From Protonemura montana (taxonomy: Eukaryota > Arthropoda > Insecta > Plecoptera > Nemouridae), in assembly GCA_947568835.1 (NCBI GenBank), contig OX387604.1:12367076-12431075 (forward strand): a stretch of 64,000 nt of DNA, read 5' to 3'. Of this stretch, positions 1 to 64,000 are shown piece by piece. The stretch's first letter is position 1. Each line of letters opens with the position of its first letter. A program made the translations under genes and the position numbers. The notes beneath the pieces were generated by a model. It saw nothing but the letters and a program-made list of their open reading frames with translations. It did not search any database and was not told the origin of the DNA.

Positions 1-2
1 CT

Positions 3-3000
3 CTTGAATCTGATCTAGATTTGTATAAAGGAGGAGAAATGGGCAAGGTAAATTTAGTTGAGTCACAAAATATTGTATAAAACATTCAGATATGATAGAA
101 ATAAGACTAAAACGACTGAATCTGAATTTTTTTTCCAGGAATTGCTGGGATTGGATGTTCTGCACAAGTTTATGTGGGTGAGGTTGATCGCCCGTATGTT
201 TGAAGCAATGGCAGGAAACTTTGCTTACTCAGGTGACATTCACCTTTTCCTGAACGTCTTGAACGGAGCTGTTATTCTGCACAGTGAAGATGCTTGCATC
301 CTCAGATATGTACATGCTACTTATATAAATTCAGCTTACAACTTCAAAAACATTTTTTCGATAAACGGGTATGTTGATTTCTTTAAATTAATCGTTTCGT
401 GAATGTTGCACTGAAGACTTTCAGTTTCATGTCTCGTTATTTGAATTATTTTCCAGGTATCTATTGATAATGCCAACACTTTTGCAACTATATTCAAACC
501 ACCAGACAAATAAACTGGTGACAACGACCGTGGAATATACAGTGAAACAGTTTTACCTCATGAACCGTAAGCCTTTCATTCTACAAATGTTTGGCAGCGT
601 ATCGGCTATTTTGGATACCGACGATAATAGCTTGTACGGCGACGCACACAAGGTACGTGGAAACGGAAATAAAACATGTCGAAAACGTGCAAACACAGTC
701 TGTCTTTTATTAGAAAGGTCAGATATCACGGACGGCCAATAGCCTTCCTCCAAAACAAACCCATTGCAATGGCTATATTTACCTCTCTGATTAAGTACGG
801 GACTATTCGATTAAAATTGATTTAAGTGTTAACATAAATAAAAACATTTCAGGTGCAAGCAAACTGCTTGTTCAATCTTCTTCTGAGCTTAGAGACACCC
901 TCTCCCGATCCACTGAACATTGGAGAACTAGTAAAAGAAGAAAAACCACTGAAAGCAATAGATTTCTGCTATCATGACGAAGATGAAATGGTTACTGTGC
1001 TTGATTGCATTTCCCTCTGTGTTATGGTTGTTGCTTACGCTGCCGATTCCGTAAGAGGTCATCAAATGTTGGTACGTTATTTTCCAGAGAAAAAAATTTT
1101 AAGTTGATGAACATAAACTCATTTTAACACTCGATCACAACTGATATTTCTTTCAGACAATATTAGATGCAATACTGCCATGCTACATGCATCACATTCA
1201 GCTGCCAAGCTATAAGAAAGAAGGCAAAACTGAAAAAGAAATTCTCAATCAGCTTGCAATATCAATTAAAACGCTTGTTAACAACTGTGAATCACTTGCA
1301 AAGTAAGATATGTTGATATATGCATGTACCCTCTGACAACCACGCAAAGCTTTGATAGTGCGTTTTTATAAATTCTTGCGTAGTATGAGTCTATTTGTCA
1401 CATCGCAGCCTGAAGAACGTAGCATGTCATTAAAAGACACTTTCAAAGCAAAGACAATTAAAGACACTTTCATGTCATAAGTAACTAATGCCCTACTTAT
1501 TATTTCTGATTTTTAGTGTGTTGTTATATTTATATCTGTGGCTAAATCGGTTGTACGACAAGGTTTATGATGTGTTCTAAAGCATAAATCCGAAAATGGT
1601 TTCCATTTTAGGAACTACAATGGTCCTCAGAGGTCCAGTCCAGAACACAAGGGTTCCAGCCAACGAAACTACAGTCGAGGACCTTATTCTCCTGGATTTG
1701 ACCTTGAAGAAGACTCGCATTCGAAATACCTGAGCGATCACAGTCGAAGTAAGATCATGTACGAACGCGACTTGGAGGACTCTGAAGTCTTGAGGAATGA
1801 GTTTCGTAGGCCCAGAGACATACTTCTGTCGATGGTGGCCGAGTTTCTGACAAAAGCCACCGCACGACTCAACGAGCTGAACAAAAAAACTGGTCTGGAC
1901 GGGAAAGCAGTCGAACTGCTTGACACTCGCTCGCATGTGGTGAGAAACATTTTCAATTTTAGTTGAATTAACCGTTTCGCTAGCGTAAAATTGTATTACT
2001 AACAGACTAACAGAGTAGTGTAGCATTCTTAAGTGCTGATTCACTGTTTTTTTCTCATGTCTCTTTGTCCCGTTCAATAAAAAATTCGTATATTTTTTTA
2101 AATTCTATTAAACATTGAGTTTCCTAGCGTTTCATTGAGTTTTAGAAATAGGGGTACGGCCGATTTTCAGTAAAAAGTGGTTGGAATGAGTATACCGCGT
2201 GAATTGGTCACTTCAACACTGAGTTGTAAGTGTTTCGTCGCATTTTATCTGATTTATCATCGATTCAAACTTAATTTCCTCACATTATTTTCTGATAAGC
2301 CACATATGTTCTTAGCCACTTCGGGCTTGTTGGAAGGGTCTGGGAATCAATAAGGGACCCTTTGCTAAGGAAATTTCACTGGATTATCCTGGAGTGGGCG
2401 AGGGTAATCACTGAAAAACCGCAACCCAGATAGCTGTAACTAAGACCAAACTTGGACCGTAGACTCACAAACGTGACCTCACGCACTCGTCAAACAGTGA
2501 CCGTTCTTAACCCTAATTTCTTGCCTCTAATTAGGTATAGTTTCTGTGACCAATTATTCTTATTTATAGCGACTGGCAGATGTTGCGCACAGTCTTCTAA
2601 AAGTATCTCCTTACGACCCAGACACGATGTCCTGTCGTGGACTTCAACTTTACATGAGCGACATTCTTCCGTCAACTGAATGGACCAATGAGGCCATGCG
2701 ACCCGCCCTCATTACAATACTTCGTCGTCTTGACAAGACGTTTAACAAGATCTTCAAGAAACCGTTTATTCGGGTACTTTTTTACAATGTTTCTTCTTAA
2801 CTTGTCTACTTTTAATAGGATTTTACTGATGTTACTGATTTTTCTGAACGTATTCTTTAATATTAAGCGTAACCTTTATTTTTTTTTCCAGAGAACCATC
2901 AATTGGGAAGCAGCAGGTGGTCTCTTGAAGGGCATTTATGAGACGCTTTCCCGATATCCTTACATAGTCCATATGCAGCACCTGAAAACGTTGATCAACA

Positions 3001-6000
3001 CTTGCCAGGTGAACCATAAGTTACCTCGTTTTCCTCTTGTGAGAATTTGAAATGGTTGAGATGATTTGTGAAAAATTGACGTTTTTTATTGAAGGCTTTG
3101 ATCGTGGGGGAGTGCACCAATAGTTCTGGGGGGATGGGCGAATGTGTCTCTTCAGCTACATCTGCCCTGATGAGCAAGGTCCCTCCACCGCAGTTTTGTG
3201 CCACTGTCGTCAGGCTCATAGCCCTTCAAATATTGGCAATTGGGGTGAGTTCCTAAACACATTTACATGCGCTTGAAAATTTCTTTCGTAAATCAATCAT
3301 CGAGCAACTGACTGCAAGCTTATGTGAATATCATTTGACTGATTTTTGTATAATTTTATAATTCACAATTGAGATTAAAATTATTGTAGTGTTAGTCTTA
3401 ATTATTGTAGTCTATAAAGAGGTCTGGGTAAACAAAAATGTGTTTCTACCTTATTTTATTGAAATATTTTGTATTTCAGGTTTTCAGTCATCTTACACTG
3501 GTGAGAGATTTAATTGTGTCAGAGTTTAGATGGAAATGTGAATCTGTTTTATTGACGTCTTTTAGCGAAGTTTTAACTCCTCGCACTTTTATTGATAATG
3601 CTACTTTAAGCGGACTCTTTCATCCCTCTCTTAGTTTACTTGTATTTTGCTAAATAGTTTATCTTCTTTTTCATTACTTACTATTACATACATTTTCAAG
3701 AAACGAAACACGAAACCTTGATCATCAGTGAGGCTAAAGAGGAAAAGAAGCAACTTCGCACGCGTTTTTGTTGTTGTTTTTGATGGTTTTAGATTTAGAA
3801 AAGTGATTATCGGAAAGTCGTTACTTGGCGATCTCATGTGGCTAGCAAGCCACACAGTAAGGGTAGGAATCTTCAGGAATTCGTAAGAAAACCTACACCC
3901 GATACAAAAATATTGGTCAAGGTTTTGGTGCTTCTAATGCTTCCCGTCGCCTAAATGTAATCGTGGTTACCAATCCTTTATATTCAGCACTTTAAGCTTG
4001 CTTCCTTTTTTCTAGCCAGATATATCTCTGAATCAATAGGTACTACGATTGAGCTTATAGACTGTGTAGGTACTACTATTAGGTACTAATTTGCATATTC
4101 ATTCTTTCTATATACACTCGCAAACTTAGCGTACTTCATAATTGTAGAGCAAACTTGAGAAGAAAAGTCTGGCAATAAACAATCGCGGTTCGGTTGTGCA
4201 CTTGCCCTGCTTCGCTTCCATTCAATTTTTTCGCTTGCTGGTTTACGCAATACAGAGAAACCAAATGTTGCAATATGATCATAATATAACACATAGGTAT
4301 TTTCTCCACCGTTCCGTCTTTGCAAACAATTGTCTTCTTGTATCAAGGCGCACAAAACTCCTTAGATGTAGAAAGGAGCTACAGTGGTGGATTTCAGGGT
4401 CAGAGAGTTCAAGATGCCTATCTTCAAAGACTCGGCGTTGGGTTGGTTAATGTTGAAGAGGGGGTCGGGGAAAGGGGAGGAGAAAGAAAGGCGTCTTCCA
4501 ACGAATTATTAGTCTTATTTGCGTCTTTTTTGACCCCTAAATTCGCCCCTGTGGCTACCTGATTCACTGTTATTGTAACTACAAGAGGTGTGAAAGTCAC
4601 CCAAAAACCTACTTTGTTAATGTTCTATCTTTTTTCTCGTTTTCTATAGTGCATAGGTAGTCTTCATACTCCTCAGCTTGACAAAGACTCTGAACAATTT
4701 TTGTACGAGCAATTTTGCATCACTGTTTAAAAATTCCCTTCAAATCACTTTTGATTCTGGCCGTGTTTTCTCATTCTTTGACAAATTTCCACATTATATG
4801 TTTTTAGAAACTTGTGGATGAAAACGATAAAACAAATTAATTATGATTTTTTTTTGTGCAGGAAACATATTCACTGGAGCAAGTGTGTGGAGGAAATTCA
4901 GTTTTTCCTACTCAAGAGAAGACTGAAAATATTTTGATGAACCTTATAATGCCTTTATGCCTGCGAGTTGGAAGTGGGCGAAAAGGTGGGTGTATGATGC
5001 CTAGACGTTCCTTGTTTGACGTTACTAGTTAGTACCGTTGAACCTAGCTGGTATAGTTTTCAGACTTCGCATCATAAAACTTAAAACCATTTGAAGATAC
5101 TGCTTCTGTTTCTTAAAAAAAAAACATCACACATCAACAATCTAGTTCATTTTTATTTCTAGATACGCCAAAGATGAGGCAAGCAGACATCAGTTTTGCA
5201 TTAACAGTCGTTCTCCATGCAATGAGCCCTCCTGCCACCAAAACTGCCCCTGTAACTGCTCAAAACATCAAGTCGGCTTCAGAAATGAGGACAGGAAGCA
5301 TATACTCCAGGCGTGATAATACCAACAAGAAAACAACCAAAATTTCGACATCCCTCTATCAGGTTGCCTTTCTAGGTAACTTGTTACATTGTAAACGGGG
5401 TAATGAACCTTTGAACGAGGTTCAAAGATCCTAACCTAGATCTCACATTTTCAGCCTTAAAGATAATGACGATATGCTTCGAGGGCGAGTTAGTTTCGGA
5501 CTGGCCTAGAGTCGCTCGAACCATTCGGGATTTGGGGAAGAGGAACGAGGCCGGAAATGTTTTGTGGTCGTTTATCGACTTCATCGTGACCCATCGAACT
5601 CCGCTTTTTGTCCTTTTGCACCCTTTTATCACTCAAAAGGTAATTGCATGCTTACAGATTAAAGAATAAGTGAGTTTCTTTAATTTATTTTAATTTTAAT
5701 TCTTCATAGGTTGCTTATATTTGGTTGTAATACACAGTAAATAATTAGGTTTTTTTCAAATAGAGAAGCCCACAAAAGTTAACACTTGTTTGTGAGCTCT
5801 ATTCTTGACATGTAATGTGACAACTGAGAGTGCATATGAAATTAAAACCAAAATACAACAGGGAATTAAAAATACACTAAAAAAATATTTTAAATCGGTA
5901 AAGATCCAAAAAAAATTAAAAGTATCTGAACTGTTTAGTTAGAGAATACTTCACTCCGTTGGAACTTTTTTTTTTTTTTTGCAAGTTGGAGCTATTTTTA

Positions 6001-9000
6001 AGCTGTTTTTATCGTTTCTTGTTCAGTGGTATGACTGTTGAAAATCTTTCGACCAAAAAAAGTTGCATGTTGCTGGCCTGAGAGTTGATGGTGCATCGTT
6101 CACTTCAATGATGTCTCGAATTTTTCAGCTGTCTACGACTGGCACGGGTGATTCAGAACGGCACACCCAGTTTGTTATTCGTGAAAAACTCAAGGGTTTC
6201 AGTTTACCAACAACAAAGAGTAAAGGAGCTCTTTTGACTGACTTGGCTCATGAAATAAAGCAATTAAAAGAAGAAATGGAAGATCGCAGATATGGTAAAG
6301 TGGTTTTAATACATTTTAATAATTAAAAAAAATTATAATAATATGAAAAAAAAAAGATTTGTTAACTATCTCTTTGTATGAACCAATAACCGACTGATTT
6401 TTGCAATGCAGATGAACAACGCGACAGTAAACGCCCTACGATCACTTCGGACCAAGAAGTGGTAGTAAGTGCTACGTCTCGAACTCACCATCGACCTTCG
6501 CTAATCGATCTGCTGATCGGCGATTCCAGCCAAAAGAAACGACCATCTGCAACCGAGGTCGACCCGTCACCAACTCTAGCGCAACCTTCGCAACACAGGG
6601 GTATTGTTCCATTTACGAAACCAGCACACCAAACTGTCATTTCTTTAAGTGAATGCACTAACGTATTTTTCTATCACACAGATTCAGTGTCCAGTATTAG
6701 TTTCGGCTCAACACTTTCAGCCGCAACTAGAGGAGGTGGTACTAGCGAATCTGAAAGATTAGATTCGACTAATCAATCTTCCGCAGTCATCAAAGTTAAT
6801 GCTCAAACAGGTACTTAACACTTGAGTATCATATCACTAATCATCGACTGCAATGTTGACTTCGTAATTGCCGGCGCAATTTACACCCCTCGACAGGAAT
6901 AGCGGTAGGAATTTCTTAAAGTACCACATTTGGAGTGTGGTAATCAGGAAAAACTATTAAATGTTAATTAGAAGTGAGGTAGTTTGCATGTCCCTTTGTC
7001 TGTTCTATGTTACGTGTTGGTTGCTACGCTCGAAGCACAATGCCCAATAGCCATCCATCAGAAACACAACCCCTGTCTTGATTGTGCAATGTGGCATCTA
7101 GAAGGAATGTGTCACTTCCATAAATCGAAACCATAATTAAATGTGATATGCTCCAATGAATGTTCGATTGAAGTGTACCGTTGAAGCATTTATAGATATT
7201 GAACACATTTGGCAATTGTAATGCACATACCCCCAGCAATTTTCAGTTCTCTCCCAAACGATGTTAGATGAAAAATGTTTCTGTATGTTAATTCGTGTCC
7301 AATGAATGAGTCGATGTTAAACCTAGTCTTAGCTGTTTTGCTGTGGCATTTTTCAGATAGATTGCTACAAACTTGCCCAAAAGACCTATTGTTACGACAT
7401 GAAAAGACATCAAAACTTCGGTTTGACTCTTCTGTAGAGTTTAGAGAATTTTCAGGTAATCTCCATAATTCAAGTTTTTACTTTTAAATTTTTATCAGAA
7501 TCATTGCCTCTGAAGTGCCTTTTTGTTGTATTTTTTTTTTAAGCTTTAATAGTTTTGTTTGCATACCTATATATTGGAGCTTACTATCTCCCAATTTTAT
7601 TTGGCAAATTTTGATTATTGAACTCCGTATGGCAAAAAAATTAAAATATCGGCCTTGCAAAGCAAATAAAACGAGCTATGAAAAGTGATAGCGTTCCAAA
7701 CCACCGAGCATCTAGATCAATAGAATTTGGGATACAATAATCAAAAAGGCAAAAAAATCTGGCATTTGCAAGCTAACAGAAACCTTACTAACTTTTTACA
7801 GCAGATATTTAAAGAGAGATCTTCATGAACAAGAGTAAATATTAAGCATGTTTTATCAGCATGCTTGTTTGTCCAAGAATGTCTCCGATCTGATATGCAC
7901 CTTCTACCATAACGTTGGTAATAATTTGTGTACCTATTCTTCTCTTTTTTTATGGCGATTAAAGGCACAGCAAGCGGTCCTGTCATGTCGATCATTTTGA
8001 CTTCTCTAGGGTGTTATTACCTGCTTGATCAGATTACCATGTCCAACTCTTGGTTAGCTAAGCACAATAACTACATATTTCCCCAAAAATGACTTCTGTG
8101 TGAATGACCTGCACGAATTTGGAAATGTGTCAATACTTTTGTTTGGACGCCTTAGGAGAAACGTGTACGACACCTTTGAGTCCGGGAAGTCCTGGTGATG
8201 ATAGTTCAGGAGAAATTGGAGGACGCCCTAACAAGCCCCGTCTACAGCGTTCTAAGGCACAGAGTAGAAAGACATTCAGGTTGCGCAAAAGTAGAAAAAG
8301 CAATGTGGAGGTACAAAAATATATTTTATTTTATTATTACATTATGAAAGTATTCACACTAATCAGTCAATTGAAAAAAATTATTGCTTTCCAGTCATCT
8401 CAAGCTAAAGCAGAAAAAGAAAAACACCTAGAAGCCTCTTCCACTACAGTTGGTCTGGAACCCCAGTTAGTGGAAGCTAATCCTACTGTGGAAATTCTCG
8501 CCACATCATTCGGTAAGCCGCGATTGCGGCTGTCTTCACGGCAAGCCAGACCTGCCGACAACCAGCCCTCTTCACTTTCCTGGGATGAAGTATCGCAGAC
8601 CTCATCTACATCAGGTACCCAAAAGACTGGATTAGTGCAAGAGGAAAAGTGGAGTGGTTTCGGAACTTACCGAGGGAAGAAAAGCAATGACGGTTAACTG
8701 TGATAAGCAACTTGGGTTGCAGAATATTTCCTCTAATGCCTCGTCTTCTTCAAGTGACCAAAGCATTAGCCAAAACATTCGCCAACAAAAGTTACCTATC
8801 GCTTCGCTTCTCTTCTCTTGATAGGTTCCGCAACACTTTCCTCTTCCCCTTACACATTTATATACAACACTATTGCCTGTCAGTTAAACACAGATTATCA
8901 CATAATATGAAATGGGGAGAAAAAAAGGAGACGAAACATGCCAAAGTTAAAAAACAGGTTGCAAAATTTGTACAAATTAAAATGTTTCGGCTGATGCTTA

Positions 9001-9511
9001 GCTTGTGGATAGTGCAGAAACACTGCAAAGTGAATTCTTCTCCCCTTTAAGTTTCCTTCTCGTCTATTTAATTTAACAGGTTTTTGGGACCCTTACAATT
9101 TTGATTATTATTTAATGTTACGTAAACCAATAAATTCTGCTTCCCAATTTCTCAGTTAATCATTAACATTCTTTTTCAGGATATCGAGAGTCCTGCAGCC
9201 TTTTCATGATGGCTTTAGAAAGTCCTTCGGGACCTTTTCTAGAAACGGGTCCTCCACTAGCTTCACCCGATGCTCACGACCTACCATCGACAAGCAGTAC
9301 AGCAACAAACTGCTTTGCTGCCGATACAAGCTCCCCGGATTCCAGCACTGCCGGAGAGGATTCACTCAACACGACCGCCGGTTGGTTTAACGGGCATCGG
9401 GATTCTTTGGGAGATGACGCCACCTTGCTCGGAGCGCAAAGCGATCACACTCTTTCACAACATTCGCTATCAATGGTGTTTGAAACAGAAGATGAGAACA
9501 CCCTAATCTAG
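3..9511 (+). CDS. unc80: UNC80 (NALCN channel complex), C-terminal part, 5' end outside window
   Basis: UNC80 is the large scaffold of the NALCN sodium-leak channel complex at the neuronal plasma membrane; it links UNC79 to the channel. Nineteen exons with matching phases give the last 1148 residues: 3-47, 139-368, 457-652, 853-1071, 1157-1302, 1612-1939, 2570-2773, 2892-3008, 3095-3244, 4862-4985, 5163-5375, 5455-5639, 6129-6294, 6412-6600, 6682-6810, 7357-7455, 8156-8310, 8395-8614, 9180-9511 (TAG stop). Recognisable UNC80 stretches include LLIMPTLLQLYSNHQTNKL (exon 3), RLADVAHSLLKVSPYDPDTM (exon 7), NWEAAGGLLKGIYETLSRYP (exon 8), VTHRTPLFVLLHPF (exon 12) and the terminal HSLSMVFETEDENTLI. 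The first two-thirds are alpha-helical and conserved; the tail after about 6412 is Ser/Thr/Pro-rich and low in conservation. The 1.6-kb intron 3245-4861 shows no further exon. Family call is secure; individual tail exons are less so. Confidence 0.93.
6601..6681 (+). other. unc80: 81-nt in-frame intron or retained segment in unc80
   Basis: The reading frame is open from 6412 through 6810, but a good donor (g|gtattg at 6601) and acceptor (tatcacacag ending 6681) flank 81 nt, exactly 27 codons. Removing it restores an Asp codon across the junction (G+AT) and drops a hydrophobic stretch that looks unlike the surrounding Ser/Pro-rich tail. I model it as an intron; retention would add 27 residues without a frameshift. 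Confidence 0.5.
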
Positions 9512-10490
9512 GTTAAAAAAATCTGCTTGCCTTTCATCAATACAGCTTGAGAGTAAGGTTCACATCTTTCTATTTATTTTTATTGTGCAGTCAGCAATAA
9601 TCTGAAATCAATGCAATTAATTATCATGTAATAGATTATCTAAAAAAAATTGTTATTTGTTATGAAAACAATGTGCCATTAATAGTTCCTCTCATTCCTA
9701 TTCAAGATTTGGTAAGCAAGGCATGTTAATGAGCTAAATTTTTCTTAGCTAGCTTAAAATTGAAACAAAGATTGAAGGTAATTTTACGAGGCATCAGGAA
9801 AGTTGACTGAAATATTGCAATTCATTGGACAGGGAACATATTGTCCATTGAAGCACAACAAATTGCCATGTTTTCTTTGTAGAGTATCTCAACAAAAATA
9901 GTTAAAGTGTTATAGGTAATGAAACATTTAAATAGTAATAATAATAAAATGCGCACAAATATAATAGTATAAATGCCAGATTATTTGTTTCCTTCGCTAT
10001 TCCAAATCCATTCAACATAAGATTTTCCATACTGACAGTACGACCGCAGATTAACTAACACAGATACACCATTATTAAAGAAATCACAGCTAGTAGTAAA
10101 GATCTCTTCCACAAGATTGTTCTTTTAACTATTGTAAGAGAGCAACTGTGAGAGAAAAAGACTGTAACAGAGTAAACTGTTTTGATGACCAGCAGTGCAA
10201 TGAAGCACAACTGTATCCATCGGAAGAGCTATCCACCGGTACGCTACGAGATAGCTGTAAGGCTTAGGTAAGCGTACGGTTTCAAAATAAAGTTGCATGG
10301 ATTTTAGCTGCTGGTAGCTTAAGACAAAAAATTGCCACGAGTGCTGCCACGAGCTTTATTAGGATTTTTTTACTCATTTGACAATAAGTACAACTCTGAA
10401 ATTTAAAAGAAAAATTATTTATAAATACAGCTTGCAAGTTACAGTATGATTACTTGAACATTTCTGACCCTCTTTTGAACAAGCACTCAA
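9512..10490. other. unc80 3' UTR and tail-to-tail spacer
   Basis: About 1 kb between the stop codons of unc80 (+) and the IGBP1-like gene (-). It has no coding signal. An AATAAA at about 10286-10291 could end unc80 transcripts. The rest is AT-rich with no recognisable element. Confidence 0.6.
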
Positions 10491-11449
10491 CTAGCACGTG
10501 GCATCGTCATTTCCTTTCTTCCTTGAAGAAATGATGACAGGAACAAAAGGTGTGCGCGGCTGATCCGGACGCCTTTTGTGCGAACTTTCTGCCTCTTCTT
10601 CCTTAGGTCTGGTGAGTATAAATCCCTTCTCCGAGTACAAACAATCCAATTCGTCTACAGCCTGACTGGCATAGTAGACGATCAAAGTAAGATAGTATGA
10701 TCGCTTAGTGTCATCATCAGAGTCGCATTCATTCATCAGATCTTGAAGATCACTGATTTTATTTTCCATTTCTTTCTGCTCTTTGAAACGTTGGATCTTT
10801 TTGTTACGGGTGCATGCCATCTCGGCCATATTATACGATGGAGCGTGAGAATTAGCAACATTGTTATTTGTGGCACCCTGGTCATCATTAATTGCAACCA
10901 CTTCCGGCATCTCAAATTTTGGAATATCAAAATCTATTATCCCATAATTTCTACAACGTTCAAGGAAATCGTTGAAGTAAATTTCAGCGGCAGATATTAC
11001 TTCCAAGCGGTTAGAAACGCACAACTTAAGCGACAATGTGCCAAGCAATGCTGGGAGAAGAATGAATTTAACATCATTTGTGCAAACTTCTTCTATTGCT
11101 TCATTGGTGCTAAACATACCACCAATTGAAACTAGCTTGGTTGCATCCTCGAGAAGATGGATACATTTTCTTATCAGACACTGTAAAGATAGAAAACGAA
11201 CTATAATAATATTGGGAAAATACTTCAGCATAAGACGTCAAAATGGGCTAAGTTCTGGAAGTGAGGCTATTTTTCTTCAATAATGTGACAGTAACACATA
11301 CAGAGCGTGAAAAAATATATCATTATTTGGCATACCTGGATTTGGAAACTGTTTGTGGGCTCATAGTTTTTTGACAATCCATTAAAGATTGCAAAACCTT
11401 CGTCAAATAACTCGGATACAGTTTTTGTGCAGCCAACTATAGCCGCCAT
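10491..11449 (-). CDS. IGBP1: IGBP1/TAP42-like (alpha4) regulator of PP2A-type phosphatases
   Basis: TAP42/alpha4 proteins bind the catalytic subunits of PP2A, PP4 and PP6 in the cytosol, protect them from degradation and act downstream of TOR. Two exons, 11449-11336 (38 codons) and 11180-10491, join in phase 0 with a GTATGC donor and TTTACAG acceptor; the product is 267 residues. The alpha-helical TAP42 core is clear: ELFDEGFAIFNGL, KCIHLLEDATKLVSIGGMFS, EAIEEVCTNDVKFILLPALL, RNYGIIDFDIPKFEMPE, then the charged helix KIQRFKEQKEMENKISDLQ and YYLTLI. The protein ends soon after GFILTR, in a short basic tail (positions 10491-10610). The human protein is about 339 residues and carries a conserved GYPSLPT/SDWYE block and a MID1-binding region after the equivalent point; I cannot find these here. 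ATG at 11449 is preceded by A-rich sequence and fits the family N-terminus. Confidence 0.85.
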
Positions 11450-12501
11450 TTTTCAATCCTCACATCGCACACAGATTCTTGCAGTGTTGCCATCTCAGAG
11501 AAGAACTTTGGTGCAAACATGGGTCCGCGGAATAGCGCCATGATTTGAGCATAGATTTGAGAATACTTTGAGAGCTTAGCGCAGTTTTATGAATGATTAT
11601 TAACTCAAAGTGGCCAAATATATATATATATTTATTTGTATTCACTTATTTCATATAACAGATGAAAATAATTTCTACAATTTTGAAAAATGTTGCAGTT
11701 TTTAGTCATTTGTTACAGTCCATCTTGGCGAGAAAATTAAATTAAATTGGCCAACAGTGCAAATTTGACAGCGGCGGAAAAGGAAGTTTTCGGCAGTTTG
11801 AATGGTCCGCCGACGGTTTAAAATTTCGCGTTAACCCATCTGATTTGACAGGGTTACGGAGCTCCGATTTGAGTGAAAGATTCTCCACCAAGTAACACTC
11901 GTCTTCTCTTCTCACCGAATTTTAGTTATTTCGTTGCACTATATATTAAGATTTTCTTTTCTTTTCCTGCTTTAGTGAGTTAACGACTTTTGATTCCACT
12001 AAGTGCAACAGTAGAGGTAATCTATTTTATTGCATTTCTAACTCTCAAATATCCAGGATTAATGAAATAATGGCGTTGGTTATCCAAATCGCTGGTCAAA
12101 GTATATTTGGTGAGAAACACACATGTCAGCCTACATTCAGCCCAAATGTTTGTAAATACGTGTAGAACATGTAAATATGCTAAAAAAGGCTGTGGTGTTT
12201 CCCCAATTAATCCTAATAAATGATCAGGCAATCTTTGATTAGAGTTCTTCTTAGCAAAAAGCTCTCAATTTATGTATGATTTGTTGTATGTGAAGACTAG
12301 TAAATTTTTAAAGAAACACAATTAGAGAGTAAAGTATAAATAAACCTGTGTACTTCATTTGCATTCAAAGATATTATTTATTTCACTCAGAGAAACTTAA
12401 ATATTCTTAAAGATTGAACAGAGAAACGTTTTCACATGAAAATGATCAACAAATACCATTGGAAAATCTAGTCACCAACGTCCAGGTACTGACTAGGTAT
12501 T
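11450..12501. other. Intergenic region: IGBP1 upstream and zinc-transporter 3' flank
   Basis: No coding frame is supported. 11755-11900 is richer in GC than its surroundings (GCGGCGG, CCGCCGACGG) and is followed by a pyrimidine-rich stretch and a TATATTAAG at about 11941-11949. It looks like a promoter and short leader on the plus strand, with a possible donor after 12015 (AGTAGAG|GTAATC), but no downstream exon on that strand can be assigned. On the minus strand, an AATAAA complement near 12375 is a plausible poly(A) signal for the zinc transporter. Confidence 0.35.
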
Positions 12502-15500
12502 TTAATTTTCCGGGGGTTTGCATTGTGAACAGTCTTCCATGTTTTGGTCAAATTCTTCTATTTGTACTGTCATTTCAAAGAAGTTAAATCTTTCGTGAAT
12601 GTTTGATGAAGCCAGTCTTAAAATATTTTGGGGAGTTACACCTGGACCTGAAATAAATAGAGATGTGTGTTAGCTGGCAATCACTTTGACAGACACAAAC
12701 AAAAATTATAACAACTACTTGGAGAGCTAAATCCAGTCTTGTAAATTCTTTAAGGCATGAATACCTGCATACAGGGACTTGATTATTCCACATCATTCTA
12801 TACGTTTGTGTGTTTGCATGATACTGGTAGCTAATGCTAATATAAAATATAGAATTAAAAATTAATATCTTTGATCGTTTTATTGAAAGAAAATAAATCC
12901 ATTCTTCTGAAGACGAATATGAGTATTGTTGGCCCTTTTTACCGAATGTAAATATACCAAAGGTATGTTGAGGTATATCCACTAAGTAAGCCTCTATGTC
13001 GGTACTGAAGCTGTGCAAAGTATGCAATGCTTTGTTTTGGGTTAAGACACTATTAAGAAGTTTTCAATTTATGTGAAACGTATTTCGAATTGACTCCCAT
13101 TTTCTTATTGTCCCATTCACTTTGCTTGTAAGCAGCCGAAATTTGTCAATCGCAAGTCACCAGGGTAGAACCTATTTTGAATTATATTTTAACCCATAGA
13201 AAGAGCATCTAAAAATGTAACCAGGATAACCTAGCATTCATGCAAGGTAAGACAGCTACATTTTATGCAGTGACATGAGATTAAAAGAAAGTAAATGTAG
13301 CCTAGGTAGGTAAGATGCACCGATCGTAGGAGTTTAAATTCTACGTTTGCAAGTACCAGGCGCTCAAACTCATTGCTTTAAAATCAAAATTGCAGATGAA
13401 AATAAGTCTTAATTCAGGCTCTTAAGTCAAGGATTCTGAAACCTTCTTTTACTTAAAAATAAAACTTGGCTAAACAGCGTTTATCTCAGTGCGATTTTAC
13501 TTAAAACAATTTTTGGAGAATTCCTATTCTGCAAATTTAGCTGACTTTTTGATTTGATTAAGGTAACAGAATATTTAAGTGTTATTTCTTAAACATAGCA
13601 TTGTCTACAATGCCCTTAAATTGCGGAACTACAAACTGATAAGGGGCAAACATTAATTAATTTTAGTTCACTCCCACCTAGTGATCAAATAACAATTGTT
13701 TGTCCACTGACAATTTTTCCAAATGATGCACCATCAACATCTACCCAAGATCCCTATCGAAATGATATGAATGTATGTTTCAACAACAAGTGTTGAGGCC
13801 TCTAGTGAAGGGTCCATATTCTGGACAATACCCCTGGCCTCTTTGAGCCAGTCTGCCCCTGCCTGAGTACCTAATTTTCAATTCACCATTAGCACTTTAG
13901 GTCACCAGCTTCTTACGAACACAGTTCTATTAGATAGGATAACTTCAATACTCACGAATCGCTAAGTGGACAGACAGAGCAGTTTTGTTCAGACTTAATG
14001 CCCAGATCCGCAAATTATGAACTTTAACGACACCATCAATTTGTAGAAATGTGTTCATTACGTCAGCAAAATCAACACCCTTTGGCATACCTGAAATAAA
14101 ATATGACATGAGCTGTCTTCAAACTTTCAAACAAGGTAGCCAGCAATTCTCACTACAAAACCATTCCTACCTTCCATAAGAACCATGAGCGTATCACGCA
14201 GGATAGCAAATGTTGTTGCTAGCACTAAGGCAGAGAACAGGAATGTGCAAATGGGATCCACTATACTCCAAGATGGCTAAAACAATTTAATACAAATCAC
14301 TCTTGGTGGCCAAAGTTAGTTTAGTTAGAAAATGCATGTTTCACTGTGTTTCGATGGTTTAGTTCTCACCTTAAAGTAAATAATCAAAGAAGCAACTAAT
14401 ACTCCGACACTTTGAATGAGATCTCCGATGACATGAATGTATGCTGCACGAACATTTATATTGTCTTGATGGGGCTCTTGTCCGGCAGGACTGCTTTCAG
14501 GGCGATGAGCATGACCATGACTGGCACCACCATGTGAATGTCCATGCTGGTGCAGAGTCAACCCCATCCTACACAATTAAAAAAATAATAATAAGATAAA
14601 TACCACATTAATAAGATAAGTAGGAACTGCAATCAAGGGCAGAGCTCACTACCCACATTTTGCCATGGGGATACTGGAGTTATGGGCACCTCTTAATACA
14701 CATAACATGGGATTATGCATACATTTATAAATGATCCAGTTTATACCCATAGTTAAGGAAAGAGGGAGAGGGGGGGGGGGGGGGCAACTTGAACTTACCG
14801 TAACGTAAAACCTACCTTAGAACATACCCCGAAATACGTTACATTATGATTTATTTGCTGCTAAATAAAATTAAACAGTAAAAATAATTGCTAAAATATC
14901 CTAACCTCATAACCAATTATCGTGTGATCATCTGCGGGTTGCTGAAAACTACAGTTATTAACCAATATCCAATGGGACAAGCAACTAAGCAAAGATCTTT
15001 TATTTAACTTATAATGTGCTAGAAAAGCAAGTACTAGAGACTTGTCTAAATGTCCATGGCTAAAATTATAGGTAGATATATCAAGTTGCTTACACGAGGT
15101 TGACAGCAACACCAATGGCAGAAGTGATTAGCATGATCACGGCATTTATCTCGAATTCCCTGTGTATTATCCGAAGTATAGCCAGGTACACCAAGATGCC
15201 AGTAACCACCCAAATCATCAGGACAGAAGTGAGAGCACCTATTACTTCTGCTCGGTACCAACCTAAAAGAAGACCATCAAATATTTACATAATTATTTAA
15301 AATCAGATTTTTAAGAAGACATTTGGAAAAATGTGCATTTCCTTGAACCAGATCGTAATTGCAGGTTTTCACAAAAAAAAAGTTTCAACCTGGGCTCATC
15401 TGATGCATGCACATGATGTTTTGAAAACAACACTTTGGGCTTTCTTTAACTTTTTTCAAACAATGCATCCATTATTTTTTCTGGCATATTGTGAAGACAG

Positions 15501-17219
15501 TAACAGTGAACCCTACTTTTGATAAGAGTTTTATTGGTTGATTTCAGAAAAGACCTACCAAAACTCATAGTCTTGGTGGGTGGTCGGCTGGCCACCCACA
15601 ACCCGAAAAGAGATATTAAAAAACTGGCGAAGTCAGTGAGGAGGTGCGCAGCGTCTGTTGCAATCGACAGGCTGGAGGACAAGTACCCGCCTGCAATGAG
15701 AAAAAAAGTAAGTAAGCCAAAATTCTTAAGAATAGCTTCAAAGGTAATATTTTAATTAAAATAAAACCTACCGATAGCTTCCCCAATCATAAATATAACA
15801 CATAGAATGCTGGCGATTATCAACTTTCTTCTTGCAATTTTATCAATTTTCACATTTTGATCCCTATGACAATGCTCCCCAACTGCAATCATAACAAAAA
15901 TCAGAGAGATTAAAAAATATCCGTAGTTTAAAATAATGCTGTAAAAAAAATTCTTATAACGATTCATACTCACTAATACTTTGCCCCAAGTCGGAAGATG
16001 ACGCATCGACGTTCCGTTGTATAATTTCCCCTTCCGTGACCATGCAGCACCCGGAAGGTTTGCCATGGACACAGTAAATCAAATGTCGTGTACCTGACGT
16101 TCCACTGCCATCCTCTGGGACAGTTCCATATGAAGCACCTTGGTGATAACTAGAATATGAAAAAAAAATCTGTTGCATCTTCTTGACTAAAATGAAATTA
16201 TGAAAATTCCCAGTTTTTATGTAATAATTGCATGACCATAACATTAGTTCTTAGAAATACATTGTGAAAAAGGCATGAACAAATATAGATATTTATGGAC
16301 ACGCAATTTTATCACACTTAACAAGGCAAAATATTTGTGCAAGTGCTGTGTAATGTAGGTTTGGACGGTTAGTTTATTGCATGTGCCAGAAGGTCTTACA
16401 TAATCAAGCGCTTCTTTTCACTTGTATCCATTATTAATACTTAAAATAACCATTCACAATACTGAAGAAAAATACAGTTTAAATTTGTTAATTATTAAGC
16501 TGTAATGCTCAAACAAGTTTTTGTATTCATTGTCCAACGAAATTGTGACAAACGAGCCAATTTTGATCAATACTTTAATTAAGAGCTTTCATGTCTCACT
16601 AGCACGACTTAAATCCTATCAGTAATGTGCTTTAGTAAATAAGGCAAACCAAAGCCAATGTCTCTTATCAGAAAGGACTTTGACTGCAAATAACTCTATA
16701 TCAAGTCACTGTTCTAATCAGACCTTCCCTAGATTCATTGGGAGTAAATATTGATTCTGCAACATCATTTAAAGGGTACACTTTCATACAGAACATGTAG
16801 CTCCTGCTTCTTGCAATTTTAAACGAAAAAATATCTTAATTTTCTGTATTTAAGAGTTAGTCCATGTACCAGTACTGAACACTCGTTTTTAAGGAACTGT
16901 GTTAGGAAGGTGCCACAATTTTGATTAGGTAAGTAGGTAACTGGAGAGGAATAAGAATTGTTGGTTGAGTTTTGTGGATACTTCATTTTTCATATCGTTT
17001 ATTTACCTACTTGTTAGAGGCAACAGATTCCCTTTCTAGTCTCTTGGGGTTGTCTGTGGTTTGACACATCAATTTAGTAAATGCTGGAACATCATTTATA
17101 TTATCCAACCCATGGTTGGTTACATCTTCTGACAGCAAATGCGATAAGTCATCTTCGGAAAAGGAGACAAACACATCGGATGCCACGGAGACATTGCTAG
17201 TAGCAGATAACTCATCCAT
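12502..17219 (-). CDS. Vesicular zinc transporter, CDF/SLC30 family (ZnT2/3/8-like)
   Basis: CDF exporter that moves cytosolic Zn2+ into vesicles or out of the cell by Zn2+/H+ exchange. Nine exons in agreeing phases: 17219-17011, 16149-15974, 15882-15772, 15690-15559, 15262-15094, 14568-14370, 14276-14171, 14090-13956, 12647-12502; 460 residues. An acidic Ser-rich N-terminal tail (about 1-70) precedes a Cys/His segment containing HGKPSGCC. Six membrane segments follow. The Zn site is intact: HLLTD in TM2 (DAAHLLTDFASF) and HVIGD in TM5. The TM4-TM5 loop is His-rich (HQHGHSHGG, HGHAH). The cytosolic domain contains DVMNTFLQIDGVVKVHNLRI, and the tail MEDCSQC ends with Cys residues as in ZnT2/ZnT8. 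The exact paralogue cannot be set without a tree. The gene lies head to head with HDAC6. The last intron (12648-13955) and intron 1 (16150-17010) hold nothing recognisable. Confidence 0.93.
14770..14784 (+). repeat. Poly(G) run of 15 in zinc-transporter intron
   Basis: Uninterrupted run of 15 G on the plus strand following agagggaga; on the transcribed strand it is C-rich. It lies in the intron between the exons at 15094 and 14568. Its length may be an assembly estimate. Confidence 0.8.
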
Positions 17220-17572
17220 TTCTTAAAAAAATTTGGAATTCAAAACACATTAACATATAAACACAGCATCTGTCACGGAATGCACTAAGAATCACAACTT
17301 GTTGACAATTCAAAACCTAAAGTTATCTTCGCTTAAACGATATCATAATAACTCGATGTTTACATGAAAAGAGGCAACTATTTTATACCTATTTTCTTCT
17401 CATCACAGTGGCTTTTACATTAAAACAAACGATCGCAACAGATCAAACACGCCCATTCCAAGCAGATGTCATCCGTGAAACGTCACTCTGACAACCGGAC
17501 CTCAGCTTTGGCTCAGCTGCTCAGCTGTTCCCTTTCAAACTTGTTTCGGGTGGGAGCTCATCGAGAGCAGAG
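17220..17572. promoter_or_regulatory. Divergent promoter region between zinc transporter (-) and HDAC6 (+)
   Basis: The start codon of the zinc transporter (17219, minus) faces the HDAC6 5' leader. 17455-17575 is GC-richer than its surroundings and carries repeated E-box-like CAGCTG/CAGCT motifs (tcagctttggctcagctgct from about 17503), with no TATA box. The ATG-proximal A/T tract on the minus strand also contains a possible 5' UTR acceptor. Promoter function is inferred from gene order and composition. Confidence 0.5.
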
Positions 17573-20500
17573 ATAAAGGCACCGTATAGACTTTAACTCG
17601 AACCTTAAGTTTATGAATTTTATATGTCGCCGAGCTCACCAGTAACCCTGTGTTGATTATAGTTGCTTCTTTTCTCATTAAGTTATGACATTAAAGAGTT
17701 ACGCCCTGCTCTATATGACAAATCCGATACGTATTGGATGATCTCGGGACGACGACCTGTCACGGTGCTTGCTCTAGGTATGTTTCCCGGTTAACCTCTA
17801 ATTGTACAATTCTTGTATAAACTATGCTCTCTCAAAATGCAGAAAATATTTCCTCAGATATTTGCGTGTATTAACGATGAGAAATATAATTTAGCGTTAT
17901 TAAGTATGTTTAATTAAATATATTAAAACCGCATGGTATGCTGCTACCTGCTACCTACTCCTTACAAATTCAGTGTATAAAGCACCTAAAAATGTTCAAG
18001 CAGAACATATATATATATTTTTAATTGTGTTTACATTGGAATATTCTTTGGTCATTGTTGCTCTTCACAACTAGGTATTTCATTTATCATTGCATAGAAT
18101 TTGAGTGTTCCAACTGTGCATCCACGGCTTGTCCTTATAAGGATTTGTGTGTGGGCAAGTATGACATCTCTGGTATGACTTATGTAGTTCAGTGAGACCT
18201 TAATGTAAGACTGACTACACGAGCATTTGTGTTTAATACAGAGGTAGATATTATTTTGGAAACGCAATTAATAATAAATTATAAATATATCTTGCTTGAA
18301 CCGCTTGGACCCATTTAAAAAATTGATAAGCCGTTGTGATTTAGTATGGGAAAATGTGACAGACGTTTGGTATTGCGATAGCTAAAGGAGGTTATTTGGA
18401 TGATATTAATTTATCTGTGCATCATTTCTAGAAACATACTCAAAAATCAAATCTACTTCGCCAACTATCTGCCTTTTATTTTCCTACTGAACAACAAAAA
18501 GTACCATGCAATGTTTATTTTTCACACAACACAATATAAGCTAATTACTGACAGGTTCGATGATATTTACAGAGACAGACTGTTATCAAGCCCAAAAAGT
18601 CTGTTGTGCCTATTAAGCCACCGTTACACAGAAAGAGCATTCGCTGCAAACGAAGTGGCAGAACTTCTCATATCTTTGGTACCATCTTATCCTACAGAGA
18701 AGAAATGATGGCGTTAGTATTTGACCCCTACGAAACTGTAAGATTTATAATTATTTTCAGAATTAATAGAAACAATGTCAAGGTTTCAAAGCAGCACTTT
18801 TACTGTTTGTTTTTCTTGCTTTGTGTTGTAGGTAGAAAATTCAAAAACGATTGTATGTCGTCCTCCTGGTTTGGTCTACGATATGAAGATGGCAGAGTAC
18901 GATTGTCCATGGGATAAAACTTATCCCGAAGGGCCAGCACGTTATGTGAGCGTATTCAACCGGTATGAAAATGTACCTAATCTAAGTAGCAGATACTATA
19001 TGCTTTTAAAATTGCAGTCTGCATACTAATATATAATATTTTAGTTATTAATTATTATTAACACCTTTATCATTTACTATTTATATTCCACCACATTTTA
19101 CATTATTTTCAAATATTTTTTACTTGATTTTTTCTACACTACAGCCCCTGGCTGTAATTTTTTTGTACTAAACTTGTTCTGTTCGTAAATCATCTTGCAC
19201 AGTTGGTAAAAACTTATGTGTGGCAATTTGGACAATATTTATCAATTTAAATTTCTTTATAAAGTTATTTTGGACTACTTCTTGCAAAACGTCAAATCCG
19301 CTGAGTTCCTAACGTTTCAACATGATTTTTGCTTTCTAAAACAAAACCGTACTTACAAGATTTCGATCGTGCTGCAACATGCAGCATTCAAATTGGCTTC
19401 AAGAAATCCACAAAATGTACAGTTTTTCCCATATCACTTCTCGACAGGCTAAAATAAACGTTAACTTGTCCTTTAAAGTGCTTTCATTAATTGGGACGCC
19501 CATTGTGTAAGGGAATCATTGTGATGTAATTGCATTCCATCGACAGATTTCTTATCCAGGACCAATTTCTTTTCACGTTCACCCTATAAGGATCGAGTGT
19601 ATGTGCAACTATCAGTTTTTTTCTGTTCCAATCTTTTTTTCACTCTTTCTCCCTAAGCATCCATTGCTTGCTTGCTTGAGCTTCTATGAAGAAACACTAG
19701 AGAAACCAAAAATATCTTGCAACATCTTTAAGGTTAATTCTTATTAAATTCTCTATGCTACTGATATTTTGTTTTTCCCTACCATCACAACATGTTGTAT
19801 AGTCAAAGTTTTTATCGTGCTGTTTTTTTGGGAAAAGTCACTAACGTTAATACTTTGTTTAATTTCAAGTCTTGAAGAACTAGGACTTCTCTCAAAAATG
19901 ACACAAATACACTCCAGAAAAGCTTCAGAAGAAGAAATTCTTAAATGCCACGAGCGTGATTCGTTTGTCGCTCTTAAAGAAACAGAGGACTGCATGGACT
20001 TTGAAGATCTAGAAGAAAAGAGCTCAAGATATGATGCGATATATCTTCATCCAGTAAGTACAATTTACAAGTTCTTGTGTGTCTTTCTATGGCAAATTAT
20101 GTTATCTAGAGTTATTATTGAAATTTAAAGCACAATTTTCTTGTAACAATTCGTAATAAGTCATAAGCATTCCCCAAGCTTATACTGTAAAATTTTCACA
20201 GAAAGCGTATGAAGCGGCACTATTAGCTGCTGGTAGTACAATTGAGCTTGTGGACCAGATCTGCAACGATAAGCTAGGAAGCGGCTTCGCTTTAGTCCGT
20301 CCACCAGGGCACCACGCTATGCGAAATGAGTTCTGTGGCTATTGTTATTTTAATAACGCTGCGTTAGCTGCCCAGCACGCCTTGGACAAATACGATGTCA
20401 AAAAAATTTTAATAGTCGATTGGGATGTACACCATGGCCAGGCAACACAACAAATGTTTTACGATGATAATCGAGTACTCTATTTCTCTATACATCGTTA

Positions 20501-23500
20501 TGAACATGGCACATTCTGGCCTAACCTACGAGAGTCTGATTTTGACCATGTTGGAGAGGGTGTTGGAGCTGGCTATAATGTCAATGTTCCTCTGAACAAA
20601 ACTGGAATGACAAATACTGATTACATGGCAATCTTTCATAGTCTTCTTTTGCCATTAGCATCTGAGGTAAGATTTATGATATTCTGCTTTAAATCAGATA
20701 AAACTCTAGTGAGATGACGAGTTGTTTGGGTCATACCTCTATTTGCTTGGTCTGCCTTTAAATCAGATTATGCTGAGTTGTGTCTATTGTGACTGCTCTA
20801 GTTGTGGTTTTCTGATTCCGTCCTGAAATTATTTCACTTTTTGACACTACGCCCAAACTTTTCCCCTGCTTTTTCGGTCCATGTAGAGTCTGAATGGGCT
20901 GCTAGTGCAATAAAAAGCTATTTAAAAATTACATGTTTAACAATATTTTACTATTTTTTTTTATGAAATATATGCATCAAATTTGAGCTTCTTTTTGAAT
21001 TTTTTACTAATTACTTACCAAATTGATAACTTTGGCCCCCACCCCAATTTGTTGAATGTAGACTTTCACCTACTGCTTTTCTGTGGACAAAGGCTCTTTG
21101 GGCTGAAAAGGAAAGTAGCGTGGTAGAAACCCATTTTGGCCAGCAAGTAATGTCTAACTGTGGACCGCTGGCTAACAATACATTTTATGTTCATCATAGT
21201 CTTGCACAAGGACTTACTAATGGTATTGGTGACTTTCATTTGCTTCTATAATAATAATTATAATGAAATAAGTATGTGGTTGGTTAATCCTTGACATGAA
21301 GAATGCTGGTTGAGAGACTTGTTGCCTGATATTTGACTTTTACATCTTAAGTAAAAATCCTGGGCTAGGAATGATGACTCTCTTCATTCAATTTTAACCA
21401 GCAGTTAGAATACCTAACTTCAATCTATATGTCAAAGGCTAGCTGACTCCCAAGTGGAAAATGTCAATGATCTAAAGTTATTCATTTGCCTGCTCTAATA
21501 TATTGCTAAGGTCTGCTTTTAGTTGGAATAACTAGTTGAGTGTAGGTGTGTTGTGGCTTGTGTTACTAACTATCACCGCCTATCTCTTTTCCATGCATTC
21601 CAGTACCAGCCAGAGCTGATCATCATATCAGCAGGATTTGACGCTGCAGTAGGCTGCCCAGAGGTTTGCATTTCTTCTGTTTATCACAATATATTTTTTT
21701 ATTTATTAGTTTGCTCCTGAGCTAATTATTGTCTCTGCTGGATTTGATTCTGCTCTTGGAGATGAAAAGGTATGGGTTATTTTTATTAGATGCTATTGAT
21801 GGTTTTTTTTAGATTATTTTATGGAAAATTTGATCTCTATCTTAACTTAAATTGCCATACAAGCTGAATGCATAATGATGCAGTTCAGTTTGGTCAGATC
21901 GGCAACCTTGTGAAGGTAGACAAACTTGTTGGGCATCTTTAGACCAGCTCTCAACAAAGTGGTTAGCAAGGCAATTTTCTTTTACAATCTTAATGCTATT
22001 TATTGTTAATTATAGGAGAACTTTGCAGGTTTCTAGGTCCTGATGTGTGCTCACCTGAATGGTTTTTGTTCCAGGGCGAGATGCTAATTACACCAGCCTG
22101 CTATGCGCACCTGCTCTGGTCTTTAAAAAACCTGGCATACGGCAAACTGGCTGTGGTACTCGAGGTAATTGCGTATTCATTTCTTCCTCTTTTTGACAGT
22201 TACTGACCTTTCCAATTGGGGTCACAAAAGCATGCTACATGGCACCAAGAAAGGTGTTTTAAATATATGGGAATAGTGGACAATTGATTTCATTTTTCAT
22301 CCTGTAACATCACTTTGCCTGAATTGGTTGGTTACCTAACAAATGATTGTTACCTTCAATGATTGTTCAAGGGAAACTTTAATTATTTTATGACACCTAT
22401 GCATATAGTGTACCTACTTTCTTTGAATAGTGGCACAATAACTGGACACATTACACAAATACAATTATTAAGTTCTCCTGATTGGGACACACAACCAGTA
22501 TTTCAACTTTTAACTTTGGAAATAAGTTTTTAGCCGAAAATTATCTTGTATGTGTATTTTGAGCACCCCACACTTTCTGCCCCACCTCATAATGAATGTA
22601 GTCTGATGACGACAACATAACACAAGCACTGGCTTGGCGTAGGCGCCTTTATCTGGAGATTAGATGCTTGATGTCATTAATACAAATCAGTTGCAGTCAA
22701 CGCGCGGTGGGGCAGAAGATGCGGTGCGCTCGAAATAACTACTCATATAAATGTTTTTTGTCTCAAATCTATCTTTCCAAAGCTGAAAAGGAGACAAAAT
22801 TATTGTGAGGCCCTTTTATACAACTTGTCGTGAAGTTCTTTGAGATCATCCATGTTATCTGTAAGTAAGAAACCAATTAAAAAAATTCCCTCTGACTTTT
22901 CCAGGGTGGTTATTGCCTGAAATCGCTGGCAGAGGGTGCAGCCTTGACTGTCCGAGCCTTGATTGGCGAACCTTGCCCGCTCATTGGAGCATTAGGAACG
23001 CCGTGCCCAGAGTAAGGCGCAAATATTGCCACACAATCCCAACTTCCAATCTTAAACCAGAGACTATGTAATTAACCGACACGGTACATTTAGGGTCGTC
23101 GAGACTATAAATGACGTGATCCATGCGCACCAGAGTTATTGGTGGTGCTTCATGAAGCCTAAGAAGGAAAAGAATCGTGTAGAGATGGAGCAACATACTG
23201 CCGAAATAGAACACTGCCCTGTTGTAAAGTACTTACACACTGAGGAAAAGCCGACAAGCTACGCCACACGCAACTGTTACCCAGTGCAGACTAAGGAATT
23301 TCTGTTAAATGTTGACTTGATGCTCGATTCGCTACGCGAAAGTAAGCACGCTTTTAAGACATTAAACCTAAAAGTGATTGATCAGTATTTACGAATATGG
23401 AATTATAAAAGGGAATAGGCTCTTGCTGCCGTTGCTGGCTGGAGTGATCAATGATTTTGTCTATCTACACATTGTCAGCATTACAAAGGCTTTAGCAACA

Positions 23501-26500
23501 ATCTGACAGCTCCAGTTATAAAACTACCAACACACTGTTATTGGCGATGTACACAGCAATATTGTCGAGTCTATTCCTTACGTAACTCGAGAAGTCTTTT
23601 TGGTTACTTTTTCACTTCATATTCATTTCCCTGCATTCTTTATCGTGTCATACAATATTGCCAGGTACTCAGCTGAGCTTCGCTCCCAACAAAGTTTGCT
23701 TTGTTTATGATTCGGATATGATGCTGCATGATCCAGTACAAAATTCCAAGACGAAACATCCTGAGGATCCGCAGCGCATAGCTCATGCGTTCAAGAAGTT
23801 CCATGACTTCAATCTCATTCCTCGCTGCAAGCGTTTGGAGGTAAGATTTTTGTTTGCCTTGAGGAGGGTGATTATATGTAACATTCTTGCCCTGGAAAAT
23901 AAATAAAATTGGTGTTCTTTTACTGAGGCCAACATTGAAGGTTTTATTAAAATTGTGACATTTTGTTATCTTCCCCCTACGCAATGAATTAATACATGTC
24001 AATCCAACCAGTCCTGTGACAACTACTGTCAAAAAAGCAATTTGTGTTAATTTAAGAATATTAATCCTGGATTTTTTTTCCTTTTTGATGGAATGGTAAG
24101 ATGCTTCACAGGGGATCTTAAATATTTTCTCAAAAATCCAGAGTTTACTAGATTATGAAGTTTGCCAAAAGGCTGGATTTGAGTTTGGGGAAAAAGAAGG
24201 TTATATGACGTAACGGAAGTTACGAAACTTACAGTGAAAAAATACATGGTAGGCCTCAAGTGTTATGATAAGTTGATATGATATGATGATCTTCTTTTCA
24301 TTTGCAGCTTATGTCTTCCTGCTGCATCCTAGACAGACTTACAAAAAAAAAGGATATGGGGCAAGTATCTCTAACACTGTTTTTTGTGTTTTTAGTCACG
24401 GATCATTACGAAAACAGAATTGGAGATGGTCCATGAAGAAGGATACCTCAAGCTTTTAAAGGATGTGTCCGAAAGTACGCCCGAAAAGCAGCGAGAGGTA
24501 GAGCGTGATTACAATAGCGTAACGTTCTGTAGACATTCGTTTGACAGTGCGTGCCTTGCTGCTGGGTGCCTATTACAGGTTTGTAGTAATTCAGCCTACT
24601 TACATACAAGATGTTAGAGTCTTCATTCTGAATGCCCATCACACATACCAATTTTATTGTGATTTCTGATGTCAAAACGCACCTTCAAACACCGTTCCCC
24701 TAGGATCTACTTTAATCAAATTTGGACGCTGGGCGTCAACTGAAAATAGCCTTTAATCTGAAAACCAGGTGTTCATTGCTAAGTGAAGTTACTCTTAATT
24801 GTCGATTGTTTTAAAAAATACCATTCGCAACAGAACAGCTTTGTAAGGAAGCAACGGACAAGAAAATATCGATCAGGCCTGAGCTACCTGAATGCATCTA
24901 GTTTGATTTAAAAAATTAGAAAATTTATCTGCTTAACTGTTTATGAAATGCTTAACTTTACAGAACATTGGAATAGACCCATGGGCCTCAAGAATATTTA
25001 ACAGCTAGCCTATTGAGCATCACCTTATTGCAGTGAATTGATGTCAGAGAAATTTCTATTTTAATAATAAGAATTTCTTTTTGTTCATTGAACAAATATA
25101 TTTTTATAGAATTGGTCATCATAATATTAATTTATTATTTTTCTTGAATAATAAAAATTTGCGAATTTTCCAACATTTCATCAACATCAATATTTCACAA
25201 TCTAAATTATTACAACAATTTCCTAAGAGTCCCGTTACCATTTCAGAGCTCGGAATTTTGTGCTCATGGTAGCTACAAGTCCAAAACATGATGAACTCTG
25301 TGAACATAATGTGATTATATAGGTCGTAATGGTAATTTTGTTGCAGGTTGTCGATGAAGTAATGACAGGACAAAGTCAGTCGGGTGTTGCAATCATTCGA
25401 CCGCCAGGCCATCATGCTTATCCCGACACACCGCATGGTTTTTGCCTCCTGAATAATGTGGCTATTGCAGCTAAATATGCCCAGAACAAATTTAATTTGA
25501 AGAGAATCCTCATTCTCGGTACTCTTTTTAATTAAGTATCATTGAAATTTGTACCTACTTCCATTGTTGTACAGAAATCTACCTTCCATCACAGACTTAA
25601 TGAAATTCTAGTCTTTTAACGTTGCTCACCAATAGCAATCGAATAATTTAAATTGAAAAATTCCTCTACTCATATTTCATTCAATGTGGATTGAATTATT
25701 TCTACGCTTTGTTTAGACTGGGACGTACATCATGGCAATGGTACTCAAGACATATTTTATGATAACCCCAATGTGCTATACATATCGTTGCACGTATACG
25801 CCGAGAAAAAATTCTTCCCGTATCTTGAATGCTCGTCGGCTTCGTTTGTGGGAACTGGCAATGGGAAAGGATTCAATGTCAACATACCCTGGAATCAAGT
25901 AAGACTAATCTATATGGTTGGCCATTTTTTATAATTTATTTCACTATTTTCAATGCTTTTCTAAATTTTGCGTATTTCCTTTCAGTTTGGGGTCGAGAAC
26001 ACAGACTACCTTGCCGCTTTTTATGCAGTAGTGATGCCAATTGCCTATCAATTTGATCCGGAACTTGTGATTGTCTCAGCTGGCTTCGATGCTGCTGTAA
26101 ACGACAACATTGGGATGTGCAAAGTCACACCAGAAGCTTATGGCCATATGACACATTATGTATCTGCACTGGCAAATGGAAAAGTGGTACTTGCATTGGA
26201 AGGGGGTTATAACAAGGAGTCACTAGCCACCTCTCTTGCCAGCTGTACAAAAACGCTGCTCGGTGATCCAGTTCCTTTCATGGATACGGTTTGCAAGGGA
26301 ACAAGAGAAGCAAAGACTATCAAACATGTTGTAGAAATCCAGAGGAAATATTGGTCATGCTTACAACTGAAAACAACAGTAGCAGACCTTGCAAAAATTC
26401 CGGACTCTTCAGACATTGGTCTCGTTCCTGTGTCGCCAGTAGGGGAAAATCCCCCAACGCCGCCCGATTTCAGAGAGATTGTCAGCTCCTTGTCTACACT

Positions 26501-29500
26501 TGACACGGATGATACAAGCCAAGAGCAAACCTGCTCGACTGATGTGTCGGTTGCTGGAGAGCTTCAGGAAAACAGTACTTCTCCTTGCAGCTCAACTCAT
26601 GTACAGTTTCAGGTACCAACTCTTGATCTTCATTTCAGTGGTGTTTTTTTTGGTTTGGTGGTTCTTGATTGGTGTAATAATTTTAATTATCTTCATAGAA
26701 GTAATTGTCATTTAGTTTAACAAAGTCCTGTTAACAAAATAACTGCCAGCTAATAATTATCTCCATGGTCACTGCTAGTCAGATACTACCATTTTCATCT
26801 GATTGATTCATCTGAATCATATGATTGATTAGTGGGTTTGAACGACGCACTGTTTTGATAACAGGCCCTTTTTCATCTTGACCTGCAGTTGCTTACTTAA
26901 CTGGACATTGTAAAACTGGCCCTTAAACTCTCAAACACTTTCAGGAACAAACGCTTGGTCTCATTTGGGTGGTGTCTTAGTTGGTTTGGCACCTGTGATT
27001 TTCTTATAAGTGTGAATAATAACAAAATACTCTGCCTGTTGCAAACACTCACAATGGAAATCGGAACTTTACGACATAAACGTATCAAATTCAAACTAGA
27101 GTTACTCGAGTTTAAATGAATGTGACATAGTAAAGCGTCACTAGAATGAGTTTGACTGTGGGTATTCAAAGCCTCGTGTTATTTCTCCTTGGAGATCCAC
27201 CATTCTTACCAAAAGCACTTAAATCTTCTGAAAAAGGCTATGTTCAATTTGCTTAATTGGTTAGGTTGCGATGGGGGTTCGAGTCCCTGGTTGGACACTC
27301 ATTTTTGAGAGGTTATTAGTGTTCATAATAACAAAATACTCTTCCCATTTCAAGCATTTGCAATTTAAATCAGATCTCACAACTTTGATTATCATTTCAG
27401 GCATTATCGTTACTTTGCGACCTGGATAAATTTGTAGAAAAATATCCTGCAGGCAAAAAGGATTTTTCCCTGGAAAAGCTGGAGGCTGCGCATGCTGCAT
27501 GTTTGGAGGAACCTTTGCCAGCAAAAATGGTTATTAACAGTAACAAATTTTTTCTTCCTAATTTCTGTCAATACACTTTTCTTGCTTTCATAACACTTTT
27601 CCTTATTATTTTACATTACTTTGGGCATCGATTTTCGATATTGTTCAAAATAATAAAATACTCTGTCCATTACAAGCATTTCCAATTTTAATCAGATTTT
27701 ACAACTTTGATTATCATTTCAGGCATTATCGTTCAGCTGCGATGTAAGTGCGTTTGTTGAACGATATCCTGCAGGCCAAAAGGAGTTTTCCCTGGAAAAG
27801 CTGGAAGCTGTGCATGCTGCCTATTTGGAGAACCCTATGTCACCAGCAATGGTTATTAACAGTAACAACTGTTTTCTTCCTAATATCTGTCTATCCACTT
27901 TCTTCTCTTGAATACTCTTTTTTTATTTGTTTCTCTGGTACTCCCTGGTGCTTACTCTTGGTAAGCTGAGCTTTTTGTGTATTTGTTTTCATTATTCCTT
28001 GCATCTTTATTATTTGTAGAGTCTCCTCCCCCCTCTTATATGTACTCTATATATTATAAATCCTGTTTAAAATTTCATTGGAAAATTGATTTGCTAGCAT
28101 GAATGTTTCAATCGTGTACTTTCAAATTTTTACTTGTTCTTCTATTTTTGTTGTACTACTGGACAGGTATTCTAAATAATTTAACAATCTTGTAAAATAT
28201 TACAGGGTCGGCCTTGTGGCGTGGGTGACGTAGTAAATATGTCTGACGAGGGTAACGGCGCAAGCTGCACAACCTTAATATGCAACCAGATCTGTACCTG
28301 GCGATGTGTGAATTGTTGTCTGGTGAGTCTCCAATCCACCTTGATTTTATGCCAAGCATTGATACACTATTTTCATCTAGACAGATGCCATAATTAAGTC
28401 TGCTCTCCTATCACAACACTGAAAATGTGTTCAAGACCAACGATGGCAAACCAAGAGTCATCTATTTCTAGTTACAAGGGGAAGAGGAAAGTAGAGAAGC
28501 TTAGGAACTTAACCGAGATGAGATGAGATGGTGGTTACTGCAATATTTAAAATGTTTTGTCACTAGAAGATTGGGAGAGGTCTCTACCAGTAACAAAGGC
28601 AATAGCCAAAGCGTTAACAAAATCCTTTAACTCTACCACCATCCCTTTGCTTCTCTTGGTAAGTTATGCAACTACTTCACTTTCTTCTCCTTCTTACCTG
28701 TATCCAAGGTCTTTTGGCACATCAACACACCCATGATGTAGCCAGGATTTCAGGCTTAAGGGGACACAAAATTAATTATAGGCACTGCAATTTTATAGAC
28801 GATACAGTACTGTGCAGACTATACAGTGGAACGAGACGCATAATTTCATGTGATGAGGAGAAATGACACTTGTGTTTTTTTTCTCATACTGAAATCAAAA
28901 GAGAGGTGCACATGGAAGCCCCTAATCCCTTTCCTAGATAAACCACTACAACACACTAGTTCTGTTAGATGCTTCCTCCACCAACTCAGAACCAACTTGC
29001 CAATCAAGAAGCATTTCAATTTCCTTATTTTCCACAAAACAACACAATGTGCTTATTGGAAAGTCCTCAAAACTAAAACTACTTACATATAATAATCCAT
29101 GAGGTACAAAGTCAAGTTACAATTTAGCAGGCATCTTAAGCCATGCACATTGCACATGTGATCTGGGAGTCGGTTTCTTGAAAACTATTTTGCAACCTCA
29201 GCTTGCTTCAGAACATTAAATGACCCCCTGGCTAAAGAGATGCTTGCTATGAAACTTGGAGTGACACAGCCAGTCATGCTGGATTGTGGTTTTTACAGTA
29301 GATTGATTTATACTGTTTCCTCTGTAGCATGCCAAAATAACATTAGCAAAACATCATCTGGGAGGCAGTCGTCCTGAAACATAGTCCCCTAAAACTCAAA
29401 AACTCTTTCAGAACCCAAAATATATTCTGGCCACTTTCAGCTAAAATTATGCTTTGGGCCCAAAAAATTATCCATTTCAATTTTTTAGCGTTAGCACTGA

Positions 29501-30242
29501 GCATTAGCTAAAGACTCTAAAGAGAGTTGTTTATATTACTATGCAAAATATCTCTTTGCAGACACTTTTTGATAGAATCCCTACTTAAAAATGAAAACTA
29601 ATTCAAGTTAGATATTAGAGGATATTACTTGGATCTATGTGTGAAATGTGCCAGCAAAATCCCTTTAGCAACCTTTAAGTTGGCTTGCCATCAGCAGTTT
29701 ATTGATGTTGAGAGTTTACACTTCCAGTGCCATTGAACTCACATTAAAAGAGGCATTTTACTAGATACATGTGCGCTACAGAAAACTTGATACAAATTTT
29801 GCATTCAGACTTGTTTTGTTTTTTATTGACTAGGCTGGACAGACACAATACAAAAAATGTGATAACAATATGAATGAGTAAAATTATTACGTTGCATGCA
29901 GCAGTACACATTGTGGCATAGAAATATTTAAAATACAGTGATAGGTTTATCAAGAGATTTAAATTTAGATTTGTTTTTCATCGAATTCTGCAAAATATTC
30001 TGTTGTCATTGATCAGGGCCCATAAAACATTTAAAATTCCCTTCAAAAACTATTTTGAGCTGATTGCCTGCCGTTGAAACTTTCTCGGGACAAACAGAAT
30101 GTTTTGCCAAAAAGCTAGGGATCCATGGTGGATATAAGTTAGATTTTTCTTGTAAAAACCATTTTTTTATTTCTACATTTAATATTGAATATTTATATTA
30201 CAGGAGTTTTGCGGTAGCTGCAAAAAGTCGCACGCTGAGTAA
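17573..30242 (+). CDS. HDAC6: Histone deacetylase 6 (two catalytic domains, degenerate ZnF-UBP)
   Basis: Class IIb zinc deacetylase of tubulin, cortactin and Hsp90, mainly cytoplasmic. A likely 5' leader at about 17573-17782 ends at a GTATGT donor. Coding exons: 18573-18737 (first in-frame ATG 18705), 18832-18962, 19870-20053, 20202-20666, one of 21604-21663 or 21710-21769, 22075-22164, 22905-23011, 23094-23341, 23665-23840, 24396-24578, 25347-25518, 25717-25898, 25986-26612, 27401-27529 and/or 27723-27851, 28206-28322, 30204-30242. All phases agree; about 1020 residues. Domain 1 has [33 protein letters not shown] and LEGGYC. Domain 2 has [26 protein letters not shown] and LEGGYN, so metal ligands and catalytic Tyr are present in both. 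Upstream of 18705 the first exon stays open ([12 protein letters not shown]), so an N-terminal extension from an unseen exon is possible. The last two exons are less certain than the rest. Confidence 0.93.
21604..21663 (+). CDS. HDAC6: HDAC6 alternative exon 6a ([10 protein letters not shown] version)
   Basis: Exactly 20 codons, phase 0 at both ends, acceptor CAG at 21601-21603, donor gtttgc. It encodes [20 protein letters not shown]. The Asp of GFD is a zinc ligand of catalytic domain 1, and the GCPE|GEM junction with the next exon is the form I recall from fly HDAC6. It cannot be combined sensibly with exon 6b because each supplies the same strand and ligand. Confidence 0.9.
21710..21769 (+). 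CDS. HDAC6: HDAC6 alternative exon 6b ([10 protein letters not shown] version)
   Basis: A second 20-codon, phase-0 exon just 46 nt after exon 6a, with acceptor TTTATTAG and donor GTATGG. It encodes [20 protein letters not shown], aligning to 6a without gaps and keeping the zinc-ligand Asp. The 46-nt spacer is probably too short to be spliced normally, which would force a choice between 6a and 6b. Synonymous sites differ widely, so the duplication is old. Confidence 0.85.
27276..27286 (+). promoter_or_regulatory. tRNA-type B box (GGTTCGAGTCC) in HDAC6 intron, possible SINE relic
   Basis: A perfect match to the RNA polymerase III B-box consensus, preceded at 27251-27266 by gcttaattggttaggt, which resembles a D-arm/A-box. 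The spacing is too short for an intact tRNA, and no cloverleaf forms. It is most likely a fragment of a tRNA-derived SINE. Confidence 0.4.
27318..27970 (+). repeat. HDAC6: 322-bp tandem duplication containing an HDAC6 linker exon
   Basis: Two copies offset by 322 bp share the intron end (ataaaatactct to catttcag), a 129-nt exon (27401-27529 and 27723-27851), and downstream flank gttattaacagtaacaa. The exons encode 43 residues each, collinear: first copy [20 protein letters not shown], second [20 protein letters not shown]. An eroded third copy of the intron part alone lies at 27011-27072. Both exons start in phase 0. A donor at ATG|GTTATT keeps phase 0 and allows use of either or both. If that weak donor is not used, the second copy reads to a stop at about 27911. 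Confidence 0.8.
28206..30242 (+). CDS. HDAC6: HDAC6 terminal exons: reduced ZnF-UBP-like segment
   Basis: Exon 28206-28322 (TTACAG acceptor, GTGAGT donor) and exon 30204-30242 (ATTACAG acceptor) join in phase 0. The junction reads [19 protein letters not shown]. That reproduces the ZnF-UBP spacing W-x-C-x2-C-x4-C-G-x5-H seen in HDAC6 as W-V-C-L-x-C-Y-x-V-Y-C-G-R-Y-x3-H. The frame then stops, so the second half of the finger (HPL, DLSVWCY) is missing, and the ubiquitin-contacting R-Y after CG is S-C. A donor-like GA|GTAAAT just before the stop could lead to another exon, but I find no continuation before the convergent PIGZ gene. Confidence 0.5.
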
Positions 30243-30697
30243 ATCACGAAGCTTCAATCCAGAAAACTGACTAAGAATTTATTTTTAACGGTCAATTTGT
30301 GCCATTTTGCACGACCGTCGGTTTTTTATTGCTCATAATTTTAGCTAAAAACCATCTAATAGTCTGCAAGGACTGCTTTAACCAAAGGCAACTATTTATC
30401 ATAATACCAAATATATGGTGGGGGGTTATTGTAATTGAATAACACCCAGATTTCAAACAAGAAGATCATTCCAAGCTAATGTCCTCATGCTGAAAGCCAA
30501 ATGTTGGCTACATACGTTTGTTTTTACTAGTGAATATTAATTTTTTAATTTTACCGTATTAACATAATTAATGAGTTGCTGATCTGGATATTAAGGAACT
30601 TTTAAGAGATAAGTTACAATATGAATAAATTTTCACATTTTGATAAAAATTTTAGAGAATTTCTTAATTATTTTGCCACCCTACAGTAAGATCTACA
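30243..30697. other. Tail-to-tail spacer between HDAC6 and PIGZ
   Basis: AT-rich sequence with no supported coding frame and no ZnF-UBP continuation on the plus strand. Presumed 3' UTRs of both genes. Confidence 0.6.
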
Positions 30698-32881
30698 CTA
30701 TACTGCATGAAATACTGGGTTCTTTTTGCCCTGCTTCATTTTTACCTGAATAATAGTCAGACCAAATTGTCTTGTTAAATTTGAAACATAGTTTAAATAT
30801 GAGCCCAAAATACTTCGACTCCCGCAGCTTGCTCCCGAATTTTCTTCTGAACAAATGCTGTGAAACGTTAGCCGTGGTAATGCTTCTGTTGATATATGTG
30901 GATAAAAGGTCTTAGTAACGACATACGAATAACTTGAATTTCGTACTAAATCCATGAAACTATCACTTAGCGATGTTGGAATAGCTAGATAGAGCCGATA
31001 GCTCATTTTTATTGCTTGCATTTTCTTTTCACACAAAATTAATAACGATTCTGTCTGTAACTGCACATCATCTAATTTAGCAGAACCCATTTCATAAGAA
31101 AAAAATTCTTTCGCTAGCATGTATCTTTGGCCTGTTCGTTTGTTGATCCTAGGACGTTTGGTATTTTTGAGCTGAAGTAAACTTATTGGCAGTGAGTACG
31201 TGGAACAAGTTACAATATGAATGGCTGTGAATCTTGGCTTCGATTGAATTTCATTTGATAAATGCTCGGTTAGGGGATACACACCTCCCTGGTGTAAAAA
31301 CCCATAAAACAATGTAAGAAGCATATTAAGCACGTACCAAATTAACAGTAGGTAATTGAATTGCCCTTTGTTTTTAGAAATAGGTTTGCAATCACCTTTT
31401 GGTTGCTCTGTTAAGTCGGTAACATGTTTGATTTTTTGAGCATGTAAAAATATTAGGGGTAGCGTGACAGGAATAAGAAAGCGAGGTTCTTGGTGGGGGA
31501 AAATTGACAGTGCTGCTACTGGAATTATAAAAGATGTGGTCATCAAGCCACCAATGCTTTGAAGGCGGGGTAACTCGCTAAATTTTCCTTTTATGCCTCT
31601 GTATATTATTTGTACAAAAGCGTACACCCCGACTATTGCCAACACGTTATAAAGTAAAGATAGATTAACAGCAAAGTGAAGAAAGCGTGGGTGAAGTCCA
31701 TGTTTTGCTAAATTTGCAGTATCGAAATTGTACTTGAAGAAATTAAGTGGAGCTACCACAAAATTATTTAAATTTATTTTGAATGAATATATTTCATGAA
31801 TGGTTAAGTAGCCATAGTAGAATGAATCAATCAATATGAAGAGAAGAGCCATAGGTATTCCAGAAAGTATAAATGCCGCAATGCGTATATGGAAATGCCC
31901 CATGCCAACTGTCTTTGAGCCAAGACCTCGTTGGAGCCAGAAAAATACAGGAGGGAACGCAAACGCTAGAAATGTGGGTCTATTAAAGATACCAGCCACA
32001 GTTAGAAAGGCAATTGATGCACACCGGCTAAATGAATGGTTGGGTAGAGCATTGCGTAACTTAAAAATCTTTACTTTTTCCACCGGATTATCGGCAGCTT
32101 GGTATTTGTAGAACAAATATTCATCCTGGTAAATAACCTGAGAAAAAAATGTATTAATTAAATACAGAGTTATTAACACCATGTGATTAATTTGAGAAAG
32201 TGTGAATTTGATTGAGGCTTACCTGGTCAGTTCGCTTCATACAATCGGCAACAAAATATAAAAGAATAGACATTAAGACCATTTCTGTAGTGTTCGAAAA
32301 TGTCCTGGTGGCATAGACTAATATAACATATGAACTGGCAAACATTAACAGTCTTGACCTGTAACTTTGTCCATAGGCATAACATATTTTATATAAACTG
32401 TAGTCACACACAAATGAAAGCAGACAGCTAACTAGCCGTGGCAGAACAAGCAATATGTACGGTGTAACGATGTTAATTTCAAACCACAAATTCATCAAAG
32501 GGGCTAGAGTCTTTAAGAGCGCCAGCGGAAGGCCAACCATCAGGTAAGGAAAAGCAATGCTCCGAACGGGAAAAGTCGCATTGAATTCCCATGGTCTTGA
32601 AGTCTCTATGTCAAATATATCCCCTGAAAATAAAAATCAACGTGGCAAACATGTGTAATACGTACAATGGGTGACTTATCCAGAATAGCTGACATACCTG
32701 TTACCACTTCAAGAGATTGAAAGAATTCGTCTGGATGAATGTAACCAGACTGAGGCATCAAAGTAAGGATAATGCGAAGACCTGCAAGAAGCCAGTACGA
32801 AAATAAATTTACATCACTTTTTAGAATAGTGGGTCTACTTGGCTCGTTTATAGGCTCATTATGGCGAGTGTGGCCTGTCAT
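30698..32881 (-). CDS. PIGZ: GPI mannosyltransferase 4 (PIG-Z/Smp3 family)
   Basis: ER-membrane GT-C glycosyltransferase that adds the fourth, side-branching mannose to GPI precursors from dolichol-phosphate mannose. Three exons, 32881-32698, 32623-32223 and 32137-30698, agree in phase; 674 residues, longer than human PIGZ (about 579). Family signatures: GYIHPDEFFQSLEV near the N-terminus, with the lumenal catalytic Asp/Glu pair of GT-C enzymes; SRPWEFNATFPVRSI; YATRTFSNTTEM; and the HQEPRFLIPV motif typical of PIG-B/M/Z. Many hydrophobic segments run throughout. The frame stays open upstream of 32881 to about 33028 without an ATG; I chose ATG 32881 because the family starts shortly before GYIHPDEF. 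The extended C-terminal half after about residue 470 is poorly conserved. Confidence 0.9.
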
Positions 32882-35710
<2,829 letters not shown>

Positions 35711-38700
35711 ATGGCCAGGCTTCGCAGAAATGGACTGTCACCAAATCATTTATATTTAGAACTATTACTGTAACACAGAATTAATTTAATTGATTTGATT
35801 ATCGATTTCATTTCCATTGGTTAGGGTTCTTAATATTTAAGTTCACTATTGGTTTTGGATATGATGGTTGGATTGGATACTCCTGAATCAGCAGCAAGCC
35901 TACACTTTTTCACGTATGCACACATGTTCGTACGTGTTATGTGCTTCAGTGAGTGAGTGAATCTATTTGAATCATTTTAATATTATTGCTTCAGGGCGTT
36001 TAGCAAGTGAGAAAACTAACGTTAGGCTCTTGCTAAACAAAGTGTGTGGCTGTGTAACTGTACTGTACCTAGGCTTGTGTCTAATGTAAAAATGCCACGC
36101 TGTATCTACCTGAAGAAGTGGATGGCTCGCTGTGGGCTTAACTTTCTGGAACAGTCATTAACGATAGTAACTTTTAAACCGATGGTCTAGTGGTATTTTC
36201 ACTGTTCATCATTCCAAGAAACTGATAAGCAAACAAGTTAAATTCAATATCCCAATTTAAACATTAATACTTTGCCTTAAAACTAAGTTGGTGTTTTTTA
36301 GATAGCTGTTGTTAATGCATCCGCGGCAGCACTTTTCGTCGTGGCTAAAACTTGCAGAAACATGGTTTTAAATATGGTGTTTGAACTAAATTTAAGAACG
36401 AATACCAACCTTCAAAAATGAAAACCTAAATTACCATGTCTATGTTACCATGCCTGCATCAAATTGTTAGGTCATACGTTTTCTAAAATCAAGTGCCTAT
36501 TAAAAATGTAGTATCGTCCACTTCTGATTTTGCATTAATTATTTTCTTACAACGCGCAAACAACTTTTGTTTCTTTTTGTTATGTTTACTGTACCTAGCA
36601 CCTTGCCAACGTAATAATTTTTATGATTTGCAGAAGCTTCTTGTGGTTCACTTGCAAGTAGGGTTGCCAGATGCAGAGCCTGATAGAATGTTTAATAATA
36701 TTACGATTTCTTGAAGTGCTTTGTCAAGTCTTTAATCCTGATGTTTGGAGCAATCGAGCAGCTGAAGGCATACACCAACTCTACTTGCAATATTCTTTTA
36801 TACTAATCCTAGAGATTTTGATAGACTTGTACACTTACCTCTAGGATAAAAGGTGCCCTCCAAAGTTAAAATTATTAGCTGTGTGTGTCACTGTAACTCG
36901 CTCACTTAACCACAGCACTTGAGCCGTCCTCGAATGAGCTTTTTTTTACTTTGTGAGCTTTAAGTTAGGAGCTAATATCATATAATTTGGTAATACATGA
37001 AAACTGCATGTAATGAGCAATTTTTTTATTTGTGTATATTATTGTCATTTATTATTAATTTATTAATGAGATAAACATGTTACATTTCTTGTAGGTAGGT
37101 AGGTAAGTAGGTACCTACATTTTGATGCTTGACATATTAATTTATTCTTGAAGGGCTGCTTCTGCCTCTTGCATGAGTGCATGGTTCAAACCAAGCTCAG
37201 CTTAATCAATGTATTGTGCATTATCCACTTTTAAATTGTTATTATTATTATATACTTGTTCTTATTCTATGTGAGTTTATTTTTTGCATGCTATTAGCGT
37301 TGAGCTATTAGTGTCCATTCATTGGCAAGGGTCAGCAAAATTTGACTTTAGGTAACCATTAACATGTGAATACAATGCTTATGATTGAAAAACTCATACT
37401 TTTGATTGTGGTCCTGTAATCAGAAACATAAGCTATCAACCAACCTCCTTTTCTACCTTGTGTCCCTGTGCATCTTGGAGATTTTCAGTGCACTTTTCTT
37501 GAACCTTGCTTTGAAGTTTGTGGTCTGACAATTCCAACTGTGAGACTCGATTCACCACCACTGATTCCAAAATGAGGAGCACGAAAATCATGAGTTATGA
37601 GAGAAGTTTTTTGCCTTCAATTTTGCTGTTTTTCTTTTCCTTTTTTCAAAATAAGTTTCTTGGGGAATTTTTTTCTCTATTTCACTACAATAGATACTAA
37701 TCTTTCTCATCTGTGAACCTGGTGAAGCAATCATGATATTTTTCAATTATAATAATGTTCAGTTTCTAGACTACAGTTTCCCATCTAAAATTTTCTAACG
37801 CCATGCACGAATAATTTCTTTGCATGTCTAACCGATTGTTAATATTTTCGTTGCACAAAATTTTCTTTTATTTCACATACATCACTTCATTCTTGTAAAG
37901 AGACGAGAGTAACATTTCATTTTTTCTGTTGCATGATTCTTTTCTTTAATTTGGCTAACATCGTAACTGGTACTGGACCAATCTTAATGTTTCCCTTAAC
38001 AACCTCCTTCAGCCGTGGATTTGGAAACTCAACCTCCTCAACAAAACGATCAGCAAGATGCCGAGGGTGGCTGTATGTGCTAAGTTCAAGCTACTCACAC
38101 CAAATGCTACCGAATGATTGTGTACAGCTCAAATACCAGCTTTGCCAAAAAAAAAAACGTGTTTCATACAACTCTGCACAAAATCTGCTTTCGATTGAAC
38201 CTTACCTGGAAGTAATAATTTTTGTTCATAATTATGGCAGTATTGAATGAAAATACATCTTTCCTCTTGTTTTAAAGAGCATTCCTGCCAAAAAATGTAT
38301 CATTGCACATTTTTTTTCATATGTATACTAATTATAACAGTTTTGTGGAGCATTTTCACTGTTACATTCAATACTAAGCGTCGCAGCTTCAATTAGTAGA
38401 TCGTTCATTTCCGTTGTAATCTGGTACATTACATACCAGTCTAAAAGTGGATATTCTTTCAAAGCGCTGCTAAACTAGAACAGTTTTGCCCGTAACGTAA
38501 TTAACAAAGATTAAATAAGAAGTTGGGTGTCAATTACGCTTGCCATTATTCACGAAGATGACAAAATTACACCAAAATAAATTGAATTTTTTCTTTGTTG
38601 TATTCTTTCATTGAGTTAAAATTGAATTAAAACTTTGATTTGGTCTTAATTAGTCCATGCACCCTAATGGAAATTACTGTTCTTTTGGTTACCATTTGAT

Positions 38701-41276
38701 AGCACAATCAAGTCCATTACTGCCGTGTAAGATTTCAAATTCAAAATTTATAGTGCAACTCACACTTATTGGACGCTTTAACATATTAGTGATATTGTTA
38801 CGTATTTCATCTGAATCTGAACTGAATCTGCTAGAGTAGAGGTAAAATGCGACACCAAAAGGCCTTCGTTTTTTCTATTGTACAACATGCTGCTTGTTGA
38901 GTAGTTAATTTTAATAGTAAATATATCACTTGATGTTTTTGTCCTCTTACTCATCCCATGAAAGCAACCTGATTTGTGTAAAAGAAGCGGTGCATTGATG
39001 CGAAAGTGCAAGTTGCAGTTTTTTTTTTATAGTGCTGAGCTGTTTTAGGTACTACTTGCTCGTCTTCAGTAGGGAATCCCGTAACACCACTTATTCAAAA
39101 TCTATTGTTTTCTCAACCGCCGAATTCTCGTGACAGCCATCGTTTAACATTTTATCAGTTATAAATACCATTTCAACTTTATCTTGCCATGCTCTGAGCT
39201 ACATACAGCTTTCGTTTTCACTTTTTCAATTTATATTATTTAGTTTACTAACAGAAAGAATTCATGTTTATCAAAATAAGTTGTGAATTTTCATACTCTC
39301 GAGATTTTTTTCAAAGACTGGATTAAGAATGAGATGAAAGATGATAATTGTTAAGGTATGTACTCTAAATGCAATAGGACATTCAATACATTCACGTCAT
39401 AATGCAATACAAGTTTCTATGTGGCTTTTATGTACAGTATTATGTTTAATACATTGAATATAAGGATATTGATTGTGTTTTCCAATATACCTAGTTCTAC
39501 TGAAATTACGTTTATTTGGTGCTCTGTCAATGGCTTCTTTAACTCTTATACATGAGAACGTAATATAAAATCTTGAAATTGACCAAACCTACTTGAATTA
39601 TTTTCTTAAAAACCTTGAATGAATGGCACGTACCTTTTCAGATTTGATTTTAATTTAACATTGTTGGGAGACAAGTAAATACAATAACCAGAGATATTGG
39701 TTATTTACCTATCTTAACAAATGAAGGATGCTAGAAAACTATTTATACACGGAAATCTATGTCTTCATTTTGATTTTTGGATCAAAATTGTTGCCTTCCT
39801 AGTAATTTCAAGCACTGGTGCTGGGCAATGGTGATAAGGTAATCAATTTCTCCTGAGAATCACACATTGGGAATTATTTGGCAAAAGGGAGTACATTTAT
39901 ATTAAAATATATTTCTTTGATTCTAGTTGGACAATGGAGGGGATGATAATTTTTAAGATTTTTTGGAATGTAGAAATGTTTATGGTAGGTGAGCAAAAAC
40001 TTCTCATAAAGAAGTTGATATAAATGAGAAATGTAAAAATACAAAAATGCAAAAATGCTAAAATAATTATAGCATCGACTCGTTTAATTTAATAGCAGGT
40101 TTCAAGACAAAGACTTTTTTAACTCTGTATGGCTGAACAAGAAATAAGACTCCCCTTATTTTTTGGTAGGGAAGCCAAACTTGAGCACTTTGAAGTCTTG
40201 TGAAGATCGACTGAGAAAAAGTAAGTAAAGAGGAAATAAGAAAACAGCCGTGCCTTTTGGTCAAAGTACCATTCCAGCAAAAGCTAAAAGTGATTAGCTG
40301 GTAGATCATAAAAAACCCCAACCAGAGTCTTCTGTCCCTTGGATTAAGCTTGGGTTCTTCCTAAAGCAACTCTCTCACAAAAGAGTACAATTGGTTATTT
40401 TTGTGAAGGTTTCAATCTATTATAAATGCATATATCCATGGACATTGAAAAGGGCATGAACCCTAAAACAGTTGACAGAAACATGATAAGTGCTGAAATG
40501 ATCTAGTGATGGTTTCACTTCTATAGAAATGCCAGCTTATAAAGTGCAGAAACCCTTCAGTGCTCTTGAAAAAGTATAAACATTTTTGTTTCAATATATT
40601 GAGGATAGCCATATAATATTTTGTAGGGACAGTGGATGCTTCACTGGCATGCTATAACAACAGAGCATGCTTTTAGCAATATTATTATGTGGTTAAATCA
40701 ATGCCCTTGGATTTATTGGTATGTGGTGTTTAAGGACGCGTTATTTTCACAGCAGACTTAGTGGCATTGGTCTTACGTCGTATGGGAATGATATTCTGGT
40801 GATCCCCGTAATCTAGTCTAGACAAAAGAAGGGGAAACACGGGGCTGGTAAGTGGCCTTCTCCGTCTTAAGTTTTGCACCATGAGAAATCAATTGTTCTG
40901 TCTTGGTAAATTGTTTGTGTGATGTGGTGTGGTATAAAAATGAATATGCCAATTGATTGTAAATCCATGTACCCGATACAGAGATTACGTTCCTACCTGA
41001 CCCCTGCACTTCTCGTTCACTTTCGTGTTTAGATGGATTAGAAAATAGAATTCACCTTCGCTCAACACATGTGCTATTGTCCAAAATTACGTATTTATTG
41101 AAACATGTTTGCTATCAGTCATAAGTATAACTCGATCGTCAGATGTCGGGAAGCTTCCTACAATAAAATAAGTTTGTCCATAACTAGGGAGGTTCAAGAT
41201 GTTTTTTGTGGGCTCTCGAGACTGCAGGGTCCAATCTGAAGTCCAATCGGAAGATTACTTCGCTCGGGCAGACAAC
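35711..41276. other. Rab6 3' region and gene-poor DNA
   Basis: About 5.6 kb without a supported coding frame. It begins with the Rab6 3' UTR; the strongest poly(A) candidate I see is AATAAA near 38576. A short GTAGGTA array with the palindrome GTAGGTACCTAC lies at 37092-37120. Remaining open frames are short, AT-rich and unlike any protein I know. Confidence 0.5.
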
Positions 41277-42043
41277 CAGTGGTTAATTTCTAAAAAAAAA
41301 GGTGGGTGCACGCTTAACAATCTTCTTTTGTGTGTGTGTGTGGGGGGGGGGGGGGGGGGGGGTAGCTGTTATTGTTTTCTGTAAGTAAATAGTGGAATCG
41401 TGGAATCATTGGTTGATAGTTGGGGTTTATTGTCGGCAAAAATACTTTGTGTAACTCAAATAAGACTTATCCGAAGTGGACGTAACCATCCTACATGAGC
41501 ACCCAAATACTTGTAATATTACCCTCCAATTTGCGGAAATCTCTAAAGAAATTAGAGGCGAACAGTACAAGTGACTGACGGGGTTTTCAAAACAACGAGG
41601 CATTTCCCGGGAGGACAAAGGAGAGGAAATGATAATTCTCGAAAAGATTGTGTGCGTGGGTTACCTCGGTCCTTGCTAGTGCCATTTTTTCTTCCTGGAA
41701 ATTATTTGTTGAAAAGATCGATCAACTAACGTAGCTTACCTCTGCTCGCACGGGAGTTGGGGGTAGGAATTCCAAGGCAATCCTGCTAACATCTTTTGAC
41801 CAAAACATTAGCCCAAAACAACGGTATGGGATCGAAAGGAATTCTGTCCAGCTTATAAATCGCAAGTTTGTACAAAATAAAATAGTGTATTGTCTGCACC
41901 ATGAGTAAATTAGAACAGCGCATCGACAAGGCAAAATAAAAATAAAAGGCATTTCGAAAATATTAGGTGGGTGGACGGCGTCCACCCTGAAAAAAGGATG
42001 GGTGGACGCCGTCCATCCGCGTCCACCCTGAAATTAACCACTG
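41277..42043. mobile_element. Non-autonomous hAT-type transposon (MITE), 767 bp, with 8-bp target duplication
   Basis: The ends are perfect 14-bp inverted repeats, CAGTGGTTAATTTC at 41277-41290 and its complement at 42030-42043. Each is directly flanked by the same 8 bp, CAGACAAC (41269-41276 and 42044-42051). CAGTGG-type termini and 8-bp duplications are the hallmark of hAT elements. The interior has no transposase. It includes a TG repeat and a 21-G run, and near the right end two GTGGACG-S-CGTCCA near-palindromes in a GGGTGGACG/CGTCCACCC subterminal array. The identical duplication suggests a fairly recent insertion. Confidence 0.9.
41342..41362 (+). repeat. Poly(G) run of 21 after (TG)n, inside the hAT MITE
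   Basis: TGTGTGTGTG is followed by 21 G. It could form a G-quadruplex; its length may be imprecise in the assembly. Confidence 0.85.
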
Positions 42044-42249
42044 CAGACAACACACACGAAACAAGTTTTGTGAGTACATGGAGTTAATTTGGCCATGGGA
42101 ACGCGTCTTGTAGACATATTCAAATAAATGTATCCATCGATAATTTAACTTACGCTCAACTTTTATATGCGACATAACCGTTCTTTAAATCGTTAAAGAA
42201 CTTAAAATGCGTCTGAAATTGATTCAATACACTGAAAGTTATTTGTTAT

Positions 42250-42532
42250 GTTCGTTCCGCCAGGGTTTAAATGTGGGGAGTTGCGCGACAGCGTACACAA
42301 TGTCGGAAATGACGTCAGATCATAGAGCGAGCTGAAATCAGGGAGTGTACTGTAATGCGTGTGGTGCCGAGGTGCTGAGACTGAAAGCCGAGTGAGCACG
42401 GTAACTTGACTGGTACGGTCGACTTCAGTTCCGCGGTGTCATTAACTCTGTAACGTCGTGGGTAAACTGTGTTTTGATAAGAAGATTTACTTGTGCTTTA
42501 CAGTGCAGCTGTTCTACAGAACTCTCTCAATA
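42250..42532 (+). promoter_or_regulatory. Promoter-like island with CRE and possible non-coding first exon
   Basis: A sharp rise in GC and CpG compared with the flanks, with a perfect CRE TGACGTCA at 42310-42317. Downstream lies a leader-like stretch with no long frame, ending in a consensus donor (CTCAATA|GTAAGTC, intron from 42533). The next plus-strand coding exon is beta-arrestin at 52043, so this may be its remote 5' UTR exon; that link is inference. It could instead serve a non-coding transcript. Confidence 0.35.
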
Positions 42533-45500
42533 GTAAGTCATGTTGGTGAAGTTAACCACACCAATTTGGTCTCTGACTGACACCGATACTCCGATTCCTT
42601 TGAACACACAGCCAAAGCCTATCTATTGCATGCCCTCCGTTAGACGCATTTTTCTTTAAATAAGACATTATTTGTATTTGTATTTTTTAAGTGTTTGCCA
42701 ATTGCATAAAGAAGTTTCTTTCAGTATTTGGCATTTCATCCGCTACTGCTGTCAGTGTCAGTTACTATCAGCAATCACTAAAACGACGCCTAATCCAGGA
42801 GGCACAGCTAACCCTAGTCAATTAATTAATCTTTGGTGCTGGGTAAATTACAATAGCGATATTCGGTAGTGCCTCTGGTTAGCATTGGTTTTGGCAAGTT
42901 AACCACTTATTTAATTATTGGTAGGTTCTTTTAGGCACCCACCCTTGGTTAACATGACATTGACATGCCGTTTCGTCTTCCCGTTACCTCTTGCCTGTTT
43001 TAAAAATCTTAGTAGCACTAGTCTCAATAATGCGCCCCAAATTTGACACAATTTTTGTTATTTACAGAGCTGAACACTTGGCCACCAGATACACAGAGAT
43101 CTCCTTCAGGAGCTCATAGTGTAGGGGGTCATCTACCTACCTTCCTACTTTTTACTGCACCGTAAGTATCTATATGAAAAATATATATATCCAAATTATA
43201 TTTTTGCATCAGTGGATAGCAACTGCTGCAGTTAACCAGAGATACACCTTGTCACATGTGTATTGATATGGATGTTCCCTTAAGAACTAGAACCACTTCC
43301 TATCAGTAAGCACTACCTAATTACTCTTGATTTGTCTAAAAATAATCTTTATAGCTTCATGAGTACTAAGTGGGTAGTATGAACACGAAATTGTTTCATC
43401 TAGAGTAGCTCACGTTTCCACTGCAAATTTCCATTTCATTACGTATACCTTTTCATAACAATATACTTTCTTCTGGGTAAGAGCTAGCCACTCTAAATCA
43501 ATTAGCAAATTATGTTTATAGGGCAAACAAATATGAAGAGGGTGGGGTATTAATTAGTAAATATCTTTCAGACTATGAAAAGCTCCAGCTATTTACATGA
43601 TAATGGTTTTGGTGCTACATTACAGGATGTATAAGCAAAATACTGCACTTGGGGAAATGATATCTCACATTGTTTGCATGCCTAATATTGTGTCACATTA
43701 GCGTCAGTTATATTTAAATGCTTGGGAGAATAAAATTTATGGTCAATCAGCATAGCCATGTTAGTTTTTTTTCTGAGTACAAAATATTTTTGGGATGCCA
43801 CCTGTTGACTGCAAATGACTCTGAAAAAAGTGTTTTACCTTGCTTGATTTCTGTATTAAAGCAAGTAAAATATAATATAATAGTGTACTTAAAGTATTGT
43901 GGGTAAAGATTGTGCGGTGTTTGGGGTAGGTGATCTACCCCAATTGATGACATCTGCTTGTCCCTGCCATGAAGAATTTTTATCACACCCATATTCCCAG
44001 ACCAGTATGTAGTTGCATGTCTACATGCAAAGGTGTCCCTTCATATGCCACACAAGGGCGTTTTTTTATTATCTTATCCTCAAAATTCAGCATTATTAGA
44101 TATTATTTTTAGAATGGTGGTGCAAGATTATGTGAGAAGGTGTGTTTATATGTACATGATGATGGCCCCCATCATGCATAGCATGCCAGTCGTCATTGCT
44201 AAATTACCCATTAGGTAACAATTAAAACCTATTTGGGTCCTTTGTGCTCAGTTGGGTATGACAATAACAGGAAAAACTGTCTAGCGTATCTCTCTTATAA
44301 AAACAGCATGTTCTACTTTGAAGCAATTCTACTTATACACCATATACCATATCATATGTGTCATACCATATGTCAATACTAACATTATTCTGCATTACTA
44401 TTGTCAGGATCCAAACATTAATGATTCTGGCCGTACTGGGCTCATTAGCAATACCTCGGTTTCGAAGCATTTCAGAAAAAATCCTTAAGGGCATTATAGA
44501 AGTGTATAACGCAGTGTATAAGAATTAACACAAAAATGTCCAGTTTTTTTGGTTAAATCTGAAAGTTAACAACATTTGCTGAGTAGGAATTCTCTAAAAA
44601 TAATTTTAAGCAAAATCTCACTGAGATGAACACAGTTTATCAAAGTTTTTTTGAAGTTTTTCGAAGTACCGACAAGTACATTTTGATAACAGTCGTGACT
44701 AGATATTGAAAAACCAATTTAGTACGCGACATTCTCAACACCAATGAAGTCATTCTGAGCGAAGGGCTGTTCCCAGGTGGTATTTCCGTCACCCTCAACA
44801 TTGTATTTTTCACGGAAACCACTATATACACGGCTTAAGATTGCGATAGAAAATAATTGAATACACTAAAACATGAAATGTTGAGATTGGTGTGAGGTCC
44901 GAATTTAATTTACCTAGTGACAGTGGTTTGGAACCATCTCCAGTAATTATATTTATTCCGTAAAACCAATACTGGCTGGAAATCGACTACCTTCTAAAAT
45001 TCTCGGTCGCCAAGTAGCGACATGTTATATTATGGATGTGTGTGTCTGTGTTATTTAAAACTGTGTGAAATAAGCTCGGCCGGCTGAGCGGTTTGTTGAC
45101 AACCTTGGCGAACTTCGATCGTCTCCGTTAGGTCCATTTTTCATCCCTAAACTTTAAATGAACCTCGAGGTGTATCTGTGTAACGAGATCAATCGATTGG
45201 CTTCGTAAAAATATCGAAATTCCAAAAATGACAAATTTTATTTTTGGTCGGCGATAAGATCTTTGGGAAACTCACAAATCGAGCTCGAAATGCATACTTC
45301 AAACCAAAACAATCCGTTGCTTATGCATTTGTGTTACACTGCTAGACAGAGAGGATAGTAGTAAATTATAAGAGGGTGTTATGTCCCTTTATACATTACA
45401 TCTGTGTACAATACATTTAAAGTTACTGGATTGTATTCGTGAAGAACATATCTGATAGCATATCATATATTGATGGATGAAGGCAAAATGTCTTCTTACA

Positions 45501-48032
45501 TTTTTTTACCTAAAATCGCATAAAAAGTAAACTAACTGATGCTCCTCTCTATTCTACCATATGAGCTTACTCCAGCTGTTATCTACTTATAGGATTAGTA
45601 TAAATCAATTTTGTTTACTAAATGTGCTAGTAATATGAGCTACAAAACGAGTGATTTATTAACCTGGACCCTGGCAGAGAGTTACAATTGTTTTTGTCAT
45701 TACTTTTACTCTTTTTTTCTTGAGTTATGAAAATTTTGATAATACCATCAGGAAGATAATTTTTTAACTACTTATTGGTTTTGAATCAGTCTCCACATTG
45801 CATTTGATTGTTACATTGTAACCAGATAGCAAACCTACATTCTACATTGGTTTGGCTTAAACAATGCGTGAGGATGGGGGTTAGTACATAAAGCATAGTA
45901 ATTGCATAACATGACATCGAAATGTAAAATTACTAGCGCCCATGGCGCATCACACATTGCATACCCATTTTCCAGTATGAGAGAAATTAATCGTCCCTTC
46001 TCTCTGACGCACGTGGAACACATGCCAGTCCTAGAGAATATAAGCTGAAACAACTAGTTTATTGTCTTAACGCTAGTCTAGGGCCCAGTGTATTTTTCTC
46101 AGTCGTTACCCGATGTATGCTTTTGATAACAGCACCCACAGTTACTCTTGTTCTAGATTAATTTCTTGCGCGAATTGTTGTTTAAATCCTTCATTACTTA
46201 CACAGAGCTGTTTAAAAAAACATGCGTTATTGCGCTCATACTTTGTTTTCATTTTGCTTTGAGACTATCCAGTTTCGGTATGAAATTACTTCTTTTGCTG
46301 ACTCGTAAGAAATGCCGAACGAGCTTCGACATTTCTATCTTATGAGCAAACCGATTTGTAAAGGGCCTGACGAAAAAGAACAAGTTAATGCGTTGGTACC
46401 ACGTCCAATAAAACTTGTAAAGCTATTTTATTTTTGTTTTGCTTACTAATTGTGCTCAATGGTATGATTTTTTAAAAAAATTTATGTGACATCACCGCCA
46501 ACTCGTGAGTTACAATACAACCCAATGAGTCTTACGTTGGTATACGTCGTCACAAATAGCAATTAGCATGGAGTTACATTTTCGGAATTTTTAAATTTTT
46601 AAATACTAACATACCTCAAAACAAAAACAGTATGGTCCTATAGCCCACCGAATAATTCGCCCTCGCTGGTCTCGTAAACTACCTAGCAGGTTGTTCACCC
46701 TCCTCACGGGAGCTTGTTTAAGGATTTTGGGGCACCCTGGCGTATATCAGTTTCTTGAGTTTATAATCCCTGGTTTCAGACTTGGGCGATAGCGCTGAGT
46801 GGCACTTGCATCTGAGAGTTTTTGGGGCACCCACAATCGCATTTCTTTTTATTCCAAGTGGTTTTTATTCTAAATTCCCGATGATGCGGCTCTCAAAAGT
46901 ATATGAAAACTGGAATGTGGCTCTCATTGACCTCATGCGTGCCCACCCATGCTCTATAGCATGTTTTAAAAAATTGTATGTGCATCTTCAGGTGCACCTT
47001 TGCCCGGAAACATTTTCCCATATTTCTTTAGCGTGCTTTTTAATAATGTGTCACAATTTTGAATTTTCTTATTCCATTTCCACATGAAACCTTATATCCC
47101 GAATAAACTGGAGCAAAGCCGTTCTTGGATTCGATCATAAACTGAGCCGACGTCGCGTAGCGTCTCGTATTGCTCTTGTAGGTCGCGTGTTGATTTGTTT
47201 GTTGCCCGCGTGTATTGCCCGTTTACGCCCCAATCTAATTGAATTCTGTTGGCATTAATGCAGCTAAATTGGTTATTGCCTGGCCGATATTGCTCTTCGT
47301 AGGTAAATTTGATTAGGTATCTACTATATTCTAAAGCTTGCGCTCTGTAGAGTAATATAGACTTAATTTGAAACATGATGGGTGGGTCCCCATTTCCGTA
47401 CACACAACGCTCATATTTCTAATTCCCAGTTAATTCACGCGTGCTGATCGAACCTGTGTCATTATGTTACGTAGTTTGGAGTGCATTACGCTCCGAAATG
47501 ATTGATTCAGACTAGATGGCTTGGATGAAATTCACTTGCTTGTCTTATTATTTTTTTTTCGTTTCTTTAAGCGCTTCGTTGGTGTCTTTGCCTACATTTC
47601 CCCCGATCAGAGATTGCCAGTTGCCACAGAACCTTACAGAACTAAATCGAAACGGGAAACCAGACCACTGACCGCAACGAACGTATACTAACCTCCATTT
47701 ATGAAGCAAAAAACGTGGAAGTTGCGTTGTTTTGATATGCACAGTGGGCAATACGAAAGGGGAACCTCGACTTCGTTTTCTGAGGCTCTCCATTGCTGGT
47801 CATAATGTGCCCAACCTGCAACATATTACTTCAATTCTTACTTGACAGTAGCTAGTCTGCATCATCTTACTGGCTTAAAGTCAAAATAAAATGGCTCGAT
47901 TAGGGAGGGTACATCGCACCTATAGTCCGAAACTACACATGTTAATTTTTTTAGTGGACCCAATGGACACTTTTGGTCTATATAATATCTGCTACAAGTA
48001 CGAAAAGTCTAAGAATAAATTCGTAGGGGCCC

Positions 48033-48067
48033 TATTATTATTATTATTCTTAATATTATTCTTCTTC

Positions 48068-48131
<64 letters not shown>
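48033..48131 (+). repeat. (ATT)n microsatellite, about 99 bp
   Basis: Nearly pure ATT repeat with a CTTCTTCTT interruption near 48060. It may be a LINE tail, but no LINE coding sequence is visible just upstream. Confidence 0.9.
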
Positions 48132-49664
48132 GTCAGTCCCACAACGCGGAATATAGGCAGACCCATGGACACGGATCAGCTCACAAACCCGGTTAATTTT
48201 TTTCGGGGGACAGAATTTCGTTAATACTTTTTACAAAAACTATTTGAAATTGGGTGGCTATCAAAATATTCTGGGGTCAGATCCACGGAGTAGTGTTTAA
48301 ATTAATTACCGAAGCTTAAACATGACCAACCAATCACAGACTGTTTTCAAATTTTTTGGGGGTCCTTGGGGATAACAGCTTTTCCCCCAAATTTCAGGGG
48401 GTTCTGCTCTGTGGATCCGGCTCCTGGGATTTTGCAAACCCTGCTCTTTCGACCTCGTTAGTAATATGCTCCTGCAACTTCTGCAGGCTGGCCCATACTT
48501 TTGAAAACATCTCGGGCCCTTTTCGGACCGAAAATATCGGGTGCAAAGTCGGGCGACAGGCTTGATGCAAAACTGTCTGCTTTCAGACATTCGAGCTTAA
48601 TGCTTTCTCGTGCTATCATTACTTGATGCGAACATTTTCGGGCCGGGTCGGGCCTCGAATCAAAAAGCTACAACTTGTCGTGCTCTGGCCGGGCCGACGA
48701 AACAAATAAAACGCATCTCTGTGGATAGCACCGTTGACTGTTGACACATAGGTTCTTGATCATGCACTTCCATAGTGAAGTCGATATCGAGCTGCATTTG
48801 TCACTCTGGGCACTCCTGAGTGCAACAGCGCCCGTAAAAGATTATTCATTGCATGTCTTCATGCTCTCCATCCTTCTTCAAATGCAAGTAATTCGACTAG
48901 TTAATTCAAATGAAAATGTAAACCTTACGAAATTTGAACATCCGATCCAAAATGTTTCTATGGTTCAATTCATTTAGTCTGCGCCTGATAAGTGTTGACC
49001 CTACCCTACTCAAAATACTTTCCCCACCCCACAGGAATGATTTTTTTAATGCTCTATAGTTTGCCATTAGGATTCTAGGATTTAACCTCTTGCAACAAAG
49101 ATCGTGGGACGAATAGTCACACTTTTGTGAGTTGACCACAACACCACTTAATTGTGGTATTTTAATAAAGACATCCACAAAATTACTCGATCTGCAAAAA
49201 ATAAGTTTTCATTTGTTTTTTTTTTAGAATCCCGTCATTTTGGTGGAAAAATTTCGTTGGAGTAAAGGCGAACTGCAGTCTAACAGCTAAAATAACCTAG
49301 CAATTGCGGAAAATACATGCGGTTTTATTTACCATGTACTAATTTGATTGATTGATTTGTTCTGTTTAACGACAAACAGTTTTGGCAACGGTTCCTGTTG
49401 CACAGGTCTAATGGCGTCGTTATATGAAATAGTGATGATGAACCTAATCGAGCCTAAAAATATGGAGGGGAAACCCGGTGTAGGCAAGTAGCCTACTCCT
49501 GTCGAAGAGTGCCAACAGTACAACTCGATCAACAGGATTCCTCCACAAATCCATAATGTCCAGAGATTGAAAAGCAAGGCGAGTGAAGCTACTGAACTTT
49601 CATTCATCCAACCTCTCTCCTAAACATACTGGTCATGACACGTGTGTATTATGCACCACCCATT

Positions 49665-49980
49665 CAATAATAATAATAATAATAATAATGTTGTTTATTG
49701 TCCAGGATGATCAATACAGAAATATATTTAGACAGTCATCAAATGTTTACATTTTTTTTTTAAATACTTTTACATTTAAAAAAAAAATCGTCTTTGTGAT
49801 AAAACCAATGTTCTAACAAGAAGTCATAAAGTTTAGTTTTAAAATTACATTTGTTTCCTACTTTAAGATGCGGTGGCAAGGCATTGTATAGTTTACGGCC
49901 GGCATATTTTGGCCCTTTTGACGTAAGTGTTAGCTTGTGCTTTGGCAGCACATACTTGACCCAGTGCAGTGCTGAACTTC
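49665..49980 (-). mobile_element. 3' end of a non-LTR retrotransposon (jockey/CR1-like) with (ATT)n tail
   Basis: Minus-strand frame from about 49975 to 49760 encodes the typical C-terminal tail after the reverse-transcriptase domain: PKHKLTLTSKGPKYAGRKLY, then NALPPHLKVG and FKTKLYDFLLEHWFY. It continues to a stop, an AATAAA (caataaacaac on the minus strand) and a terminal (ATT)n at 49665-49689. The frame has a stop upstream of the tail, so the copy is 5'-truncated and dead. Clade is uncertain. Confidence 0.75.
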
Positions 49981-50619
49981 AGTGATCTCACCGAAACCTG
50001 TGTTTCCAGCACGCTTAACATTTCGCCCATCAAGACAATTAAGTGGGTCTGTAATTGGCGATTTGCGATGCTCAATTTTCAAGCTGTCCATTTGAAGAAC
50101 TGGCTGATACCCGGGGTTTTCATTGGAAACGGTACAAGGATTCTTGACGAAATCCAATTCACTATAAGGCTGATCTTTACTTCAGGAAATGTGAAAACAG
50201 TGTCTCTAAACCCCAAATAGACATTTACTTCAGGCTCGTCGTAATTTATAGTCCTAACATAGAGATTTAAAATATTAATATCTCGAAGTATGTCTACGGA
50301 TACAGATGAAGCGTGACTTTTTCTGGAACATTTTATGAAATATTATTTTGAACTAATATTTTTGAAAAGCTATTTGTTTAGAGACACATATTTGGTTAAA
50401 ATAGAGGAATACTATTTGGAGTTTCAGGAATATATCCAGAAATTCTGGAAACTATTCTTTACCCCAGAAATTGTTACGATAATCACTTTTTTTCTTTCTA
50501 TAACTTTTCATTGATTGGCACTTCTAAAATTCTCATCGAAAATTGTATTAATTTCAACGACAACTGTTCCATATTAAATTGAATTTTAACTCTCCTTCCT
50601 ATAACCCCATGTGGTTATA

Positions 50620-50925
50620 GACGTAAAAACCTTTCAAATTACTCCAACATTCCTAGAACCACTTATAGTATCGCGGAAAAATCGCTAAAATTCTTCCAGA
50701 ATTCCTAAATCTTCAAATGGCTTAGCGGAAAAACCGTCCAAATTTCATCAACATTCCTGGAACACCTAAATGTTGTCGCGGAAAAATCCTTTCAGATTCC
50801 TCCAGAATCTCTAGAATACCAAATAGTTTGTGGAAAAACCCTCCAAATTCTTCCAGAATTACTAGAACCGTAGATAAAACCGTACAAATTTTACCATTAT
50901 TTAAACTCACATTCCTCAACCCCAA
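50620..50925. repeat. Degenerate minisatellite, about 52-bp unit, about 6 copies
   Basis: The marker gcggaaaaaycc recurs at about 50620, 50673, 50725, 50778, 50830 and 50873. Each is followed by a variant of caaattcttccagaattcctagaa. Because 52-53 bp is not a multiple of three overall, frames shift between copies, although one minus-strand frame (50722-50925) stays open by chance. Confidence 0.8.
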
Positions 50926-52042
50926 ACCCCTTTCAAGAAAGCTGTTCCAGCTTTTTTTTAAATTCTATTTTCGTCCCACGTTATGATACCAAGTGTTTAC
51001 CTGGGAGGCTGGGGCGCAACTTCCAATTTTCTCGAGTTTCTTTTCTTTTTCCGAGTTTGTCGCGTGGGCAATATACCTGTTGGGATCTAAAGGTTTACGC
51101 AAGAAGCTACATAGAATCGGGGTCCAAATGATTATTTTATGTTTCTTCAGAATTGATAACCATTGTTTAGACGCTATTTATAAAATGTGATTTCTAGTTC
51201 TGAAAATTCATTTATATGATACGACAAAAGACTTTCTGGGTTCAGATCATTAGCGGAGATCTGAAGCGATGTTTTATGTTTGTGGAGCTCTAGAGTTACG
51301 CTGACTGGTTTCTCCATACGACCAGGCTTGTTAGGTACGGCTTGCAATTGCCGCACTTCCTTTCGTGCCCAAATACTGCCTCCACTGTCCACATGACCCC
51401 GTCACTTGCCATCCACTACAGCACAAAGTATTTTCCTTGCGTCGGAAAAGGCGTTTGCTGAGTCTGAACGCAGAAGCACAGAGATAGATGGAAAATTGCA
51501 TTCTCTCTTGAAAAAATATTGAATTGTTTGGGATGAAAGAAAATGCGTATGTTTCGCATAGTTTCGCATAGTTTCGCGGTTCGTGAAATAAATCGCGGCC
51601 ATGCGAATTCCATTTGACCTCTCTGTTTCGTGAACCACACTCTTCTCTACCGTTGCATAAATGACACGATGGTATTGATATCCTGCTATTTACTTCTGTG
51701 CGTCGATTCTAGATTGTTTGTTCATTAGCTTCCTCGAGGCGAGGGTTCTGTTTAATACAGCGTCGGCCAAATCAAATAAATTGATTCCAATGAATATCAT
51801 CCGTATGTCTAACACTAATGTAGCGTGTGCACAAGTATTACATGTCATGCTTTGACATCTCATTGACATGTCATCGCTTTGATCCGAGTAATTCCAATAC
51901 ATCGTGTTTAGCGCATGCAAAACCCGGTATGCACAAGGGTGTGTGAGTACGCGACATTTGCTGAATAGGTACTTGCGTATACGCTGTTTATCATTTAATG
52001 TTATTGACACAGTTTTGCTTGATTGCGTGTGTTGTTAACCAG

Positions 52043-55000
52043 GCCGTGCTGGAGGGTGACACAACCGAACCGGGAGAGTCCGGGACTCCCACGGGATCTC
52101 TGCACCCTCCATCCAGTCCGGACATGGACGATGCGAGCAGCAAACGACAGGCGACCAGGTAACAGTCTTGCCCTTGCACTTTAATTCACTCCTTACCATT
52201 TCACGTCGGCCTACACGATCCTCTTGCGAAAAACTACCGGTCTCAATTCTCATTTCAATCTTATACTGCTCGAATGATCTTTACAAACTTGGTAAACATA
52301 TTATTTTATTACGATTTGTTCGCTTGTCGGGTCTCTCATTTCGTAGTTTATTTTGTTGTTTATTTTGTGTTTTCCCTTTTCTTTTGTTTCTCGTATTTCT
52401 TATCTTCTGTTATTAAAGGTATTGCGCTCACCCAGTTCAAATTAAAATGTTTGTTGGCTTCAGCTCCACTTCTGAATTCTGATGGCTCCCTCTAATTTCT
52501 GTCGCTCTTTCTCTCTCGTCTGTTAAGTACATAGTACGTCATGTTATATTTTTGAATCCACGGTGGAAATCTTGTTTTACCGGCAGATAAACCGTGAATA
52601 TTGTCTAAATTGAGGTTAATTAAACAATGCATCCAGTAAAAGTTCAGAAAGTTATAAAAACTCTCAATTCGAAGAGTAAACTACGATCATAAATTATGTT
52701 ATAACTAAGTATAATCAAAGGAAAAAGACTAAAGATGATTTAAAAAACGCATTTTTTAAGCAATAATAGTTACGTCATTGCTTTTGAGGCATCGGAGCAC
52801 ATTGAAAAACTTGTAATTTATGACGTAATTTGTGACAAGAGAGCTTGATTTCTGAGATGCTATTTCCACTCAGATTCTCGCAAGGGTTGTTTGCTTTTTA
52901 ACCACTAACCAGGCATTGTAAATAAACCTTCTATAACTTTTAGCCCCATAGTTGAACTAGAATCAGCCACTCTGGAAGACTGGCTATGCACTTTCCGCGT
53001 CTCCGAACCAATCAATATTGATACTAATGTGATCAGACGACAAGTGACGAGGTTACTTATATTCTCCGTCTAAGGCACGTCACGTGCTCCCAAATGAGAT
53101 TGCTCTGAAGAAAATAATTTTACGATGTCTTTCGGAAACTCAGAAGTTCCGCTGTTCTGTGATCGCCGCGCACTGTTTCCTCCCTGGACATGACATGTGA
53201 TTCACTCGCGAAGATAGCGCGTAATTGATTTAGTAAATACACATCAGCTATAGAGCCAAGGTATGATTTTCGTAAAGGTGGTAATTGTTCTTCTTGTTTC
53301 GTCTGGTGTAGGTTAACCCGCAAATTCGAACATGTGGAAATATTATCTCTATTTATAACTTGTTTAGATGAATACGTATACGTGCTAGTTTTGAAACGGT
53401 GGTCGCGAGCGCTGTACGAGATTTAAGAGATGCATTTTTTCTGTCCTTCTCAATTCAAAGGTACTAATTATGTCTCGCACAGCGCAAATATGTTGACAAT
53501 TTTGGAGAAATTTGGCTTGTCATTATAAACCAATCTTCATGGTCTCTCTATTAGGAGACAATTTTCAATGACGACGAAACCGGCAGTTTCAAAGCAATGT
53601 GACGTAGTCAACCTTTAGTGCCATCAGGGTGCAGAATATGATATTTTATTCATAACGTAATAATGCGAAAGCTAGGGGTCTCTCTGAAGCATGATTTTCC
53701 ATTCATAATGCCTCTCTATACCTCGATATTGAATCGTTAGTGTTGCCATATAGAAAATTAGATTTTAAGGGACAGGCTGTGACGTGATAGGATCAAACTC
53801 CCACAAAGTCAGTTTCTACCCAACCACCCAGTTCGCCCTTGCATGCCCTTTTGGTAAGGATAAACTGACCATCATCTTCTATGCTCTTGCCTTACAAATT
53901 TGCGCAACAGTTAAGTAAATTATAGTGGCAGCCAGTACAAACTTTATTTTAAACCGTCTTTGGGTGGCTTAAGTCACTGGCGGTTGCATCTAATATACCC
54001 TATAGTAGTGATTGAAAACAACGTGAACCCATTTTTTATATGCAGTACACATTGAAACTGGAAAAGTATTAACCACTTCTCTTAACAAACATGACTGACG
54101 ACTTGATTAATATTTATATGATCTTTTTTCAACAGGGTATTCAAGAAAAGTTCTCCAAATGGGAAGGTAAATAATTGATGGTTGACTTTCCTTCATAAAT
54201 CAACAAATCAGTATACAGACTTTGTAATATCTCATGACAAATACTTTTAGCACCAGTGAGATTCTCAAGAAATAGCACATTCATTTTTTCTTAGTTATCT
54301 AGATTCACCTTTGTTATTTGAGACTGAGGCTCTTCAAAGTTGGCCATTGAAAATATATTGCAATTAACTTCCTGTTAACAACCTGCAGGGAAAAAAAGCT
54401 CTGGCATTTCATAATTGAAGTTTGATGAGGCTCTATTTGGTTCTGGAATTGCGAGTTTTTTCGATATTCATAACAGCAAGTAATTGCATATTAAATTTTG
54501 TAAGGTATTTTTTTTTCTGTTATAAGTTGTAACCTACCTTGCAGGTGCTCGCTGGCATTTAGAAAACTTGTTAAATATGTATCTTTTTGTATTTCAGATA
54601 ACAGTTTACTTGGGTAAAAGAGATTTTGTTGATCACATATCTCATGTAGATCCAATAGGTGAGTAATTCCATCAACTTTGGTGCTACTATTGCATTATTA
54701 TTATATAATTGGTAGAATTTCTGAAAACATCCCACTAGTCAGAATATTTGTCATTCTTACTTGACAGCCCTTTACTATAACACGATGAAACATACAGTAT
54801 AAATAACAGATTTTTGGATTGTATGATGTAAAATATGGCTGTACTTCAAATCCCTGTAAGTACCTGGATTTAGGATGTGTCTCTACTCATGGGTCTACAT
54901 CCAGATAAAACCGCCCGTTTAAGAAATACAACTTACATATTTATATCTCCGTAGAGTTGGTTTATTAAGAGTTGTTTGTTTATTTACATTTTTTCTTGAT

Positions 55001-58000
55001 TTTTATTCAGATGGGGTAGTCCTAATTGACCCTGACTATGTGAAGGAACGGAAAGTATTTGGTCACGTTTTGGCTGCTTTTCGATACGGCCGGGAAGATC
55101 TGGACGTTCTAGGACTTACGTTTCGAAAAGATTTGTACTTGGCAGCTGAGCAAATCTTCCCTCAGGATGCAGTGGCACCGCCAACAAAGAAACCCATAAC
55201 ACGATTGCAGGTTTGTTCATCACTTTTATGACTGGCAAATTTAGTTTATTTTCCTCTCTTGATTGGGAAATGTAGATACTGAACGTTAGCTGAACATAGC
55301 TATATAGGTGTGTAGTCTTGTATACCCATACTTGTTATTTATTTCCCCTGTTCTCAAAAGATGTGTCTAAAATCTGAATACAGCATATAGATCCAACTTC
55401 TGGAACTGCAATTCTATTATGGCAGACTGCTGGTTGAATCAAAGCTCTGGTTAAGACATATATTTTGCACTTGATTGTAGTTTGATTAGCCACAAGAATA
55501 AGTGTGTAGGTAGCATAACTGTTAAGGCTCTAAAATATCTAGGTTGTTACTTGGTAGTAATTTAGACATTCCTGTCGTACATTTCATGGAGGGGGGTCCA
55601 ATCAAGCCTCGGTTGTTTTGTGTGTGTAGCTTTAAACAAATGTGGGTAGCCAGCGAAGAAATTCTTCAATGAGAAAATGTAACAATTTAATATTAAAAAA
55701 TGTATTGAAATCATACACAAGCTACCAGGAAATTTTGGAACAGTTTTGGATTTGAAGCAAATGTTGAACCAGTAATTGTGTTAGCTAGCTCTGTATTTTT
55801 TTGACACTACACTATGTTGATAAGGTAATTAGCGGGTCTGTTTGTTAGAAAAATGTATCTGTGCCTGTATCACTACATGAAATCAGAAGTAAACTAATCC
55901 ATTAGATAAGATTTTTTACAAGTCATTGTAGAGGAAATTGTTTATTTCGATGTCTTGCAGTTTTTGAAGTCGTAAAAAAAGATTACACTTAAGCACTTCA
56001 TCACAAATGCAGATTATAGAAGAGCAAATCCAGTTATAGTAATGCTATGTATTCTTCTGGACTAGGAACGACTGATCAAGAAACTTGGGCCAAACGCGTA
56101 CCCATTTTACTTCGAGCTGCCCCCGCACTGTCCAGCGTCCGTCACTCTACAGCCCGCACCAGGTGACACAGGAAAACCGTGCGGTGTCGACTACGAGCTT
56201 AAAGCATTCGTAGGCGAAACGCAAGATGACAAACCGCACAAACGGTGAGTACCTGACTGTTGCCTGATGGACTCACTGTAAGCACTGAGGTTTGCTGTTA
56301 GTGGGTACTATCGTGTTAATGTAAGGGATCTTATATGTAATTAAACTATTTTCTCAGTATTTCCATTCTATTGCTCTACCCTTGAAAACACTGAACTGAC
56401 TAACGTCACTGAAGTCTTGACTGGAACCTACTGGCTGCTAGAACTTAAAAATTAGTTAAGGGTGAATTTAAAATTCTATGTATTGCTAGGAATATTTTAT
56501 GGACCAATTTGCTCTAGCATCACTAAGAGAATAGCAGGGTACTTTCAATCTTGCTTTAGACCTTAAACAACTTATAATGTTTTTGCCTGAAATTGAATTC
56601 TTGTCTGTATCTCCAATTAGTAATTTGTGATTTTTCACATTGGAAACAGGAACTCTGTCCGATTGGCGATACGTAAAATCATGTACGCACCGAGTAAGCA
56701 GGGTGAACAACCGTCAGTTGAAGTTAGCAAAGAGTTCATGATGAGTCCAAACAAGCTACATCTCGAAGCATCCCTGGATAAAGAGGTGCGTTTTCTTGGC
56801 AAATTCATTCATTCAACTATTTTCTTTCACTATATTTGCACTCACTTTTCCACTCAACATAATCTAAAGTGGATAATTTCCAATCAACTAAATAATCATT
56901 TCCTAATTGACTAATTGCATTTAATTAATTTCTAATCACAACCCAGACCTGAACGAATATTAACACTGAATGCTGCAATCAGTATACAATTATTGAGGTT
57001 ACCTCGCTCGATCTACATACCAGAGAAAATGATTGTCGTATGATGTTAATTCCAGCTCTATCACCATGGGGAGAACATAGCTGTGAATGTACACATAGCA
57101 AACAACTCCAACCGTACAGTAAAGAAGATCAAGGTTTCGGTTCGTCAGTTTGCTGACATCTGCCTCTTCTCAACCGCCCAATACAAATGCACAGTAGCAG
57201 AAGCAGAGAGCGAGTAAGTATCTGTGTTCAACCACTCTTCAACATTTGGTCATAAACATTGAGTACTGGAATGCAGAAATACATTTTCAATTAGTGTAAT
57301 TGCTCAACTTGGTGGCATTCCAAAAATATTTAACGTAAGACTACTAGCGGATTACCGCTCAAGTATGAGTCATGTGCCTGTAAATAGTATTTAACTGTAT
57401 TTCAAACTGGTTTTTCTTTGTTCGTGTGTGTGGAGCAAAGTTATACATTCATGTTTTACCGTAAACCACGAGTTCCTTATTAGCAACTTGCAGTGGTCGT
57501 AAGCTGCGAATCTAATGCCAATATGTTCCGATATTAGTTATCAACCTGTTGTCTGCCAGCAACCTGTGAGCTCCGAGTTGACTACTGAACACTAATAAAT
57601 ACTTACCTTCTAGAGACGGCATGGCACCAACAGAACATAGCGCGTCAACGAAGAAATTGAGATCCCTTTCCATGATAATTTCTTGTTTGCTCCCTGATTT
57701 TAATTAGAGGGTTAATTTTAATTCTGTTATTCTGTGATATTCTGGCACAGTGTGGGGTGCCCAGTAGCTCCCGGCTTCACTATGTCCAAGGTGTATGCAG
57801 TACGACCTCTTTTAGATAATAACAAAGATAAACGAGGACTTGCGCTTGATGGCCAATTGAAACACGAAGACACAAACCTGGCATCGTCGACAATGTGAGT
57901 GAGAGTCGAGCCGAGGGGATTGCTCGGAAGGCAGCAAGGTTTCATAAGGCAGGGACTGTCGGCTGCCATATTGGTGGTGGTACATTCTTGAGTATTTGGG

Positions 58001-61000
58001 ATGATATTTTGGGTGACTGTTCTCGTTGTTAGATACATTTTTATTTGCTCGATGACATTGGATTGTTTTGTTTTTTAATTTGGTTTGTTGTTCAAGTTGT
58101 TTTAATTAATATTTGCTGTGGTGGGTTTACTAAGCGCACCTCCACCAACATCTCACACCTTTCTAACTCGGGTTTAGTCTTTGGTTTTTCATCGAGCGGC
58201 TATCGAAGTGTGGCTCCCGGCATATCATCCCATTACCAAGTGCACCCTCTCTCCCCGGGATATAACCTGTATGCAATGACTGTTATGGCCTGGCCTTTCT
58301 GTTTAGATCTTTGTCATTCCTTTGTCTGTGTTTTGATTATTGTACGTTGTTGTTGGGTTGTGAAGAGAGGGTTGTCCGATCGGGCCTGGGTTCACGCTGA
58401 GCAAAGTGTTCATGATGACTCCACTTCTGGCCAATAACAAAGACAAGTGGGGCCTAGCATTAGACGGGCAATTGAAACATGAGGACACGAATCTTGCATC
58501 CAGTACTTTGTAAGTTGACAACAAATGGCTGCCTGTTCGCGCTATCTGGCTGGCTGATTTATTAGTTTCAATAGTTCTGTTTTTTGTTGCATCGCATCGA
58601 AATGAGTGTCTCGCTGAACGTTACCCACGGCTCACGACACAGTTTTGGCTTGGTTTCCGAAGATAGAATTGAAGAGCAACACATTTATTAGCTACCGTGG
58701 CAGTTTGTACTTTTCGCACCTCATGTTTCGGCATCAACTCACGACACTTTATGGCTTTCGAACAAAAATTTTTAAGTCGTCTGATTTTAACTGCCTTTGC
58801 CTAATTAAAGATGGTGTTGACAAGCAGCTGCATGTGATGGTGCATTCATGCACTTTGTTTTTGCTGCTGTTTAAGTTGGAATGAAGACCAGGCCTGCTAA
58901 ACCGATCCCAAATCACTTGTGACAAGCTTTATGTGTTGCATCCCACATCACTTTTGTATACTTTCTTGTTTATGTCAGCTTTGCTTGTGATGTTGTGTTC
59001 TGAAATTTGATGCACCCAGCATGTTTTCAAGATGAAAAAATGTGATTAAAAATATCAATGTGTGTTCTTTCCCAAAGTTAAAAAATAAATTTAACATGCT
59101 TTTTTTAACCATTGATTGCAGAGCTATGAGATTAAGAGAAGTTGTCGAGGGTTGCAAAGAGTGTTGGTGGCAGCCCTGGTGTGTTTTCTTCATTGTGAAT
59201 AATTATGTTTCTAGTGCATGTTTCGAAGGGATTTTGAGTACCTAGCTTGCTTTGCTTGTGCATGCTTTTGCATTACTGTTAAGAAATATGCATGAATCAG
59301 TTTAGTTTGCACAACATACACTTCTGCGGGATACCTTATTTCCCGAGACCTTTTGTTTCGGGTGAATGATGATAGAGTGCTGATTCTCTTGCTACCCTAC
59401 GGTTAGCTTATTTATATAAACAAACTCATAAGTACGTCCAAGGCTAGAATAAAACCTTTTCAATATAAATGGTTTTTTGCAAGCTGATTTTTTTTCAAAC
59501 TCTTCTCAAGTAAAGTAAACATACTTATTCAAATAGTTTTCTTTTAAAAAACCCACAATATCTCAAAATTTGGTTGTACGAAAGCCATTTTATTTGTTTC
59601 AAACGATTCGTCGTTATTGCTGATTAAATTATATAGGTTAGCAAATCAAGGACCATGTTAAAAAGTATTTAATACTTTACAATCTTAACAATCTCTTTCT
59701 TTATGTTTCTTAGAGTGGCCGATCCAGCACAGAGGGAAAATCTAGGAATAATTGTTCAATACAAAGTTAAAGTCAAACTTTGTCTGGGTGCTTTGGGAGG
59801 GTAAGTTACCACCATATATTCTGTGATGTGTTTTACGGTATTGCTCTATGTGAAGGAGGTTTGCGGCCCTAAAAAGGGCCCTAAATCTCGACGTTTTGAC
59901 GAGGCACGGCTCGTCATTTTTAATAGATTTCAGGATAATTCTCCTGAAGATGATGAGCCGTGCCTCATCAAAATGTAGAGATTTAAGGTCCTTTTTAGGG
60001 CCGCAAACCTCCACACAGAGCAACACAGTGAAACACATCCCAACATCATACCGCAGCTCAGAAAACAACAACACAACCATCATATATTTGTTGAAGATAA
60101 TATTTAGATTATAGGTAATGGTGTAGGTAATGACTTTTATTAGTTAGTTATTATTAAAGTAAGAAAAAAAAAATCCAATGTCCAAATGTTTTTCTAGCTG
60201 AAATGTTTTTTTTTTTTTAACATTTGGTGTTTTATAAAAGTCAACCCGTCAATCATTGAACCATAAAATAGCGTAGAAATCTTTTAATATCACATTTTAA
60301 ATCTTAAAGTTGTTAAGCTAAACCTATGATGGTACGTTTCTAGTGTTCTTGTGTCAACTGAAATTGTTCCTTGCATTTTCAGAGACTTGGTGGCAGAATT
60401 ACCGTTCATTCTAATGCATCCGAAACCAGAGGAGGAAATACTTCCTCCGACAGCGAGGCCCTCTCCCATGCACACCGCCAATGAGTCGGGTTCGGGAGAC
60501 CACGTTCCAGTAGATACCAATCTCATTCAACTAGATAGGTAAGTTCCATTTCATTTTTTTGAAAAATCAGACATACAGTCATAATTATTACATTTAGTCC
60601 TTAGCAGGGTCAACTTACGAATGCATACTTGTCAACTACATTGCATCAATCGCAGTCATACTGACCAATTCATAGATATTAATTATTCAATACCACGATT
60701 TCTTCATCACTATGAAAATATTTTTAATTGAAACTCGTTTAGTTCTTCTTCAAATCCTGCATTGGCTGCTAGTTCTATGCCAATTCCTCCGCATAATGTT
60801 GCTATTTTGCAACGCTGTATTTCTAATCTACATCCAGCCAAAAATCTCAAAACATACAATTTAATGTAAATCTTAACATATTTAATTTGTGTCGCAGAAG
60901 TAGTGCCCTTTAGAAAAATCAAATCCTTCATTTATGTCACGATAAAACAGAGAAATAGGTTCACCAATCGAGATTTAAGAGAAAACAAATTGTTTCTATT

Positions 61001-61379
61001 TCCCAAACTAAAAAACATTCAGAAACATCAAAATAATTATACTGGTTTTTAGACACATATCTACTTTATCTAACGTTAGCACTAGTTTTGACAGAAACTA
61101 ATTAAACTGGGTTTTGAATACTAAGTGAATAAGCAATTCAAAATAATACAATAAAATGTAATAAAATGTAATCTATAATATAATAATAATATAATACAAA
61201 ACAATTCACTAACGATTCAAAACCCAGTTCAAATAGTTTATGTCAAAATAAGTTAAATTTTTTTCCATTAATTTTTTTGCGTTTCTAGCGATGGCATTGT
61301 ATGCCCCGATAACGACGACGACATCATTTTTGAAGATTTTGCGCGCCTTCGGTTGAAAGGCGGAGAGACAGACGCTTGA
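52043..61379 (+). CDS. krz: Beta-arrestin (non-visual arrestin, kurtz-like)
   Basis: Cytosolic adaptor that binds phosphorylated GPCRs, ends G-protein signalling and links receptors to clathrin and AP2. Exons: 52043-52158 (ATG 52124), 54136-54166, 54598-54658, 55011-55210, 56066-56244, 56650-56785, 57056-57213, then 57751-57894 or 58366-58509, 59714-59800, 60383-60538, 61289-61379; 425 residues. The arrestin fold is unmistakable: [48 protein letters not shown] (finger-loop side), [18 protein letters not shown], the gate/lariat loop [16 protein letters not shown] with the polar-core Asp, and VDTNLIQLD (clathrin box LIQLD). The C-tail [12 protein letters not shown] carries the AP2-binding F and two R residues. 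The first exon is also open upstream of ATG 52124, even to an unspliced ATG at 51998, so a longer Pro/Ser-rich N-terminus is possible. Confidence 0.95.
57751..57894 (+). CDS. krz: Beta-arrestin alternative exon 8a (144 nt)
   Basis: Begins and ends in phase 2; CACAG acceptor, GTGAGT donor. It encodes [20 protein letters not shown], then [20 protein letters not shown] and TNLASST, with the last codon completed as Ile by the exon at 59714. It covers a C-domain strand plus the gate loop that holds the polar-core Asp and the phosphate-sensing Lys. Confidence 0.92.
58197..58268 (+). CDS. krz: Possible third alternative exon 8c of beta-arrestin (72 nt)
   Basis: Between 8a and 8b, a pyrimidine-rich tract and AG at 58196, then 72 nt (half of 144), and a CT|GTATGC donor. 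Both ends are phase 2, so it could replace 8a/8b in frame. It encodes [20 protein letters not shown] followed by GYN, resembling the start of the 8a segment (VAPG, then a V-x-P-L pattern with one gap). It lacks the gate loop. It may be a chance frame or a degenerate copy. Confidence 0.3.
58366..58509 (+). CDS. krz: Beta-arrestin alternative exon 8b (144 nt)
   Basis: Same length and phase as 8a; acceptor TGTGAAG at 58365, donor GTAAGT. It encodes [20 protein letters not shown], then [19 protein letters not shown] and TNLASST. It is identical to 8a over the gate loop but differs in the preceding strand and has KDKW instead of KDKR. The acceptor tract is purine-interrupted, so 8b may be the regulated choice. 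Confidence 0.88.
59825..60039. mobile_element. Foldback element (long inverted repeat) in beta-arrestin intron
   Basis: Left arm 59825-59917 and right arm 59950-60039 are inverted copies at roughly 85-90% identity by eye, sharing blocks such as aggtttgcggccctaaaaa and gaggcacggctc. A 32-bp spacer separates them and itself contains tcagga/tcctga. No clear target-site duplication. It would form a strong hairpin in DNA and pre-mRNA between exons 9 and 10. Confidence 0.85.
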
Positions 61380-63814
61380 ACAAGGGGATCTGTTGTTACC
61401 AACCCATTTCATATTCGTGCGCGTGCCTGCATATGGCGCCTATGGTAGGAAAGTCATCCGCATCACTACTAAGATATATCTGTATTGATCCTTATTCACT
61501 GTCGGTACACCATTTGCATTTAAAAAATGCCGTGTGTTAACAAGGTTTCGGGCATGTCAGGGAAAGATTAAAATTCGAAGTCAAGTATATGAAGCACAAA
61601 AGTGATGAAAATTTGTATTGTTAAAGAAAATAAAACCATTGTGAAACATTCTAAGAGCCACAGCTTTTGTGGTAAATGCTTAATTATTGCTAAAGTGTGA
61701 GCCCTGTAATGAAGTTTAGATTTAAACCATTTAGTTTGGGTACCTCAAGGCAGAAATGAATGTAATTTCAAACAGTTTCCAGAGGTAATACCCCCCATCT
61801 GTGTGAAAATGTCCAGTTCAACTGTCGTGTTCAAAATGCGTCTAAAATGTTGCACTCGTCATAAGTGTCTCAAATTATTGTATGTGTAAAATGTAACACT
61901 CCAGCTATTTGTTCAAATGCTAGAAACGGACTCTAATGTTATAATCAACTGAAAGATAGTTTTTATATCAATTTCAATACAGTAGATGCCTCCATTGTGT
62001 GAAGTGGATAGGCACTAGTTATTTATTGCAGAACACATGTGTAACCTTGGAAGATTGCTAGCCAGCAGGGGATCATAAATGAAAGAGTGTACTATGTTGG
62101 AGCATATCTAGCGTGATTTGCGTGAAAGATTTCTTACTCTAAGTTGTGTCCCCCTCGACCAGCAGTTGTCGAAGGTCCACTTTATTCACAAATAGCTGTG
62201 ACTTGCTGAACGATGGTGGTTACCCTTGTGCATTGATAAATGAAAGCTGCAGCCGAAGCTCGATAACATTAGGAATTTAAATTATTATCGGTATTTAAAA
62301 TGCAAACAAACAAACAAATAAGTAAAATATATATATTCGGTGATTACTTCTTTTTGTGATTGCTGATACTCATTATTGTGTGCTGATAAGAATGGTCACA
62401 CTTTTCCCACCAATAATTGTGGCTGGACTGCAGAACAATTTATTTATCTATAATATATATATTATATAGTAAATATAACTGGTACCTTTATCTTTCTAGA
62501 ATTCAACACACACATTTGTATTTGGCAGTTTAGGGGATCGATTGTTTTATGAATTTGTTCGTTCCCTTTTTAATGCAAATATTTTCAGTGTAATTTGTCC
62601 TTAAAGTCTTTATTTACAGCATCAAGTTTTAAACATAGAAAACAAGCAACTAGATTTTATTTTATTGATTTTTTACTTGCAACTTTTTGCATTTTTCTGT
62701 TATGATATTGTGATTTTTTACAAAACACTACACTTTCAAACCATACTTGTCGTGTTGAATGGCCAAATAATGTTACGTACCTACCTACCCTGCACAGCTG
62801 AGCTGCACGTTCATATTTAAGGTGTAAACTAGTTACATGTATGAGTTGTTTGTATGTCAATGTCAATTTAATTTTGTTGATGAATTCTTTATCACTGTCA
62901 CTTAATGCTGTATCGTCGAGCTAATATTTGTTGTGTTACGCACATTGGAAAGCGCAGAGCACATGCCAGTGGTGAATGCACCTATTTATGTTGCCAATTA
63001 GCACAAGAGCACAAAAATAATCACGGGACTCTGGGCTTTGTCTTTCATTGCAAATAAAAGAGTGAATGTGGAAATATTGAAGTTTTCAAACAATATATAC
63101 TAATATCTGATAGTCAATCTTGCTTTTAAAAATTGTTTTAAATTTTCCATCAGTTTCCACTCGAGAAGTCGACTTACTGCATTTATGTTGGTCTCAGTAT
63201 AATATCACGATAGCTACTCAACATGCCGTGGCAAGAACCAAACTGAGTGGGTTGAGTGAATGTTGACATGCACAAAACATTTTATAATTCATTGCTTTGG
63301 AACAATCAAATTATGAAATTAGTGTAGGCCTATATTTTTATGGATATTTGACAATATTTTTGTGAATCTGAAGTAGGTACTGCATAGTTACTATTATTAT
63401 ATCCATGAGGCCGTAATGCATGTAGGAGTTTAAGTATAATCGGTTTCTGTTGGAAAGCAAAGTCGAATCCAGTTGGGTACAAAGACCATGTATTAATTTT
63501 GTTTCTGATGTTTGTTTTGATGAGTCTGAAATGAATTGCTCGTCTGCGTACTGTACCTGTACTACTTTTATCTTTTAATATCCTGGCTATTACCTACTAT
63601 TATTATTATTTTCATTATTTTAATTGTACTATTTTATTCAGTCGTATTTATTCTCTGTATCCAAAATCAAAATGTCAAACTAATATCCCAAGTAAATGTC
63701 ATTTTTATAATTCCGGCATTATTTCCTTTCTTCAAAATCAACGCTTACACAATTATTACGTGCTAGCAGAAATATTCTGCTGGTGTTTTAATCCTGTTAT
63801 AAACACAAACTTCC
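61380..63814. other. Beta-arrestin 3' UTR and intergenic DNA
   Basis: Poly(A) signal candidates: AATAAA at about 61629 (proximal) and about 63053 (distal), the latter in a typical aaataaaagag context. There is no other gene-like frame. An AT palindrome (tataatatatatattata) lies near 62450. Confidence 0.5.
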
Positions 63815-64000
63815 TTAACCTTTCTTTCTCGTTGTTTTGTCATACTCCGTCTGTGCTTTTTGATCTGCCTCGGCCAGCCAATTGGCAGTTATTGCTACAG
63901 GGTCCACAATCTTCGAGTTGCTGGACAAATTTAGGGAGTCGGGGAAGTATGATAGATGACAAGATGCGATGCATTTTGGATCTTTTGCCATTGGAGAAAA
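63815..64000 (-). CDS. 3'-terminal coding exon of an unidentified gene (partial)
   Basis: A minus-strand frame enters from the right edge and is open to a TAA at 63817-63815. It reads DPKCIASCHLSYFPDSLNLS, then SNSKIVDPVAITANWLAEAD and QKAQTEYDKTTRKKG. Codon use and the charged, helical C-terminus look like real protein, unlike the intergenic frames nearby. I do not recognise the family. It may begin upstream of the window; an in-frame ATG lies at about 63991. Orientation makes it convergent with beta-arrestin. Confidence 0.5.
   Translation of the reverse strand, partial: FSPMAKDPKCIASCHLSYFPDSLNLSSNSKIVDPVAITANWLAEADQKAQTEYDKTTRKKG

Follow-up and report, generated by a model that had tools for sequence, protein, structure and literature searches.

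Can one beta-arrestin gene supply two proteins with different receptor docking by exchanging a single internal exon? The question is raised by a locus of Protonemura montana lying within the 64-kb stretch of contig OX387604.1 analysed here (the window), in which a sequence-only reading had noticed two exon copies, 8a and 8b, in a beta-arrestin gene. Arrestin selectivity is usually attributed to receptor phosphorylation codes and to the existence of several arrestin genes.

The beta-arrestin gene

The coding exons are collected in Table 1. Both predicted isoforms, the 8a form and the 8b form, contained Arrestin_N and Arrestin_C above the Pfam cut-offs. The best PDB match of the 8b-form protein was beta-arrestin-1 (E 1e-164); in this match the tail sequence LIQLD aligned with LIELD, and the 14-residue tail motif of the last exon aligned with DIVFEDFARQRLKG. 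We take LIQLD to be a clathrin-box type motif and the 14-residue motif to be a tail of the AP2-binding type. No known RNA family reached its gathering score in the 64-kb window.

Table 1. Exons of the beta-arrestin gene and the intron between 8a and 8b (positions in the window)
Feature	Position	Strand	Remarks
Earliest coding exon identified	54136..54166	+	Encodes 10-residue peptide; start-codon exon expected further upstream
Coding exon, 20-residue peptide	54598..54658	+	
Coding exon, arrestin N-domain	55011..55210	+	
Coding exon, arrestin N-domain	56066..56244	+	
Coding exon, N-domain end and C-domain start	56650..56785	+	
Exon 7, upstream partner common to 8a and 8b	57056..57213	+	Last two bases are part of a split codon
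Exon 8a, lariat-loop segment, R-type (Arg at the position of arrestin-2 R285)	57751..57894	+	144 nt, phase 2-2
Intron separating 8a and 8b, 471 nt	57895..58365	+	U/G-rich immediately 5' of 8b
Exon 8b, lariat-loop segment, W-type (Trp at the position of residue 285)	58366..58509	+	144 nt, phase 2-2
Exon 9, downstream partner common to 8a and 8b	59714..59800	+	
Coding exon, C-domain end and tail with LIQLD (presumed clathrin box)	60383..60538	+	
Last coding exon, 14-residue tail motif (presumed AP2-binding type) and stop	61289..61379	+	

Exons 8a and 8b are an old homologous pair

The two copies had been described as equal in length and phase, and this proved correct, as did their coordinates and quoted peptides: each is 144 nt long, runs from phase 2 to phase 2 and has GT-AG splice sites, and the junction positions 57213, 57751, 57894, 58366, 58509, and 59714 are real donor or acceptor sites. 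They had also been taken for alternative versions of one arrestin segment; in agreement with this, they are homologous and each is in frame between exons 7 and 9. Their DNA identity was 63%, and the same residue was encoded in 37 of 49 codons, split codons counted. When 8a was used as a tblastn query against the 14-kb gene region, it matched the position of 8b at E 9e-24, and the next match of either copy beyond the pair was at E 0.12 or worse; across the whole window both queries matched just the two copies at E values up to 0.5, and no third copy or relic of exon 8 was found in the flanking introns or anywhere in the window. Resemblance to vertebrate beta-arrestins was about equal (best scores of 58.4 bits for 8a and 56.9 bits for 8b), with identities of 31-32/44 and 29-30/44, respectively; fly kurtz is presumably closer to the 8b type. 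8a and 8b are best explained as an old tandem duplicate of one exon of the beta-arrestin gene.

Three other arrestin genes (C1, C12, and C2) were found in the genome, each with one copy of the segment, and no duplication of it was detected in any of them. The divergent C2 gene was missed by a 47-residue query and recovered by a search with a longer one (414 residues). In C1 the segment is a single exon with the same 144-nt length and phase, which suggests that the exon unit is old. Two scans of viral and prokaryotic contig collections, which contain no arthropod genomes, gave 8 and 88 pattern matches, none of them a relative.

Differences between 8a and 8b fell mainly at third codon positions (34, as against 11 first and 8 second positions in 49 codons; Fisher p 5e-9). 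By two methods dN was 0.16-0.20, and dS was saturated or undefined. With changes at 16 of the 20 shared fourfold sites and dS at saturation, the retention of 37 of the 49 residues indicates that both copies have long been under purifying selection. Simulated copies left to decay neutrally for 0.3, 0.6, or 1.0 substitutions per site rarely retained 37 of 49 residues and stayed free of stops (at most 5 of 2000 runs); for 0.15 substitutions per site 397 and 438 of 2000 runs passed, so that neutrality is allowed over that distance.

Residues exchanged and retained

The 12 of 49 residues that differ lie at arrestin-2 positions 257, 258, 262, 263, 268, 272, 273, 274, 275, 279, 285, and 305, a numbering that is nominal, with 257 and 258 preceding a two-residue alignment gap. 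The gate loop had been described as identical in the two copies and is so, there being no difference within residues 286-304. The strand before it differs, again as claimed (268 and 272-275 are among the exchanged positions), and the KDKR/KDKW difference corresponds to residue 285, the lariat-loop arginine and a receptor-contact residue. The exchanges R/W (285), R/T (275), and D/A (279), given as 8a/8b, are non-conservative; Arg occupied position 285 in the vertebrate beta-arrestin rows compared and in 8a, and Trp in 8b. The lariat loop comprises residues 274-300 in one definition, and the two copies share the polar-core aspartates (290 and 297) and K294; with these three unchanged, both isoforms should still have the basal lock and be activated by the phosphates of the receptor.

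In published descriptions of solved complexes, arrestin-2 residue 285 contacts ICL2, ICL1, or helix 8. The relevant passages of PMC10866553 list R285 among the contacts of four beta-arrestin-1 complexes (one with the beta1-adrenergic receptor, one with M2, and two with the neurotensin receptor) and its equivalent among those of the rhodopsin complex, and they call involvement of this residue at V2R speculative. The mutation R285A nearly abolished coupling to the glucagon receptor, as stated in a passage of PMC10447241. In bovine arrestin-1, according to the part of PMC12733242 that deals with R291, the R291A and R291E mutations raised binding to unphosphorylated active rhodopsin more than twofold, and R291Q made the protein less selective; these effects concern arrestin-1 with Ala, Glu, or Gln, whereas the exon pair concerns a beta-arrestin with Trp. 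Because residue 285 is a receptor contact and affects phospho-selectivity in arrestin-1, a switch at this position would be expected to act on docking and phosphate dependence. The earlier proposal of two beta-arrestins with different receptor or phosphate sensing is thus plausible in a narrower form: residue 285, which contacts the receptor, is Arg in 8a and Trp in 8b, whereas K294, which contacts phosphate but is contested as a sensor in the passages on it, is identical.

Splicing of 8a and 8b

All four combinations of the two exons, 8a alone, 8b alone, 8a joined to 8b without a stop, and both skipped, remain in frame; therefore, the reading frame does not force exclusivity. Nor is the intron between the copies very short. 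Competition between intronic RNA pairings, considered as a mechanism of exclusivity, received no support in this one genome: the best complementary runs did not exceed those of shuffled sequences in any of three intron pairs, the observed scores being reached by 21, 71, and 100 of 100 shuffles. For introns 57214-57750 and 57895-58365 the best run touched the polypyrimidine region of 8b, with a score that 21 of 100 shuffles reached. Intron-free copies of a spliced transcript, from which the splice form could be read, were absent from the 26 matches of the 414-residue query, the longest of which spanned 141 of its residues.

The features used to recognize mutually exclusive exons, in the pertinent passages of PMC3228551, are that they be neighboring, homologous, similar in length, and alike in phase and splice sites. 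Exclusivity is the usual meaning of such a layout: on the fly X chromosome, just 6 of 1705 genes contained neighboring exons of this kind that were constitutive or spliced in another way, although no more than 26 of the 65 internal exons predicted there from such features carried a prior annotation as mutually exclusive (PMC3228551, same passages). From this layout, mutually exclusive use of 8a and 8b appears to be the best reading. The acceptor of 8b had the shortest pyrimidine run among the 10 acceptors examined (2 versus 4-11), which could also signal that 8b is seldom used.

Alternative explanations

That short run favors the view that one copy, either 8b with its poor acceptor or 8a, is dormant or dying and hardly ever spliced in. 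We consider this improbable, as both copies are open with GT-AG sites, the gate-loop protein sequence is letter-identical despite saturated fourfold sites, and the decay simulations oppose long neutrality, although these tests would miss a recent loss, one of up to 0.15 substitutions per site. Still less credible is at least occasional splicing of 8a to 8b to give a beta-arrestin with a doubled lariat segment; the open junction would permit it and the 471-nt intron has a sufficient length for splicing, but the compact C-domain would then contain second copies of a core strand, of the gate loop, and of the two polar-core aspartates, and neighboring exons of this kind are rarely constitutive on the one fly chromosome surveyed in the passages cited above.

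An assembly artefact or a collapsed recent paralogue has next to no probability: we saw no support for it, the divergence of the copies contradicts it, their starts are separated by 615 nt and flanked by further exons of this gene within a 29.6-Mb contig, and 8a as a DNA query matched the genome once at E values up to 0.001. The alternative that we take most seriously, and still regard as unlikely, is that the exons are truly mutually exclusive, with functionally equal isoforms and a pair kept for neutral or dosage reasons. The identity of the gate loop and most of the segment fits this explanation; the exchanges at 275, 279, and the receptor-contact residue 285 do not, and the survival of the pair while synonymous sites reached saturation suggests a need for each form.

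A model for the exon swap

We propose, with good confidence, that this beta-arrestin gene yields two proteins with different receptor docking through use of 8a or 8b. The gene, putatively of the kurtz type, would splice either 8a or 8b between exons 7 and 9, which are constant; each copy supplies the strand leading into the lariat loop and the loop itself, gate loop included. Both isoforms would keep the basal lock and receptor-phosphate activation, and the swap would alter residues 268-275 of the strand, residue 279, and most importantly residue 285, which lines the central furrow that seats receptor ICL2, ICL1, or helix 8. The 8a form may dock like vertebrate beta-arrestins; the 8b form, with an uncharged aromatic docking residue, may prefer other receptors and depend less on their phosphorylation, and the choice between them may be regulated by tissue. 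A more specific version is tentative, and we lean somewhat against it: splicing would switch residue 285 (Arg or Trp), together with the underlying strand, to yield a phosphorylation-dependent, vertebrate-like form and a less phosphate-dependent or receptor-biased one, achieving with one gene what takes two in vertebrates.

If the model is correct, a swap that spares the gate loop and polar core separates receptor core docking from phosphate sensing within one protein, and the isoforms are a natural pair for testing how a single residue steers a beta-arrestin among many receptors. Assays with one cloned beta-arrestin of such an arthropod may then have covered one of two forms.

Comparison with known systems

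The arrangement appears to be a new case of a known kind, the mutually exclusive type; none of the papers listed in literature searches described such an exon pair in an arrestin gene, although a report in supplements or genome annotations may exist. In arthropod Dscam1, Mhc, N-cadherin, and other genes, internal, tandem-duplicated, mutually exclusive exons are likewise neighboring homologues that swap one structural element; in contrast, the gene described here encodes a cytosolic GPCR adaptor and has a single pair, intron pairing did not exceed shuffles, and exclusivity is read from the layout. According to a passage of PMC9624432, Drosophila kurtz is the only beta-arrestin orthologue that the fly has; the papers listed and passages on it make no mention of a second exon copy. 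Vertebrate arrestin-2 and arrestin-3 have in common with this protein Arrestin_N, Arrestin_C, the lariat and gate loops, and the tail motifs; however, vertebrates have two beta-arrestin genes, whereas here variety would arise from one gene through one exon. A splice variant of arrestin-1, p44, also changes arrestin behavior, as we propose for 8a and 8b; p44, as described in the passage of PMC11173308 that treats it, is a C-terminal truncation, whereas the change here would be a swap of the lariat-loop exon.

Identity of the gene and of the exon pair

The window lies at 12.37-12.43 Mb on a contig of 29.6 Mb; the genome spans 258 Mb in 34 contigs. Bantam microRNA and TTAGG repeats are arthropod markers; the whole genome gave one bantam match above the family cut-off and 13,014 overlapping TTAGG matches, with 0 for the reversed control, consistent with an arthropod. 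Among the matches listed, interstitial telomere-type TTAGG arrays occurred on another contig, C1, at about 11.6, 14.2 and 16.5 Mb, far from its ends. The product of the window gene contained both arrestin domains, as assayed by Pfam, its best solved relative was beta-arrestin-1 (E 1e-164), and its tail LIQLD and a 14-residue stretch aligned with the beta-arrestin-1 tail; a start-codon exon was not found for this gene. Probable neighbour genes were histone deacetylase-like (25968-26720, +; Pfam Hist_deacetyl) and Alg9-type mannosyltransferase-like (30698-32182, -; Pfam Glyco_transf_22), and an open frame at 20250-20717 was, by eye, also deacetylase-like.

The sequence-only reading had claimed a pair of equal-length, same-phase copies of one exon, 8a and 8b, and this was correct for length, phase and splice borders alike. 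Translation of the spliced exons remained open from exon 7 to exon 9, the constant neighbours, with either copy, and searching the gene region and the whole window turned up only these two copies. On this evidence 8a and 8b are, in our judgment, quite probably alternative exons of the beta-arrestin gene.

Features of the window gene and of its paralogues on contigs C2 and C12 (L020, L022, L028 and L029 are stretches with their own numbering)
Feature	Position	Strand	Remarks
Beta-arrestin coding exons	window 54136 to 61379	+	both arrestin domains, solved relative, tail
Exon 7	window 57056-57213	+	shared upstream partner of 8a/8b
Exon 8a	window 57751-57894	+	144 nt, phase 2-2, GT-AG
Exon 8b	window 58366-58509	+	144 nt, phase 2-2, GT-AG
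Exon 9	window 59714-59800	+	shared downstream partner of 8a/8b
C2 arrestin gene	C2:17684500-17692128; L029 1051-923, L020, L022	-	fourth, very divergent
5S match	L028 7159-7275		just above cut-off
tRNA match	L028 8570-8642		on the stretch with the C12 arrestin gene

Selection and age of the pair

The copies were 63% identical in DNA and encoded the same residue at 37 of 49 codons, the codon itself being identical in just 11 of those 37. Differences fell at 34 of 49 third positions, compared with 11 first and 8 second positions (p 5e-9), and the third base differed at 16 of the 20 common residues with fourfold sites; dN was 0.20 (NG86) or 0.16 (ML), with dS undefined or saturated. These patterns indicate that selection has acted on both copies. 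When decay was simulated with one copy freed of selection, a run passing if it retained the observed identity without a stop, 397 and 438 of 2000 runs passed at 0.15 substitutions per site, 1 and 5 of 2000 at 0.3, and 0 of 2000 at 0.6 and 1.0. Because passes vanish at higher divergence, long neutrality of either copy is unlikely; recent loss of use of one copy would slip past this simulation. The copies were identical at 34 of 44 residues, and each matched vertebrate beta-arrestins at 29-32 of 44, a similar distance, which points to either an old duplication or fast divergence.

Possible choice between the copies

Mutually exclusive splicing had been thought probable. The frame is kept by 8a, 8b, both or neither, so exclusive use cannot be imposed by degrading mRNAs with a shifted frame. 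At 471 nt, the intron that separates 8a from 8b is not very short, and a complementary-run test between the three introns found no stretch above shuffles, 21, 71 and 100 of 100 shuffles reaching the observed values. The donors of exon 7, 8a and 8b gave the weakest U1 pairing of 10 (-5.3, -5.2 and -5.1 kcal/mol; the other seven, -6.1 to -10.3), and the pyrimidine run at the U/G-rich 8b acceptor, at 2, was shorter than at any of the other nine acceptors compared (4-11). As a guess from this one sequence, 8b might depend on an activator, with 8a as the default.

Tandem exons used in a mutually exclusive way are well known. The portion of PMC3228551 drawn on here reports non-exclusive neighbour exons with such features in 6 of 1705 genes of the fly X chromosome; of 65 internal exons that such features predicted, 26 had been annotated before. 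No paper on such an exon pair in an arrestin gene was among the matches listed, and the main texts of PMC3228551, PMC3303723, PMC5740500 and PMC9741552, all on mutually exclusive or duplicated exons, do not mention arrestin. Genome annotation projects may already list the two isoforms.

Predicted consequences of the probable exon swap

With 8a position p taken from alignments as arrestin-2 residue p+256, the copies differed at 12 residues (257, 258, 262, 263, 268, 272-275, 279, 285 and 305; 257 and 258 nominal) and were the same from 286 to 304, a stretch that holds the polar-core residues D290 and D297 as well as K294. At position 285, 8a has Arg, as do the C1 paralogue and the vertebrate beta-arrestin rows compared; 8b has Trp and the C12 paralogue has Tyr. 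The relevant part of PMC10866553 lists R285 as an ICL2 contact in beta1-adrenergic and M2 complexes and an ICL1 contact in two neurotensin receptor structures, and has its mouse arrestin-1 equivalent contacting rhodopsin ICL2; some entries of this table are marked with a sign. In the glucagon receptor complex, R285 contacts helix 8 through a pi-cation interaction, and coupling was almost lost in R285A (PMC10447241, in part). At the equivalent residue of bovine arrestin-1, R291A and R291E raised binding to unphosphorylated active rhodopsin more than twofold, and R291Q reduced selectivity (PMC12733242, in part). From these contacts and the R291 effects, the isoforms are predicted to dock differently on receptors and to depend on phosphorylation to different degrees. 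The altered receptor or phosphate sensing proposed earlier is thus narrowed, as a prediction, to residue 285 and receptor docking. Caution is called for, as Trp is not among the residue changes in the portion of PMC12733242 drawn on, and that study concerned arrestin-1. Loss of the arginine cut glucagon receptor coupling but raised rhodopsin binding, and therefore the sign of the effect for arthropod receptors is unpredictable.

Other arrestin genes of the genome

A full-protein search gave 26 matches on four contigs, corresponding to the window gene and genes on C1, C12 and C2. The C1 gene has the exon in single copy, again 144 nt and phase 2-2, so the exon unit is probably older than the split of these genes; C12 and C2 carry one copy each of the segment. 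As read from the assembly, the exon is doubled only in the window gene among the four arrestin genes found. In ungapped alignment, the C2 lariat segment, KNWIALEDSFSKSAACLASS, had no aspartate at either polar-core position, and its only lysine near the place of K294 came one residue too late; the 248-residue open stretch holding the C-terminal part of this arrestin matched no Pfam family at E 0.001. The arrestin encoded by C2 may lack the usual phosphate switch. The C12 lariat segment (L028, about 6713-7319) is split after its first 37 residues by an intron containing repeated 5S-rRNA-like pieces, one motif occurring at 3 places.
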